Assembly: GCF_003574735.1 (NCBI RefSeq)
Contig: NZ_QORW01000002.1
Location: 62,001 to 126,000 of the forward strand
Length of the DNA stretch: 64,000 nt
Source of the DNA: Dongia deserti
GTDB taxonomy: Bacteria > Pseudomonadota > Alphaproteobacteria > Dongiales > Dongiaceae
Reading direction: 5' to 3'
Below are positions 1 through 64,000 of this stretch, piece by piece (the first letter of the stretch is position 1; every line of letters starts with the position of its first letter). Under the pieces are notes generated by a model. The model was not told the origin of the DNA, made no database searches, and worked only from the letters and a program-made list of their open reading frames with translations. The position numbers and the translations under genes are program-made.

Positions 1-1159
1 GATTCTCCGTGACGCCGGCGCGCAAGCTGCCACCGGCACCGCCCATGAACAGCACCGTGCTGAGCGCCGGCTCGCAATTCTCCGCAATGCGGGCGACCAG
101 CTTGTCGATCTCCGACGGCGGATCAGCGGGGCGCGGCTTCAATTCCTCGTCTAACACGTACCAGGCATAATGCTCGCCGGTGGTCGAGACCATGAACAGG
201 CGCAGGCCCGGCCATGCAGTTTTGGGATCGAATCTTTCGACGATTTCCAGCGGATCCTTAAGATCGGTGCCGCCCCAGCCCAGACCCGGCTTCGCGACCT
301 GGAAATAGCGGCCAGGCGTCGACTTGCGGCCGCGAATCTTGATGCCACTCGGCTTCGCATCGAGCATGCGGCCGGCCTGGTGCTCGGTGAAGATGCCGGT
401 AATGTGCTCATCCACCACCACGACTTCATCGGCCAGGCCAAACCATTGCTTGGCGAAGATGCCGGTGACAGCCGAGCCGCAGCCAACGCGCATGCGCTCT
501 TCGGCGTGGCCGTCGACGATCGGCGGCTGGTTTGCCTGCACCACGATGGTGGAGCCGCCGTCGATCGCCATCTCCACCGCTTCCTTGTTGCACAGCCGCA
601 TCAAGGCATCGCAGGTGACATTGCCTTCGGCTTTCGAGCCGCCGGTCAAGTGCCGCACGCCGCCGAGCGACAGCATCTGCGAGCCGTATTCGTGCGTGGT
701 CACGTGGCCGATCTGCTCGCCCTTGACGCGGACCGGCGCCTGCTCCGGACCGACATAGCGGTCCGTGTCGATCTTCACCTTGACGCCGCAATAGCTGAAG
801 ATCCCTTCCGTCACGACGGTGACGCAATCGACGCCGTCCACCTGGCTGGAGACGATAAAGGGCGCTGGCTTGTAGTCGGGATAGGTGGTGGTGGCGCCGA
901 TGCCGGTCACGAATGCCTCCGGCTGCCGCAGCAACTCGCCGCTCCAGTCGCGTGCGCCTTCGAGGAACCGCACCGCGCCGCGCCCGGATTCGACCGAGCG
1001 GTCCAGCAGGACCAACGGGTCGGTGCGCACCAGCTTGCCATCGACATTGCCGTAGCGGTCGCAGGCGCCGAGCTTGCCCGGCCGGATGCGGCACAGGACC
1101 GGGCACGCATCACACCGTACGATGCCGTCAGCTTCAGCAGTCGGTGCGACCTCGTTCAT
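1..1159 (-). CDS. 6-hydroxynicotinate reductase-like iron-sulfur protein (C-terminus cut by window edge)
   Basis: This frame is open from ATG at 1159 to the window edge (386 codons visible, no stop). The start overlaps the stop of the upstream molybdenum hydroxylase gene as ATGA, so the two are translationally coupled. Cys16, Cys19, Cys23 and Cys33 (CDACPVLC...GAC) form a four-cysteine cluster suited to an Fe-S centre. Later segments include a glycine-rich HLTGGSK stretch and GCGSAVTGIF. The overall look matches proteins annotated as 6-hydroxynicotinate reductase, which reduce 6-hydroxynicotinate to tetrahydro-6-oxonicotinate in nicotinate catabolism. In alphaproteobacteria this family often sits beside xanthine-dehydrogenase-like genes, as here, and the true substrate may differ. 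Family assignment is from memory of the motif pattern; substrate is inference. Confidence 0.6.
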   Translation of the reverse strand, partial: MNEVAPTAEADGIVRCDACPVLCRIRPGKLGACDRYGNVDGKLVRTDPLVLLDRSVESGRGAVRFLEGARDWSGELLRQPEAFVTGIGATTTYPDYKPAPFIVSSQVDGVDCVTVVTEGIFSYCGVKVKIDTDRYVGPEQAPVRVKGEQIGHVTTHEYGSQMLSLGGVRHLTGGSKAEGNVTCDALMRLCNKEAVEMAIDGGSTIVVQANQPPIVDGHAEERMRVGCGSAVTGIFAKQWFGLADEVVVVDEHITGIFTEHQAGRMLDAKPSGIKIRGRKSTPGRYFQVAKPGLGWGGTDLKDPLEIVERFDPKTAWPGLRLFMVSTTGEHYAWYVLDEELKPRPADPPSEIDKLVARIAENCEPALSTVLFMGGAGGSLRAGVTEN

Positions 1160-3830
1160 CGCGTCCCTTCCTTGGCGCGGATCGCGGCGCGCAGCCGGTG
1201 CGGCAGTACCGGAATTTTCGTGACCCGCACGCCGGTGGCACGATAGATGCCACCGAAGATTGCCGGCGCGGTGGAAATCAAGGCCGGCTCGCCGACGCCT
1301 TTCGCGCCATACGGTCCATGCTGCGTCGGCGCCTCGATGATCCTGCAGATCATCTCCGGCATGTCGCCAAAGGTCGGGATCAGATAATCGTGCAAATTCT
1401 CGGTACGGCCGGGGATGTATTCTTCCATCAGCGCGAGGCCGATGCCCTGTGCCGTGCCGCCATGGATCTGGCCTTCGACCTGCTGCGGATTGACCGCCTT
1501 GCCCACATCGTGCGCGGCGGCGATCTTCAGGACCTTGGTCGTGCCGAAATCGAGATCGACCTGCACCAGCGCCACCTGGGTCGCGAAGCCGTAGCAGGCG
1601 TACGGCACGCCCTGCCCCTTCTCGTCGAGCATGGTGGTCGGCGGATCGAAGCGGCCATGGCCGGTCAACACGTCGCCATGATTGTCGACCGGCATATTGC
1701 GGAGTGCCGCACGGTCCTTCACCTGCGCGAGCTTGGCCTTGAGATCCAGGGCCGCCAGCTCGCACGCCTTGCCGGTGACGAACGTCTGGCGCGAAGCGGA
1801 GGTCTTGCCGGCATCGAGGGTCAGCGCCGTGTCGCCCATCACCAGCTTGATGTCGGACGCCGCGATGCCAAGCGTGTCCGCCGCGATCTGGGTCAGGACC
1901 GTGTTCGAGCCTTGACCGATATCGACCGCGCCGCAGTAGAGCGTGATGCGGCCATCGGGCGCGATGCCGATCTTCATTTCCGACGGATTGCTGAGCGAGG
2001 TATTGCCGATGCCGTACCAGGAGCAGGCAATGCCGACGCCTTGCTGCACGCGCGGCGAGCCTGCGTTGAACACGGCCGCAGCGTTGTTCCACGTGCGCCA
2101 ATAGGGTTCGACCGCATCGATCGTCTCGACGATACCGACCGAATCGTCGAGCACTTGGCCGGTGATCGTCTTGTCGCCGGCCTTGAGCGCATTCCGACGC
2201 CGGAAGTCCAGCCAATCCGTCCCGAGCGCGTCGGCCAGCGTGTCCATCGCCGCCTCGCTGGCGATCGCGCTTTGCGGGACGCCGAACCCGCGGAACGCGC
2301 CCGAGGGCGGACAATTGGTGAAGTAGGCCGTGCCGCGCGTCTTGGCATGCGGCACGATATACGGTCCCGGCGCATGGACGGGCACGCGATTGGCGACAGT
2401 CGGACCCCAGCTTGCATAGGCGCCAGTATCCAGCTCCGCATGCGACCAGAAGGCGCTGAGCTTGCCGGACGCGTCGCACGCGGCCTTGGCCTTGACGCGC
2501 GCCGGGTGGCGCTTGGTCGACGCCGCCATGCTTTCGGGGCGCGTATAGATATAGCCGACCGGCTTGTCGCAGAGCCACGCGGCCAGGGCGACCAGCGGAT
2601 GGACGTTGAGATCGAGTTTGCCACCGAACCCGCCGCCGACGGCGCTGCTGATCAGGCGGACGGCCTGCTTCGGTAGATTGAGGATCTGCGCCAGATCATC
2701 GCGATGCTGGAACGGATTCTGGGTCGAGACATGGACTTCCAGCGTGTCGCCCTTGCGCTCCGCCCAGCCGGCTTCCGGCTCGATATAGGCGTGCTCGACG
2801 AAGCTGGTCTCGTATTCGACTTCAGCGACATGCGCGGCACTGCCGAAGACGATCTCGATGTTGCCGCACGTCACACCGCCATCAGCCAGGACGTTCTGAT
2901 CCCTGCCGGCATGGAGCGGCGATGCAGCCTTGGCCGCATCAACCCCGACGATTGCCGGCAAGGGCTCATAGGTGATCGGCACCTCCTCGTCGCGAATGGC
3001 TTCGATCGCTTCGCGCGTGCCGACGAAGGCAACCAGCGGATCGCCGCGATAGCGCGCTAGCCCATCTGCCAGAACCGGCTGATCCTTGATGTTGGGATAG
3101 ATGCCGTAGGCGTTGAACGGCACGTCGCGCGCCGTCAGCGCCCGCACGAGTCCCGGCCGCGCGGCGACAAACGCCTCCAGATTGCCCGGCGCGAATTTGG
3201 CACAAGGATGCGGCGAGCGGATCGCACGGACATAGAGCGCATCAGCCGGAATGCCATCGGCGCCGTAGCGTTCCGTCCCCATGAGTTTCGCCGGCCCATC
3301 GACCTTCGCCGCGCGTGCTCCGACATTGCCATCGCGCACAATGTGCGCCGGCCGCGCTACGTCGAGCACTGCCTCCACGATCTTCTGATAACCGGTGCAG
3401 CGGCACAGCACGCCCCCCAGCGCATCCTCCACTTCGGAGCGCGAAGGGCTGCTGCTGCGCGTCAGCAGATCGCTCGCGGCCATCAACATGCCGGGCGTGC
3501 AGATGCCGCATTGGGCCGCGCCGTGGGCCAGGAAGGAACGCTGCAGGTCGCTGAGCCTCGAGGCTCCGCCCAGTCCTTCGACCGAGGTGATGGCAGCGCC
3601 ATCGCATTGGCCGACTGGCACCAGGCAGGCGCAGATCTGCGCGCCATCCATCAGGACCGTGCAAGCGCCGCAATCGCCCGCGTTGCAGCCGATCTTGGTG
3701 CCCTTGAGCCCGAAATCGTCGCGCAGCACGTCAGCCAGCCGCCGCAAGCCATCGCCCCGATAGGCGCGCGCCGTGCCATTGACGGTCAGCGATACCGTGT
3801 CCGGCGAGAACTGAACGGCGCTGACCTCGT

Positions 3831-3834
<4 letters not shown>
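1156..3834 (-). CDS. Molybdenum hydroxylase, fused [2Fe-2S] and molybdopterin-binding subunits (xanthine dehydrogenase family)
   Basis: This 892-residue protein joins two subunits that are usually separate. Residues 1-85 are a plant-type ferredoxin domain with Cys50, Cys55, Cys58 and Cys70 (CNAGDCGAC...CAC). Residues ~100-155 are the second [2Fe-2S] domain (CGICTPGM, LCRCTGYQ). From ~175 to the end is the molybdopterin-binding domain, with GGGFGGK, the GAFRGFG loop and GAKGVGEPAL, whose Glu corresponds to the catalytic Glu of the family. It should hydroxylate an N-heterocycle or aldehyde using water, passing electrons to the FAD subunit encoded just upstream. Start and stop both overlap neighbours as ATGA, giving a three-gene operon. 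A nicotinate- or purine-type substrate is plausible from the neighbouring gene but is not shown by sequence. Confidence 0.88.
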
Positions 3835-4712
<878 letters not shown>

Positions 4713-4730
4713 CCCCGGCTCCCGATCGGT

Positions 4731-4752
4731 GATCGTTCGTATACGAACGATC
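4731..4752. promoter_or_regulatory. Perfect 22-bp palindrome, probable operator of the hydroxylase operon
   Basis: The half-site GATCGTTCGTA is followed immediately by its exact reverse complement. The core CGT-AT-ACG fits the yGT-N-ACr pattern of GntR-family operators, especially the FCD/FadR branch, though a TetR or MarR protein could also bind. It lies 19 bp upstream of the preferred start of the FAD subunit, where it would overlap the promoter or leader. No regulator gene for it is in the window. Palindrome seen; regulator class inferred. Confidence 0.6.
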
Positions 4753-4807
4753 TGGCCATTCTGCACCCGTGGCGGCCAGAGTCAACGCTGCAGTGAGGCG
4801 GAACGGA

Positions 4808-5443
4808 TCAGCCGATGTGGCTGGAATCGGTCACCGTGATGCCAGCCTTGATCATCTCGCCCCGGGCGGCAGTCAGGCTGCCATTGAGGTCGATCGCCCG
4901 GCAGGCATCCTCGAGGACGACCACCGGGAAACCTTCCCGTCTGCCGTCGAGGGCCGACCATGCGACGCAGAAATCCGTGGCTAACCCGCACATGAAGAGG
5001 CGTTTCAGGCCACGGTCCCGGAGATATCCACAGAGGCCGGTCTTTGTCGTGCGGTCGTTCTCGTAGAACGCCGAATAGGAGTCGATCTCCTTCCGAAAAC
5101 CCTTGCGTAGAACCAACTCGCTCGGCCGGATCGCGAGATCGCGGTGGAACTCCGCCCCCTTTGTCCCCTGCACGCAGTGATCCGGCCACAGGGTCTGCTC
5201 GCCATAGGACAGTTTAACGTTGGTGAAAGGCTTGCCCTTGTGAGTGGAGGCGAACGAGGAATGGCTGCGCGGGTGCCAGTCCTGGGTCAGGATCACATGG
5301 TCGAACCGGTCGATCAGTCGATTGACCAGCGGCACGATCTCGTCGCCTTTGGGGACGGCGAGCGCGCCGCCCGGGCAGAAATCGTTCTGCACATCGATGA
5401 CGATCAGCGCATCTTCCACCGTCGGCGTGACTTTCCCGGCCAT
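4808..5443 (-). CDS. pncA: Nicotinamidase (isochorismatase-like hydrolase)
   Basis: Hydrolyses nicotinamide to nicotinate and ammonia, in the cytoplasm, for NAD salvage or as entry to nicotinate catabolism. The 211-residue length is normal. The catalytic Asp is in VIDVQNDFCPGG, metal ligands are in TQDWHPRSHSSF, and the nucleophilic Cys is in CGLATDFCV. A good Shine-Dalgarno (GGGAGAGGA) lies 5 bases before the ATG. It follows the S-formylglutathione hydrolase gene on the same strand after 68 bp containing a GC-rich hairpin, so it may have its own promoter. Proximity to the 6-hydroxynicotinate-reductase-like gene makes a nicotinate pathway tempting, but the gap and palindrome suggest separate transcription. 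Confidence 0.9.
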   Translation of the reverse strand: MAGKVTPTVEDALIVIDVQNDFCPGGALAVPKGDEIVPLVNRLIDRFDHVILTQDWHPRSHSSFASTHKGKPFTNVKLSYGEQTLWPDHCVQGTKGAEFHRDLAIRPSELVLRKGFRKEIDSYSAFYENDRTTKTGLCGYLRDRGLKRLFMCGLATDFCVAWSALDGRREGFPVVVLEDACRAIDLNGSLTAARGEMIKAGITVTDSSHIG

Positions 5444-5483
5444 GGCCGTCCTCTCCCACTTTTGTGGGAACTATAGGAGGGCA

Positions 5484-5509
5484 CCGGGAGGGGCGCAACG
5501 CGCCCCCGG
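5484..5509. terminator. GC-rich hairpin after fghA (possible terminator)
   Basis: CCGGG(A)GGGGCGC and GCGCCCCCGG flank an AAC loop, with a short bulge in one arm. It begins within a few bases of the S-formylglutathione hydrolase stop codon. There is no U-run, so it may slow or stabilise transcripts rather than terminate them. Confidence 0.3.
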
Positions 5510-5511
5510 AG

Positions 5512-6378
5512 TCAGCTTGCGTGCAGCCGCTCGGCGTGCCAACGGACGTGTTCGGCCATGAAGGTCGAGATGAAGTAGTAGGAGTGATCGTACCCCGCCT
5601 GCATGCGCAGGGTCAGCGGGACGCGCCGTGCCTTGCAGGCCTCGGCGAACAGTTCCGGACGCAGCTGCTGGGCCAAGAACTCGTCGGCATCACCCTGGTC
5701 GATCAGGATGTCGCGCGACCAGCCGCGGCTCGCCATCAGGGCGCAGGAATCATAGTCCGCCCAAGTCTTCTGATCCGGTCCCAGATAGGCCTGGAAAGCC
5801 TTCTGGCCCCAGGGCACCTGGCTCGGCGCAACGATCGGCGAGAAAGCGGAGACCGACTTGAACCGATCCGGGTTTTTCATCGCAATGGTAAGCGCGCCGT
5901 GCCCGCCCATGGAATGGCCGGTGATGCCGAAGCGCGCGAAGTTGACCGGAAAGGCCCGCGCGACCAGTTCCGTCAACTCCTGCACGACGTAATCGTACAT
6001 CTTGAAATGCTTGGACCAGGGCGCCTGCGTCGCATTGAGATAGAATCCCGCGCCTTTGCCGAGATCATAGCCCGAATCGTCCGCAACATCGTCGCCGCGT
6101 GGGCTGGTGTCCGGCGCGACGATCACCATGCCGTGCTCCGCCGCGGCGTGCTGGAAGCCGGCCTTGGTCGTGACGTTCTCCCACGTGCAGGTGAGGCCGG
6201 ACAGATAGAACAGCACCGGCCAGGGCTGTTTCGCGGCCTGCGGCGGCACATAGACCGCGAATTCCATGCGCGTGCCGGTCGCCTTGCTGTCATGCGCGAA
6301 CACGAGCTGGTCCCCGCCGAAACTCTTCCAGCGCTTGATCGGCGACAAGCCAGCTTGCACCCAGGGTTCCGTGGCCAT
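5512..6378 (-). CDS. fghA: S-formylglutathione hydrolase
   Basis: Third step of glutathione-dependent formaldehyde oxidation: hydrolyses S-formylglutathione to formate and glutathione. It is an alpha/beta hydrolase with the nucleophile elbow GHSMGGHGAL, a conserved FYLSGLTCTWEN stretch and a C-terminal GYDHSYYFI segment carrying the catalytic His. The frame is open further upstream to 6423, but the ATG at 6378 has a strong Shine-Dalgarno (GGAGG, 5 bases away) and gives 288 residues, close to the usual family length. The formaldehyde dehydrogenase gene lies 94 bp upstream on the same strand. Together with gfa the full pathway is present. Confidence 0.93.
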   Translation of the reverse strand: MATEPWVQAGLSPIKRWKSFGGDQLVFAHDSKATGTRMEFAVYVPPQAAKQPWPVLFYLSGLTCTWENVTTKAGFQHAAAEHGMVIVAPDTSPRGDDVADDSGYDLGKGAGFYLNATQAPWSKHFKMYDYVVQELTELVARAFPVNFARFGITGHSMGGHGALTIAMKNPDRFKSVSAFSPIVAPSQVPWGQKAFQAYLGPDQKTWADYDSCALMASRGWSRDILIDQGDADEFLAQQLRPELFAEACKARRVPLTLRMQAGYDHSYYFISTFMAEHVRWHAERLHAS

Positions 6379-6472
6379 CCAATCCTCCGCCATTTCGAAA
6401 ATACCATGCATCCGCAGAAACAAGAGCGGCGGAGCCTTGCTAGCTCCGCCGCCAGGGGCAGACAGGCTGAGG

Positions 6473-7603
<1,131 letters not shown>

Positions 7604-7676
7604 TCAATTCGTACGTAGCCGAGAGGCAGGCTGTCACCTGCCCCTCGACTGCAACCCCAGTCGCCGGTTAATAGGG

Positions 7677-8249
7677 CTAGGCCGCCAGCTTGCCGGACTG
7701 CTTCGCAACGTGCGTCGCAATCGCGTCCATCAGCGCCGGTGACAAGCAGTCATACGGCTCCAGCCCCAGCTCACGGAGCCGCGCCCGGACCGCACCCATC
7801 TCGCTCGGCTTCGCGCCCGATTCGATGATCGAGGACACGAACGCGGCGAATTGCGGCTCCTGCCAACCTTCGTCCTTCGACAGCTCGGTATGGACGAAAT
7901 CGAGCCCATAGAACGGATGGTTCTTGTTCTCGATCCGGCCGAACATATGGACGCCGCAGCCGGTGCAGGCATACCGCTGGATCGTGGCGCTCGGATCGAC
8001 GATCTTCAGCTTGTGCTCATTCTTCGTGACCGCCACCTTGTCGCGCGGCACGACCGCGACGACCGAGAACAGAGCGCCCTCGGGCTTCCAGCACTTCGTG
8101 CAACCACAGGCGTGGTTGTGTGCGGTCTGCGAACTCAAGCGAACCTCGACCGGGTCGCTCGCGCACCTGCAGGTCAAGGATCCGCCGGCAAAGTCGGCTT
8201 TCCCCTTCTTGATTCCGCTATCCACTGATGGATGAATTTTGACTGCCAT
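7677..8249 (-). CDS. gfa: Glutathione-dependent formaldehyde-activating enzyme
   Basis: Accelerates condensation of formaldehyde with glutathione, the first step before frmA. The 190-residue protein has the zinc-binding cysteines of the Gfa fold ([30 protein letters not shown]). GGAGG lies 8 bases upstream of the ATG. It is first in the formaldehyde cluster, 94 bp ahead of frmA, so the three genes may be one transcript. A dedicated Gfa is best known from methylotrophic and other alphaproteobacteria. Confidence 0.93.
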
Positions 8250-8548
8250 TTCATCGTCCTCCCGTTTTGCCTGGAACGAGCCTCGTGAAGCGAGGCGATC
8301 TTAAAAGTACTCAGATCCCTAAGGCGTGTTGTGCCGGCGCAGCTTGGTCACCCCTGCAACCCTCGGAAAGGTTTCGCAGCCCGTCATCACTTCTTAACGA
8401 CTAAGAGTGCGCCAAACCGCGGTAGCCTGGATATTGTCCTTAGGTAGCATTGGAGGGTCGAAACCGGCTGAGGTTTTTTCGAGGAGAAGATTAGAACAGT
8501 TTGAACAGTTCACGCCAGGACCATTTCAGTCCGCCGCGAACCAAGCCG
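8250..8548. other. Intergenic region upstream of gfa
   Basis: No convincing gene. It should hold the gfa promoter on the minus strand. Two small features are visible: a tandem GAACAGTT repeat with a 9-bp period (8494-8510), and an imperfect stem, CTGC+AACC pairing with GGTT+GCAG with a 2-base bulge (about 8355-8379). No match to a riboswitch I know. Confidence 0.5.
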
Positions 8549-9433
8549 CTACCTTTTGCCCTGGCCAACGCAGATCAGCAAGGCAGTCGCATCGTCGCGA
8601 CACTTGAGCCGTGGATAAGCGGCGCTTAACGGGTCGCCCGCCTCAATGGCGCGCAATTGTTCGAGCAGCGCGTCCGCTCCCCGCGCGCGGGTATGGCGAA
8701 CCAATTCGGCGTCGGTCATCGCACCGTAATGATCGACTAAGCGATAGTAGCCATCGCTGGCCAGCAGCACGCTGCGCAGCGCCTGCAAGGGTATGCGATT
8801 CACATGCACCATCGCGATGCAGTCTTGTTCCGCTGCCAGGACGCCATACCCATCATTGCGATTGCGACGCCGGCGCTGCGCGCGCAGCATGGGCGTCATC
8901 CTTTCAAAGAGCCGTCGCCGATCGGTCATGCCGGCCGCGCGCAAGTCTAAAATTGCGCGCCTGGTTTCTGCCTCGATCTGATCCAGCACCGGATGGTCCA
9001 TGACGCTGACGGCACCGTCCGCTCCTTCGAGCAGCACCAGGCAGTCGCCAAGGCGCGCGATCTCAATGTCTGCGCCGAGAAGGCGCACCAGAGCGAAGCT
9101 CGCCGCCGGCGTTTCCCAACCGTCCGCGCCGCGTGGGTCTATCCACGATTCGGCTTGGCGCCGCTCCATCTCGTGAACCAAGGCGCCAACCAGCTCGCCA
9201 ATCGGCATGTCCGGCGATTGCGACAGCAAAGTCGGCAGCGCCTTCTGGACCTGCGCAACGAACCAGGCCGCATCGCTCGGACCGGGCAGCAGGGCGCGGT
9301 CGTTGATGCCCGTCACGCCATCCAGAACCCACGCCGCCCGCGGCGCCTCGGGCGGCCACAGGCCATAGCCGTCTTCATTGGTTTTCGAACCGGCTTCGGT
9401 GGCGGCGGTCAGCAGCGTGAAGGCGGAAATCAT
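8549..9433 (-). CDS. PP2C-type (PPM family) serine/threonine phosphatase-like protein
   Basis: This 294-residue protein shows the spaced metal-binding motifs of PP2C phosphatases: an N-terminal SKTNEDGYG and VLDGVTG, a central RLGDCLVLL, LLASDGYYRLVD, and the C-terminal CRDDATALLI. No membrane or sensory domain is attached, so it is probably a free cytoplasmic protein phosphatase. The family dephosphorylates Ser/Thr in stress and partner-switch signalling, but no kinase, anti-sigma or forkhead gene is adjacent, so its target is unknown. There is no clear Shine-Dalgarno before the ATG. The gene is divergent from cutC, 80 bp apart, and ends 299 bp before gfa. Confidence 0.75.
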   Translation of the reverse strand: MISAFTLLTAATEAGSKTNEDGYGLWPPEAPRAAWVLDGVTGINDRALLPGPSDAAWFVAQVQKALPTLLSQSPDMPIGELVGALVHEMERRQAESWIDPRGADGWETPAASFALVRLLGADIEIARLGDCLVLLEGADGAVSVMDHPVLDQIEAETRRAILDLRAAGMTDRRRLFERMTPMLRAQRRRRNRNDGYGVLAAEQDCIAMVHVNRIPLQALRSVLLASDGYYRLVDHYGAMTDAELVRHTRARGADALLEQLRAIEAGDPLSAAYPRLKCRDDATALLICVGQGKR

Positions 9434-9513
9434 GCGGAAATTCGCGTTGCTATTACTAAGGAAGTCGGGTCAATGATCGGACATGCACGCTCGATCGACA
9501 TAAGGGCTTTTTC

Positions 9514-10257
9514 ATGACCGGACTGATCTCGGAAATCTGCATTGATTCGGTGGATGGCGCCATCGCGGCGGCTGAGGCCGGCGCCGATCGCGTCGAACTC
9601 TGCGCCAATCTGCTGGAAGGCGGCACGACGCCCAGCCTCGGCCTGCTGGAAACCGCGATCGCGCACACCAAGCTGCCGGTGCAGGTGATGATCCGGCCGC
9701 GCGGCGGTGACTTCCTCTATTCGGACATCGAGATCGGGATCATGTTGCGCGACATCGCCGCAGCCAAGGCGGCCCGGGCTGGTGGGGTGGTATTCGGCTG
9801 CCTGACGGCGGACGGGCGCGTGGATGCCAAGCTGAGCGAAAGACTGATCGCGGCGGCGCGGCCGCTTTCCGTCACCTTTCATCGTGCTTTCGACGCGGCG
9901 CGGGATCCGATCGAGGCGCTGCAGACGCTGATCGGCCTGGGTGTCGATCGCCTGCTCACCTCCGGCCAGGAACCGAGCGCGCTGGAAGGCGCTCCGCTGA
10001 TCCGGCGTTTGATCGAGCTGGCGGCGGGGCGCCTGATCGTCATGCCGGGCGGCGGCATCACCGCACGCAACGTCGCGCGCATCGTGCACGAAACCGGCGC
10101 CAGCGAGATTCACTTCGCGGCCTTGAGCGAAGCACCGAGCGGCATGCATCACCGCAACCCGCACGTCTTCATGGGCGGCGAATTGCGGCCGGCCGAATAT
10201 GCGCGGCTGGTCACTACCAAGGACGGCATACGGTCCGTCCTCGACGCCGCGCATTAG
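9514..10257 (+). CDS. cutC: CutC family protein
   Basis: A 247-residue TIM-barrel protein of the CutC family, historically linked to copper homeostasis. Characteristic segments are the N-terminal EICIDS, GADRVELCANLLEGGTTPSLG, IRPRGGDFLYS, VTFHRAFD and the C-terminal MPGGGI and SEIHFAAL. An AGGG lies 8 bases upstream of the ATG. It converges on nagA with a 4-bp overlap of stop codons. CutC genes often lie next to amino-sugar genes in bacteria and a role unrelated to copper has been suspected. The present position beside nagA fits that pattern. Confidence 0.9.
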   Translation: MTGLISEICIDSVDGAIAAAEAGADRVELCANLLEGGTTPSLGLLETAIAHTKLPVQVMIRPRGGDFLYSDIEIGIMLRDIAAAKAARAGGVVFGCLTADGRVDAKLSERLIAAARPLSVTFHRAFDAARDPIEALQTLIGLGVDRLLTSGQEPSALEGAPLIRRLIELAAGRLIVMPGGGITARNVARIVHETGASEIHFAALSEAPSGMHHRNPHVFMGGELRPAEYARLVTTKDGIRSVLDAAH

Positions 10258-11399
10258 GCGTCGAGGCGCACGCCAGCGCGCCAGATCGCCTTGGCCTTCA
10301 GATCGTCGTCGATGTGGACAAGGTCGGCGCGCGCGCCCGCGGCGATGCCTCCGAGCTCCGGCCGCTTCAGGAACTCCGCCGGATAGGTTGACGCCATGCG
10401 CAAAGCTTCGCCCAGTTCGACCCCTACCTGCTTCACCAGGTAGCGCACGCCCGACATCATATCGAGGTCCGAGCCGGCCAGGGTTCCGTCTTCCAGTTCC
10501 AGCGCGCCGTTCCGGCGCCAGACGGTGCGGCCGTTGAGCGTGATGGTCTGCTGACCTGAACCGACTGTGGACATGGCGTCCGTCACCAGGAAGATGCGGC
10601 CCGGCTGCCGCTTGGCGCGGAGCGCGATCCCGATGGCCGCCGGATGCACGTGGTGTCCGTCCGCGATCAGCCCGCACCACAATTCACCGGAATCGAGTGC
10701 GCCGCCCACCACACCTGGGGCGCGATGGGTCATCGGCGACATGGCATTGAAAATATGCGTGACGCCGCGCGCGCCCGCATCGACCGCCGTCAGGATCTGG
10801 TCATAAGTGGCATTGGAGTGGCCGAGGCTGACAATCGCGCCACCATCGACGAGGCGGCGGATGATCGCCGGCGCGATCCGCTCCGGCGAGACGGTGATGA
10901 GCAGCGTCTCGATGCCGAGGGACAGGATCTCATCGACATCGGCATCAGTCATGGTGCGAATGAGGCTCGCGTCATGCGCGCCGCGCCGCTCCGGTGAGAG
11001 GAACGGCCCTTCCAGGTGCAAGCCGAGGCAACCGAGCGTTCCATTCGCGATGGCCTGCTTGACGGAAGCAACCGCCTTCGCCGTGATTGCTGGCGAATCG
11101 GTGATCAAGGTCGGCAGCAGCGCCGTCGTGCCGAACCGTCCGTGCGCATCGCAGATCGTGCGCACACCATCCGCCGTCGGTGCGTCGTTCAGCAGGACTC
11201 CGCCGCCGCCGTTCGCCTGGGCATCGATGAAGCCGGGCGCCAGCACACCGCCCGGCAAGCGCTGGACCGGCAGATCGCCTGGTAGGACGGATTCCTGCAC
11301 GACATCGAGAATGCGCGCGCCGTCGACGACTACCGCATGAAGCGGCCGACGCTTGGTGCCATCGAAAATTTCCGCGCCTGCGATCGCGAACCGGGTCAT
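10254..11399 (-). CDS. nagA: N-acetylglucosamine-6-phosphate deacetylase
   Basis: Converts GlcNAc-6-phosphate to glucosamine-6-phosphate and acetate in amino-sugar catabolism and wall recycling. The 381-residue amidohydrolase has LAPGFIDAQANGG near residue 55 and the metal-binding HLEGPFL, SLGHSNA and THIFNAMS motifs, with the catalytic Asp in LVTDAMS. The frame is open much further upstream, but the ATG at 11399 overlaps the stop of the SIS gene as ATGA and gives the normal NagA length. It is the last gene of a four-gene minus-strand operon: kinase, GntR, SIS deaminase, NagA. Confidence 0.95.
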   Translation of the reverse strand: MTRFAIAGAEIFDGTKRRPLHAVVVDGARILDVVQESVLPGDLPVQRLPGGVLAPGFIDAQANGGGGVLLNDAPTADGVRTICDAHGRFGTTALLPTLITDSPAITAKAVASVKQAIANGTLGCLGLHLEGPFLSPERRGAHDASLIRTMTDADVDEILSLGIETLLITVSPERIAPAIIRRLVDGGAIVSLGHSNATYDQILTAVDAGARGVTHIFNAMSPMTHRAPGVVGGALDSGELWCGLIADGHHVHPAAIGIALRAKRQPGRIFLVTDAMSTVGSGQQTITLNGRTVWRRNGALELEDGTLAGSDLDMMSGVRYLVKQVGVELGEALRMASTYPAEFLKRPELGGIAAGARADLVHIDDDLKAKAIWRAGVRLDA

Positions 11400-12442
11400 A
11401 GGGTTTCCGTGACTTTCTTGAGGAGAGGCGGCGTGTCGGGATCGAAACCGCGCGCCCGCGCGATGCGATCGACCGTCGCGTAGCACGAGACCATTGCGGA
11501 AATGAGCTCGGTCGCTGGATGGTTGGAGGATGCGACAGGCAAATGTGTGAAGTCCTTCGCGCTGCCGTTGGCGGCGCCGGCCACGAAAACCTGTGCACCT
11601 GCATTGGCGAGCCGGGCGGCACAGTGATCGAGCGAATCGCCTGCCGCGTCGCGCTGGCGGAACAGTAGCACTGGGAATCCCTTCTGCACGATCTGGATCG
11701 GCCCATGCAGCACTTCTGCCGCGCTGTACGGCTCGGCGTGCAAGGACGCCGTCTCCTTCAATTTCAGCGCGGCTTCCATCGCGATCGGATAGCCGACGCC
11801 GCGTCCGATGATCAGGGCAGAGCGCGTAGCCACGAGCGGCGCCACCATCTCCGACCAATCGGCAGCGACGGCAGCGCGCAGCGCACCCGGCAATTCGGCA
11901 AGCGCACTGTTGAGCACGCCATCCCGCGACCAATCCGCCAGCAGCGCCAGGCCGGCTGCCATCGACGCGATGCAGGACTTGGTTGCCGCGACGCTCTTCT
12001 CAGGGCCGGCCTGCAGCGGAATCGTGAGATCGGCTACCTCCGCCGCCGGTGACGCAGCGTCGTTCACGAAGGCAATGATCTTCGCGCCGCCTTGTTGTGC
12101 CGCCTTGGCCATCGCCAGCAGATCCGGACTGCGGCCCGATTGCGAGATCAACAGCATGGCCGTGCCACTCAGGCGCAGCGGTGTCTGATAGACCGAAGCG
12201 ATCGATGGCCCGATCGGCACGACCGGCAGTCCAATCTGTGTCTCTGTCGCGTATTTGAAAAACGCCGCGGCGTGGTTCGAGGAGCCACGGGCACAAATCG
12301 CAACCAGCCGCGGATCGAGATCGCGCAAGAGCTTGCCTGCGGCGCGGATCGCATTGCCCGACTGGTCGAGCAGCCGCGCGACAGCGTCGCCGGACTCCGC
12401 CGTCTCGCGCGCCATCCAGCTCGCGGAATTCGCGGCGTTCAC
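11396..12442 (-). CDS. SIS-domain glucosamine-6-phosphate deaminase (NagB-II type)
   Basis: A 348-residue protein of two SIS domains resembling the isomerase half of GlmS without the glutaminase domain. Motifs are CARGSSNHAA, LLISQSGRSPD and GPEKSVAATKS in the first domain, and GRGVGYPIAMEAALKLKET with AEPYSAAEVLHGP in the second. In NagB-II proteins this fold deaminates and isomerises glucosamine-6-phosphate to fructose-6-phosphate, the step after NagA. No classical NagB is present, so this gene completes the route. It overlaps both neighbours by ATGA. A related AgaS-type activity cannot be excluded by sequence. Confidence 0.85.
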   Translation of the reverse strand: MNAANSASWMARETAESGDAVARLLDQSGNAIRAAGKLLRDLDPRLVAICARGSSNHAAAFFKYATETQIGLPVVPIGPSIASVYQTPLRLSGTAMLLISQSGRSPDLLAMAKAAQQGGAKIIAFVNDAASPAAEVADLTIPLQAGPEKSVAATKSCIASMAAGLALLADWSRDGVLNSALAELPGALRAAVAADWSEMVAPLVATRSALIIGRGVGYPIAMEAALKLKETASLHAEPYSAAEVLHGPIQIVQKGFPVLLFRQRDAAGDSLDHCAARLANAGAQVFVAGAANGSAKDFTHLPVASSNHPATELISAMVSCYATVDRIARARGFDPDTPPLLKKVTETL

Positions 12443-13218
12443 GACTGGCCCCCGCTGTTCATCTGTTCGGTCGTCAGCTCGACCACGAAATCATAAGTGT
12501 CGCCGCGGTAGTGCGATTTGGTGAATTCCACCGGCCGGCCATCCTTCAGGTAAGAGATACGTTCGATATAGAGCGCCGGCGCACCCGGCTCGACGCCGAG
12601 CACCTGCGCATCCTCCGCGCTCAGGCTCTCGGCCGACAGGCGTTGCAGAGCGCGGACGGGCCGGATGCCTGCGGCCTCCAGCGCGACGTAGAGCGAGCTG
12701 CCGATCGCTTCCGGGTTCGGCAATAGCCGCGCCGCCACCACCGCCTGCTCGAGCGCCATCGGTTGATCGTCCGCCAGGCGCAGGCGGCGCAGGCGCACCA
12801 CGCGCTCGCCGGTCGAAAGGCCCAGCACCATTGCCTCTTCCGGCGTCGGCGGTGCAACGGCCTTCAGCAGCCAGCGCACACTCGGCGTCAGGCCGCGCGC
12901 CAGCATGTCCTCCGTGAACGAGGTGAGGCGCGACAGCCTCTGTTCCACGCGCGTTGCGCCGCTGGTGACGAAGGTGCCGGAGCCGCGCCGCTGGGTGAGC
13001 ACGCCTGCCTCCACCAGATCGGTCAGCGCCTTGCGCACGGTGACGCGCGAGATGTCCAGCATGCTCGCGATCTCGCGCTCCGACGGCAGCGCATCGTTGG
13101 CCCGCAGCCTGCCATCGTGGATCGCGCCCTGGATCAGCGCCTTGAGACGCAGATAGAGCGGCCCCGCGGCGGCATCGCCGAAGCCGCCCGGCGTGAAGAC
13201 GGCATGCGTATCGGTCAT
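12439..13218 (-). CDS. GntR/HutC-family transcriptional regulator (NagR-like)
   Basis: A 259-residue regulator with an N-terminal winged helix (residues ~20-88; LPSEREIA, ISRVTVRKALTDLVEAG, RRGSGTFV) and a C-terminal UTRA ligand domain (residues ~105-245). Family members such as NagR/DasR sense phosphorylated amino sugars and repress nag genes. Its place inside the kinase-deaminase-deacetylase operon with ATGA overlaps on both sides makes it the probable local regulator of both divergent operons. The operator is probably in the 14106-14396 spacer. Confidence 0.87.
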   Translation of the reverse strand: MTDTHAVFTPGGFGDAAAGPLYLRLKALIQGAIHDGRLRANDALPSEREIASMLDISRVTVRKALTDLVEAGVLTQRRGSGTFVTSGATRVEQRLSRLTSFTEDMLARGLTPSVRWLLKAVAPPTPEEAMVLGLSTGERVVRLRRLRLADDQPMALEQAVVAARLLPNPEAIGSSLYVALEAAGIRPVRALQRLSAESLSAEDAQVLGVEPGAPALYIERISYLKDGRPVEFTKSHYRGDTYDFVVELTTEQMNSGGQS

Positions 13219-14105
13219 GACCGCACCTCCGCGCTTGGGGCGCAGCGGCCGCCGGCGAGCAGGATCGCGCCGTCCAGGGGATCATGGCGTGGCGCGGTCA
13301 AGTAAGACTCGAACCGCGCGGGGAGATAGGGCCGATAGGCATTGCCGATGCTGCCGAGAAGGCAGATGCGTACGATACCGAGCTTCACGATGTGGTCCAG
13401 CGCCAGCGTGACTCCGGTCTGGCCGCGCTCGATGATGAAGCGCGCGATCGGGTCCGCCTGCTCCGCATGCTGGAAGAGTAGGGGCGCCAAGGCACCGTAA
13501 TCGCGAGGCTTCGCGTCCTCGACAAAGTGCTGCAGCTTTTCGACCGAATGATCGAAGCGCGCCCATACCGCGTCGGTGAAGGGCGTCGATTCGATCAGGC
13601 CGTCGCGCGCATAGAGCGAGCGGCGAAGCGCCTCGCGCCCGAGATCGGCGCCGCTGCCCTGGTCCGACAGCATGAAGCCCCAACCGCCGAAGGTCTGCAG
13701 CTTGCCGCCGATGGAAACGACGTAAACCGCGCCGGTCCCAATCGAGGCGATCGCGCCGTCCTCTCCGGCATGGGCGCCGACGCAGGCGATGATTCCGTCG
13801 TGCTCGATGCGCAGCATCTGGAACGGCCAGGTGTGGGCCAGCACGCGCTCGGTTGCGCCCGCCATGTTGGCGCCGGCGAGGCCAAAGCAGGCGGAGCATT
13901 GCGAGAGACGCGCGGCGGGCAGCCCGCCTTTCACGAACGCAGCTTCCGAGACCTTGGCGATCGTGGCCATCGCTTCGATCGGGTCGGTGGCAATATTGGA
14001 TGGGCCGCCCGTCGCCTCCCCGATCAGGCGACCGTCGGCGTCGCGCACCCGCGCGCGGCAATTGGTGCCGCCACCATCGATCCCGAGGAAATACGCCGCT
14101 GTCAC
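13215..14105 (-). CDS. BadF/BadG-type sugar kinase (N-acetylglucosamine / N-acetylmuramate kinase-like)
   Basis: A 296-residue ATPase of the ASKHA fold with the phosphate-1 loop GIDGGGTNCRAR, a FGLAGAN segment, IASIGTGAVY (phosphate 2) and GWGFMLSDQGSGADLG. Members phosphorylate GlcNAc or glucosamine, and one clostridial member (MurK) phosphorylates both MurNAc and GlcNAc at C6. Here a kinase is needed because the sugars enter through an ABC transporter unphosphorylated, and both NagA and MurQ use 6-phosphates; dual specificity is therefore an attractive inference. The start is GTG with only a weak ribosome site. First gene of the minus-strand operon. Confidence 0.83.
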   Translation of the reverse strand: MTAAYFLGIDGGGTNCRARVRDADGRLIGEATGGPSNIATDPIEAMATIAKVSEAAFVKGGLPAARLSQCSACFGLAGANMAGATERVLAHTWPFQMLRIEHDGIIACVGAHAGEDGAIASIGTGAVYVVSIGGKLQTFGGWGFMLSDQGSGADLGREALRRSLYARDGLIESTPFTDAVWARFDHSVEKLQHFVEDAKPRDYGALAPLLFQHAEQADPIARFIIERGQTGVTLALDHIVKLGIVRICLLGSIGNAYRPYLPARFESYLTAPRHDPLDGAILLAGGRCAPSAEVRS

Positions 14106-14396
14106 AGCCCAGCTCGCCGACCTTCGTAGAAGAGGAGTAATGCCAATTAGCTACCAATATATGACCGTGCGCACGGGAACGCCAGTGAATAATCCATGGT
14201 CAATTTTGGACGCGAGAGCAGACACGACTTTGTCACAGCATGTTGGATTTGTTCTGGAATTTACAAGGAACGATGTCGTCCTGGGATTTTCGAATAAGGC
14301 AGTCGAGGCGACGGGAGAAAGGATGCAGATTCCGTCTCGACAACGGTGGTATTATTTCGGTATTATGACTTCCAAGGAAGTTTCTGAGGCGGGCTG
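14106..14396. promoter_or_regulatory. Divergent promoter region of the amino-sugar island
   Basis: A 291-bp spacer, noticeably AT-richer than its surroundings, between the divergent kinase and murQ genes. It holds a perfect 12-bp palindrome CCGTGCGCACGG (14165-14176), a direct repeat GGTATTAT at 14348-14355 and 14359-14366 (11-bp period, one helical turn), and an inverted repeat ACTTCC-AA-GGAAGT (14368-14381) just before the murQ ribosome site. Any of these could bind the GntR regulator; I cannot choose among them. A plus-strand 85-codon frame (14140-14397) exists but has codon use unlike a gene here. Confidence 0.5.
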
Positions 14397-15308
14397 ATGC
14401 AGGGTCGGCAGACCGAACAGATGAGCGCCGAGTATGTGGGCCTCGATACCTGGCCCGACGAGCGCGCTTTGGCCGCGATGCTGGACGCGCAGGCCCGCGG
14501 CGTCGCATCGGTGCACAAGGCCTTTGCCGATATTTCGAAAGCCGCGACCCTGGTCGCCGACAAGATCCGCCGCGGCGGCCGGCTGATTTATGCCGGCGCC
14601 GGCTCCTCCGGACTGATCGCGAAACTCGACGCGCACGAGCTCCCCGCCACCTTCGGCATTCCGCACCAGCAGGCGCTGGCCCTGATCGCGGGCGGCTCCG
14701 GCAGCTTCGACAAGATCGACAACAAGATGGAAGACAGCGCGCCGCAGGCCGTCGCCGATCTGGCTTCGGTCGATGCCGGCCCCGATGACGTCGTCATCGG
14801 CATCGCGGCCAGCGGCAGTACCATCTACACCTGCGCCGCCTTGGCCGAAGCGCGCCGCCGCGGCGCCGCGACCGTCGGCATCGCTTGCAATGAGAGCGCG
14901 CCGATCTTCGAAGGCGTCGACGTCGCCATCCGCCTGCTCAGCGGGCCGGAAGTGGTGGCCGGCTCCACGCGCATGGCGGCGGGGACGGCGCAGAAGGCGG
15001 CGCTCAACCTGCTCTCCACGCTGGCGGCCATCAAGCTCGGCCATGTCTATGATGGCCTGATGGTGAACATGCGCGCCGAAAACGAAAAGCTGCGCGAGCG
15101 CGCCGCCCATATCGTGGCGCGCGCCGCCAAGGTCGATCTCGACACCGCACGCGCCAGACTGGTCGACGCCAAATTCGAACCAAAGATCGCAATTCTGCTT
15201 GCGGCCGGCGCCAGGGATGGCGTTCATGCCGCCCAGCTCCTGCAACAAGAACAGGGCAATTTGCGCCGGGCCTTGGCCTGTCTCGGCGCAGCGCCGGGCA
15301 AGGCGTAG
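14397..15308 (+). CDS. murQ: N-acetylmuramic acid 6-phosphate etherase
   Basis: Removes the D-lactyl ether from MurNAc-6-phosphate to give GlcNAc-6-phosphate, feeding NagA. The 303-residue SIS-fold protein has YAGAGSSGLIAKLDAHELPATFG near residue 65, the glycine-rich VIGIAASGSTIYT and the conserved EVVAGSTRMAAGTAQK segment near residue 190, all typical of MurQ. A GAGG lies 7 bases upstream of the ATG. It opens the plus-strand operon with a sugar ABC transporter, so uptake and lactate removal are co-transcribed; the 48-bp gap to the binding-protein gene has no terminator. Confidence 0.95.
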   Translation: MQGRQTEQMSAEYVGLDTWPDERALAAMLDAQARGVASVHKAFADISKAATLVADKIRRGGRLIYAGAGSSGLIAKLDAHELPATFGIPHQQALALIAGGSGSFDKIDNKMEDSAPQAVADLASVDAGPDDVVIGIAASGSTIYTCAALAEARRRGAATVGIACNESAPIFEGVDVAIRLLSGPEVVAGSTRMAAGTAQKAALNLLSTLAAIKLGHVYDGLMVNMRAENEKLRERAAHIVARAAKVDLDTARARLVDAKFEPKIAILLAAGARDGVHAAQLLQQEQGNLRRALACLGAAPGKA

Positions 15309-15356
15309 TCACTTCAGGCAAGGCATGGCAACAGGGACCAGGGAGGTTACCCGATC

Positions 15357-16628
15357 ATGGAACGCAAGACATTTCGCGCGGCCGCGCTGGGCGCCACCGC
15401 GCTGGTGGCCGGCATGGCGATGTGGTCGCTTTCGGCGGCGGCCGATGTGACGCTCACCATCGAGAGCTGGCGCAACGACGACTTGCCGATCTGGCAGGAC
15501 AAGATCATCCCCGCCTTCGAAGCCAAGAATCCGGGCATCAAGGTCGTGTTCTCGCCGACCGCGCCGACGGAATACAACGCCGCGCTCAATGCCAAGCTCG
15601 ATGCCGGCACCGCCGGCGACCTCATCACCTGCCGGCCGTTCGATGCTTCGCTCGAGTTGTTCAAGAAGGGCCATCTGGCGCCGGTGAACGATGTCAAGGG
15701 CATGGAGAATTTCGGCTCGGTCGCGCGCTCCGGCTGGACCACGGACGACGGCAAGACGACCTTCTGCGTGCCGATGGCTTCTGTCATCCACGGCTTCATC
15801 TACAATCAGGAAGCCTTCGACAAGCTCGGCATCAGCGAGCCGAAGACCGAGGACGAGTTCTTCGCCGCGCTCGAGAAGATCAAGGCCGACGGCACCTACA
15901 TTCCGCTCGCCCTCGGCACCGCTGATCAGTGGGAAGCGGCCACCATGGGCTATCAGAACATCGGCCCGAACTACTGGAAGGGCGAGGAAGGCCGCCTGGC
16001 GCTGATCGCGGGCAAGCAGAAGCTGACTGATCCGCAGTGGGTCGAGCCGTTCCAGGTGCTGGCGCGCTGGTCCGCCTATATGGGTGACGGTTACAAGGCG
16101 CAGACCTATCCCGACAGCCAGAACCTGTTCGCCCTCGGCCGCGCGGCGATCTATCCGGCCGGCTCGTGGGACATCGCCCTCTTCAACCAGCAGGCCGAGT
16201 TCAAGATGGGTGCGTTCTACCCGCCGGTGAAGAAGGCGGGCGACCCCTGCTACATTTCGGATCATGTCGACATCGCGCTCGGCATGAATGCCAAGGGCGC
16301 GCATCCGGAGGAGACCAAGACGTTCCTGGAATGGGTGGCGTCGCCGGAATTCGCGACGATCTATGCCAACGCGCTGCCGGGCTTCTTCAGCTTGTCCGGT
16401 CAGCCGGTGACGCTGGAGGATCCGCTGGCGACCGAGTTCGTGGGCTGGCGCAAGGACTGCAAGACCACCATCCGGTCGACCTATCAGGTGCTGTCGCGCG
16501 GCACGCCCAATCTCGAGAACGAGACCTGGGGCGCCTCCGCCAACGTGCTCAACGGCACGGAAACCCCGGAACAGGCCGCCGCGCGCCTGCAAAAGGGTCT
16601 TGATAGCTGGTACAAACCCGCGCAGTAA
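15357..16628 (+). CDS. ABC transporter sugar-binding protein (amino-sugar island)
   Basis: A 423-residue family-1 extracellular solute-binding protein. Residues 1-29 are a Sec signal peptide ending LSAAA. The mature part begins DVTLTIESW, followed by a classic substrate-binding fold. Neighbours (murQ upstream; two permeases, a dehydrogenase and an ATPase downstream; NagA/kinase divergent) indicate an amino sugar such as GlcNAc, MurNAc or a wall fragment. A ribosome site AGGGAGG precedes the ATG. A perfect 13-base inverted repeat follows 26 bases after the stop, which would favour excess binding protein over membrane subunits. Confidence 0.9.
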   Translation: MERKTFRAAALGATALVAGMAMWSLSAAADVTLTIESWRNDDLPIWQDKIIPAFEAKNPGIKVVFSPTAPTEYNAALNAKLDAGTAGDLITCRPFDASLELFKKGHLAPVNDVKGMENFGSVARSGWTTDDGKTTFCVPMASVIHGFIYNQEAFDKLGISEPKTEDEFFAALEKIKADGTYIPLALGTADQWEAATMGYQNIGPNYWKGEEGRLALIAGKQKLTDPQWVEPFQVLARWSAYMGDGYKAQTYPDSQNLFALGRAAIYPAGSWDIALFNQQAEFKMGAFYPPVKKAGDPCYISDHVDIALGMNAKGAHPEETKTFLEWVASPEFATIYANALPGFFSLSGQPVTLEDPLATEFVGWRKDCKTTIRSTYQVLSRGTPNLENETWGASANVLNGTETPEQAAARLQKGLDSWYKPAQ

Positions 16629-16654
16629 GCGCCGGCGTTCCTCCCTGCTGCGCT

Positions 16655-16681
16655 CCGATCGGCCGCCTGGCGGCCGATCGG
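16655..16681 (+). repeat. Strong hairpin between binding-protein and permease genes (amino-sugar operon)
   Basis: CCGATCGGCCGCC, one T, then its exact reverse complement; a 12-bp stem with a CTG loop is feasible. It lies 26 bases after the binding-protein stop and 48 bases before the permease start, with no U-run. It probably protects the 3' end of the upstream message or partly attenuates transcription. Confidence 0.7.
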
Positions 16682-16729
16682 GCGGCGGGATTTCGAATAC
16701 AGAAACTGGTCTCCAGGCTCGATCCGGCC

Positions 16730-17695
16730 ATGACTCAGAGCGTGACGCTGCAGGACAGCCATAGCGCGACCGATCACGCGCCCATCCGCCGGCCCTGGCG
16801 CTGGCACATCGCCGTGTTCCTGGCGCCGGCGCTGCTGGTCTATTCGGCACTGATGATCATTCCGCTCGCGGAAACATTGCGGCTGTCGCTGTTTTCCTCC
16901 AAGGACCAGGTGATCAGCTTCGTCGGCCTTCAGAACTTCATCACCTTATTCGGCGATCCGCGCTGGTCGGAGAGTTTCTGGCGAGCGCTCTGGAACAACA
17001 CTTACTTCTTTCTGATCCACATGCTGGTGCAGAACCCGATCGGCATCGCGCTGGCGGCGCTGCTCAGCCTGCCGAGGCTGCGCTGGCGCAGTTTCTATCG
17101 CACCGCTTTCTTCATGCCGACGATGCTATCTTTCGTGATCGTCGGCTTCGTCTGGAAGCTGATCCTGAGCCCGCTCTGGGGCGTCGCCCCCAGCATTCTG
17201 GCCGCGATCGGCCTCAAGTCGCTATTCGGGCCGTGGCTCGGCCAGGAGGCAACCGCCCTCACCGCGCTCTCGCTGATCTCCGTCTGGCAATATATCGGGA
17301 TACCGATGATGCTGATCTATGCGGCGCTGCTCTCCATCCCGGACGAGGTGATCGAGGCAGCGGAGTGCGACGGCGTCACCGGCTTGGCGCAGTTCTGGAA
17401 GATCAAGCTGCCGCTGGTGCTGCCGGCCATCGGCCTGGTTTCGATCCTGACCTTCGTGGGCAACTTCAACGCCTTCGATCTCATCTATGTCTCGCAAGGC
17501 GCACTGGCGGGCCCCCAGTTCTCGACCGACATTCTCGGCACGTTCCTTTATCGCACCTTCTTCGGCTACCAGCTGCAGCTGGGCGATCCGCACATGGGTG
17601 CCACCATCGCAACCGTCATGTTCTTCATCATTCTGGCAGTCGTCAGCTTCTACCTGCTCGTGGTCCAGCGGCGGATACGCCGCTATCAGTTCTGA
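16730..17695 (+). CDS. ABC transporter permease (MalF type)
   Basis: A 321-residue inner-membrane permease of the carbohydrate uptake-1 family, with six predicted membrane segments beginning at residue ~26 (IAVFLAPALLVYSALM). The cytoplasmic EAA loop reads EVIEAAECDGVTGLAQFWKIKLPLV near residue 205, the contact site for the ATPase. It partners with the next permease 7 bp downstream. The ribosome site is weak, consistent with lower expression than the binding protein. Confidence 0.92.
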   Translation: MTQSVTLQDSHSATDHAPIRRPWRWHIAVFLAPALLVYSALMIIPLAETLRLSLFSSKDQVISFVGLQNFITLFGDPRWSESFWRALWNNTYFFLIHMLVQNPIGIALAALLSLPRLRWRSFYRTAFFMPTMLSFVIVGFVWKLILSPLWGVAPSILAAIGLKSLFGPWLGQEATALTALSLISVWQYIGIPMMLIYAALLSIPDEVIEAAECDGVTGLAQFWKIKLPLVLPAIGLVSILTFVGNFNAFDLIYVSQGALAGPQFSTDILGTFLYRTFFGYQLQLGDPHMGATIATVMFFIILAVVSFYLLVVQRRIRRYQF

Positions 17696-17702
17696 GGCGG
17701 CG

Positions 17703-18542
17703 ATGAAGCAGGCACCGATCCTTCGCATGCGGCGTGTCGCGGTCCACACCGTGCTGGGCGCCTATACGCTCGTCGCGATCCTGCCGGTCCTGCTCATCAT
17801 CATGAATTCCTTCAAGGACCGGAAATCGATCTTCGCCCAGCCGCTGATGCCGCCCGACGCAAGTTCGTTCAGCTTGATCGGCTACGAGACGGTGATGAGG
17901 CAAGGCGACTTCCTCGGCTATTTTCAGAACAGCCTGATTGTCACCGTCGGCTCTATCTTTTTCATCTTGCTGTTCGGCGCAATGGCCGCCTTCGCCCTCA
18001 CCGAATACCGGTTTCGCGGCAACATCTTTCTGTTTCTGTTCCTCGCGCTTGGTGTCATGGTGCCGATCCGCCTCGGCACCGTCGGGATCCTCGAGATGAT
18101 GGCGAAGTCAGGCCTCGTGAACACGCTCACGGCGCTCATCCTGGTCTATACGGCGCAGGGCTTGCCGCTCGCGGTGTTCGTGCTGTCGGAATTCATGCGC
18201 ACGGTCAGCGACGATCTCAAGAATGCCGGGCGCATCGATGGGCTGTCGGAGTATGTCGTGTTCTTCCGCCTAGTGCTGCCGGTGGTGCGGCCGGCGATGG
18301 CGACGGTCGCGATCTTCTCGATGATCCCGATCTGGAACGACCTGTGGTTCCCGCTGATTCTGGCCCCTTCGGAAAGCACGAAGACCATCACCCTCGGCGC
18401 GCAGGTCTTCATCGGGCAGTTTGTCACAAACTGGAACGCCGTGCTGGCGGCGCTCACGCTGTCGATCACGCCCGTCCTCATCCTCTATGTGCTGTTCTCG
18501 CGGCAATTGATCCGCGGCATCACGGCAGGAGCCGTCAAATGA
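17703..18542 (+). CDS. ABC transporter permease (MalG type)
   Basis: A 279-residue inner-membrane permease, second half of the sugar channel. Six membrane segments start at residue ~14, and the EAA loop is SDDLKNAGRIDGLSEYVVFFRLVLP near residue 180. The frame is open upstream to 17487 inside the preceding gene, but GAGG 5 bases before the ATG at 17703 and the normal length support this start. Its TGA overlaps the ATG of the Gfo/Idh gene. Confidence 0.92.
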   Translation: MKQAPILRMRRVAVHTVLGAYTLVAILPVLLIIMNSFKDRKSIFAQPLMPPDASSFSLIGYETVMRQGDFLGYFQNSLIVTVGSIFFILLFGAMAAFALTEYRFRGNIFLFLFLALGVMVPIRLGTVGILEMMAKSGLVNTLTALILVYTAQGLPLAVFVLSEFMRTVSDDLKNAGRIDGLSEYVVFFRLVLPVVRPAMATVAIFSMIPIWNDLWFPLILAPSESTKTITLGAQVFIGQFVTNWNAVLAALTLSITPVLILYVLFSRQLIRGITAGAVK

Positions 18543-19597
18543 GTGCAGCGAAAATCCGCGTCCTGGTCGTCGGCCTCGGCAACATGGGCCTCAGCCACGC
18601 CCAGTCCTATCACAGCAATCCGGGCTTCGAGGTCGTCGGCCTCGCCAATCGGTCGGAGGTGAAGCTCCCACCGGCGCTGCAATCCTATCCGCGCTTCGGC
18701 AGTTTCGAGGACGGGCTCGCCAGGACCAAGCCGGACCTTGTCTCGATCAACACGCTGACGGATTCGCACGCGGAATACGCGATCCGCTCCATGGAAGCCG
18801 GCGCACACGTCTTCATCGAGAAGCCGCTGGCCGCAACTGTCGAGGAGGCCGAGCGCGTGGTCACCACGGCCAAGCGCCTCAAGCGCAAGCTGGTGATCGG
18901 CTACATCCTGCGCCATCACCCGTCCTGGATGGAGTTCATCCGCATCGCGCGCGAGATGGGCGGGCCCTATGTCATGCGAATGAACCTCAACCAGCAGTCT
19001 CACGCCGTGCAATGGGCGACGCACAAGCGCCTGATGCAATCCACCTCGCCGGTCGTCGATTGCGGCGTGCACTACGTCGATGTCATGTGCCAGATCTGCG
19101 ATGCCAAGCCGAAACAGGTCCGCGGCATGGGCGTGCGCCTCTCCGACGAGGTCGCGCCCGGGATGTACAACTACGGCCATCTGCAGGTCCTGTTCGAGGA
19201 CGGATCTGTCGGCTGGTACGAAGCCGCGTGGGGCCCGATGATTTCCGAGACGGCCTTCTTCGTGAAGGACGTCATGACGCCGCGCGGCTGCGTCTCCATC
19301 GTCATGAAAGAAGGCGCCAAGTCTGCCGACATGGAGACCCATACCAAGACCTCGACCATCCGCACCCACTGGGCCGAGCTCGATGCGACGGGCCATTACG
19401 TCCGCCCGGATCGTGACATCTCCATGGCCGACGAGCCGGGTCACCAAGCCCTGTGCGACCGCGAGCAGGCGTATGTGCTGAAGGCCATCCGCGAGGACAT
19501 CGACCTGACCCAGCACATGGCGGACGGCATCAATTCGCTCAAGATCGTGCTGGCGGCCGACCAGAGCGTGCGCGAAGGGCGGGCAATAGATTTGTGA
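18539..19597 (+). CDS. Gfo/Idh/MocA family NAD(P)-dependent oxidoreductase
   Basis: A 352-residue oxidoreductase. The N-terminal Rossmann motif VVGLGNMG, INTLTDSHAEYA and the family signature FIEKPLAAT (~residue 97) are clear, and DCGVHYVDVM near residue 178 carries the usual catalytic His. The ATG overlaps the permease stop as ATGA, so it is made in step with the transporter. Its substrate is probably the imported sugar, or an anhydro- or 2-epimer form of it. No step in the GlcNAc/MurNAc route otherwise needs a dehydrogenase, so its role is an open question. It is not a GH109-type glycosidase by length. Confidence 0.85.
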   Translation: MSAAKIRVLVVGLGNMGLSHAQSYHSNPGFEVVGLANRSEVKLPPALQSYPRFGSFEDGLARTKPDLVSINTLTDSHAEYAIRSMEAGAHVFIEKPLAATVEEAERVVTTAKRLKRKLVIGYILRHHPSWMEFIRIAREMGGPYVMRMNLNQQSHAVQWATHKRLMQSTSPVVDCGVHYVDVMCQICDAKPKQVRGMGVRLSDEVAPGMYNYGHLQVLFEDGSVGWYEAAWGPMISETAFFVKDVMTPRGCVSIVMKEGAKSADMETHTKTSTIRTHWAELDATGHYVRPDRDISMADEPGHQALCDREQAYVLKAIREDIDLTQHMADGINSLKIVLAADQSVREGRAIDL

Positions 19598-19612
19598 TGC
19601 GAGGAATCTGAC

Positions 19613-20617
19613 GTGGGGTCGTTGAGTCTACAAGGCGTGCGCAAGTCGTTCGGGGATTTCGAGGCCATCAAGGGCGTCGATCTGGACATTCCCGACGGCG
19701 AGTTCGTGGTGTTCGTCGGCCCCTCCGGCTGTGGCAAATCGACCCTGCTCCGGATCATCGCTGGGCTTGAGGAACACACCACCGGTCACGTGCTGATCGA
19801 TGATCGCGTGGTTGACGTCGTGCCGCCGGCCAAGCGCGGCATTGCCATGGTGTTCCAGACCTATGCGCTCTATCCGCACCTGACCGCGCGCGGCAACATG
19901 GAGCTCGGCCTGAAGCAGGAAGGCACGCCGCGCGCCGAGATCAGCGCCCGGGTGGCGGAGGCGGCGCGCATGCTGGCGCTGGAGCCGCTGCTCGACCGGC
20001 GGCCCTCCGAGCTTTCCGGCGGTCAGCGTCAGCGCGTCGCGATCGGCCGTGCCGTCGTGCGCAAGCCGCGCCTGTTCCTGTTCGACGAGCCGCTCTCCAA
20101 TCTCGATGCCGGACTGCGCGTCAACACGCGGCTCGAGATCGCGCGCCTGCGGCGGCTGCTGAAGGCGACGATCATCTATGTGACCCATGATCAGGTCGAG
20201 GCGATGACCCTGGCCGACCGCATCGTGGTGCTGAACCACGGCAGGATCGAGCAGGTCGGATCGCCGCTCGAGCTCTATCGCCGGCCGGCCAACCTGTTCG
20301 TCGCGGGCTTCATCGGCTCACCCAAAATGAACTTCGTGCAGGGGACGGAAGCGGAGACGCTGGATGCGCACACCATCGGCATCCGGCCGGAGCACATCGA
20401 GACCAATCTAGAAATTGGTCACTGGCAAGGTGAGATCGCGCACATCGAGCATCTCGGCACGGATACATATTTGTATGTCGATGTGCCGAAGATCGGCACC
20501 ATGACCGTCAGGCTCGATGGCGAGGCGGATTATTCGCTGGGATCCTCGATCTTTCTGACGCCGCGCCGCACGCACTTGCATCGCTTCGACGCCAGCGGTC
20601 AGCGCATCGCCGCTTAG
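19613..20617 (+). CDS. ABC transporter ATP-binding protein (MalK/UgpC/MsmX type)
   Basis: A 334-residue ATPase energising the amino-sugar transporter. Walker A is GPSGCGKST (~residue 37), the signature [14 protein letters not shown], Walker [13 protein letters not shown] and the switch His in [17 protein letters not shown]-terminal OB-like regulatory domain (residues ~240-334) is present but short. The start is GTG at 19613 with GAGG 9 bases upstream. It is last in the operon, 15 bp after the oxidoreductase. MsmX-like ATPases can serve several transporters, relevant because the polyol system at 57-62 kb has none. Confidence 0.93.
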
Positions 20618-20761
20618 CGACATCGAATTCGCGCCAACTTCACGAATCCTTGAGCGAACAAAGCTTGACCCGCGTGGCATCGCGGCAGTCAGATTGTGTG
20701 CCTTGCTTATTGTCAGCAAATTGACCGTCGCCACTCCCCTGTGTGCTTGAGGAGGCATTCC

Positions 20762-21622
20762 ATGGACCAGAAGATCATTGACCTCTACGACACATATACG
20801 CACGGCGGCATGAGCCGGCGCACCTTCTTCGACAAGCTCGTCATGCTGACGGGCGGCATTGCGGCGGCGACCGCTCTGCTGCCGATCCTGGAAAACAACT
20901 ATGCCAAGGCCGACATGGTCCCCGAGACTGATTCACGCATCAAGACCGAACTGGTGACCTTCAAGGCCGGCGCACAGGACGTGAAAGGCTATCTCGTGAG
21001 GCCGGCCGCCGATGGCAAGTACCCATCCGTGGTCGTGGTGCACGAGAATCGCGGCCTCAATCCGCATACCAAGGATGTCGCACGGCGTCTTGCGGTCGCG
21101 GGCTATCTCTCGATAGCGGTCGACTTCCTGTCGCCGATCGGCGGCACGCCGTCCGACCAGGACAAGGCGCGCGACATGATCGGCACGCTCAACGCATCGG
21201 ACGTGACGAACTGGGCCCAAGGGGCCGTCGCCTATCTGCGCGGCAATGCATCCAGCAACGGCAAGGTCGGTGCGGTCGGCTTCTGCTGGGGCGGCGGCGT
21301 GATCGGGCGCTTGGCAGTGGCAGAGCCATCACTCGATGCCGCTGTCGTCTATTACGGACAGCAGCCGCCCGCCGAGGAGGTCGCCAAGATCCAGGCGCCG
21401 TTGCTGCTGAACTATGCGGGCCTGGATGAGCGCATCAATGCCGGCATTCCCGCCTTCGAGGACGCATTGAAAAAGAGCGGCAAGGAATACACGCTCCATA
21501 TATACGAAGGCGCGCAGCACGCCTTCCTCAACGACACCAACGAGGCCCGCTACAGCAAGGAAGCTGCCGATCTGGCCTGGAGCCGGACGCTGGACTTCTT
21601 CAAACAGCATCTGGCCGGCTGA
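20762..21622 (+). CDS. Dienelactone hydrolase family protein with Tat-type N-terminus
   Basis: A 286-residue alpha/beta hydrolase of the dienelactone hydrolase family: the nucleophile Cys is in GFCWGGG, the acid in LDERIN and the His in GAQHAF. Residues ~17-45 carry a twin-arginine motif (MSRRTFFDKL) followed by a hydrophobic stretch, suggesting Tat export or membrane attachment after an unusually long n-region. Classical dienelactone hydrolases are cytoplasmic enzymes of chlorocatechol breakdown; this exported subgroup has no firmly known substrate. A GAGG lies 8 bases before the ATG. It stands alone and is followed by strong hairpins. Confidence 0.82.
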   Translation: MDQKIIDLYDTYTHGGMSRRTFFDKLVMLTGGIAAATALLPILENNYAKADMVPETDSRIKTELVTFKAGAQDVKGYLVRPAADGKYPSVVVVHENRGLNPHTKDVARRLAVAGYLSIAVDFLSPIGGTPSDQDKARDMIGTLNASDVTNWAQGAVAYLRGNASSNGKVGAVGFCWGGGVIGRLAVAEPSLDAAVVYYGQQPPAEEVAKIQAPLLLNYAGLDERINAGIPAFEDALKKSGKEYTLHIYEGAQHAFLNDTNEARYSKEAADLAWSRTLDFFKQHLAG

Positions 21623-21641
21623 GCGGCCTAGGACCATGTCC

Positions 21642-21675
21642 GGCCCGCTGATCACGATTTCGTGATCGGCGGGCC
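21642..21675 (+). terminator. Long hairpin after the dienelactone hydrolase gene
   Basis: The 16-base arm GGCCCGCTGATCACGA pairs with TCGTGATCGGCGGGCC with only one G-U wobble. It begins 20 bases after the stop codon. No U-run follows. It is likely the transcript 3' end, probably factor-assisted. Confidence 0.6.
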
Positions 21676-21712
21676 TGCCGGGTTCGGGCGGGGACCGCGT
21701 TCAAGCCTTGGA

Positions 21713-21734
21713 AAGCCCGCAATTTCGCGGGCTT
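21713..21734 (+). terminator. Second hairpin before the tetR promoter
   Basis: AAGCCCGC and GCGGGCTT are perfect arms around an AATTTC loop. It lies between the long hairpin and the tetR promoter and probably insulates the pump operon from read-through. Confidence 0.5.
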
Positions 21735-21739
21735 GTCGC

Positions 21740-21791
21740 TTGAACGAAACTCGCGGGTTTTATAATGTGCCGCCAATGAAACTCGAGAGTT
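21740..21791 (+). promoter_or_regulatory. tetR-RND pump promoter with tandem operators
   Basis: A consensus -10 TATAAT (21761-21766) with a TTGAAC-like -35 (21740-21745, 15-bp spacer) precedes tetR. Two near-identical sites, GAAACTCGCGGGTT and GAAACTCGAGAGTT, lie 32 bp apart; their cores AACTCGCGGGTT (21748-21759) and AACTCGAGAGTT (21780-21791) are dyads. One sits in the -35/-10 spacer, the other just downstream of -10. This is the expected layout for self-repression by the TetR protein. Confidence 0.65.
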
Positions 21792-21800
21792 CAATTTTCG

Positions 21801-22400
21801 ATGACTCTGCCGCTTCCCGCAACCAACCGCAATGACCGCCGCCAGCGCATCGTGCTGGCCGCCTCGCAGATGTTCGCGGAGCGCGCTTATGTCGAGGTCC
21901 AGATGGACGAGTTGGCCCGGGCCGCGGCCGTGGCGAAACCGACCATCTACCGCTACTTCAGTTCCAAGGAGGACCTGTTCCTCGAAGCGCTCGATGGCAC
22001 GATGAGCGAGCTGGTGGCGGAGGTCTGTCGGGTTGCCGACGAGAAGGTGCCGGCGCCCATGGTCCTCCAGCAGATGATCGGTGCCGCGCTGAGATCCTTC
22101 GCACGATGCACGGCCGCGATCCGCGCCCTTGACGGCAGCGATGCGGCGCTCGGCGAGCGTGGCCGCGCCATGCTCCGCCGCCGCGGCCGGCAGATCCGCG
22201 AAGAGTTCGAGCGCGTCCTGCAGCGCGGCGTCGCGGCGCGCGAGTTCCGCGGCCTCGATCCCGATCTTGCCTCGCGCGCCATTCTGGGCGCGGTGCGCCT
22301 GACGGCGACCGCCGAGGATGCGCCGAACGATGAGCAAGCTGCGCTGTCGTTGACCGATCTGCTCCTCAACGGCATTTCGCCGCAAGGAAGCCAAGGCTGA
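21801..22400 (+). CDS. TetR-family transcriptional regulator of the RND pump
   Basis: A 199-residue regulator with an N-terminal TetR helix-turn-helix (residues ~12-60; IVLAASQMFAERAY, MDELARAAAVAKPTIYRYFSSKEDLF) and a helical ligand-binding C-terminus. It begins 9 bp after the downstream operator and is followed, 4 bp after its stop, by the adaptor gene. It should repress its own operon and respond to a substrate of the pump. No clear Shine-Dalgarno is visible, suggesting a short or leaderless transcript. Confidence 0.88.
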   Translation: MTLPLPATNRNDRRQRIVLAASQMFAERAYVEVQMDELARAAAVAKPTIYRYFSSKEDLFLEALDGTMSELVAEVCRVADEKVPAPMVLQQMIGAALRSFARCTAAIRALDGSDAALGERGRAMLRRRGRQIREEFERVLQRGVAAREFRGLDPDLASRAILGAVRLTATAEDAPNDEQAALSLTDLLLNGISPQGSQG

Positions 22401-22404
22401 AGCG

Positions 22405-23595
22405 ATGCGGATGCGCTCTGTCCTTCTGATCTGCGTCGCGCTGGCCGCTATCGGCGGCGTGTTTGTGTGGGGCAAGTATCTCCGCACCGATCCCGTGCGC
22501 GCGGAGGCCGCGATGCAGCAGGGTCCCCAATCCGCCCCGGCGCAAAACCCAGGACAGGCCCCGGAGCAGGCACGGGACAGCGGCAAGCCCGCCATCGCGG
22601 TAAAAGTCGTGCAAGTCACGCAGGACTCGATGCCAATCCGCCGCCGGACCATCGGCTGGGTCGAGCCTATCGCGACCGTGGCGGTGAAATCGCGCATCAA
22701 CAGCGTGATCATGGAACAGCACGCGCAGGACGGCCAGTTCGTGGAAAAGGGAGACTTGCTGTTCTCGCTGGACGATCGCGAAGTGAGGGCAGCCATCGCG
22801 CGCGACGAAGCGGCGATGGCCCAGCACCAGGCGGAGCTGGAGCGCGCCCGCGCCGATCTCGAGCGCACCAAGACCCTGGTCTCCAAGCAGACCGCGTCGA
22901 AGCAGACCCTTGATCAGGCGATGGCCGACGCCCGCGTCGCTGAAGCGGCGGTTGCTGCCGACAGGGCGGTGCTGCAGGCCGATCGGCTGACCCTGTCCTA
23001 CACCACCATCACCGCGCCGATCTCGGGACGGCTCGGTTCCATCGGCGTCACGCCAGGCAACCTGGTCCAGGAGAACGGCGAAATCGCGTTCGTTACGATC
23101 ACGCAGATGCAGCCGATCCGCGTTACCTTCACCCTGCCCGACCGCGACCTCGACGCGCTGCGCACGGCGCTGGCGCAATATCCGCCGGCACCGGTTCAGG
23201 TCTTCACCAAAGGCGACAAGATTCCGCGGGCGAAGGGCAGCCTCACTTTCATCGACAGTGCGGTCGATGCCGCCTCCGGCACCATCACGGCCAAAGCCAA
23301 ATTCGCCAACGATAATCTGGCGCTCTGGCCCGGGCAGTATTTCGATGTCGAGGTGGAGCTCGGCGTGCAGGCCGAGACCGCGATCATTCCGACCGTCGCC
23401 TTGCAGGTGGGCCAGGAAGGAATGTTCGTCTACGTGATCACGCCGGAGAACACCGCCGAGATGCGCAAGGTCGCGGTCTCCGTCAGCGACGGGGACAGGA
23501 GCGCGATTTCGTCCGGTCTGCAGCCGGGCGAGCGCGTAGTGGTGGATGGGCAGCACCGCCTCTCTCCCGGTGCCCGGGTGATGGTGGTGAAGTGA
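22405..23595 (+). CDS. RND efflux periplasmic adaptor (HlyD/MdtA-like)
   Basis: A 396-residue membrane fusion protein. It has an N-terminal hydrophobic anchor or signal (residues 3-20), then a low-complexity linker rich in Pro/Gln. The lipoyl half-motifs are at VAVKSRINSVI...GQFVEKGDLLFSLDD and TITAPISGRLG. An alpha-hairpin lies between them (~residues 130-190, heptad-like Glu/Ala/Arg), and a beta-barrel and membrane-proximal domain follow. It links the inner-membrane pump to an outer-membrane channel. Its gene follows tetR by 4 bp and precedes the pump by 49 bp. No outer-membrane factor gene is in the operon. Confidence 0.9.
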   Translation: MRMRSVLLICVALAAIGGVFVWGKYLRTDPVRAEAAMQQGPQSAPAQNPGQAPEQARDSGKPAIAVKVVQVTQDSMPIRRRTIGWVEPIATVAVKSRINSVIMEQHAQDGQFVEKGDLLFSLDDREVRAAIARDEAAMAQHQAELERARADLERTKTLVSKQTASKQTLDQAMADARVAEAAVAADRAVLQADRLTLSYTTITAPISGRLGSIGVTPGNLVQENGEIAFVTITQMQPIRVTFTLPDRDLDALRTALAQYPPAPVQVFTKGDKIPRAKGSLTFIDSAVDAASGTITAKAKFANDNLALWPGQYFDVEVELGVQAETAIIPTVALQVGQEGMFVYVITPENTAEMRKVAVSVSDGDRSAISSGLQPGERVVVDGQHRLSPGARVMVVK

Positions 23596-23644
23596 GGCTG
23601 ATCGCAGCGGCGTGCGTCAAACGCCGCCACAGCTAGGACATTGG

Positions 23645-26600
23645 ATGAACATCTCCGAGTTCTGCATCAGACGCCCGATCGCGACCCTGTTGATGTCGGT
23701 CGCTCTAATCGTCGGCGGATTGTTCGCGTTCGGTCTGCTGCCGGTCGCCGCGCTGCCGCGCACCGACTATCCCGTCATCAACGTCTCGGCCGACCTGCCC
23801 GGCGCCTCGCCCGATACCATGGCGAAATCGGTCGCGACGCCGCTCATCAAGCAGTTCACGACGATCGAAGGCATCACGAGCATCAGCGCCACCAGCACGC
23901 AGGGCGACACCGACATCGTCATCGAGTTCGACCTGGATCGCGACATCGACGACGCCGCGGCGGACGTGCAATCGGCGATCTCTCGCACCACGCGGCGATT
24001 GCCAGAGGACATGGAGGAGCCGCCGAGCTACCGCAAGCTTAATCCCGCTGATCAGGCGATCCTCCTGCTGGCCTTGCGCAGTAACGTAATGGCGCTGTCG
24101 CAACTGGATGACTTCGCCCAGCAGGTGATGTCGCCGCGCCTATCGACGCTGACCGGCGTGGCTCAGGTGCTGGTGTACGGCAGCCAGAAATACGCCGTCC
24201 GCATCCAGGTGGATCCGAATGCGCTCGCCTCGCGCGATATCGGGATCGACGAGCTGCAGGATGCCGTTCGTGTCGCCAACACCATCACGCCAGTCGGGGT
24301 CATCAAGAACCAGGATCAGTCCCTAACCATCCAGGCGGAGACCAACCTCAATAACGCAGCGCAGTTCGCCGATCTCATCATCGCGACGCGCGATGGAAAG
24401 CCGGTCCGGCTGCGCGACGTCGCCAAAGTGATCGATTCGGTCGAGAACAATGAAAGCGCAAGCTGGTTCGAGGGCACCCGTTCGATTGTGCTCGCGATCC
24501 AGCGCCAGCCTGACGCCAATACCGTCGAGGTGGTGGATCGGGTCAAGGAGATGCTGCCTCAGTTCCGCGAGGAGCTGCCGCCGACCGTCTCCATCGACCT
24601 GCTGAACGACCGATCCAGATCCGTCCGCGAGGCGGTCCATGACGTCGAGTTGACGCTGATGCTCACCATCGCGCTGGTGATTCTCGTCATTTTCCTGTTC
24701 CTGCGCCGGTTGAATGCGACTTTCATCGCGAGCGCGGCCGTTCCGATCTCCCTGATCGCAACGGTCGGCGGCATGTATCTCCTCAATTTCTCGATCGACA
24801 ACATCTCGCTGTTGGCGCTGACGCTGGCTGTGGGTCTGGTGGTGGATGACGCCATCGTGATGCTGGAGAACATCGTCCGACACATCGAAGAAGGCATGCC
24901 GCCATTCGAAGCGGCTTTGAAGGGTAGCCGCGAAATCGCCTTCACGATCATCTCCATCACCGTTTCGCTGGTCGCAGTCTTCATTCCCGTGCTGCTGATG
25001 GGCGGCGTAGTGGGCCTTATCTTCCACGAGTTCGCGGTCGTGGTGACGATGGCGATCGCAGCCTCGGCGTTTGTCTCCCTGACACTGACCCCGATGCTGT
25101 GCGCGCGGATGCTGAAGCCCCTGCGGCATGGCCCAGTGCGGGCCGGGCTGTTCGACCGGGCACTCGAGGGCGGCTTCAACGCCATGCTGGCGGTCTATGA
25201 TTCGATCCTGAAGTTCTGCCTGCGTTTCCGGCCGTTGATGCTCATGGTATTCCTGGCGACCGTAGTGGGGACAGCCTGGTTCTACGTCACCATTCCCAAG
25301 GGCTTCTTCCCGCAGGAGGACATCGGCCAAATCTATGTCTCGACCGAGGCGCGCGAGGACATCGCCTTTCCTGCAATGGTGGCGCTGCAGCAGCAAGTGG
25401 AAAGCGTGTTCCGCCGGTCGCCCCATGTGACGCAGGTCGCCAGCATCGTCGGCAGCGGCGGCGGGTCGCCCAACAGCGGCCGCCTGTTCGTGGAACTGAA
25501 GCCGAAGGGCGAGCGTCCCGAGCTCGACACCGTCCTCAACGAGCTGCGCCGCGAGCTCTCGCAGATCGCGGGTATTTCCGCCTACATGTCGCCAGTCCAG
25601 AACCTGCGGCTCGGCGGACGAACCTCGCGCAGCCAATACCAGTTCGTATTGCAGGCCGTGGACCAGGATGCCTTGTTCTCGTGGTCCGAAACGATGGCGG
25701 AGGCTATGACCCGCGACCCGCATTTCGCGGACGTCAGCAGCGACCTGGAAGCGAGCGCGCAGCAGGCGACCTTGATTGTCGATCAGGACAAGGCCAATGC
25801 CCTCGGCATCTCGTCGGACCAGCTGCGTTCGACGCTCTATTCCGGCTTCGGAACGCGGCAGATCTCTACGATCTACGCCACCGGCGACAATTATTCAGTT
25901 GTGGTCGAGTTTGATCCGAGCATTTCCTGGAGCCCGGACTTGCTCAACACGGTGTATGTGCGCTCCGCATCCGCAAAGCTCGTTCCCATCGGCGCTTTCG
26001 CCGAAGTGCGACGCACTGTTGGCGCGCTCAGTATCAACCAGTTGGGCCAGCTGCCAGCCGTCACCATCTCGTTCAATCTGCCGCCGGGAGTCTCTCTGGG
26101 CGACGCCGTCGAAAGAACGGAGCAGCTGCGCACTGAGATTGGGCTGCCCAGCACCATCACCTCCACCTTCTCAGGTAGTGCCCAGGTGTTCCAGGACGCG
26201 CTGGACAACCAGGGACTGCTGATCCTGGCAGCCGTGCTGACGATCTATATCGTCCTCGGCATGCTGTACGAGAGCTTTGTCCACCCGTTCACGATTCTAA
26301 CCGGCCTGCCCTCCGCCGCCATCGGCGCCTTCATCGCCCTGCGCATGGTGGATATGGACCTCAGCGTGGTGGCGGTCATCGGCATCCTGATGCTGATCGG
26401 CATCGTCAAGAAGAACGCGATCATGATGATCGACGTCGCCTTGACCCTGCAGCGCGAGGGCATGGATTCGAAGGAGGCGATCTATCGCGCCTGTATCTTG
26501 CGTTTCCGCCCAATCATGATGACGACCTTTGCCGCCATCATGGGCGCCCTGCCGATCGCCCTCGGCGCCGGCGCGAGCGCCGAGCTGCGCCAGCCGCTCG

Positions 26601-26740
26601 GCATCGCGGTCGTGGGCGGCTTGGTTCTATCGCAGATCCTGACGCTATTCATCACACCCGTCCTCTACCTCTACATGGAGAGGGTCTCCGAACTGCTGCG
26701 TGGTCTGCGGAAGACGGGACTGGACCGCCGGACGGCCTAA
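23645..26740 (+). CDS. RND multidrug efflux transporter (AcrB/MdtB-like)
   Basis: A 1031-residue proton-driven pump, normal for the family. The N-terminus ISEFCIRRPIATLLMSV is the canonical first membrane segment. The transmembrane proton-relay aspartates are in LVVDDAIVMLENI (~residue 400). A second half repeats the fold with GMLYESFVHPFTILTGLP and VKKNAIMMIDVAL. The open frame extends upstream to 23612, but the ATG at 23645 gives the expected MNISEFCIRRP start. Substrates are unknown; the HAE1 type usually exports hydrophobic or amphiphilic drugs, dyes or plant compounds. A TolC-like channel must come from elsewhere. Confidence 0.93.
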   Translation: MNISEFCIRRPIATLLMSVALIVGGLFAFGLLPVAALPRTDYPVINVSADLPGASPDTMAKSVATPLIKQFTTIEGITSISATSTQGDTDIVIEFDLDRDIDDAAADVQSAISRTTRRLPEDMEEPPSYRKLNPADQAILLLALRSNVMALSQLDDFAQQVMSPRLSTLTGVAQVLVYGSQKYAVRIQVDPNALASRDIGIDELQDAVRVANTITPVGVIKNQDQSLTIQAETNLNNAAQFADLIIATRDGKPVRLRDVAKVIDSVENNESASWFEGTRSIVLAIQRQPDANTVEVVDRVKEMLPQFREELPPTVSIDLLNDRSRSVREAVHDVELTLMLTIALVILVIFLFLRRLNATFIASAAVPISLIATVGGMYLLNFSIDNISLLALTLAVGLVVDDAIVMLENIVRHIEEGMPPFEAALKGSREIAFTIISITVSLVAVFIPVLLMGGVVGLIFHEFAVVVTMAIAASAFVSLTLTPMLCARMLKPLRHGPVRAGLFDRALEGGFNAMLAVYDSILKFCLRFRPLMLMVFLATVVGTAWFYVTIPKGFFPQEDIGQIYVSTEAREDIAFPAMVALQQQVESVFRRSPHVTQVASIVGSGGGSPNSGRLFVELKPKGERPELDTVLNELRRELSQIAGISAYMSPVQNLRLGGRTSRSQYQFVLQAVDQDALFSWSETMAEAMTRDPHFADVSSDLEASAQQATLIVDQDKANALGISSDQLRSTLYSGFGTRQISTIYATGDNYSVVVEFDPSISWSPDLLNTVYVRSASAKLVPIGAFAEVRRTVGALSINQLGQLPAVTISFNLPPGVSLGDAVERTEQLRTEIGLPSTITSTFSGSAQVFQDALDNQGLLILAAVLTIYIVLGMLYESFVHPFTILTGLPSAAIGAFIALRMVDMDLSVVAVIGILMLIGIVKKNAIMMIDVALTLQREGMDSKEAIYRACILRFRPIMMTTFAAIMGALPIALGAGASAELRQPLGIAVVGGLVLSQILTLFITPVLYLYMERVSELLRGLRKTGLDRRTA

Positions 26741-26847
26741 GCCGATTGACAGAGGCAACAGCTCGCGTCGCGTAACCGAATCTTATGCATTCCACCTCGA
26801 TTCTGGGTGCACTCGGCGCGCGGCAACAGTTTGGCGAATCAATATAG

Positions 26848-28971
26848 ATGACGGTCATTTCCCAGGCATCGGACATTATCCCGGCCGCTGCGGATTCATC
26901 GGCGGATCCCCGTGGTCCGGCTCCTGTGCCAGCGGTGGCGCAGCACGACCCCAGCGTCATCTTCAACGCTTTCGATGCCTTGCAGTCGCAAACGGCGGTG
27001 CTCGGCCACGACGGCAAGATCCTCTACGTCAACGAAGCCTGGCGGCAGTTCGGCCTGCAGAACGGCTATGCTGGGGATGATCTCGGCGTTGGTCGCAGCT
27101 ATCTTGACCATGCCGATGTCTCGATCGTCGATGAGACCGGCAACGAGTTCAATGTACGCACAGCGCTGGAAAAGGTGCTGAACGGCGTCTCCTCCGGATT
27201 CTACGGAGAATACGTCTCCGACTCTCCGCGCGAGCGGCGGTATTTCTCGGTCTATGCCGGACCGTATGTCGCTGGCGATGAGATCGGCGCGGTCGTGGTC
27301 CATACGAACATCACGTCCCGCCGCTCCGCGATGGCCGAGCTCGAGGCAGAGCGCGAGATCCTGCAATCCATCGCCGCCGGCGGGCCGCTCGATGAAATCC
27401 TGCACGACCTTACCAAGACGTTTGAGAACCTCCTGTTTGGCAGCCAGTGCGCCATCGCGGCAGTCTTGCCGGAAATCGCGTCGTTCCAATCGGTCACCGG
27501 CACGCCGCGGGCGGCGCGGGTGTTCGACAGCATCTCTCGCCTCACGCTCGCCAGGCGCATCCACTTGACGGGCGATCTGTGCGCGCAGTCGGATGTTCTC
27601 GACCTTGCCAGTCTCGGCGAAGTGTGCGGCGAGGCGGGGAGCAAGGTGGCCAATGAGCTTGCTGCCACCTCCGGCATGCTGCTGACCATCCGCGGCATGG
27701 ACAAGCGCCCGATCGGCCTGGTTGCCATGCTCGGCCGCACGATCTTCACCATGTCGGTCACGGAGAGCGCCCTGATCCAGCGCCTTTGCGCGGTCGCCGG
27801 TATCGCCATTCTGTCCGCAAGGAGCCGCACTGCGCTGAAGCAGAGCGAGGAGCGCTATGCCCTCGCCTTCGAAGGCGCCAACGATGGGCTATGGGACTGG
27901 GACATGCGCAACAACGAGGTGTTCCGCTCTGCCCGCTGCTACGAGATCCTCGGCTACAAGTCCGATTCCGAAAACGCTAGCCGGATGGACAATGTCGGCT
28001 GGTGGATAGCTCAGATTCATCCCGACGACCTGGCGGCCACATCCGCCATCGTCGAAAAGTGCCTGGAGGATGGCGAGAGCGCCTTCGCGATGGAATATCG
28101 CATGCGTCGGGCGGACAACAGCTATTGCTGGATCTCCGATCGCGGCGCGGTGATCCGCGATGCCGAGGGCCGGGCCTGTCGTGCCGCCGGCTCCATTACC
28201 GACATTTCTCCCCGCAAGCTCGCGGAGCAGCAGCGCCGCGCGCTCGAGGAGCAGCTGCGGCAGACGCAAAAATCGGAGGCGCTGGGCACGTTGGCCGGCG
28301 GCATCGCGCACGACATCAACAATACGTTGGTGCCGATCCTCGGGACCGTCGACTTGATGCTCTACGATGCCTCCGACGAGCAGATGACGGAGTCTCTCAA
28401 GGACATTCAGAACGCGGCAACCAAGATCAGGGATCTGGTAAGGCAGATCCTGGCCTTCAGCCGCAATGGCGGTTCAGAGCGGTCGGAGATCGACCTGGTC
28501 GCCGAGGTCGGCGTCGCGCTGCGTATGCTGCGCTCCATGGTGCCGACGACCATTTCCCTCGACTTCGACCCCAGGATCGAGCGTTTCGACGCCGCGGTGA
28601 ATCAGACCCAGCTTCATCAGGTGATTATGAACCTGGTGAGCAACGCGGCGAGCGCGATCGGTTCGAACAAGGGCGCCGTCCGGATCTCGGTCGACGAGAT
28701 CGAGGTGAATGATGCGCGCAAGACCGCCGAGCAGCACGTATCCGCCGGCAAATTCTGCCGCATCTCGATCGTGGACAGCGGGTCAGGCATCGCACCTGAC
28801 GTCATGGCGCGGCTGTTCGATCCGTTCTTTACCACGAAAGGAGTAGGTAAAGGCACTGGCCTTGGCCTGTCCGTCGTCCAAGGAATCGTGCGCGAGCATC
28901 ACGGCTTTATCGAAGTCAGCAACGAGCCGGGAGCAGGTGCAAAATTCGATGTTCACTTTCCGAGCTGCTAG
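26848..28971 (+). CDS. Sensor histidine kinase (PAS-GAF-PAS-HisKA-HATPase)
   Basis: A 707-residue soluble kinase with no membrane segment. A PAS domain (~40-160) has AVLGHDGKILYVNEAW. A GAF-like domain (~170-325) follows. A second PAS/PAC (~335-465) has DGLWDWDMRNNEVF and RMRRADNSYCWI. The phospho-acceptor is His488 in GGIAHDINN. The HATPase (~585-705) has NLVSNAASA, DSGSGIAP and GKGTGLGLSVVQG. Such GAHDINN-type kinases usually phosphorylate a receiver, and a receiver gene follows 29 bp downstream. The signal is unknown; PAS/GAF suggests redox, light or a small ligand. There is no strong ribosome site. Confidence 0.9.
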   Translation: MTVISQASDIIPAAADSSADPRGPAPVPAVAQHDPSVIFNAFDALQSQTAVLGHDGKILYVNEAWRQFGLQNGYAGDDLGVGRSYLDHADVSIVDETGNEFNVRTALEKVLNGVSSGFYGEYVSDSPRERRYFSVYAGPYVAGDEIGAVVVHTNITSRRSAMAELEAEREILQSIAAGGPLDEILHDLTKTFENLLFGSQCAIAAVLPEIASFQSVTGTPRAARVFDSISRLTLARRIHLTGDLCAQSDVLDLASLGEVCGEAGSKVANELAATSGMLLTIRGMDKRPIGLVAMLGRTIFTMSVTESALIQRLCAVAGIAILSARSRTALKQSEERYALAFEGANDGLWDWDMRNNEVFRSARCYEILGYKSDSENASRMDNVGWWIAQIHPDDLAATSAIVEKCLEDGESAFAMEYRMRRADNSYCWISDRGAVIRDAEGRACRAAGSITDISPRKLAEQQRRALEEQLRQTQKSEALGTLAGGIAHDINNTLVPILGTVDLMLYDASDEQMTESLKDIQNAATKIRDLVRQILAFSRNGGSERSEIDLVAEVGVALRMLRSMVPTTISLDFDPRIERFDAAVNQTQLHQVIMNLVSNAASAIGSNKGAVRISVDEIEVNDARKTAEQHVSAGKFCRISIVDSGSGIAPDVMARLFDPFFTTKGVGKGTGLGLSVVQGIVREHHGFIEVSNEPGAGAKFDVHFPSC

Positions 28972-29000
28972 CCATGCAGCACTGGCCTGGAGAAACTGAC

Positions 29001-29378
29001 ATGCATGTTCTGCTGATCGACGACGAACAGATGGTGCGCAAGATCGTGCGCAAGATGCTAGAGCGGAGTGGCCATCAGGTGACCGAAGCCGAGAACGGGA
29101 AGCTCGGCCTGGAGCAGCTGAAGACTGGCGGCTTCGATCTGGTCATCACCGACATCATCATGCCGGAGATGGAGGGAGTCGAGACGCTGGTGACCGTGCG
29201 CGAGCAATACCCGGACGTAAAGGTCATCGCCATGTCCGGCGGCGGGCGAACCGGCAACATCGACTTCCTGGGCGCCGCGGAGAAGCTGGGTGCCTCCGCC
29301 ATCCTGCACAAGCCGTTCACGCTGGGTTCGCTGACCACCGCGATCGAGACCACCTTCGGCGCGCAGAAGGCGTCCTGA
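29001..29378 (+). CDS. Single-domain response regulator
   Basis: A 125-residue CheY-like receiver with no output domain: acidic pair Asp7-Asp8, phospho-acceptor Asp51 in VITDIIMPE, and the conserved Lys in LHKPF near residue 103. The frame extends upstream to 28974, but the ATG at 29001 has GGAG 8 bases away. It lies immediately downstream of the PAS/GAF kinase, so it is the obvious phospho-target. Without an output domain it must act through protein contact. It is clearly paralogous to the receiver at 41182-41598. Confidence 0.9.
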   Translation: MHVLLIDDEQMVRKIVRKMLERSGHQVTEAENGKLGLEQLKTGGFDLVITDIIMPEMEGVETLVTVREQYPDVKVIAMSGGGRTGNIDFLGAAEKLGASAILHKPFTLGSLTTAIETTFGAQKAS

Positions 29379-29385
29379 TCTCCGG

Positions 29386-31512
29386 CTACTTGTCCTGGCT
29401 CTGCTGCAAGCGCTGAGCCTGTCGCTGCAGATAGAACCCTTCGGTCGACAGCGGATAGACTCCGAGCGGCACCGGCGTGCCTTCGCCGATGGCGGTCCCG
29501 GACAGATGCCCCAGGCCCGCGCAGACGGCGGCGATGACCATACTACTGCTGTTCAAGCCGCTGATGGAGGAGCGCAGCAATGCCTTGGCGGCGCCGTCGG
29601 CAAAGGTGTTGAGCGCACTGAGGGTCTGGCGTTCGGGCCAGTCGTGATCGGCCAGATCGCCCGCGACCGTGTTTGCGCCGGTGGCGGCCACCTGCTGAAA
29701 GTCCTTCTGGTCGAGGCTAAGCCGGATCGCGACATTGCGGCACACGCGATGGATCAGCGCGATGCGCGGCGCCAAGGTCGGCCATGAGCCGAAATAGGCG
29801 TCTCCAATTTCCAACACGACAAGCTGGCGCTCCTGTTCGCTGAGCAGGCTGAGCTGGTCCAGGACCAGACGCAGTCCGCTCTCGTCGTCAATGAAACGCC
29901 GATTGATCGGCGCAACGATAATCGCCCGCTTCTTCTCCCCCCGCATCTGCTGGATCTGGCCGACCAACCTGCGGAGGATCACTGAATTCAGCGTCGCTTG
30001 CAGCTTCGGATCGTCATAGGTTACGCAGAATTCGCTGAGCCCGAGCAGTTCGCCCGCGACCTTCAACGTGACCTTCATTCGATAGGCGGTTACCGCCTGT
30101 CGCCGCACGTCCCAGATCGGCTTGTAGAGCAGCTGCAGATCCTCGATCTCGACCGGCGTGGCTTGCGCGCCCTGATCGCTCGCAGCCGTGCTCGCAGCGT
30201 AGCCGCTATCCGCAGAACCAGCAGCCTGGTCGCCTAGCGGCCGAGTGATCGGGACGGCCTTGAATTGCGCGGGCTTGCCGGCCAGTGAATCCAGCCGCGC
30301 TGCAAGCGCCGGCACAATGACGCCGCCACCGCCAATCGGCGCCGGCGATTTCACATCGGACGCGCTTTGCGCCTCATGGGCCGAAGAGAAGTCCGCCATT
30401 CTTCCATGCGGCCGCGGGGCACCTTCTACCAGGTAGCTTCCGTATCGCTTCGCCATCTTGATCGGGACGACCGGATAGCCGTCAATCTGCAAGGCAGACT
30501 CATTCTGCACCTGCACTTTGGCAGAGGGCGATTGCGGCGTTCCGCCAGTGGCATGGTGAAGATGGGCTTCCTTCACAGCGGAAAAATCGGGCAGGCGACG
30601 GTTCGGACGCGCAGGATTCTGGACCAGACCCACGCCTGTCTTGTCTGCGCCCGTGGTCAGCGCGACCGGGTAGCCCAGAGGCGGCAACGGTTTCCCCAGC
30701 GCACGCCCTACCTCGCGCGCCGCATCGCCAGCGGTTTCAGTGGTCGTCGCCTGCGCCCTGTCGGCAAGACCCGAGAGATCCAAGGTCGGCCCGCCCGCCC
30801 GCTGGGCGTCGGCGACCATCCGACCTCGAGTCATGCGGCCGCCCTCGACGGGAAGAATCTTGTACTTGTCTGTCCAGGGCGTGAATGGCGAGCTCAACGG
30901 TTGCTCGTCCGACGTCTCGGCAGCGCCGGCCTGCGCCGGCTTGCCGAGCAGGGTCGCCTCGTGGATCGCGGTCACGGCGTCGGGCGGCGTGTCCAAGGTA
31001 TCGCGACCGACGCGGGTCACGGTGGCGTTCAGGCGGATCTCCGCGAACGCCGCATCGTAGCCGAAGAGCTTCTGTCGGATTTGCGCCGCCGCCACGTACA
31101 TCAGAGCGGAGGCCTTCTGTTCCGTCAGGTTCGGAAAGATCACCAGATATTCGTAGTCGCTAATCTGCGTGAAGATGTCCGACTCGGTCAGCATCCGGCG
31201 CAGCGTCGCCTCGACCAGCATGTGGACCTGGTGCTCGACCTTGGACCATCGATCGCCAAGATCAGCGCGCACGCTCTCGATGTTCAGCAGCTGGAGCTGA
31301 CCCGCGGAGAACTGATCCAGCGATTGACCTTTCGGCAGCATGCTGAGGACCGCATTGGCGGCCGCAGGCGACAAGGCCGGCCCGGCCGTGCCGGTTTCAT
31401 CGGCAGTGTCGCCTGTCCCTTGCTCCGCTTGCTGCGGCTGATCGTCCCGCCGTTCGTCCTTCGGACTCTTCTCGTCAGCGATCAGCGAGGAAAGCTTGTC
31501 CCACAGCTTCAT
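29386..31512 (-). CDS. Protein with degenerate GGDEF and EAL domains
   Basis: A 708-residue protein without an obvious database name that I can recall. Residues ~60-170 look like a GGDEF fold in which the active-site stretch reads SDYEY (residues 118-122; context TQISDYEYLVIFPN). Residues ~458-690 look like an EAL fold starting LLYKPIWDVR (canonical YQPI at Tyr463), but the EAL triad is replaced by RMK (478-480). Between them are ~290 residues of low-complexity linker. There is no signal peptide or membrane segment. It should be catalytically inactive for cyclic-di-GMP and may bind nucleotide or act as a scaffold. It is convergent with the kinase/receiver pair, 7 bp apart. Domain reading is inference from pattern. 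Confidence 0.6.
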   Translation of the reverse strand: MKLWDKLSSLIADEKSPKDERRDDQPQQAEQGTGDTADETGTAGPALSPAAANAVLSMLPKGQSLDQFSAGQLQLLNIESVRADLGDRWSKVEHQVHMLVEATLRRMLTESDIFTQISDYEYLVIFPNLTEQKASALMYVAAAQIRQKLFGYDAAFAEIRLNATVTRVGRDTLDTPPDAVTAIHEATLLGKPAQAGAAETSDEQPLSSPFTPWTDKYKILPVEGGRMTRGRMVADAQRAGGPTLDLSGLADRAQATTTETAGDAAREVGRALGKPLPPLGYPVALTTGADKTGVGLVQNPARPNRRLPDFSAVKEAHLHHATGGTPQSPSAKVQVQNESALQIDGYPVVPIKMAKRYGSYLVEGAPRPHGRMADFSSAHEAQSASDVKSPAPIGGGGVIVPALAARLDSLAGKPAQFKAVPITRPLGDQAAGSADSGYAASTAASDQGAQATPVEIEDLQLLYKPIWDVRRQAVTAYRMKVTLKVAGELLGLSEFCVTYDDPKLQATLNSVILRRLVGQIQQMRGEKKRAIIVAPINRRFIDDESGLRLVLDQLSLLSEQERQLVVLEIGDAYFGSWPTLAPRIALIHRVCRNVAIRLSLDQKDFQQVAATGANTVAGDLADHDWPERQTLSALNTFADGAAKALLRSSISGLNSSSMVIAAVCAGLGHLSGTAIGEGTPVPLGVYPLSTEGFYLQRQAQRLQQSQDK

Positions 31513-31694
31513 TGTCTAAAATGCCCAGCATGCCCCAACGCAACGACCAGCGCCAATTCTCGACGCAGCGCTGGGTTGCCAATAACTGTAGCGCCTAAGA
31601 GGAACCCTATCTCAATAATACTGAAGAATGGCCTAATACATTCCTATGCCGAATGGCCTACTCGGCTCCATGCGTGGCGAGTCGCCGAAGCGCG

Positions 31695-32627
31695 TTAGAG
31701 TTCGCTGCGCCTCGGCATGTCCGCGCCGCGGCGGGAGCAAGTGATCGACGCGGCGCGCGCGGCAAAGGTCAGGAGCGCATTCAGGTCGTCCGCCGACAGC
31801 GTCGCGAGGCCGTCCGGCGACAGGCTGCCATGCTCGGCAAGCCATGTCAGCAACGCCGCCTGGAAAGTGTCGCCGGCGCCGACCGTGTCGATTACCTTGA
31901 CTGCGCGCGCGCTGACGCGTGCCGCGACACCCTGCTTGGTGGCTGCCATGGCGCCGACCTCGCCCATGGTCGCGATCGCGATGCCGGCGCCGCGCGCCAG
32001 CCAATCGGCCAGCACGCTTTCCACAGACGCCCCTGGATAGAGGAACTCGATGTCCTCCACACTGGCCTTCACGAGATGCGCTTGCGTAGTCAGGGCTGCG
32101 ACCCGCCGGCGCCACAGCTCCGGGTCGGGAACGATCGAGGGGCGGATGTTGGGATCGTAGGAGATGAAGCGTCGCGCTCGCTCGCGGCTCACCAATGCTT
32201 CGAGGCTGGAGGCGGTTGGCTCCAGGGCCGTCGTGTAGGAGCCGATATGAACGACACGAACGGCATCGGGCAGCCGTGCCGGCAACTCCGGTCCCTCAAG
32301 CGAGCGGTCTGCGGTCCCGCTGGTATAGAAGGAATAGGTCGGCACGCCCTTGTCATCCAGCGCCACGATCGCCAGCGTAGTCGGGGCGTTGGTCCGCACG
32401 ATCAAGTCGACGTCGATCCGCTCGCTCTCGAGGTAGGCGATCAGCCGACGGCCGAACGGATCGGTCGAAACCTTGGAGAAGAAGGCGGTGGACTGGCCGA
32501 GGCGGCTCAGGGCCACCGCAACGTTGAGCGGCGATCCGCCGACCCGCGCGTCGAGCGCGATGCTCGAACTGGAGCTGCTGGGGTTGGCAAAGACGTCGAA
32601 CAGTGCATCGCCGCAAGTCAGGATCAT
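31695..32627 (-). CDS. PfkB-family sugar kinase (fructokinase-like)
   Basis: A 310-residue ribokinase-fold kinase. The N-terminal GDALFDVF and GGSPLNVAVALSRLG (~residue 30) and the C-terminal DTVGAGDTFQAALL (anion hole and catalytic Asp, ~residue 250) are standard. Final gene of the hexose ABC operon and 15 bp after the isomerase gene, so its substrate is probably the isomerase product: fructose (to fructose-6-phosphate) or D-xylulose. Fructokinase is the best guess from sequence style. A 182-bp spacer with two GAATGGCCTA direct repeats (31627, 31652) separates it from the next gene. Confidence 0.85.
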   Translation of the reverse strand: MILTCGDALFDVFANPSSSSSSIALDARVGGSPLNVAVALSRLGQSTAFFSKVSTDPFGRRLIAYLESERIDVDLIVRTNAPTTLAIVALDDKGVPTYSFYTSGTADRSLEGPELPARLPDAVRVVHIGSYTTALEPTASSLEALVSRERARRFISYDPNIRPSIVPDPELWRRRVAALTTQAHLVKASVEDIEFLYPGASVESVLADWLARGAGIAIATMGEVGAMAATKQGVAARVSARAVKVIDTVGAGDTFQAALLTWLAEHGSLSPDGLATLSADDLNALLTFAARAASITCSRRGADMPRRSEL

Positions 32628-32642
32628 TCGGCAGCCTGCGGC

Positions 32643-33323
32643 TTAGAGCTTCGCGTAGTCGGGCACGATCAACCGGTACGGCGGCTCATCCTCCTCGACA
32701 TCCGGGAAACGCGACACCATGTCAAGGAAGTAGTTGTCGGTCTCGTCGTCATTGACGGTCGAGACCTCGCCGACCAGGCAGTCGCCCCCCGCCGCCCAGA
32801 ACGAATGGACATGGCCTGGCTCCAGCGTGATCGAGCTGCCGGGATGAATCTGTACCACGCCACCCGCCGGCACTTCGTGGTCGATGCCGTCCATGCGCAC
32901 CTTCACCGGCGCGTTGTCGTCGATGCCCTTTCCCGGCTCGCCATTATAGAGCCGCACTTCGAGCGGCGCGCCGCCGCGCACGATGATATCCTCGGTCTTC
33001 ACCTTGTGGGTATGGAATGGCGTCACCTGGTTCTCGCGCGAAATCATGATCTTCTCGGCATAGACCATGCCCTTGCCGGTCTTCAGATTATCGGCACTGC
33101 CGTTGCGCACCGTGAAGAGCAGCAAGCCCAGGTTCTCGAAATCGCCGCGGCCGAAATCGGTGATATCCCAGCCAAGGCGCGCGCGAATGACCTCAGCGGC
33201 GCGATGCCTGTTGCGCTTCCAATCATCCGGCGACCAGGTAGCAAACTCCGGCAGCTTGAAGCCGAAGGAGGCAATGAATTTCTCGCCTTCGCGGATGATC
33301 TCATTCAATTCGGAGCGTTTCAT
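32643..33323 (-). CDS. D-lyxose / D-mannose-type ketol-isomerase (cupin)
   Basis: A 226-residue cupin isomerase resembling bacterial D-lyxose isomerases, which interconvert D-lyxose and D-xylulose and also D-mannose and D-fructose. Metal-binding residues are in TPFHTHKVKTEDI (His-x-His and Glu, ~residue 100) and EPGHVHSFW (~residue 165). The frame is open to 33365, but the ATG at 33321-33323 has GGAG 7 bases upstream. It lies between the ABC ATPase and the PfkB kinase on one strand, suggesting uptake, isomerisation, then phosphorylation. Confidence 0.82.
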   Translation of the reverse strand: MKRSELNEIIREGEKFIASFGFKLPEFATWSPDDWKRNRHRAAEVIRARLGWDITDFGRGDFENLGLLLFTVRNGSADNLKTGKGMVYAEKIMISRENQVTPFHTHKVKTEDIIVRGGAPLEVRLYNGEPGKGIDDNAPVKVRMDGIDHEVPAGGVVQIHPGSSITLEPGHVHSFWAAGGDCLVGEVSTVNDDETDNYFLDMVSRFPDVEEDEPPYRLIVPDYAKL

Positions 33324-33404
33324 GCGGCATCTCCAAATCATGCAGCCGGTCGGCCGGCAGTTCATGCGGCATCATATAGACGAGCCCAGGCCGTGGCGCC
33401 ACCC

Positions 33405-34514
33405 TCAGGCGATCCGCAGCTCGCTCTCGGGGTCGAAAAACACCGCCTTGTCCATGTTGAAGGCGAAGGGCACCGTGCTGTGCGGCGCCACATGCATATC
33501 CGAGCGCATGCGGCCGATCACTTCGCGCCCGCCGAGGCGGGTCACCACATAGGTATCAGCGCCGGCAGGCTCCACCACTTCGACATGGCATTCAGCGTTG
33601 ACCACGCGCGGCGAGGTGCGATCCGCCCCGCTCAGATCCGTGATCGCTTCGGGCCTCAGGCCGAAAATGACGTCGCGGCCGGCGTGGGCGCTGAGCTTGC
33701 CGTCAGCCACCTTGAGCTGCAACGGCTCGGATCCATCCCGCGTCATCACCACCGCGACTCCGCCGCCATTGGCCTCGATGCGTGCCGGGATCAAGTTCAT
33801 GGCGGGCGAGCCCATGAAGTCGGCGACGAAGATGTTGGCGGGATTGTTGTAGATCTCGTGCGGCGTGCCGAACTGCTGCAGCACGCCGTCCCTGAGCACG
33901 GCAATTTGCGTAGCCAGGGTCATCGCCTCGATCTGGTCGTGCGTCACATAGACGATGGTGGTCTTCATCGCCTGATGCAGCCGCTTGATCTCGGTGCGCA
34001 TGTCGACGCGCAGCTTGGCGTCGAGGTTGGAGAGCGGCTCGTCGAACAGGAAGACTTGCGGGTTGCGCACCAGGGCGCGGCCCATCGCGACACGCTGGCG
34101 CTGGCCGCCTGACAATTGGCTGGGCTTGCGGTCCAATAGATGGCTGATCTGCAGGGTCTTGGCGACCTCCGCCACCGCCTTCTCGCGCTCGGCCCTCGGG
34201 ACGCCGCGCATCTCCATGCCGAAGGCGATGTTCTGCGCCACCGTCATGTTGGGATAGAGCGCGTAGGATTGGAACACCATGGCGATGTCGCGCTGCGACG
34301 GATGCAGGTTGTTGACCGCGCGGTCGTTGATCCGGATCTCGCCCGACGTGATGCTCTCCAGCCCGGCGATGGTGTTGAGCAGAGTCGATTTGCCACAGCC
34401 GGATGGCCCGACCAGCACCAGGAAACCGCCCTCTTCCACCGCGAGGTTGATACCCTTCAGAGCATCGACCGCGCCGAAGCGCTTGTAAAGATCGCTGATC
34501 TCGAGGAATGCCAT
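33405..34514 (-). CDS. ABC transporter ATP-binding protein (sugar, MalK/UgpC type)
   Basis: A 369-residue ATPase with Walker [10 protein letters not shown] (~residue 37), signature [14 protein letters not shown], Walker [13 protein letters not shown], switch His in YVTHDQIEAMTL and a full C-terminal regulatory domain (residues ~245-369, with FGLRPEAI). It energises the hexose permeases encoded 12 bp upstream. It is followed after 81 bp by the isomerase gene. Confidence 0.94.
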   Translation of the reverse strand: MAFLEISDLYKRFGAVDALKGINLAVEEGGFLVLVGPSGCGKSTLLNTIAGLESITSGEIRINDRAVNNLHPSQRDIAMVFQSYALYPNMTVAQNIAFGMEMRGVPRAEREKAVAEVAKTLQISHLLDRKPSQLSGGQRQRVAMGRALVRNPQVFLFDEPLSNLDAKLRVDMRTEIKRLHQAMKTTIVYVTHDQIEAMTLATQIAVLRDGVLQQFGTPHEIYNNPANIFVADFMGSPAMNLIPARIEANGGGVAVVMTRDGSEPLQLKVADGKLSAHAGRDVIFGLRPEAITDLSGADRTSPRVVNAECHVEVVEPAGADTYVVTRLGGREVIGRMRSDMHVAPHSTVPFAFNMDKAVFFDPESELRIA

Positions 34515-34526
34515 GGCTCTACTCCA

Positions 34527-35408
34527 TCAACCCTTCACGGCACCGGCCATCAGACCGCGCACGAAGTAGCGGCCGGAAACGATATAGACGATCAACGTCG
34601 GCAATGCCGCCAGGACCGCGCCCGCAAAATGCACGTTGTATTCCTTCACGCCTGTCGAGGACGACACGAGATTGTTGAGCGCAACCGTGACCGGCTGTGA
34701 ATCCACGTCGGAGAACGACACGCCGAACAGGAAGTCGTTCCAGATGTTGGTGAACTGCCAGATCACCGTCACCACGATAATAGGACCCGAACTCGGCAGC
34801 AGGATGCGCCAGAAAATGCGGAAGAAGCCCGCCCCGTCGATCTGTGCCGCCCGGATCAGTTCGGTCGGAAAGGCGTCGTAGTAGTTCCGGAAGAACAAGG
34901 TCGTGAAACCGAGGCCATAGACCACATGCACCAGGACGAGGCCGGACACCGAGCCGGCGAGGCCAACCAGCCCTAGGAGGCGTGCCATCGGGATCAGCAC
35001 GATCTGGAACGGAATGAAGCAGGCGAACAGCAGCAGGCCGAACACGATGCCGTCGCCGCGGAACCGCCACTTGGTCAGCACATAGCCGTTGAGCGCGCCA
35101 AGCAGGGTAGAGATCGCGACCGCCGGCACCACCATCACGATCGAGTTGATGAAATAGGGCTTGAGGCCAGTCGGCTGCACGCCGATCTGCGCCGTCGACC
35201 AGGCGCTGTACCACGGATCGAGGGTGAAGAGCGCCGGCAGGGACATCATGTCGCCCTGCCGGATCTCGTCCAGCGGCTTCACCGAATTGACCAGCATCAC
35301 ATAGAGCGGTACCAAGTAATAGCCCGCGAAGAAGAGGAGGCCGGTATAGATAAGCGCACGCACCACCACATTGGTGCGCACCGCCGTTTCCTGGGTCGCG
35401 TGAGCCAT
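34527..35408 (-). CDS. ABC transporter permease (MalG type, hexose operon)
   Basis: A 293-residue permease with six predicted membrane helices from residue ~17 (LIYTGLLFFAGYYLVPLYVM) and the EAA loop PTELIRAAQIDGAGFFRIFWRILLP near residue 190. Its ATG overlaps the preceding permease stop (TGATG). The C-terminus ends YFVRGLMAGAVKG, a common form in glucose-type systems. With the next entries it forms a glucose/mannose-like importer. Confidence 0.93.
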   Translation of the reverse strand: MAHATQETAVRTNVVVRALIYTGLLFFAGYYLVPLYVMLVNSVKPLDEIRQGDMMSLPALFTLDPWYSAWSTAQIGVQPTGLKPYFINSIVMVVPAVAISTLLGALNGYVLTKWRFRGDGIVFGLLLFACFIPFQIVLIPMARLLGLVGLAGSVSGLVLVHVVYGLGFTTLFFRNYYDAFPTELIRAAQIDGAGFFRIFWRILLPSSGPIIVVTVIWQFTNIWNDFLFGVSFSDVDSQPVTVALNNLVSSSTGVKEYNVHFAGAVLAALPTLIVYIVSGRYFVRGLMAGAVKG

Positions 35409-36343
35409 CAGCGCTTCCCTCTCCTCAATTCGCTGTAGAGATAGGGGACGATCACGCTCGCGATCATCATCAGCATGATGACGGCCGATGAGGCGCCGAT
35501 GCCCATCTCGTTGCGCGTGAAAGTATAGGAGTACATGAAGGTCGCCGGCAGCTCGGTCGCGCGGCCCGGGCCGCCGCCGGTCAACGCGATCACCAAGTCG
35601 TAGGATTTGATGGCAAGATGCGCCAGCACCACGAAAACCGACAGGAACGCCGGCCGCAGTATCGGGATGATGATCCGCCGATAGAGATTGAAATTAGAGG
35701 CGCCGTCGATCTGCGCCGCCTTGACGATCTCGTTGTCGATGCCGCGTAAGCCAGCCAGGAACATCGCCATCACGAAGCCCGAGGACTGCCAGATGGCGGC
35801 GATGACGATGCAGTAGATCGCCATCTTGCCATCTTTGATCCAGTTGAAGGCGAAGCTCTCCCAGCCCCACTGATGCATGGTGTTCGCGAGGCCAATGCCG
35901 GGGTCGAGGAACCACTTCCACGCGGTTCCGGTCACGATGAAGGACAAGGCCATGGGATAGAGATAGATCGGCCGCAGGAGCCCTTCGATGCGGATCTTCT
36001 GGTCGATCAGGATGGCGAGGAACAAGCCGATCGCCGAGCACAGCAGGATATAAAGCGAGCCGAAGATCGCGAGATTCTGCAGCGCGGTGATCCAGTTCCT
36101 GAATCCCCACAGCTTCACATAGTTCTGCCAGCCCACCCAGTTGAAGGAGGGCAGGATCTTGGAATCGGTGAACGAAAGAACGCCCGTGAACAGGATGAAG
36201 CCGTAGACCACGATCAGGATGATGACGAAGCTGGGCGCCAGCACGACCTTCGGCAAAGCGCGCTGCAGCCATTCAACCGTTCCCGCTGAAGCGCCGGCCG
36301 CAGCTTTCGCCGCCGCGACCGGAATCTCCTGGGACACACTCAT
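35408..36343 (-). CDS. ABC transporter permease (MalF type, hexose operon)
   Basis: A 311-residue permease, with a membrane segment starting at residue ~29 (VVLAPSFVIILIVVYGFILF) and the EAA loop DNEIVKAAQIDGASNFNLYRRIIIP near residue 225. The frame is open to 36427, which would run through the intercistronic hairpin. The ATG at 36343 has a strong GGAGG 5 bases upstream, so I use it. It follows the binding-protein gene by 100 bp containing that hairpin. Confidence 0.93.
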   Translation of the reverse strand: MSVSQEIPVAAAKAAAGASAGTVEWLQRALPKVVLAPSFVIILIVVYGFILFTGVLSFTDSKILPSFNWVGWQNYVKLWGFRNWITALQNLAIFGSLYILLCSAIGLFLAILIDQKIRIEGLLRPIYLYPMALSFIVTGTAWKWFLDPGIGLANTMHQWGWESFAFNWIKDGKMAIYCIVIAAIWQSSGFVMAMFLAGLRGIDNEIVKAAQIDGASNFNLYRRIIIPILRPAFLSVFVVLAHLAIKSYDLVIALTGGGPGRATELPATFMYSYTFTRNEMGIGASSAVIMLMMIASVIVPYLYSELRRGKR

Positions 36344-36386
36344 CCCGTCCTCCAAACCTCGCCTGAAACGCCGGTTGTGCTCGTCG

Positions 36387-36423
36387 GAGCGGCAGAGCTG
36401 GACTTGATCCAGCTCTGCCGCTC
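36387..36423 (-). repeat. Strong hairpin between binding-protein and permease genes (hexose operon)
   Basis: Perfect 16-base arms (GAGCGGCAGAGCTGGA and its complement) around a 5-base loop, starting 21 bases after the binding-protein stop. This is the strongest intercistronic stem in the window. No U-run on the transcribed strand. It probably stabilises the upstream message or attenuates read-through into the permeases. Confidence 0.8.
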
Positions 36424-36443
36424 TCATCGAGTGTCGGTTCTTG

Positions 36444-37700
36444 TTACTGCGCGCCCGCGACGGCGTTCGCGAGTTCTTCAGCGGCGGTCTTGGAATCCAT
36501 TTCGCCGTTGAAATGCGCGGTGATCACGTCATAGGTCGCGACCTTGACGGCCGCAGGCGCAGCATGGCCATGAGCCATCGAGCCGAACAACGTGCCGTTC
36601 TGGCTCGCTTCCGCCAGTTCCTTCATGCCCTTTTGGCCGCAGGCATCGAGACCCGATCCTTCAGCGTCAGTGCGGGCCGGAACCGAGCCCTTGATCTTGT
36701 TGAAGGCCACCTGGAAAGACGGGTTCATGATCGCGCTCGCCAGCTTCTCCTGCGCTGCCTTGCGATCCTCACCGACCTTGAACATCACGAACTGGTCGGA
36801 ATTGAAGGTGACGGTGCCCTGCGTTCCCGGGAAACGGAAGCACAGGAAATCCTTTTCCGGCACCTTGCCGGCATTCAGGAACTCGCCCTTTGCCCAGTCG
36901 CCCATGAACTGCACGCCGGCCTTGCCTTCGATCACCATGGCCGAAGCCAGGTTCCAGTCGCGACCGGAGAAATTATCGTCGACATAGGTGCGCAGCTTTG
37001 CCATGCGATCGAACGCCTGCACCATCGTGTCGGAGTTGAGCGCGGACTGATCCAGATCGATGAAGGCCTTCTTGTAGAATTCCGGACCGCCGGTTGCCAC
37101 CACGACAGCGTCGAAGATGGTGGCTTCCTGCCAAGGCTGGCCGCCATGGGCAACTGCCGTGTAGCCGGCGCCCTTGATCTTGTCGAGCGCGGCGATCAGC
37201 TCGTCCCAGCTCGTGGGCTGCTTCAGGCCGAGCTCATCGAAGATCTTCTTGTTGGCCCACACCCAGTTGGTCGAGTGCACATTAACCGGCGCGGCGACCC
37301 ACTTGCCTTCGTATTTCGAGAACGCCTGCAGGGCCGGAGGCACCACCTTCTCCCAGCTTTCTTTGGCGGCAAGATCGTTGAGATCAGCCACCACACCCTG
37401 CTTTGCCCAATCAGTGATGTCGAAGCCCAGCATCTGCACGGCAGTCGGCGGATTGCCCGCGGTGACGCGCGCACGGAGCGCCGTCATCGCCTGCTCGCCG
37501 CCGCCACCCGCGACCGGCATGTCCTGCCAGTTGACGCCTTGCTTTTCGAGGTCTTCCTTGAGCACGTTCAGCGCCGCGGCCTCGCCGCCTGACGTCCACC
37601 AATGCAGCACTTCCACCGACTCCGCCGCGGCCGCCGTCGCCGAAAAGAGTGCGACACCGGCCACCAGGGCCGACGTCGACAGCAGTTTTGAAACCTTCAT
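36444..37700 (-). CDS. ABC transporter hexose-binding protein (glucose/mannose type)
   Basis: A 418-residue solute-binding protein. Residues 1-26 are a signal peptide ending ATAAAA. The mature start is [18 protein letters not shown], the hallmark opening of glucose-binding proteins of the GtsA/GlcS sort, and SVPARTDA near residue 345 is also typical. A strong GGGAGGA lies 4 bases from the ATG. Downstream isomerase and PfkB genes point to mannose or a related sugar as physiological cargo. The upstream 229-bp spacer should hold the promoter. Confidence 0.92.
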
Positions 37701-37929
37701 TCTGTCCTCCCACAGTCAGTTAAAATGGATGGTCATGTATCCGGTTGCCCTTGAGCACGCTCACGCGGAGCCACCAAGCTGACCTCGGCCCGGTGTCCAT
37801 GGTTAGGGGCTCTGGCTTGTCATTTGTTCCTGCCCGCCTCGCAGCTGGGCTGTCTTCCAAGACCTGTATTGACGGTATCCACCGCCCAGCAACACTGCAA
37901 CGGGCAACACGGCAACACGCCGGCTCGTG
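37701..37929. promoter_or_regulatory. Spacer upstream of the hexose operon
   Basis: No gene seen. It contains three copies of GCAACAC (37889, 37904, 37912) just after the lacI stop codon, and it must carry the binding-protein promoter unless transcription continues from lacI. I found no convincing LacI-type dyad here. Confidence 0.35.
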
Positions 37930-38982
37930 TCATGCCCGCTTCTCCAAACGTTCGGAGATTGGGCCGCCACAGCTTTCCCGCACTGCGAGATGAACCGCGC
38001 CGATATGGTCTTCGGCGCTATTGCGGCCAGTCTCGATCATCCTGAGGACGCTCTGGGCGGCTCGTTCGCCCAGGCCCATGACATCAACGGCGATAGTGGT
38101 GAGCGGCGGATCGGCATGCATCGCGTCCTGCACATCATCGAAGCCGATGACGGCAAAGCCGCGTCCAGGCTGGATGCCGCGGCGCCGCAACGCCAAGCAC
38201 ACGCCGAACGCCACTATATCGTTGAAGCACACAGCCGCGGTTGGCGGATTGCGCTGCGCCAAGGCCATCTCCAGCGCCTGAGCTCCCCCTTCCCGCGTGG
38301 CGGTGGTCGGGGCATGGATCGCGCCGGCAGGGTCGAGCCCCGCATCTACCAAGGCAGCGAGGAAACCTTCGAGCCTTTCGGCCCGGACCACGGAATCGGC
38401 GTAGCCGCCGAGAAAGGCGATCCGCCGATGTCCCAGCTCAAGCAGGCGCTCCACGGCCAGTCGCGCGCCACGGCGATTGTCGGGCCCGACGACCGGGATG
38501 CGGCGGCCTTTGAGACGGCGCATGGCAAGCACGACGGGAACGCCCACCGCGACCAAGCCATCCAGCGCATCGTCCGGTGTGCCGCGGGCTGCCGAGACGA
38601 TGAGGCCGGCCACCCCTTGCTCGCGCATCAGCTTGATCACCTCCGCCTGCCGAACGGGGCTCTCGGCGGTATTGGCAATGAAAGGCACGTAGCCCGCAGC
38701 CTGAAAGCTGCGTTCAATTCCGACCGCCAGCTCGGCGCAGAATGGATTGATCAGGTCATGAATGATCATGCCGACCATATTGGAATGTGCCCGGCGCAGG
38801 TTGGCGGCACCGCGATTGTAGACGTAGCCGAGGTCGCGGATGGCGGCGTTGACCCGGTCACGCGTGGTGGGACGGACGCTTTCGCTGCCTTTGAGAACGA
38901 GCGAGACGGTGGACTTGGAGACACCTGCCGCAGCGGCGATCTCGACAATGGTCACCCGATCTTTCGGGGAACCTGCTGTCAT
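37930..38982 (-). CDS. LacI-family transcriptional regulator (hexose operon)
   Basis: A 350-residue regulator: helix-turn-helix at residues ~10-32 (TIVEIAAAAGVSKSTVSLVLKG), hinge near 60, and a periplasmic-binding-like sensor domain with the usual GLIVSAARGTPDD and FNDIVAFG segments. It lies upstream of, and on the same strand as, the hexose operon, and divergent from a chemoreceptor gene. Two similar dyads TGGAACGWTCYA occur in the divergent spacer and are candidate binding sites. The inducer is probably the imported sugar or its phosphate. Confidence 0.9.
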   Translation of the reverse strand: MTAGSPKDRVTIVEIAAAAGVSKSTVSLVLKGSESVRPTTRDRVNAAIRDLGYVYNRGAANLRRAHSNMVGMIIHDLINPFCAELAVGIERSFQAAGYVPFIANTAESPVRQAEVIKLMREQGVAGLIVSAARGTPDDALDGLVAVGVPVVLAMRRLKGRRIPVVGPDNRRGARLAVERLLELGHRRIAFLGGYADSVVRAERLEGFLAALVDAGLDPAGAIHAPTTATREGGAQALEMALAQRNPPTAAVCFNDIVAFGVCLALRRRGIQPGRGFAVIGFDDVQDAMHADPPLTTIAVDVMGLGERAAQSVLRMIETGRNSAEDHIGAVHLAVRESCGGPISERLEKRA

Positions 38983-39026
38983 TCTGTCCTCCCTGGACGC
39001 CGTCGTTTGCGGCTGCCGCTGATTTT

Positions 39027-39038
39027 TGGAACGTTCTA
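39027..39038. promoter_or_regulatory. LacI-type operator candidate 1
   Basis: TGGAACGTTCTA, an even dyad centred on CG as LacI-family operators are. It lies 45 bp upstream of the lacI start, where it would serve self-control. The core GAACGTTC is a perfect palindrome. Confidence 0.5.
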
Positions 39039-39184
39039 TGTATGCCCGAGAGATGTGTCAACCGCCAATCGCCGCGGGCGCTGCCTTTCCTCACAGTAAT
39101 GTATTGTGAGAAATGATAAATATGGGCAAAGGGCAGATCCAGTCTCGAGAGCGCTTCCTCTGACATTAAGTCATACATAATTTC

Positions 39185-39196
39185 TGGAACGATCCA
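39185..39196. promoter_or_regulatory. LacI-type operator candidate 2
   Basis: TGGAACGATCCA (wider dyad CTGGA-N4-TCCAG at 39184-39197), the same pattern as candidate 1. Centre-to-centre distance is 158 bp, close to 15 helical turns, so a looped repressor tetramer is possible. It lies 156 bp before the chemoreceptor start. Confidence 0.5.
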
Positions 39197-39351
39197 GTTT
39201 TGGGCATTTGCGCGGGCAGCACTGCGTTTGCTCAGAACCACTGAACAATAAAGTCTGACAAATTGTGTCGAAATGCGTGTGCAGTGACAGACTATTAACC
39301 CTCGCCACCCACAATGCCGGCCTTGTTTCTGTGTGCGGGGGAAACGTTACC

Positions 39352-41040
39352 ATGAGGATTCGGTTGAGCATTGGCAGGGCCGTCAACCTGTTCGGCCTGG
39401 TCGTGACCTTGGGCTGCGTCGCAATTCTTTGGACCGGCGTCAGCGCCCTCAATCAGCTGAAAGTCAATGGCCCGGTCTATCGCCAGATCGTGCTCGGCAA
39501 AGACCTCATCGCCGACATTCTGCCGCCGCCGGAATATGTGATCGAATCCTATCTTGAGACGACCCTTCTGCTGAACGATCCGCCGAGCCTGAAGCAGCGC
39601 CGTGAACGGCTGACACAGCTTCACAAGGAGTACGACATCCGCCACACCTTCTGGAAGGAGCTGGAGGATTTCGACCCCGTCAACAAGCAGTGGATCGTCG
39701 AGGAATCGTATTCCCACGTGTCGCGCTTCTGGAAGGCGATCGAGAGCGTTTTCCTGCCCGCGATCGAAAAGGGCGACATGGATGCGGCGCACAAGGCGTA
39801 CTCAGAGATCGCCAACGCCTATGCCGATCATCGCACTGTTGTCGACAAGATGGTGGCGCGCGCCACGGAACTGAATGCGGCCACGGAAGTGGCGGCCACC
39901 GAAAGCGAGACGTCCTACACCATCATCGTCTGGTCCGTGGCGGGCGTGGTGCTCGCCACGGTCATTGGTGGCGTACTGGCAATCGGGTTCGGCGTGATGC
40001 GGCCGCTCACCCGCATGACGGGGGTCATGAAGCAGCTGGCAGCCGGCCAGATGGACATCGAGATTCCGTCCGCCGGTCGACGTGACGAAGTTGGATCGAT
40101 GGCAGAGGCGGTGGATGTCTTCCGCCGTCAGGCGATCGAGGCCGAGCAGTTGCGCCAGCAGCGGGAAGCCCAACGCCGGGCATCGGAGGCGGAAAAGCAA
40201 GCCGCGCTCGTCGCGATGGCCGACACCGTGGAGCGCGAAACACACAAGGCCGTCGAAGCCGTCTCCAATCTCACCCAGCGGATGTCGGGCGACGCCAGCC
40301 ACATGGCGACCTCGGCCCGCGCCGTGAGCGAGAATAGTCAGACCGTTGCCGCCGCTTCGACTCAGGCTTTGGCGAATGCGCAGACGGTTGCCTCCGCTTC
40401 GGAGCAGCTCACCGCCTCGATCCGCGAGATTTCTTCGCAGGTTACCTCGGCTCGCAAAGTGACGCTCGATGCCGTCAAGTCTTCGAGCGAAGCCGAAGGC
40501 ACGATTGCCGCCTTGTCGGATGCCGTGCGCAAGATCAACGCGGTCACCCAACTGATCAACGAGATCGCGAACCAGACCAACCTGCTGGCGCTCAACGCCA
40601 CGATCGAAGCGGCGCGCGCCGGTGATGCGGGCAAGGGCTTCGCGGTGGTGGCTAACGAAGTGAAGTCGCTGGCCAACCAGACCGCACGCGCAACCGAGGA
40701 CATCACCCAGCAGATCGCCGAGATCCAGAGCGCCACCGACAAGGCCGTGACGGCGGTTCGCACCATTACCAACTCGATCCGTGAGGTTGAAGGTGTCTCT
40801 TCCGCGATTGCCTCGGCGATCGAAGAGCAGAGCGCCACCACGGCGGAAATCGCCCGCAACGTCACGCAAACCTCGCAGGCGGCCCAGGAGGTTGCCACAC
40901 GCATCGCGCGTGTCTCCGATGAGGCGGTGCAAACCGGCGACCGGGCCAGCGAGGTGCGCAAGCTGTCAGGTGACGTGGCAACCGGCGTCGACCAGTTGCG
41001 AGACGTCCTCATTCGGACGGTGCGCGGCGCGGCCGCATAA
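39352..41040 (+). CDS. Methyl-accepting chemotaxis protein
   Basis: A 562-residue chemoreceptor. Membrane segments are at ~12-33 ([19 protein letters not shown]) and ~190-215 ([24 protein letters not shown]). A ~160-residue periplasmic helical domain lies between them, then HAMP (~215-268, [17 protein letters not shown]) and a long signalling coiled coil. The invariant hairpin tip is [23 protein letters not shown]. The frame is open to 39265 but the ATG at 39352, after GGGGGA, gives a normal signal-anchor start. The gene is divergent from the sugar-operon LacI gene and so may sense a related nutrient. No CheR-docking pentapeptide at the C-terminus. Confidence 0.94.
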
Positions 41041-41056
41041 GGGCCTTGCGCCCGCC

Positions 41057-41136
41057 TTATAGTAAAAATCAGCGTCCCTTATCAGGGTGTGATGAAAGGC
41101 AGCGCTTTATACTAGAAATCCACGGTCCCTCGTGGG
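41057..41136. repeat. Imperfect direct repeat with small hairpins between chemoreceptor and receiver genes
   Basis: TTATAGTAAAAATCAGCG-TCCCT (41057) and TTATACTAGAAATCCACGGTCCCT (41107) are two diverged copies 50 bp apart. Each ends in a small stem (CCCT-TATC-AGGG; CCACG-N6-CGTGG). They could be tandem regulatory sites or terminators. No known element recognised. Confidence 0.45.
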
Positions 41137-41181
41137 AACATTGTCGTCGTTGGTCGGTTATTCCCTTCGAGGTGCAGAATA

Positions 41182-41598
41182 ATGTCGGCAACGGGTGGCA
41201 ACATCCTGATCATAGACGATGACGCGGCCGTCAGCCGAACCCTCTCCCTCATCCTCACGCGCGCAGGTTACCAGGTCAGCACCGCCACCAGCGGGCGCAA
41301 GGGGTTGGAACTGTTGGCGGACGAGAATTTTGACCTGGTTCTGACCGATATCATCATGCCAGAGCTGGACGGCATCGAGGCAATCCGCAAGATCCGCGCG
41401 GACCATCCCGGACTGCGCATCATCGCGATGTCGGGCGGCGGTCAGATCGACAAGGCGGACTTCCTGCATATGGCGGACGCGCTGGGCGCGGATCGCGTGC
41501 TCGAGAAGCCGGTCCGCAGCGAGCAGCTGCTAGAGCTGGTGAGCAGCGCCATGGCCAGCCCGCCGCGCACGCTGCCGGAGCGCGGCCAGGGCAGCTAG
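41182..41598 (+). CDS. Single-domain response regulator
   Basis: A 138-residue receiver: acidic pair Asp12-Asp13, phospho-acceptor Asp56 in VLTDIIMPE, and Lys in LEKPV near 110. The C-terminal ~15 residues are Pro/Arg rich. It follows the chemoreceptor by 141 bp, but the TDIIMPE...AMSGGG...DFL..A..LGA pattern matches the receiver at 29001-29378 rather than chemotaxis CheY. Partner kinase unknown; the PAS/GAF kinase at 26848 is a candidate. Confidence 0.88.
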   Translation: MSATGGNILIIDDDAAVSRTLSLILTRAGYQVSTATSGRKGLELLADENFDLVLTDIIMPELDGIEAIRKIRADHPGLRIIAMSGGGQIDKADFLHMADALGADRVLEKPVRSEQLLELVSSAMASPPRTLPERGQGS

Positions 41599-41612
41599 CG
41601 CAACGCCCGGTC

Positions 41613-42641
41613 CTAGGCGTCCTTGCTGACCTTGAGCTCGATCACATTGCTGGCGGCCGGCCCGGTCGAATTGGCGGACTGCAGCAACGTCGGCAGACGG
41701 TGCCGCTCCAACTTGGCATCTTCCTGGCGCAAGCGAAGAACCGTACGCACAGCGATGTCGGCGATTGCCGCGATCGGCTGCGCGACCGTGGTCAGGCGCG
41801 GCGTCACCAGCTTCGCCAGGCTGATCGCGTCGAACCCCATGATCGACACATCATCCGGCACTTTCAGATCCAGATCGGCCGCCGCGCGCAGCGCGCCGAT
41901 GGCCTGCTGGTCGGAACTGGCGAAGATCGCGCTCGGCCGATCGGGCCGCGCCAGCAGCTTGAGCGCTGCCTCGTAGCCGCAATCATAGTCGAACCGCGTG
42001 ACGATGGTGTCGCCTGCAAAGTCGAACCCGTTCTCGCGATAGATCGGCGCGGTGACCGACCGATAGCCCTCATAACGTTCGCGCGCCACACTCAAGTGTC
42101 GCGGGCCCGCAATGCATCCGATCCGGCGGTGGCCCAGCGAGACGAGATGCTGCACGGCGGCAACGGCCCCGGCACGATGATCGCTTGCCACCAGCGGATA
42201 GCCACGCATCGGCCGATCGACCACGACAATGGGAACCTTGGTCTCTCGCGGCAATTGCCGGGTCTGCTCGGACGGAACGATCAACAGCCCATCGACCTGA
42301 CGCCCGACCAGAACCTTGATGTATTCCGCTTCAGCCTTCGGATCGTCGTTCGAATTGGCCAGCATCACGGTGTAGCCCATGCCGGCCGCGACCTGCTCCA
42401 CATGCTTGGCGAGCTCGCCGAAGAACGGGTTTGTTACGTCCGGCACGATGAGGCCCAGGGAATGCGTGCGGCTGCTGCGCAGCGCCCGGGCCAACACGTT
42501 CGGCCGATAGTCCAGTTCCGCTGCGGCGGCCAGCACGCGCTCGCGCAATTGTGGTGAGACCGCTGGATTCCCGTTGATGGCACGGGAGGCCGTTCCCAGC
42601 GAAACCCCCGCCCGCTTCGCCACATCACCGATCGACGCCAT
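41613..42641 (-). CDS. LacI-family transcriptional regulator
   Basis: A 342-residue regulator with helix-turn-helix SIGDVAKRAGVSLGTASRAINGN (residues ~3-25), LDYRPNVLARAL hinge and a sugar-binding-type sensor domain (LGLIVPDVTNPFF, IFASSDQQAIGALRA, VSIMGFDAI). An ATG three codons upstream (42650) is possible but sits directly on the GGGG; 42641 gives better spacing. Divergent from the GST gene with 121 bp between. No catabolic operon is attached, so its regulon lies elsewhere. Confidence 0.9.
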   Translation of the reverse strand: MASIGDVAKRAGVSLGTASRAINGNPAVSPQLRERVLAAAAELDYRPNVLARALRSSRTHSLGLIVPDVTNPFFGELAKHVEQVAAGMGYTVMLANSNDDPKAEAEYIKVLVGRQVDGLLIVPSEQTRQLPRETKVPIVVVDRPMRGYPLVASDHRAGAVAAVQHLVSLGHRRIGCIAGPRHLSVARERYEGYRSVTAPIYRENGFDFAGDTIVTRFDYDCGYEAALKLLARPDRPSAIFASSDQQAIGALRAAADLDLKVPDDVSIMGFDAISLAKLVTPRLTTVAQPIAAIADIAVRTVLRLRQEDAKLERHRLPTLLQSANSTGPAASNVIELKVSKDA

Positions 42642-42726
42642 GACCGTCATCCCCGCAGCAGACCCGCCAAAGAGCTAACCCCAATCCAGCATCCTTGTCA
42701 CGGAGATTGGCCTTTCGCCCGCGATC

Positions 42727-42743
42727 TGTAGAATTCTTCTACA
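42727..42743. promoter_or_regulatory. 17-bp dyad upstream of the GST gene
   Basis: TGTAGAA-TTC-TTCTACA, perfect 7-base arms with a 3-base centre, 19 bp before the GST start and 85 bp from the divergent lacI start. The odd spacing is unlike LacI operators, so a different repressor may bind. Probable operator; protein unknown. Confidence 0.5.
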
Positions 42744-42762
42744 CTTGCGGCGGGAGCCCTCC

Positions 42763-43398
42763 ATGAATCACATCACCCTCTTTGGCGCCTCATACAGCGT
42801 CTATGTCCGCATCGTTCGGCTGGTGCTGGAGGAGCTTGGCATCCGGTACGATCTGGCCGAAATCGACATTTTCTCCAAGAATGGCGTGCCGCCGGAATAC
42901 CTTAAGCGCCATCCGTTCGGGCGCATCCCTGCCTTCGAGCATGATGGTTTCCACCTGTTTGAGACCGACGCCATTGTCTTCTATATCGTCGAGCGCTTCG
43001 GTGGCGAAGCCCTTCTGCCAGCCGACGTGGCGGAGCGGGCGCGCATGCGCCAGATCATGCGTATCATCGACAATTACGGCTACAGGGCGCTGGTCTGGGG
43101 CATCTATGTCGAAGAGACGGAGCGCGATCGTGCCGGCCGTCTTGAGCAGGATGAGCTGGAACGCGCTTCGATGTGCCTTGGTGTTCTGGAAGACCTGACG
43201 GGGCCCTTGTTCCTGGTGGGCGCGCATCTGTCGCTTGCGGACTTATGGGTTCTGCCGATGCTCAGCTATCTCAAGCTGGCGCCCAGCGGCGCGGCCATGC
43301 TGCGCAACCAGCCGAAGCTGAGCGGATGGCTGGATCGGATGCACGATCGGCCATCGGTGCACGCGACCCGCTTCCTTGCCGAGCGCGCGGCAAGCTAG
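42763..43398 (+). CDS. Glutathione S-transferase family protein
   Basis: A 211-residue protein with an N-terminal thioredoxin-like domain (residues 1-80; ITLFGASYSVYVRIVRLVLEE, GRIPAFEHDGF, LFETDAIVFYI) and an all-helical C-terminal domain (~90-205) with the capping-box-like LSLADLWVLPML. The residue at the usual catalytic Ser/Cys site is within ASYSVYV. The open frame begins at a TTG at 42745, but the ATG at 42763 has GGGAG 6 bases away. Substrate unknown; detoxification or an isomerase role are both possible. Confidence 0.88.
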   Translation: MNHITLFGASYSVYVRIVRLVLEELGIRYDLAEIDIFSKNGVPPEYLKRHPFGRIPAFEHDGFHLFETDAIVFYIVERFGGEALLPADVAERARMRQIMRIIDNYGYRALVWGIYVEETERDRAGRLEQDELERASMCLGVLEDLTGPLFLVGAHLSLADLWVLPMLSYLKLAPSGAAMLRNQPKLSGWLDRMHDRPSVHATRFLAERAAS

Positions 43399-43452
43399 TC
43401 GCGGTCATGATACCCTCCGGCCGAGACGGCAGATGTATGGGAGCATTCTGGC

Positions 43453-44040
43453 ATGGCGAAATGGGCGTATGAGTTCCAGGCTGCTCCGCGGGAGCCAATC
43501 GAACGCGGCGAACTGGACGCCGGGAGCGAAGAGGAGGCCCGCCGCAAGTTGCGCGTCCTGCTCGCCACGCCGCGCCTGCCGCCCGGCACCAAGCTGGTCA
43601 ACCTGGGGGCCGAAAAGGCGGCGGCCGCCAGCCAGCGCTCGGCCAAGCTGCGCACGCTGTTGCGCGTGATCGCGGCGCATCACGCCTGGCTCAAAGGCAA
43701 GCCGGAGGGCGGGCGTGCCAATCTCAGCCGTCTGAGCTTTGCCGGCCTCAACCTGCATGACGCCGATCTCAGCAATGCCGAGATGAGAGAGGTCGATCTG
43801 TCCGGCTGCGATCTGCAGCGCGCGAACCTGCGGCGCGCCAACCTTGCCGGCGCCAACCTGCAGGACGCGAATCTCGCCAAGGCGGACCTGAGCGAAGCGG
43901 ATCTGAGCGACGCCGACCTGCGCAATGCGGACTTGCGCGGCACCGATCTCAATGGCGCCGATCTCTGGCGCGCCAATCTGATCGGCGCATGCATCTCTCC
44001 CGAGGCGCTGCACAAGGCCCTGCAATGCCGCAAGAAATAG
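43453..44040 (+). CDS. Pentapeptide-repeat protein
   Basis: A 195-residue protein. Residues ~1-85 form a charged, non-repeat N-terminal region; residues ~88-180 are tandem A(D/N)LXX pentapeptides (e.g. [25 protein letters not shown]), which fold as a right-handed quadrilateral beta-helix. The ribosome site GGGAG is 9 bases from the ATG. Some members mimic DNA and protect gyrase, but most have no known role, and no topoisomerase gene is near. The N-terminal region containing [14 protein letters not shown] is not one I recognise. Confidence 0.85.
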
Positions 44041-44058
44041 CCATTCGCGGCAGGGACC

Positions 44059-44178
44059 CTAGGTCGACGGCAGCTCGATCGCGATAGCGAGGATACCGGC
44101 CGCACCGAGCAAAGCCGCCACCGCCAGCATCGACCATCCGTATTCGACGCTGCCGATCGCTGCCGCTATGCGGGCGCA
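44059..44178 (-). pseudogene. Possible remnant of a transporter C-terminus after the DMT gene
   Basis: Directly after the TGA of the DMT gene, the same frame stays open for 39 more codons to a TAG at 44059-44061. It reads as one hydrophobic helix ([20 protein letters not shown]), like the last helix of an MFS transporter. It has no start of its own. It may be a decayed gene end or chance; no other explanation for this 138-bp spacer. Confidence 0.3.
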
Positions 44179-46475
<2,297 letters not shown>

Positions 46476-46495
46476 TTTTGCGGTATAATTGACTA

Positions 46496-46531
46496 GTTAT
46501 GTCTGACCGCGCATTGTTCATTATACATAAC
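46496..46531 (+). promoter_or_regulatory. Bipartite regulatory element upstream of the TRAP operon (pca-type)
   Basis: GTTATGT (46496-46502) and its exact inverse ACATAAC (46525-46531) are separated by 22 bp; the right half is within TATACATAAC. The same arrangement with identical spacing occurs before pcaD (50559-50594). A TATAAT (46484-46489) lies just upstream. Probably a PcaQ (LysR-type) target. Confidence 0.6.
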
Positions 46532-46641
46532 CAGTTCACCTAGTATCCTATAACCAGGATGGACTGAGCCGACAGATGCTCAGCCAGAAAAGAGCCTGCT
46601 CGCGCCGCTGGCTACGAGCAGCATGGCGGGAGGAAGAACCA

Positions 46642-47691
46642 ATGCGTTTATCCAGACGAGCCTTGATCGGGATAAGTGCGGCGGCCGTGGCTGCCCCGAC
46701 GCTGCTGCGCATGCGATCGGCGAAGGCGGCGGAGATCACGCTGCGTCTGCATCACTTCCTGCCGCCCAAGTCCAACGCGCATGCGCGGCTGCTCGATCCG
46801 TGGGCCAAGAAGGTCGCCGAGCTGTCGAGTGGCAAGGTCGAGATTCAGATCTTCCCGGCCATGCAGCTCGGCGGCAAGCCGCCCGAACTGTACGACCAAG
46901 CGAAGGACGGCGTCGTCGATATCGTCTGGACGCTACCGGGTTACACGCCTGGCCGCTTCCCGCGCACCGAGGTGTTCGAGCTCCCGTTCATTGCCTCGCC
47001 CCGCAGCATCGTGAATGCCAAGGCCTCGCAAGAGTACGCGGAAGCGCATCTTGGCGAAGAAACCAAAGACGTGAAGGTCCTGGCCTTCTGGTCGCACGAT
47101 CACGGCGTGATCCATTGCCGAAGCAAGATCGAGACCTTGGCCGATCTGCAAGGCAAGAAGCTGCGCTTTCCGACGAGGCTTGCCGGCGAGGCGCTGAAGG
47201 CGGTCGGCGTCGCCGCCATCGGCATGCCGGTGCCGCAAGTGCCGGAAAGCCTGGCGCAAGGCGTGCTCGACGGCGCCGTGGTGCCGTGGGAGGTCGTGCC
47301 GGCCATCAAGCTGCACGAGCTGGTCAAGTTCCATGCAGAGATTCCGGGCACGCCGACCTTCTATACCGCGTCATTCTTCGTCGTCATGAACAAGGCGAAA
47401 TACGAAGGCCTGCCGGAGGATGCGCGCAAGGTGATCGACGAGACCACCAGCATGACGCTGGCGACAGAGGCTGGCAAGATGTGGGACCAGGCCGGTGCCG
47501 ACGTCCGGAAGATGGTCGAAGGCCAGGGCAACACCATCCTGACTCTCAGCGAGGCCGACAAGGCCGCCTGGATGAACGCTTCGGAGACCGTGACGGAAGC
47601 TTGGGTCGCGGAGATGAAAGGCAAGGGCATCGACGCGCCCATGCTCATGGAATCGGCCAAGAGCCTGCTTGCCAAATACGAGAGCGCCTGA
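46642..47691 (+). CDS. TRAP transporter periplasmic binding protein (DctP family)
   Basis: A 349-residue binding protein. The N-terminus MRLSRRALIGISAAAVAAP is a twin-arginine type signal, with a likely cleavage after AKA near residue 31. The mature start is EITLRLHHFLPP, and the signature FPTRLAGEAL with VPQVPESLAQGVLDG in the middle is typical of DctP proteins. GGAGG lies 9 bases before the ATG; the open frame back to 46576 is not needed. Neighbours pobA and pca, and a shared promoter element, suggest an aromatic acid such as 4-hydroxybenzoate or protocatechuate as cargo. Followed by a hairpin. Confidence 0.9.
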   Translation: MRLSRRALIGISAAAVAAPTLLRMRSAKAAEITLRLHHFLPPKSNAHARLLDPWAKKVAELSSGKVEIQIFPAMQLGGKPPELYDQAKDGVVDIVWTLPGYTPGRFPRTEVFELPFIASPRSIVNAKASQEYAEAHLGEETKDVKVLAFWSHDHGVIHCRSKIETLADLQGKKLRFPTRLAGEALKAVGVAAIGMPVPQVPESLAQGVLDGAVVPWEVVPAIKLHELVKFHAEIPGTPTFYTASFFVVMNKAKYEGLPEDARKVIDETTSMTLATEAGKMWDQAGADVRKMVEGQGNTILTLSEADKAAWMNASETVTEAWVAEMKGKGIDAPMLMESAKSLLAKYESA

Positions 47692-47710
47692 CAACGTTCT
47701 CCCTCTCGAG

Positions 47711-47732
47711 CCGGCGGGACCAAACCCGCCGG
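47711..47732 (+). repeat. Hairpin between TRAP binding-protein and membrane genes
   Basis: CCGGCGGG, loop ACCAAA, CCCGCCGG, then TTTCT. It begins 20 bases after the dctP stop and ends 29 before the small membrane gene. The short U-tract makes it the most terminator-like of the four such hairpins, probably partial. Confidence 0.7.
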
Positions 47733-47761
47733 TTTCTCACTTGAGCTGACGCGCCACCGGC

Positions 47762-48277
47762 ATGGATGACACCGTCATGCCCCAGACTCCGGAGCCGCCG
47801 CGGGTGCCGCGCTTCATCGCGCAGATCGCCAAAGCGTTGGCTGTGTTCGGCGGCGCGGTCGCACTTTCCGTTGCGGCAGTCGTCGTCCTCAGCATCCTGA
47901 GGCGCTGGCTGTTTTCGCAGCCTATTCCAGGCGATTTCGAGCTGGCGCAGATCGGCACAGCGGTCGCGGTCTTCGCCTTTCTGCCGTACTGCCAGGTCGT
48001 GCGTGGCAATATTGTGGTCGACGCATTCACCAGCGGCTTGCCGGCAGGATTGCGCGGCCGCATCGACGCGCTGTGGGACGTCGTCTATGCCGTAGCCATG
48101 GCGTTCGTTGCGGTCTGCCTCGCTCGCGGAACAGTGGACACCTTCGCATCGCACGAGGTGTCGATGGTGCTGCGCATTCCGGTATGGCCGGGCGTCGCGT
48201 TCGGCGCGCTGTCCTGCGCGTTCCTCGCCATCGTGTCGCTGGCGACGGCGCAGGGCCTGCTGCGGAGCAAGCCATGA
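47762..48277 (+). CDS. TRAP transporter small membrane subunit (DctQ family)
   Basis: A 171-residue protein with four predicted membrane helices (~20-45, 55-80, 95-120, 138-160) and the family's QPIPGDFELAQIGTAVAVFAFLPYC stretch near residue 58. It pairs with the large subunit, whose ATG overlaps its TGA. Membrane partner for the binding protein encoded upstream. Confidence 0.9.
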   Translation: MDDTVMPQTPEPPRVPRFIAQIAKALAVFGGAVALSVAAVVVLSILRRWLFSQPIPGDFELAQIGTAVAVFAFLPYCQVVRGNIVVDAFTSGLPAGLRGRIDALWDVVYAVAMAFVAVCLARGTVDTFASHEVSMVLRIPVWPGVAFGALSCAFLAIVSLATAQGLLRSKP

Positions 48278-49593
48278 GTGGCGCATGGATCGCCCTTATC
48301 GGCTTCGGCGGCATGTTGGCGCTGATCGCGCTGCGGCTCCATGTCGGCATCGCGATGTTCGTGACCGGCTGTCTCGGCTACATTTACCTATCGAGCGGAT
48401 CGGCGCTGTTCGCATTCCTCAAGACCAACGCCTACAATCTTTTCGCGAGCTACACGCTCTCCGTCATCCCGCTGTTCATCCTGATGGGCGCGTTGGCTGA
48501 GCAATCCGGTCTCTCCACTGCACTTTTCCGCGCTGCAGCCGCCCTCATGGGCCAGGTGCGCGGCGGGCTCGCCATGGCGGTGGTCGCGGCCTGCACGGCC
48601 TTCGGTGCGATCTGCGGATCGTCCGTCGCCACCACCGCCACGTTCGGCCGCGCAGCATTGCCGGAGCTGCTGCGGCACAAATACGATGGCGGCCTCGCAA
48701 CCGGCACGATCGCGGTCGGCGGAACGCTCGGCATTTTGGTTCCGCCCTCGATAATCCTGGTCATCTACGCGATCACCGTGGAGCAGAACATCAGCCTATT
48801 GTTCATGGCGGCTCTGGTGCCGGGTTTGTTGGCGACTCTGTTCTATCTCGTCACGATCTCCTTCGTGACGCGGCGAACGCCCGATCTGGCGCCATCCCAC
48901 GATCCGCATGCGAGCGGCAGGCGTTGGCGGCATTTCAAGGCGGTCTGGCCGGTGCTGCTGGTTGCGGTGCTGGTGGTCGGTGGCATCTATGGCGGTGTTT
49001 TCAGTCCCACAGAAGGTGCCGCAGTCGGCACCATCGCACTCCTGGTCATCGGCCTCGCCCAGCGAACACTGGGCTGGGCCGCCTTGCGGACCAGCATCCT
49101 GAACACCGCTTCCACCACCGCGATGATCTTTGTGATCCTCATGGGATCGGAGATCTTCAACGCCTTCCTCGCCCTGTCCCAGATGCCGATGCAGGCCGCC
49201 GCGTTCATCACGTCGCTGGGATTGCCGCCATACGGCGTGCTCGCCGGTATCCTGGCGCTCTACATCCTGCTAGGCGCGGTCATGGACGAGCTGGCGATGA
49301 TCCTTCTGACGCTGCCAGTGTTCTTTCCGATCGTTTCGGCACTGGATTTCGGCATGCAGCCGGACGACCTTGCGATCTGGTTCGGCATCCTGCTGCTCAT
49401 CGTGGTCGGGATCGGCCTGACCGCGCCACCGATCGGGCTCAATGTCTTCGTCATCAGCGCCATCGCCAGGAACGTCTCGATCGTGCAGACCTATCGCGGC
49501 GTTCTGCCTTTCATCGCGGCGGATGTCGTGCGGCTTGTTCTGGTCTTGCTGTTTCCCGGCCTTGCGCTCGGCCTCGTGCATCTGTTGTCCTGA
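48274..49593 (+). CDS. TRAP transporter large membrane subunit (DctM family)
   Basis: A 439-residue sodium-coupled permease with about twelve membrane helices. Typical segments include AACTAFGAICGSSVATTATFGRAALPE near residue 105, GTLGILVPPSIILVIYAI near 150, and GLTAPPIGLNVFVI near 385. The frame is open upstream inside the preceding gene, but the ATGA overlap at 48274 fixes the start. Its last 83 bp overlap the convergent pcaQ gene. Confidence 0.93.
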   Translation: MSGAWIALIGFGGMLALIALRLHVGIAMFVTGCLGYIYLSSGSALFAFLKTNAYNLFASYTLSVIPLFILMGALAEQSGLSTALFRAAAALMGQVRGGLAMAVVAACTAFGAICGSSVATTATFGRAALPELLRHKYDGGLATGTIAVGGTLGILVPPSIILVIYAITVEQNISLLFMAALVPGLLATLFYLVTISFVTRRTPDLAPSHDPHASGRRWRHFKAVWPVLLVAVLVVGGIYGGVFSPTEGAAVGTIALLVIGLAQRTLGWAALRTSILNTASTTAMIFVILMGSEIFNAFLALSQMPMQAAAFITSLGLPPYGVLAGILALYILLGAVMDELAMILLTLPVFFPIVSALDFGMQPDDLAIWFGILLLIVVGIGLTAPPIGLNVFVISAIARNVSIVQTYRGVLPFIAADVVRLVLVLLFPGLALGLVHLLS

Positions 49594-50533
49594 CCGGCAC
49601 GCGGTCCAACGCTTGGTCGCTCTTGCCAGCCGCTTCGCGGATGGTCTGCATCAGCATGACCGACGGCAGGCTTGGCGGGCTGTCGGCGCGGGTGGTCAGG
49701 CCGACCGGCCCGGTGGTCCCCTCCGTTTCCACCGGCAGCTCGGCCAGCATCCTGTCCGCCAGATCGTCGAGCACAACGCCGCGAGAAATGATCCAGACCG
49801 CATCGGTCATGCGCGTATAGCGGCGGCCGAACGCCATGGACACGGTCTCGATCTGGTCTGGAATGGTGGCAATTCCATGCGTAATGAGGAACCGGTCGAC
49901 CATCGGCCGGATGATCGACCCTTCGGTCGGCATCAGCACCGTGTAGCGCGCTATCTTCGCGAGGTCGAACGGCGTCTCGCCCAGCAGCGGATGGCCCGGC
50001 CGCACGATGAAAGAGACGCGCTCGGAATAAAGATGCTCGAAGCTGAGGCCGGTCATCAGCTCCGGATCGGCGAGCCTTCCGACCACCAGATCGAGATCGC
50101 CGGTGCGCAGTTGCGACAGCAGCACGGCGTTGTCGCCCGTCACCACGCGCACCACCGTGCCCATGTTCTCTTGCTTGAACAGGCTGACGGCGAGCGGCAT
50201 GACCCGCGTTGAAACCGTGGGCAGGGCGCCGACCTTGATTGCCATGCCGCCTTTGGTGCGCGCCTGGGTGATGGAATCGATCCCCTGGCGCAGTGCCGTC
50301 ACGCTCGCGCCAGCATAGCGCAGGAACACGTCGCCGAAGCGGGTCAGCACCACGCCGCGCCCGCGCCGCTCGAACAAGGCAACGCCAAGCAGTTCTTCCA
50401 GTTCGCGGATGGTCTTGGAAACGGCCGGCTGGGTGACGGACAGGGCGGCCGCCGCCTTGACCACGCTGCGTTGGCGCGCGATTTCCAGGAAGCACTGCAG
50501 ATGGCGATACTTCACCCGCTGATCGAGCGCCAT
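49511..50533 (-). CDS. pcaQ: LysR-family regulator of protocatechuate genes
   Basis: A 340-residue LysR protein: winged helix at residues ~5-65 (YRHLQCFLEIARQRSVVKAAA, VTQPAVSKTIRELEE), then a two-lobed effector domain. It is divergent from pcaDCHGB, as in rhizobia, where PcaQ activates these genes in response to carboxymuconolactone. It is about 30 residues longer than I expect; the extra basic, Arg/Gln-rich tail (after ~residue 310) overlaps the dctM 3' end on the other strand. A lost stop or frameshift would explain this. Confidence 0.9.
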   Translation of the reverse strand: MALDQRVKYRHLQCFLEIARQRSVVKAAAALSVTQPAVSKTIRELEELLGVALFERRGRGVVLTRFGDVFLRYAGASVTALRQGIDSITQARTKGGMAIKVGALPTVSTRVMPLAVSLFKQENMGTVVRVVTGDNAVLLSQLRTGDLDLVVGRLADPELMTGLSFEHLYSERVSFIVRPGHPLLGETPFDLAKIARYTVLMPTEGSIIRPMVDRFLITHGIATIPDQIETVSMAFGRRYTRMTDAVWIISRGVVLDDLADRMLAELPVETEGTTGPVGLTTRADSPPSLPSVMLMQTIREAAGKSDQALDRVPVRTTDARGRAQGRETARPEQAARHPPR

Positions 50534-50558
50534 TCACCCCTCGAGCCATATCCAAATG

Positions 50559-50594
50559 ATTATGCTTCGAGCATAAATCGTTACTATACATAAC
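50559..50594 (+). promoter_or_regulatory. Bipartite regulatory element in the pcaQ-pcaD spacer
   Basis: ATTATGC (50559) and ACATAAC (50588, inside TATACATAAC) have the same 29-bp offset as the TRAP promoter element. A perfect dyad TTATGC-TTCGA-GCATAA (50560-50576), with LysR-type T-N11-A character, overlaps the left half. It lies 26 bp upstream of the pcaQ start and 56 bp before pcaD, the usual place for a LysR activator. Confidence 0.65.
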
Positions 50595-50649
50595 TGATCG
50601 GCGCGGCCAAGATCGCGGGAGGTGCGGCGGAACGGGAATCAGAGCCCAC

Positions 50650-51444
50650 ATGGCCTTCGGCCGGTTCAACCACCAAATGCTTCATTTCCGGGACGAAAAC
50701 CCGCGGCAAGAGCGGACCTTTGTATTCGTGAACTCGCTCGGGACCGACTTGCGGATTTGGGACGACGTGGTTGCATATTTCGGCGCCGACTTCCGCACGC
50801 TGCGCTACGACCTGCGCGGCCACGGCCTGTCGGATGCGCCTCCTGCGCCTTACTCGATCGAGGACCACGTGGCCGATCTTGCCGCATTGCTCGATGCGCA
50901 CCAAATCAAGAACGCTGTCGTGATTGGGCTCTCCGTCGGCGGCATGGTCGCGCAAGCCCTGGCTTCGCAGAGGGTCGACTTGGTGCGCATGCTTGTACTC
51001 TGCGACACCGCCCACAAGGTGGGGACAGCGGAGATGTGGAATGCGCGCATCGACGCTGTGCGCAAGGATGGGCTCGCCTCCATCGCTGATGCCGTCCTCG
51101 AGCGCTGGTTCTCAAGCGCGTTCCGGCAGACGCGTCCTGCGGATCTGGCGGGTTATCGGAACATGCTCACCCGTGCACCAGCGGAGGGCTATGTCGGCAC
51201 CTGCGCGACCTTGCGTGATACTGACCTGACTGCGGCGAGCGCCCAGATCACACAGCCAGCCTTGTGCCTGGTCGGAGAAGAAGACACCGCTACGCCGTCA
51301 GACCTGGTCCGGTCTTTGAGCGAGCTCATGCCCAACGCAGCGTTCGAGACGATTGCAGGTGCCGGGCATCTGCCGTGCGTCGAACAGCCGAAACCACTGG
51401 CCTTGCGGATCGAGTCCTTTGTCAGGAGAAACTGGAGTGCCTAG
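50650..51444 (+). CDS. pcaD: 3-oxoadipate enol-lactonase
   Basis: A 264-residue alpha/beta hydrolase that opens 3-oxoadipate enol-lactone to 3-oxoadipate. The oxyanion region is LGTDLRIWDDV, the nucleophile Ser is in IGLSVGGMVAQALA, the acid is in EEDTATPSD, and the His is in AGAGHLPCVEQP. First gene of the pcaDCHGB operon; the next gene overlaps it by 8 bp. No strong ribosome site at the ATG. Confidence 0.94.
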   Translation: MAFGRFNHQMLHFRDENPRQERTFVFVNSLGTDLRIWDDVVAYFGADFRTLRYDLRGHGLSDAPPAPYSIEDHVADLAALLDAHQIKNAVVIGLSVGGMVAQALASQRVDLVRMLVLCDTAHKVGTAEMWNARIDAVRKDGLASIADAVLERWFSSAFRQTRPADLAGYRNMLTRAPAEGYVGTCATLRDTDLTAASAQITQPALCLVGEEDTATPSDLVRSLSELMPNAAFETIAGAGHLPCVEQPKPLALRIESFVRRNWSA

Positions 51445-51853
51445 CCGATCGAAGCAGGGCCTCTTCGAGCAGGGCATGGAGACGCGCCGCGCGGTCCTGG
51501 GCGACGCCCATGTCGATGGCGCGGAGGCGAGCCAGACCGACTTCGATGCGCCGTTCCAGGCCCTGATCACCGAGGGTGCTTGGGGCTCCGTCTGGTCGCG
51601 GCCGCACTGGACTAAGCGCGAGCGCTCGATGGTAACGATCGCGCTACTGGCTGCCCTCGGACACGATGAAGAATTGGCCATGCATGTGCGCGCGACGTGC
51701 AATACCGGCGCGACCCAGAAGGATCTGCGCGAGGCGATGATGCATGTCGCAATCTATGCCGGCGTGCCGGCCGCCAATCATGCGATCAAGGTCATCAAGC
51801 AGACCTATGCCGACATGGCGAATGAGCCGGCAAAGCGAAAGAAGCGCAGATGA
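51437..51853 (+). CDS. pcaC: 4-carboxymuconolactone decarboxylase
   Basis: A 138-residue decarboxylase converting gamma-carboxymuconolactone to 3-oxoadipate enol-lactone. The CMD fold is shown by the helical core with LAALGHDEELAMHVRATCNTGATQKDL and the MMHVAIYAGVPAANHA helix. I place the start at the GTG at 51437, which has AGGAG 8 bases upstream. It gives the usual length; the open frame further back would run deep into pcaD. Overlaps pcaH by ATGA. Confidence 0.92.
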   Translation: MPSRSKQGLFEQGMETRRAVLGDAHVDGAEASQTDFDAPFQALITEGAWGSVWSRPHWTKRERSMVTIALLAALGHDEELAMHVRATCNTGATQKDLREAMMHVAIYAGVPAANHAIKVIKQTYADMANEPAKRKKRR

Positions 51854-52569
51854 GCGAGCTTACCGAATTCCGGCCGCGCGATCGCAACTGGCACCCCGCC
51901 GCCGATACGCCAGCCTATCGATCGACCACCTATCGCGCGCCGCGTCGGTCGCTTCTGGCGGTGCCACAATCGATCGGTGAGCTGAGCGGACCCGTGTTCG
52001 GCGACACGCCCTTGGATCCGCTGGGCAACGATCTGATCCGCAACTACGCCACCACCGGCGACGCGATCGGTGAACGCATCATCGTGCATGGCCGCGTGCT
52101 GGACGAGAACGAGCGGCCGATTCCCGGCACACTGATCGAGATCTGGCAGGCCAATGCCGGCGGCAAATACCGTCATGTGAACGACACATACGTGGCGGCA
52201 CTCGATCCCAATTTCGGCGGCTGTGGCCGCGTGATCAGCGATGCGGACGGGCGCTACTCGTTCCGCACGATCCGGCCCGGCCCCTATCCGTTTCCGAATG
52301 AAGGCTGCGACTGGCGACCTGCCCACATTCACTTGTCGATCTTCGGCCACGCGTTCGTGCAGCGTCTCGTGACGCAGCTCTATTTCGAGGGCGATCCGCT
52401 GATTCCGCGCTGTGTGATCGTCAACACCATCAAGGACCCGAAAGCGATCGACAGCCTGATCGCGAAGCTCGACATGGATGCCATGCATGCCTTCGATTGC
52501 CTGGCCTATCGCTTCGACATCGTGCTACGCGGGCACCAGGCCACCTACTTCGAGGACCGGGGCTCCTGA
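51850..52569 (+). CDS. pcaH: Protocatechuate 3,4-dioxygenase beta subunit
   Basis: A 239-residue subunit carrying the non-heme Fe(III) of the intradiol dioxygenase. The iron ligands are visible: Tyr in GGKYRHVND, Tyr in RPGPYPF, and two His in RPAHIHLSIFG. The N-terminal YRSTTYRAPRRSLL is also typical. It acts with PcaG to cleave protocatechuate between the hydroxyls to 3-carboxy-cis,cis-muconate. 1 bp separates it from pcaG. Confidence 0.96.
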   Translation: MSELTEFRPRDRNWHPAADTPAYRSTTYRAPRRSLLAVPQSIGELSGPVFGDTPLDPLGNDLIRNYATTGDAIGERIIVHGRVLDENERPIPGTLIEIWQANAGGKYRHVNDTYVAALDPNFGGCGRVISDADGRYSFRTIRPGPYPFPNEGCDWRPAHIHLSIFGHAFVQRLVTQLYFEGDPLIPRCVIVNTIKDPKAIDSLIAKLDMDAMHAFDCLAYRFDIVLRGHQATYFEDRGS

Positions 52570-52570
52570 C

Positions 52571-53146
52571 ATGGCGCTGAAGGAGACACCGTCCCAGACC
52601 GCCGGGCCATTCGTCCATATCGGGACGCTGCCGGAAATCGCAGGTCTCAAGGCAAAGGCGTCCGAGCGGCGGAACATCCTCGCGCGCGACGGCACGTTGG
52701 GCGAACGCATCCGCATCGAAGGCGTCATCTACGATGGTGCCTGCGCGCTGGTGAAGGATGCGGTGCTGGAGATCTGGCAGGCCAATGCGAACGGGCAGTA
52801 TGGCTCCAACGACTTCGTCGGCTGGGGCCGCGCCGCCACGGATTTCAAGACAGGCCTCTATGTTTTCGAGACCATCAAGCCCGGCGCCACGCCTTATCGC
52901 GACGGGCGAGGGCAGGCGCCGCACATCTCGCTCTCGATCTTCGCCCGCGGCATCAACACCCACCTGCAGACACGCCTCTATTTCTCCGACGAGGCGACGG
53001 CCAACGCCGCCGATCCTGTGCTTCAGCTGGTCGGTCAACCCGATCTTATCGCCACCCTGATCGCGCAGCGGGACGCGAGCCGGCCGGTCTACCGGTTCGA
53101 TATCCGCCTGCAGGGTGAGCGGGAAACGGTCTTCTTCGATTTCTAG
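52571..53146 (+). CDS. pcaG: Protocatechuate 3,4-dioxygenase alpha subunit
   Basis: A 191-residue subunit, paralogous to PcaH but without a full iron site: the region corresponding to the two His reads QAPHISLSIFARGINTHL, with one histidine changed. N-terminal PSQTAGPFVHIG is characteristic. It shapes the active site in the alpha-beta protomer. The frame is open upstream to 52478 inside pcaH; the ATG at 52571 gives the normal length. Confidence 0.95.
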   Translation: MALKETPSQTAGPFVHIGTLPEIAGLKAKASERRNILARDGTLGERIRIEGVIYDGACALVKDAVLEIWQANANGQYGSNDFVGWGRAATDFKTGLYVFETIKPGATPYRDGRGQAPHISLSIFARGINTHLQTRLYFSDEATANAADPVLQLVGQPDLIATLIAQRDASRPVYRFDIRLQGERETVFFDF

Positions 53147-53179
53147 CGCAATGCGGTGAAAGCGGTCTAAAGTACCAGC

Positions 53180-54241
53180 ATGAGCGTTTCTGTCTTCGAT
53201 CATCCCTGGCTCTCCGCCCTGCTCAGCGACGCGGAGGTCGCGCGGCACTTCACGGCCGAGGCCGAGCTGCGGGCGATGCTCGAATTCGAGGTCGCCCTCG
53301 CCATGGCCGAGGCCGAGGCCGGCATCATCCCGATGGAGGCGGCGCAGGCCATCGCCGGGGTGGCCCTCACCTTCCAGGCCGACGTGCCGGCGCTGGCGGC
53401 CGGAACGGCGCGCGACGGCATGGTGGTGCCGGAATGGGTCAGCCAGCTGCGCCGCGCCGTTGGCTCACCGCATGGCGATCATGTCCATTTCGGCTCGACC
53501 AGCCAGGATGTACTGGACACCAGCCTGATCCTGCGTTTGCGGCCCTCTATCGAGATTCTGGCGGCGCGCCTCAAAGCGTTCGATAGCCGGCTGGCCGCCC
53601 TAGCGGCGGATCATGGCGCCATCGCAACGATGGCGCGGACCCGCATGCAGCGCGCCGTGCCGATCACCTGGGCGGACCGAATCGCCGCCTGGCGCGCGCC
53701 GCTGGCGCGGCACCAGAAGCGGCTGGAGGAACTGACGCCACGCCTGCTGGTGGTTCAGTTCGGCGGTCCGGTCGGCACTTTGGAGAAGTTCGGTGACAAG
53801 GCGCCCTCTGTCGCCGCCGCCCTCGCCAGGCGTCTCGACCTCGCGGTGCCTGCGACCGCCTGGCACAGCGCCCGCGACATGGTGGTGAACTTTGCGAATT
53901 GGCTGTCGGCGGTGACCGGCTCGCTTGGCAAGATCGGCCAGGACATCGCGCTGCTGGCACAGAACGAGATCGCCGATGTGACGGTGACTGCCGCCGGCCA
54001 GTCCTCCGCAATGCACCACAAGCGGAACCCGGTGCTGGCGGAGATCCTGGTGACGCTCGCCCGGTTCAACGCCACGCAGATTTCGGCGATGCACCATGCC
54101 TTGGTGCATGAGCAGGAGCGCTCCGGCACCGCCTGGACGCTCGAATGGATGGTGCTGCCCCAGATGGTCGTGGCGACCGGCGCGGCGCTGGCGCGCGGAC
54201 AGACGTTACTGGATTCCCTGCAGATCCACGACAAGCACTGA
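53180..54241 (+). CDS. pcaB: 3-carboxy-cis,cis-muconate cycloisomerase
   Basis: A 353-residue enzyme of the aspartase/fumarase superfamily that lactonises 3-carboxymuconate to 4-carboxymuconolactone. The superfamily signature QSSAMHHKRNP is near residue 275, HFGSTSQDVLDT near 95, and RTRMQRAVPITW near 152. Last gene of pcaDCHGB; it converges on the LD-carboxypeptidase gene with one base between stops. The later steps (pcaIJ, pcaF) are not in the window. Confidence 0.94.
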   Translation: MSVSVFDHPWLSALLSDAEVARHFTAEAELRAMLEFEVALAMAEAEAGIIPMEAAQAIAGVALTFQADVPALAAGTARDGMVVPEWVSQLRRAVGSPHGDHVHFGSTSQDVLDTSLILRLRPSIEILAARLKAFDSRLAALAADHGAIATMARTRMQRAVPITWADRIAAWRAPLARHQKRLEELTPRLLVVQFGGPVGTLEKFGDKAPSVAAALARRLDLAVPATAWHSARDMVVNFANWLSAVTGSLGKIGQDIALLAQNEIADVTVTAAGQSSAMHHKRNPVLAEILVTLARFNATQISAMHHALVHEQERSGTAWTLEWMVLPQMVVATGAALARGQTLLDSLQIHDKH

Positions 54242-54242
54242 C

Positions 54243-55085
54243 CTAGGCCGACCGCAATCCGCCGAACGGCACGACCTTGTTCGCGGCATCGTGGCCGATG
54301 TCGGCCCGGCCGAGATAGGGAATGCCCGACTGGACACACCAATGCCGTACGACCTCGAGTTCCGTCTGGCCGAAATCGGGGTCGTTGTCGGGAATGGCGG
54401 TGCAGCGGCCGAGCCGGATGCCCGCCACGCGCCGGACGCCCGGACTGCTGGTGATGTGAAACAGCGACCGGTCGATGCGATACATGTATTCCGACACTTC
54501 CTCGAGCATCAGCACGTGGCCGGTGAGGTCCGGCTGGAGCGGCGTGCCGATCAGCTGGCTGAAGGTCATGATGTTGAACGCGGCGACCTTGCCGGCGGAA
54601 GTGACCGATGGCTCCAACGTGTCCGCCGCATTGGTAGACAGGTAGGACAGCGCCCGTACGACCGCCGCCTCTCCGCCATCACGTGAGACATCGGCCGGCA
54701 TCGGCCCGTGCACGACAGCCGGGAACCCTTTGGAATAGAGCCCGGCCAGCAGAACACCGGCGTCGCTGTAGCCGAGATAAGTCTTGGCGCGCGCCGTCTC
54801 GGTCAGCTTCCCCAAAGCCGCCTCGGCGATCCGGCAAGAGCCGTAGCCGCCCCGCCCGAACCACACCACTTCGAATGCGGGATCGTTCGCGACTTCGACA
54901 AAGGCGGCGGCGCGCTCGGCGTCAGTCCCGGCAAAGTGCCCTGCCGAGCGGAAGCACTGGGGATGGAACACCAGCTCGACCGACGGGTAGCTTTCGGCAG
55001 CCAGCGCTTTCACCCGCGCCGCCATGGCGGGCTCCAGCCGTGACGATGGCGCGACGATGCCCACTCTGATTCTGCGCGTATTCAT
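54243..55085 (-). CDS. LD-carboxypeptidase (S66 family)
   Basis: A 280-residue serine peptidase of the LdcA family, which cuts the terminal D-Ala from tetrapeptides in murein recycling. GRGGYGSCR is at ~residue 78; the likely nucleophile Ser is in YLGYSDAG near 105, the Glu is in LMLEEVSEYMYR near 198, and the His is in IGHD near 265. No signal peptide, so cytoplasmic, as expected for recycling. Divergent from the Mur-ligase gene 29 bp away, forming a small recycling pair. Confidence 0.86.
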   Translation of the reverse strand: MNTRRIRVGIVAPSSRLEPAMAARVKALAAESYPSVELVFHPQCFRSAGHFAGTDAERAAAFVEVANDPAFEVVWFGRGGYGSCRIAEAALGKLTETARAKTYLGYSDAGVLLAGLYSKGFPAVVHGPMPADVSRDGGEAAVVRALSYLSTNAADTLEPSVTSAGKVAAFNIMTFSQLIGTPLQPDLTGHVLMLEEVSEYMYRIDRSLFHITSSPGVRRVAGIRLGRCTAIPDNDPDFGQTELEVVRHWCVQSGIPYLGRADIGHDAANKVVPFGGLRSA

Positions 55086-55114
55086 GAGCGAACCATTTAC
55101 CCCTACCCCGGTTT

Positions 55115-56542
55115 ATGCGATCAAAACGCATGATCTCAGGGCCGAATCAGGGGCGACCTTATTTCTTCTGCGGCATCGGCGGTAGCGGAATGTTGCCGCT
55201 GGCGTTGATCCTGCGCGCCAAGGGCTGCCAGGTGGAAGGGTCCGACCGGTCGCTGGACCAGGGCCGGCTGGCGCAGAAGTTCCAGTTCCTGCGCGACCAC
55301 GGCATCGCCCTGCACCCGCAGGATGGCAGCGGCCTCACGCGCCCCGACCAGATCCTGGTAACTTCCGCCGCGGTCGAGGAGACGGTGCCGGACGTGCAGG
55401 CCGCACGGCGGCTGACATTGCCGGTGATGCGCCGGGCGGAGCTGCTGGCCCAGCTGTTCAATGCTGCGCCCCAGAGCATCGCCGTGGGCGGCACCAGCGG
55501 CAAGTCGACCACCACCGGCATGATCGGCTGGATCCTGCATCACGCCGGCCGCGACCCGACGATCATGAACGGCGCGATCATGAAGAACTTCATCACCCCG
55601 CAGATTCCCTTTGCCGGGGCGGTGGTGGGTGGCGGCGACGTCTTCATCAGCGAGGTGGACGAGAGCGATGGTTCGATCGCCTTGTTCAATCCGAAAATCG
55701 CGGTGCTCAACAACATCTCCCTCGATCACAAGACGATGGATGAGCTGCGGTCGCTGTTCCGCGATTTCGTGAGCAAGGCGCAGGTTGCGGTGCTCAATCT
55801 CGACAATGTGGAGTCTCTGGCGCTCGCGGCTGCGCTCTCGCCGCGCTCCGTCTCGACTTACAGTCTGGTCGACCCGAATGCGCATTTGTTCGCGCACGAT
55901 CTCCGGCCGTCCCTCGAGGGCATCGACTTCGTAGTCACGGAGCGGGAAACCGGCGACGAAGCAAATGTGTACCTGCAGATGCCGGGCGTGCACAATGTCT
56001 CGAACGCGCTCGCGGCGCTATGCGCGGCGCGGGGTTGCGGAGTGTCCCTGCGCGAGGCGGCGGAAGCGCTCAGCGGATTTACCGGCATCAAGCGCCGGTT
56101 CGAGCGGGTCGGCAGCGCCAAGGGCGTGACGATCATCGACGATTTCGCGCACAATCCGGACAAGATCGCCGCGACCCTCGCGACTTTGCACGCCTTTCCA
56201 GGCCGGTTGCTGGTCCTGTTCCAGCCGCACGGCTTTCGGCCGCTGACCCACATGCGGAAAGAACTCGTCACCTGCTTCGCCGAGAACCTGAGCGAGGGCG
56301 ACGTTCTGGTGATGCCGGAGCCGGTCTATTATGGCGGCACGACGGAACGGCTGACGACCAGCGCCGACATTGTGCGCGAGGTCAAGGCAGGAGGCCGCGA
56401 CGCTTTCGCTTTTGCCGATCGCCCGGCCTGCGGCGACAAACTCGTCTCGCTCGCGCAGCCGGGCGACCGCATTGTCATCATGGGCGCGCGCGACGACACC
56501 CTGCCCGAATTCGCCGCCGATCTTCTGAAGCGGCTCGGTTAG
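55115..56542 (+). CDS. MurC/Mpl-type Mur ligase
   Basis: A 475-residue ATP-dependent ligase. An N-terminal [21 protein letters not shown] nucleotide fold, ATP-loop [15 protein letters not shown] (~residue 130), central [12 protein letters not shown] and [13 protein letters not shown], and a C-terminal domain with [11 protein letters not shown] are all MurC/Mpl features. Mpl links recovered tripeptide to UDP-MurNAc; MurC adds L-Ala. The [14 protein letters not shown] motif and pairing with an LD-carboxypeptidase favour a recycling Mpl-type role over the essential MurC, which normally lies in the dcw cluster. An ATG at 55130 is an alternative start. No good ribosome site at either. Confidence 0.8.
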
Positions 56543-56546
56543 CGCC

Positions 56547-57320
56547 CTACCAGCAGGTGAAGCCGCCGTCGGCCAGCACCGTCGCGCCGGTCATCAGGCT
56601 CGCGGCGTCGCTGGCCAGGAAATGCACCACCGAGGCGATCTCGTGCGGCTGCCCCAGCCGGCCCATCGGCGTGTCGCGCAGCCACTCCTTCATCATGGCT
56701 TGGACGCCGGGCACGCTGTGGACCATGGGCGTTTCGATGTAGGTGGGCGCGACGGCGTTCACGCGCACGCCGCGATCCGCCCATTCCGCCGCCAGCGATG
56801 CGGTCAGATGATGCACCGCCGCCTTGGAGGCGTTGTAGTAGGCCTGCTTCTGCGGGCGGTTCACGATGTAGCCGGACATCGAGCCGATATTGACGATCGC
56901 ACCCTTGCGCGCCTTCAGCATGTGCTTGCCGAAGGCGCGGCAGCACCAGAATACGCCGTTGTAGTTGACGTCATTGACGTTGAGCCAGAGCTCGTCGCTC
57001 ACTTCTTCCCCCGCCGTGCCGCTGCGCGCGATACCGGCATTATTGACTAGGATGTCGACGCGGCCATGCTTGGCCACCAGATCGTCGGCGACTTCGGTCA
57101 CCTGCTTGGAATTGATGACGTCCATCTGCACCGTCTCGGCATCGAGGCCAAGCTTGCGTAACTCCGCCTGCCCGCTAGCCGCCACCGCCGGATCGACGTC
57201 CGCGATCAGCACTTTGGCGCCTGCTTCGGCAAGCGCGGTGGTGCAGGCAAGGCCGATCGCACGGCCGCCGCCGGTCACCACCGCGACCCTGCCATCCAGT
57301 TTCAGTTTTTCCAGATACAT
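56547..57320 (-). CDS. Short-chain dehydrogenase (polyol operon)
   Basis: A 257-residue NAD(P)-dependent dehydrogenase: TGGGRAIGLA at residue ~16, NNAGIA near 92, catalytic Ser in IGSMSGYIV and Tyr-x3-Lys in AYYNASKAAV near 160. It resembles arabinitol/xylitol-type polyol dehydrogenases. Last gene of the polyol operon, 20 bp after the zinc dehydrogenase gene. The two enzymes could act on different polyols or on opposite carbons of one polyol. The substrate cannot be fixed by sequence alone. Confidence 0.88.
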   Translation of the reverse strand: MYLEKLKLDGRVAVVTGGGRAIGLACTTALAEAGAKVLIADVDPAVAASGQAELRKLGLDAETVQMDVINSKQVTEVADDLVAKHGRVDILVNNAGIARSGTAGEEVSDELWLNVNDVNYNGVFWCCRAFGKHMLKARKGAIVNIGSMSGYIVNRPQKQAYYNASKAAVHHLTASLAAEWADRGVRVNAVAPTYIETPMVHSVPGVQAMMKEWLRDTPMGRLGQPHEIASVVHFLASDAASLMTGATVLADGGFTCW

Positions 57321-57340
57321 GAAAATTCACTCCCCTCTGC

Positions 57341-58381
57341 TTAGCTTGGCATCTCGATCTGGACCTTGACCGAGCCGGTTGGCGGCTTGGTGGCGAATTC
57401 GAAGGCGCGGATGCTGTCCTCGAACCCGAAGGTTCTGGTGATGAGCGGCGTCACGTCGATGTCGCCCGACGCCAGCATGGCGACGCAGCGCGGAAACACA
57501 TGCGCATAGCGGAAGATGTGCTCCACCCGCGCCTCCTTGATCGCCGCGTGCGTGACGTCATAGGAGATCGGCGCCACCGGCATGCCGATGAAGACGACGC
57601 GCCCGCCCGGGCAGATCGCGTCGAACAGGGTCGGCGCGACCTTCTGGTTGCCCGAGCACTCGAACGCCACGTCCACGCCCCAGCCGTCGGTCTCGCGCTT
57701 CACGACATCAACCAGGTTTTGCACGCGGGCATCGACCGTGACCGCCGCGCCTAGCTGCTTGGCGAGTTCGAGCTTCGCCTCGTCCACGTCGCTGACGATC
57801 ACGCGCGCGCAACCGGCGGCGCGGGCGGCGAGCAGCGTCACCAGGCCGATCGGACCGGCGCCGGTCACCACGGCGATATCGCCCGGCTTGATCCCAGCCT
57901 TGGTTGCGCCATGCACGCCTGTCGCCAGCGGCTCCACCATCGCCGCGGCCTTGAGCGAGACATTGTCCGGCAGCTTGAACGTGAAATCCGCTGGATGCAC
58001 TACGGTCGGCCGCAGCACGCCATGCACGGGCGGCGTCGCCCAGAACCGCACGGCGGGATCGAGGTTGTAGATCCCGAGGCGGCTGGCCTTGCTGGTCGGG
58101 TCCGGAACTCCCGGTTCCATGCAAACGCGGTCGCCTTCCTTGAGGTCCGTCACGTCAGTGCCGACCTCCACGATGACACCGGAGGCCTCATGCCCCAGGA
58201 TCATCGGCGCGCGCACCTCGAATGGCCCGATCTTGCCGTGCGTGTAGTAGTGCACGTCGCTGCCGCAGATGCCGACATTGCGCAAAGCAATGCGCACGTC
58301 GCGCCGGCCTAGCTTCTCCTCCACCGGAATATCGCGCAGGGACAGCTTGTCCTTTTGCTCGAGAACAACTGCTTTGACCAT
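57341..58381 (-). CDS. Zinc-dependent polyol dehydrogenase (xylitol/sorbitol dehydrogenase-like)
   Basis: A 346-residue MDR enzyme. Catalytic zinc ligands lie in [13 protein letters not shown] and ILGHEASG, with a Glu in [11 protein letters not shown] near 155; GAGPIGLVT is the coenzyme-binding motif. The usual CxxCxxC structural-zinc lobe is absent (region [19 protein letters not shown]), as in some sorbitol/xylitol dehydrogenases. The frame is open to 58483 but AAGGAG 7 bases upstream of the ATG at 58381 decides the start. It should oxidise a C2 hydroxyl to a ketose. Confidence 0.9.
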
Positions 58382-58392
58382 GATTCTCTCCT

Positions 58393-58608
58393 TCATCCAC
58401 GCGCGACGATGACAGCCCCGATCAAGAGGGACAGCAAAGTCGCGACATATAACGGAATATGAGCCTCCAGAAACCGCATCCACAACAGATGCAGCGCCAC
58501 AAATATCACCGTGCCGATGAACACCCGGTCGAACGCATTGGTATGGATCGGCAGGAACCCGGTTCGGCCCTTGTTGGCCTTGTCATTTCCGTTTTCGGTT
58601 TCTGCCAT
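58393..58608 (-). CDS. Small two-helix membrane protein of the polyol ABC operon
   Basis: A 71-residue protein with a hydrophilic N-terminus (~1-27) and two helices ([18 protein letters not shown], ~30-47; [17 protein letters not shown], ~53-69). AGGAG lies 7 bases before the ATG, and it sits 4 bp after the permease stop. Not a known ABC subunit. It may be an accessory of the permeases or the ATPase. I do not recognise it by name. Confidence 0.7.
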
Positions 58609-58612
58609 TGCC

Positions 58613-59464
58613 CTACTCCTTCACCGCGCCGAAGGTGAGGCCGGCGACGATATGGCGCTGCACGAGGCCCAGGAACAAGAGCGCCGGCAGCAGAGTCAAG
58701 GTGGCGGTCGCCGCCATCTGGCCCCAGTTGGTGCCGGTCACGGTCACGAACTCCGCCAGGCCCGTCGTGATGGTGCGGGCGTGCACGCTGGTGAGCGTCG
58801 CCGCGAACAGATACTCGTTCCACGCAAACACCCAGGTGAGGATGGCGGTGACGGCGAGACCCGGCCGCGCGAGGGGCAGGATGACCTTGGTCAGGATCTG
58901 CCAAGTATTCGCCCCGTCGATCATGGCGGCCTCATCCAGCTCCTTCGGGATGCCGTCGATCACGCTGCGTAGAGTCCAGATCGCGAATGGCAGGTTGAAC
59001 ACGCAGTAGAGCAGGATGAGTCCGGTACGCGTGTCATAGAGCTTCCAGTCGCCGATGGTGAAGGCCTGGGTGAACAGCAGGAACAGCGGCAGCAGGAATA
59101 CCGCCGGCGGCGCCATTCGGTTCGTGATGGTCCAGAAAAAGATGTTCTCCTTTCCCACCAGCTTGTAGCGCGACAGGGCATAAGTCGCGAACAAGGCCAA
59201 GGTGGTCACCAGCAGCGCGTTGCAGCTCGCGACGATGATCGAGTTGATCAGGTATCTCTGGAAGCTCGGGTCGGCGAGCGTGTTGGTGTAGTTCTCAGTG
59301 AAAAAGCTGCGGATGATGAAGTTCGGCCGGCCGAACAGCTCCACGCGGCTCTTGGCCGAGACCACGAACATCCAATAGATCGGAAACAGCGTGACGAAGC
59401 TCGCCACGGTCCAGAAGACCAGGGACAGCCACGTGCCGCGTCGTTGCTTCTTCTTCGTCATCAT
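58613..59464 (-). CDS. ABC transporter permease (MalG type, polyol operon)
   Basis: A 283-residue permease with six helices from ~residue 12 ([20 protein letters not shown]) and the EAA loop [26 protein letters not shown] near 190. The frame is open upstream within the preceding gene; the ATG at 59464 overlaps its stop (ATGATGA; an ATG three bases later is also possible). No ATP-binding gene follows it in the operon. Confidence 0.92.
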
Positions 59465-60342
59465 TCCGCCTTCGGCAGCTCGCGGCGCGTCACCAAGGCC
59501 GCGTAGAGCAGCCAGCACATGACGATGGTGAGATATAGCGTGAGCAAGGACATCGCCGCGCCATATCCGTAATCCGTCTTCGGGAACACCACGCGCCAGA
59601 TATGCAGGCCGACATAGCGCGTCGCGGCGCCGGGGCCGCCGCCGGTCAGCATCCATACCTCGTCTACGGTGCGCAGCGCATCCATCAGGCGGATGAAGAC
59701 CGTAGCCAGGATGGTCGGCTTCAGCATCGGCAGGGTGATGTGCCAAAAGATCTGAAGCTTGTTGGCGCCGTCGATCTGCGCCTGCTCGAACGGCTCCTTG
59801 GGCATGGTGGCAAGACCGGCAAGCAGCGTCAGCGTCACCAAAGGCGTCCAATGCCAGACGTCCATGATGATGGTGGTGACGAACGCCTGGTCGGCATAGG
59901 TGCCGAGGCGGAATTCAATTCCGAACCAGCGTTCGAGGTAATAAGGCAGCGGCCCGAGGCCCGGCACGGTCAGCAACCGCCAAGTGGCGCCGACGGCGAT
60001 TGGCGCCACCATCAGCGGCAAGGTGTGGATGGTGCGGAAGAAACCCTTGAACGGCACGTCCTTCATCAAGAGCTGAGCCAGGAAGTAGCCGAGCACCACT
60101 TCGCTCGCCACCGCGAAGAAACCGAACCCAAGTGTCTTCCACAGCGCGCTCAGGAATTGATCGTCGAATACCAGCCGGCGGTAGTTCTCGACGCCGGTGA
60201 AATGAGGGGTCGGATCGGCAGCGAAGGCGTTCCAATCGGCGAAGCCGACCACCAGCACATAGACGAACGGCACGACGCCGAACACCGTCAAGATCAGCAG
60301 CGTCGGCGCCAGCAGCAGCCAGCCGATGGTGTTGGACCGCAT
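59461..60342 (-). CDS. ABC transporter permease (MalF type, polyol operon)
   Basis: A 293-residue permease with six predicted helices from residue ~5 ([21 protein letters not shown]) and an EAA loop [25 protein letters not shown] near 190. It comes 62 bp after the binding-protein gene, with a hairpin in between, and overlaps the second permease. Confidence 0.93.
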
Positions 60343-60368
60343 TCACCCACTCAGACGCGCAAAATGAA

Positions 60369-60393
60369 CCGGGGCGGCAAGGCGCCGCCCCGG
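60369..60393 (-). repeat. Hairpin between binding-protein and permease genes (polyol operon)
   Basis: CCGGGGCGGC, loop AAGGC, GCCGCCCCGG: perfect 10-base arms, 11 bases after the binding-protein stop and 26 bases before the permease start. Fourth example of this layout in the window. Confidence 0.75.
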
Positions 60394-60404
60394 CAGGGAC
60401 AGGA

Positions 60405-61835
60405 CTACTTGCGATAACCCAGCTTCTTGAGTTCGGCCTCGGCCGCCGCCGCCATCTTATCGAGGGCTTCGGACGGGCTGAGCTCTCCGGTGATCGCCTC
60501 ATAGAAGAACGGCGCCGTCGCCTCGCGCACCTGGGCGTGGAACGGATACGGCGGCGCGCCTGCAAACAGCTTGCCGTCGTTCTTCATCAGCGAGAAATAG
60601 CCGTCGGTCTTGGCATCCATATCCTTGACCTTTGGATCGTCGTAGGTCGCCTGGTGCGTGATGCGCGAACCTGCCACCGCCCAATCCGCCTGTACCGACG
60701 GCTGGCCGATATACTGCAGGAACAGCAGAGCCGCCTGCTGATTCTTGGACGAATACGGGATGCCAAAGGCGCCGCCGTCGTAATAGCCGATATAGCCCTT
60801 GCCGGACTCGGCCTCCTGCAGGACGCCCTCCTCCAGCGGTGGTAGCGCCACGCCCACCTTTCCGACCACGTTCGACTTGTCGGCATTGGTCGCGATCCAG
60901 GCGGCGTTCTCGCCATAGACCAGGCCCTGGGCGGCGCGGCCGGCGGCGAAGCTCGCCGCCACCTCGTCCCAGGTGCTGGAGGTGGATTCGGGCGGCGCAA
61001 ACTTCAGAAGGCCGAGCCAGTATTCCAGCGCCGCCTTGGCCTTCGGGCCGTTCATGGAGCCGCCATTGGCGACGGTGGCACCCCAGCCATCCTGGTTGAT
61101 GCCCCAGTTATAGACGCCGAAAGTCGGCCCCCAGCTCTCGAAGAACTCGTACCAGGAGGCTGGATGGCCAGTGTGGGCCTGGACCGTGGAGCCCCAGAGT
61201 TCCTGGTCATTGTCCTTGCCCCACTGGGTGAAGAACTCCGCGATGTCGCGGTACTGGGCGTGGGTCTTGGCTGGCGCCAGGTCGTAGCCGTATTTGGCCT
61301 TGAATGCCTGCTGGTTGGCGGGATCCTCGAACAGATCCTTGCGATAGAGGTAGACCTTGACGAAGGCTTCCATCGGAACGCCGAACACGTCGCCATCGGC
61401 GTTCTTGAAGTAGTTGATGAAGGTCGTGAAGTTGTCGACCTTGAAGTCGGGCGCGGCCAGCTTCGGATCGTCCTTCAACGCCTTGCTGATGTTCACCAGG
61501 AAGTCGCGGGCCAGGTACGAATAGATGATGTCCTGCTCGATATAGACGAAGTCATAGATGCCGGTCTTGGCCTCCATGTCCTTGATCGCCTTGTCGTACA
61601 TCTGGTCCCAGGACGTTGCCTCGAACTCGACGTTGATGCCGGTCGCCTTGGTGAAGGCGGGGCCAAGCACCTCCTTGACGTAGTTCGAGGGCGGCGTGCT
61701 TTCGGAGACGCCACGGATCGTGACGCCTTTGTAGGGCGCGGCCGCGTCCGACCAGAAATCGGCATGGGCAGTGGAGATCGCCGCCAGCATCGAAGCTGCG
61801 GCGATCGCGGCTCTTGTTCCAGCTCTCGAGCGCAT
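60405..61835 (-). CDS. ABC transporter substrate-binding protein (polyol operon)
   Basis: A 476-residue solute-binding protein with a signal peptide (residues 1-25, ending STAHA) and a mature start [13 protein letters not shown] long frame extends upstream to 62489, but the ATG at 61835 with GGGAG 6 bases upstream gives a proper signal peptide. It is larger than typical family-1 binding proteins. Downstream permeases and two dehydrogenases indicate a polyol. Expression is probably controlled by the divergent AraC-type gene. Confidence 0.9.
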
Positions 61836-62102
61836 CGGATTCTCCCAGATTTGATTGTAGTTTTGATTGTTCGAAGGCGCCGGAACCGGTGGATCTCGAG
61901 ATGATTCTTGTGCTGGCCGGCAACGGCGCGCTTCTCGTGCGGAATTATCTGCCGACTTCCCGTGTGTGCTACACGCTTTTGGCAGCCCGACTGTGCATTT
62001 TTTTCGCTGTTTAAGATTTTGCGGTGCAGCAACTCCGGTCAAGTTGATTGACACAATCCGCCGACTTCCTGAGCATGCTGAAACAAATGGGAGGATGGCT
62101 GG
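61836..62102. promoter_or_regulatory. Divergent promoter region, polyol operon and araC
   Basis: 267 bp, AT-richer than average. TTTGATTGT occurs twice (61850-61858, 61862-61870; 12-bp period) near the binding-protein gene, and a related GTTGATTGAC is at 62043-62052. A TTGACA -35 (62048-62053) is directed toward the araC gene, without a clear -10. Direct repeats are the usual site type for AraC activators, so these are candidates. Confidence 0.4.
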
Positions 62103-63083
62103 ATGAAGCGATCGAGGATCGTGCCGGATTTCGAAGTCATCGTCGGCGGACCGCAGGAGTCCTTCCGCTGGAACGTGCACGGCTACCCCCACGACCTTGC
62201 CAAGTGGCACTACCACCCGGAATACGAGCTGCATCTGATCCAGCACACGTGCGGCAAGATGTTCATCGGCGATTATGTCGGAAGTTTCGCGCCCGGCTCG
62301 CTGGTGCTGACCGGCCCCAATCTGCCCCACAATTGGGTGAGTGACATCTTGCCCGGCGACTATGTGCGCAACCGCGACATGCTGGTTCAGTTCAAGGACA
62401 GCTTTGTGCGCGAAGCCATCGAGATGTGGCCGGAGTTCAAGGAGGTCGAGCCGCTGCTGAATGATGCGCGCTACGGCATTGAGTTCCACGGCGATGCGGC
62501 GATGGTCGGCGCCAACGTGTTACGCCAGATCGGCCAAGTCACGGCGATGCGCCGCCTGTTGCTGCTGTTCGAGTTGCTTTATGAACTGGCGATCTCCACG
62601 GAGCGCAGAGTCCTGTCCAGCCGCGACTACGCGGACGCGCCGGACAGCGCCGCTGCCGACACCATCAAGCAGGTGATCGACTTCCTGATGAAGAACATCG
62701 CGCGGGATGTGCATCTGTCGGACGCTGCGCGCTACTTCGGCATGTCGGAGCCGGTCTTTTCCCGTTTCTTCAAGCGCAACACCGGCCACGGCTTTGTGCA
62801 CTACCTGAACCGGATGCGCGTCAACCGTGCTTGCGACCTGCTGACCGGCACGGATAAGCCGGTGACCGATGTGTGCTTCGAGACCGGCTTCAACAACCTG
62901 TCCAATTTCAACCGGCAATTCCGGAAATTGTGTGGTCTGCCGCCATCGGAGTATCGTCGGCAGGTCAAGCGCAATCTGCGCAAGTCGACAGACCTCTATC
63001 GGTTCGAAGAAGAACCGGTGAATGCGCCCTTGGCTCGCACGCAGACGATCCACGAGCTTCTGGGCGCAAGTGTGCGGAGCTAG
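62103..63083 (+). CDS. AraC-family transcriptional activator (polyol operon)
   Basis: A 326-residue regulator: N-terminal cupin-like sensing domain (~20-110; [15 protein letters not shown]), then two helix-turn-helix motifs (~210-305; [26 protein letters not shown] and [34 protein letters not shown]). GGGAGG lies 8 bases before the ATG. Divergent from the polyol binding-protein gene, so the likely activator. Its stop TAG overlaps the stop of the convergent DUF2269 gene (CTAG). Confidence 0.93.
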
Positions 63084-63565
63084 GTTGTAGCGAAGAGCGT
63101 GATGCTCGGCCGCGCGATCATCAGCCACAGGATTCCGGCGACCGACGCGAAGGCGGGCAATCCGAAGGCGAACCAGGTCCAGAACAGCTTATGATAGGCG
63201 GGTGGCAGCGGTTTATTGTGCGCCGCCGCTGTCTCCGCGAGCGCGCGCATGCGCATCTGCATCCACACGACGGGTAGCCAGAAGGCACCAGTCACGAGAT
63301 AGAGGATGATCGAAAGCACGATCCATCCTTCGGCCAGCGAATAACCGACGTTCCAGACCAAGGCCATGCCCGTTATAGGCTGCAGCACCACCGCCGTGGC
63401 GGTGAACAGGAGATCGGCAATCACGACGATGCGCGCGACACCGGCAATGACCGCGGCTTTGCCCGTGAAATGCGCCATCAGCATAAAGAACGCGATCCCG
63501 GCCCCAGTGCCGAACAGGATTGCCGCGCCGATCACATGGACGTACTTCAGCAGCAGGTAGAGCAT
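63080..63565 (-). CDS. DUF2269-family integral membrane protein
   Basis: A 161-residue protein with four predicted helices (YLLLKYVHVIGAAILFGTGAGIAFFML, AVIAGVARIVVIADLLFTATAVV, IVLSIILYLVTGAFWLPVVWM, FGLPAFASVAGILWLMIA). The N-terminal LKYVHVIGAAILFGTGAGI is typical of DUF2269. Function is unknown. The ATG overlaps the preceding stop by one base (TGATG), so it is coupled to the SDR/DoxX-type gene. Confidence 0.75.
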   Translation of the reverse strand: MLYLLLKYVHVIGAAILFGTGAGIAFFMLMAHFTGKAAVIAGVARIVVIADLLFTATAVVLQPITGMALVWNVGYSLAEGWIVLSIILYLVTGAFWLPVVWMQMRMRALAETAAAHNKPLPPAYHKLFWTWFAFGLPAFASVAGILWLMIARPSITLFATT

Positions 63566-64000
63566 CACCGGTCCCTGAGAATGGCGAGCGCTGTCAGGTT
63601 CAACATCAGGATGGGCCAGATCTTGGCCAGCGGCCCAAGCGGCTCCAGCCAAAGGCGCGGCAGCAGGATCGTGCCCGCGACGACGTAAAACAGTGAAATG
63701 GCCAGCGCGGCGTAGAGCGCCGGCCGTGCGAAACGACGGATCGCGATGCCCACGCCGATCAAGAAGTCGGCAAGCCCGCCCGCGACCACGGACGGCCCGC
63801 TCAACGGCCCTGCTCCGCCCTCCAGCATCAGCGCCACGCCGAGTTCGTAGCTGGGACCCACCGACAGGATTCCGGTGACGATCCAGAAGCCGGCAAAGAT
63901 CACGAAGATGAGCGGCTTCAGGAGGTACATGGGTGCGAACCAGCGTTCCTGTACCGAGACCGGCTCCGCACTTAGTGCCGCGGAGAGGGTACATGGGACG
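63565..64000 (-). CDS. C-terminal part of an SDR-family protein with DoxX-like membrane domain (cut by window edge)
   Basis: The frame is open across the window edge. The visible end begins with ...SVQERWFAPMYLLKPLIFVIFAG, in the style of the junction between an NAD(P)-binding domain and a DoxX-like C-terminus, followed by about four hydrophobic helices ending at TGA. An internal ATG at 63930 exists but has no ribosome site and would skip that junction, so I take this as the end of a larger gene. Catalytic residues are outside the window. Confidence 0.6.
   Translation of the reverse strand, partial: VPCTLSAALSAEPVSVQERWFAPMYLLKPLIFVIFAGFWIVTGILSVGPSYELGVALMLEGGAGPLSGPSVVAGGLADFLIGVGIAIRRFARPALYAALAISLFYVVAGTILLPRLWLEPLGPLAKIWPILMLNLTALAILRDR

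Follow-up and report, generated by a model that had tools for sequence, protein, structure and literature searches.

Proteins in which a GGDEF fold is followed by an EAL fold include PA0575, MorA, PA0861 and DosP, in each of which at least one domain has kept its enzymatic motifs or is active. LapD and FimX are regulators with dead GGDEF and EAL domains; both retain the ligand-contacting residues of the EAL domain, and LapD has a membrane-spanning N-terminus with a periplasmic part. In CsrD, a membrane protein with a membrane-bound N-terminus, both domains are degenerate, and the protein acts in the RNase E-dependent decay of the CsrB and CsrC RNAs. According to PMC5635695, degenerate GGDEF/EAL proteins of E. 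coli belong to an interaction network, a precedent for protein binding by dead domains, and the partners in that network are c-di-GMP enzymes. In the RavS-RavR system (PMC6707612), c-di-GMP acts on a histidine kinase. A survey of Azospirillum GGDEF/EAL proteins (PMC5845226) mentions hybrids with a degenerate GGDEF but a conserved EAL domain. Degenerate proteins of these types are usually met singly; here we describe a family in which both sites have been lost throughout.

The gene under study lies in a 64,000-nucleotide stretch of the Dongia deserti genome (contig NZ_QORW01000002.1; hereafter the window) and is convergent with a kinase-receiver pair (Table 1). A preliminary description of its product had proposed that the GGDEF and EAL sites are both destroyed within folds that are retained, and that a disordered linker of 290 residues separates them.

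Table 1. Features of the degenerate GGDEF-EAL gene and of the adjacent two-component pair (window coordinates)
Feature	Position	Strand	Basis or remark
PAS histidine kinase (PAS, HisKA, HATPase_c), candidate partner	26848..28971	+	domain matches
Single-domain receiver, candidate partner	28974..29378	+	convergent, 7 bp from gene
Gene of doubly degenerate GGDEF-EAL protein	29386..31512	-	708 aa; stop included; 389 bits to a family profile built partly from it
Amphipathic N-terminal helix MKLWDKLSSLI, residues 2-12	31477..31509	-	low-confidence helix in model; hydrophobic-moment comparison
GGDEF fold without active site, residues 60-190	30943..31335	-	AlphaFold2, structure matches, profile alignment
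W89, invariant Trp in 36/36 aligned members	31246..31248	-	family alignment
SDYEY at GGDEF motif position, residues 118-122	31147..31161	-	profile-profile alignment
Disordered linker, residues 196-445	30178..30927	-	pLDDT mostly <50
EAL fold without active site, residues 450-690	29443..30165	-	AlphaFold2, structure matches, profile alignment
RMK at EAL triad position, residues 478-480	30073..30081	-	profile-profile alignment

The protein was modelled with AlphaFold2 from an input alignment of 36 family sequences. Both folds were predicted, rather than neither: the mean confidence of 10-residue blocks was 77-98 between residues 50 and 190 and reached 81-98 in the part that starts at residue 450, in agreement with the claim that the folds around the two dead sites (ca. 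60-190 and 450-690) are retained. The stretch between these two confident domains had mostly very low confidence, so that a long disordered linker is borne out, at about 250 residues and not at the length first given. Searches with the sequence itself returned little; Pfam gave a single weak EAL match (residues 455-571, E 1.1e-3, 18.9 bits, below the 31.3-bit cut-off), and there was no match in NCBIfam (up to E 10), PHROGs (up to 0.01) or a PDB sequence search (up to E 10). In PDB structure comparisons, all of the 50 matches listed per program were EAL or GGDEF-EAL structures. The EAL part was superimposed on BifA with a Z-score of 23.5 (rmsd 2.9, 236 aligned residues), and residues 45-686 on the tandem protein PA0575 with a Z-score of 22.2 (370 aligned residues); the high rmsd of the latter (20.6) accompanies a mutual placement of the domains that the model does not fix. 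LapD and FimX were among the nearest folds, with about 11-15% sequence identity in the matches listed. A relative that lacks the linker (L024, 439 aa) was modelled separately with a mean pLDDT of 86.6, and tandem structures topped its Foldseek list. Both proteins thus belong to the GGDEF-EAL fold superfamily, with a GGDEF fold followed by an EAL fold.

To map the active sites, the protein was compared by profile-profile alignment (hhalign) with four GGDEF and three EAL domains of its own genome that have intact motifs. At E-values of 7.6e-9 (GGDEF) and 4.8e-14 (EAL), SDYEY was aligned to GGDEF and RMK to EAL, as had been claimed. The metal-binding Asp position of the GGDEF domain is occupied by N77, and the protein has neither this Asp nor the GG[D/E]EF signature of an active diguanylate cyclase. 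In the EAL domain the ExLxR motif reads RMKVT, its Glu being replaced by R478 and its Arg by T482; the Asn is replaced by P535, the first Asp of the DD pair by R597, the Lys by A617, one Glu by S651, a second Glu by N654 and the Gln by S671, and the second Asp of the pair falls in a gap. Of the ten positions mapped, one (E568) is canonical, and the set that marks an active EAL phosphodiesterase (ExLxR, Asn, Glu, DD, Lys, Glu, Gln) is absent. The same picture emerged from the 36 aligned family members, in which the canonical residue at positions 478, 482, 535, 568, 597, 617, 651 and 671 was found 0, 6, 2, 23, 1, 0, 0 and 1 times, respectively; at positions 118-122, the residues G, G, D/E, E and F were found in 4, 5, 20, 1 and 22 members. 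None of the 36 contains a GG[D/E]EF-type or DDFG string, and two contain an E[AVG]LxR-type string (EGLMR, EGLVR), though the aligned Glu is present in none. G86, D112, F126 and L149, on the other hand, are near-invariant. That the canonical losses are common to the members while other positions are conserved indicates old, shared losses and constraint on those other positions: the family as a whole lost both active sites long ago and retained both folds. PA0575, MorA, PA0861 and DosP have the same two folds in the same order; in contrast to them, neither domain of the window protein or of the 36 members keeps enzymatic motifs.

Loss of catalysis would still be compatible with a LapD- or FimX-like receptor, which would sense c-di-GMP or another nucleotide and report its level to the kinase-receiver pair. 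The closest folds are indeed EAL domains, those of FimX and LapD among them, and E568 is kept in the window protein and in most of the members. However, the ligand-contacting residues of these receptors are missing: substitutions occupy the Asn, Asp, Lys, Glu and Gln positions of the window protein and of almost every member, RMKVT stands in place of ExLxR, and the I-site Arg is found in just 3 of the 36 (the I-site Asp in 33). As nearly all EAL ligand positions are lost, binding of c-di-GMP at the usual site is argued against, and we consider a receptor of this kind unlikely.

A CsrD-like action, in which the protein would serve as an adaptor for RNA decay, had also been suggested. E. coli CsrD is termed a degenerate GGDEF-EAL protein in PMC5635695, and its domains are degenerate like those of the window protein; it comes from another bacterial class, and the two are likened by description. 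The suggestion was not supported by hydropathy analysis. No transmembrane stretch precedes the GGDEF domain, the highest 19-residue mean within the first 66 residues being 0.97, and the highest of the entire protein (1.59) lies within the EAL fold. The membrane N-terminus of CsrD, like that of LapD, therefore has no counterpart here; with no RNA partner in view either, a role in RNA decay appears very improbable.

At the N-terminus of many members lies a short helix that is amphipathic and often basic (MIRNLLTRITAIF in L072, KWLARTLRRLAVAL in L090, MKLWDKLSSLI in the window protein), and the maximum helical hydrophobic moment of the first 34 residues had a median of 0.48 in 42 of the 43 members, compared to 0.36 in 285 other genes (p 1.8e-5; starts as called by the gene-calling script, PAS-bearing members included). 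This could be a membrane or docking helix.

The preliminary description dealt with a single protein; our searches showed it to be one member of a class-wide family. Within the order, a protein search followed by a ten-row profile detected the family in 9 of 17 genomes, its own included, and the genus has three further genomes (one just 68% complete), none of which yielded a family gene. At E<=1e-5, matches were obtained in 80 of 385 genomes and 57 of 277 genera of the class. The best E-value exceeded 1e-15 in 15 of the 80 genomes, and some of these matches may be ordinary GGDEF genes, so that the 65 genomes at or below 1e-15 are the safer count. Among the reading frames of the loci, the 36 members (the ten seeds included) scored 147-639 bits with the ten-row profile; of two proteins from the window's own genome, a GGDEF-EAL protein with intact EAL motifs scored 27 bits and a GGDEF protein 17. 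A profile of all 36 members scored at least 142 bits with 43 proteins, 42 of them in 40 loci plus that of the window; 36 of these match by construction. Domain models recognized the members poorly: at E<=0.01, Pfam found EAL in 11 of the 36, GGDEF in 5, PAS in 7 and Response_reg in 1 (a receiver fusion). NCBIfam matched 126 families, and the 25 listed were mainly PAS, kinase and c-di-GMP enzyme models.

Relatives were also sought by contig scans. The single window protein as query yielded 14 stretches that fit the pattern, none encoding a relative; a profile of five near relatives yielded one named locus among 86 candidate stretches. Named relatives were found on a contig of the Rhodospirillaceae MAG RBC011, in Azospirillum sp. 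B510 and A. lipoferum 4B (257 and 255 bits) and in Pelagibacterium sp. H642 (260 bits), the last three being annotated as hypothetical proteins. In its own genome the window protein has no paralogue at E<=1, and a weak GGDEF match at C16:34608 was rejected, since by eye it resembles a CHASE2-adenylate-cyclase protein. The locus prefixes that we tried are absent from the main text of the Azospirillum survey (PMC5845226), and a literature search, in which most subscription journals were not covered and which is therefore weak evidence of novelty, found no description of such a family or of its mechanism.

With a profile score far above that of the intact-EAL protein, Trp89 in place and both sites lost, the 708-aa protein is a member of a coherent alphaproteobacterial family and not a lone decayed gene. 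Its patchy distribution (absent from 8 of the 17 genomes of the order) might be taken as the mark of a functionless, decaying pseudogene, but the frame of 708 codons is intact, identical losses and the same newly conserved residues recur throughout the class, and two divergent members (the window protein and L024) give confident folds. We rejected this explanation, which has very little left to recommend it. The family occurs in about 17-21% of the 385 sampled genomes, mostly under Pfam cut-offs; a sizeable dead branch would thus escape domain-based counts of c-di-GMP proteins in the class.

Genomic contexts were examined up to 19 kb around 40 relatives. Genes were predicted by a simple codon-bias script with starts as called, neighbours shorter than 80 aa were excluded, and kinases and receivers were scored with profiles that started from the kinase and the receiver of the window. 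Two loci were dropped (L097, no genes called; L089, no family gene called), leaving 39 with the window included; the far class consisted of genes at least three places away, and genes two places away were in neither class. Clustering of the contexts by blastp gave no widely shared neighbour family, and a conserved operon was accordingly rejected. The signal emerged once kinases and receivers were pooled: they made up 15 of 79 immediate neighbours, compared to 7 of 263 farther genes (Fisher p 3.8e-6). The difference persisted when the window was excluded (14/77 vs 7/253, p 1.5e-5) and when its whole bacterial family was (10/59 vs 7/199, p 0.001); loci related within one bacterial family are not independent in these counts. 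Response_reg and HATPase_c were matched 11 and 9 times among the 79 neighbours by Pfam, and each at most twice (outside the 25 families listed) among 117 control genes four to five places away. A kinase or receiver is adjacent in 13 of the 39 loci, from 9 of 22 bacterial families, and in the remaining 26 none is. The orientation varies: it is the receiver that converges on the family gene in L065, L071, L076 and the window, and the kinase that does so in L069 and L096; in seven loci the genes share a strand.

As a control, intact EAL genes of the same genomes were treated likewise in 40 regions, five genomes giving two regions each; three lacked an EAL anchor (L127, L143 and L160, the last of which had been taken with no EAL hit listed for it) and were left aside, so that 37 remained. 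Kinases or receivers made up 5 of the 74 neighbours and occurred at 5 of the 37 loci, and three of the five anchors concerned are themselves receiver fusions. The excess of the degenerate family over these genes had a p of 0.03 per neighbour and 0.06 per locus. Since intact EAL genes are also found near two-component genes, the link of the family to them is suggestive, not exclusive.

The loss of both enzyme sites, together with the frequent position beside sensor-kinase genes, makes it probable that the protein acts as a regulatory partner and not as an enzyme. We tentatively favour, at a little short of even confidence, a non-catalytic GGDEF-EAL adaptor of two-component systems. We infer that its folded domains would bind the histidine kinase and/or the receiver (in the window, the products of the convergent pair), and that the bound protein would alter phosphotransfer or relay the receiver's state; the amphipathic N-terminus may anchor or dock it, possibly by contact with the membrane. 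Such an adaptor would resemble RavS-RavR in that a c-di-GMP-related input controls kinase-regulator phosphotransfer; in RavS-RavR the nucleotide itself binds the kinase. A bolder and more doubtful extension is that the family as a whole supplies third components of two-component systems: the GGDEF-EAL fold, freed of its c-di-GMP chemistry, would have been recruited as a binding partner that controls phosphotransfer between kinase and receiver, with different kinases served by different members throughout the Alphaproteobacteria. A widespread dead family with a link to kinases and receivers makes it testable whether the GGDEF-EAL fold serves as a protein-binding module for two-component systems.

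The dead domains might otherwise scaffold or tune active c-di-GMP enzymes, pairing with intact GGDEF or EAL proteins to place or regulate them. This would accord with the E. coli interaction network, whose partners are such enzymes, while the genetic neighbours of the present family are kinases and receivers. Intact enzymes do occur near some relatives. In L072 one is the next gene on the same strand; in L084 a hybrid kinase, a receiver-EAL protein, a single receiver and the family gene follow in this order on one strand, the EAL protein being two genes away; and on a plasmid of Pelagibacterium sp. H642 (L166:4902-8255) a gene annotated as a bifunctional cyclase/phosphodiesterase begins 10 bp after the relative, a dead and a live GGDEF-EAL protein possibly sharing an operon. 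Across the loci, however, such enzymes were not enriched (1 of 79 immediate neighbours vs 0 of 263 farther genes, p 0.23), and none was detected in the window between 21001 and 40000. We therefore regard a scaffold for c-di-GMP enzymes as an unlikely explanation, though some of the cases are suggestive.

The receiver fusion of one of the 36 members and the PAS domains of 7 also speak for the two-component adaptor. In L092 the family protein is fused to a receiver, with a hybrid kinase upstream. In A. lipoferum 4B (NC_016623.1, L106:1111-12394) the relative lies within a hydrogenase cluster that includes a sigma-54 regulator, in the order PAS histidine kinase, HupU, NiFe-hydrogenase large subunit, relative, hydrogenase maturation genes; the kinase domains of the PAS protein, presumably HupT, were confirmed. 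In B510 maturation genes also follow the relative, and the upstream kinase and HupU are absent from the stretch seen. Upstream of the Pelagibacterium relative, at a distance of two to three genes, are a response regulator and a PAS protein that the kinase profile did not match. Two family members were found close together at L099:6148-9443 (adjacent, on one strand) and at L088:5981-12991 (on opposite strands).

The convergent kinase and receiver of the window, pointed out in the preliminary description, are real; the two-component link is a statistical tendency of the family, and the trio of kinase, receiver and GGDEF-EAL gene is not conserved in the genus. At E<=1e-60 the window kinase matched its own genome alone (itself and one paralogue). 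The surroundings of six other relatives of the receiver or the kinase contained no family member, and in one of the five receiver loci among them (L111) a kinase adjoins the receiver. The closest receiver within the genus (67%, G009) has neither a family relative nor a kinase nearby. Three of the closest receivers of the order (G013, G001, G005), however, are those adjoining family members.

Upstream of the kinase, the window contains genes that by eye encode a TetR-type regulator, a membrane-fusion protein and an RND efflux pump (21801-26740, + strand). Upstream of the GGDEF-EAL gene, a same-strand run of carbohydrate genes (31695-38982, - strand; by eye a sugar kinase, an isomerase-like protein, ABC transporter parts and a LacI-type regulator) is separated from it by an A+T-richer gap of 182 bp; a scan of 28900-32000 found no promoter or terminator. 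Farther on, at 39265-41598 (+ strand), a chemoreceptor-like gene (by eye) precedes a second single-domain receiver (41182-41598), which scores 99 bits to the first.

The same genome encodes a second unusual EAL protein (C1:445739-446980, equivalent to L113:7734-8981), with a weak EAL match and an N-terminal part that by eye looks GGDEF-derived. It was considered as a close relative and rejected: its own profile matched none of the 36 members, and hhalign gave a probability of 0.2%. Proteins of its type are present in 16 of the 17 genomes of the order. Its gene, too, converges with those of a kinase and a receiver, the latter bearing a Fis-type HTH, a pair that we take to be RegB/RegA-like; kinase and receiver matches adjoin genes of this type in 5 of the 12 loci examined. 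The gene also adjoins two that by eye encode an HD-GYP-like protein and a LapG-like protease.
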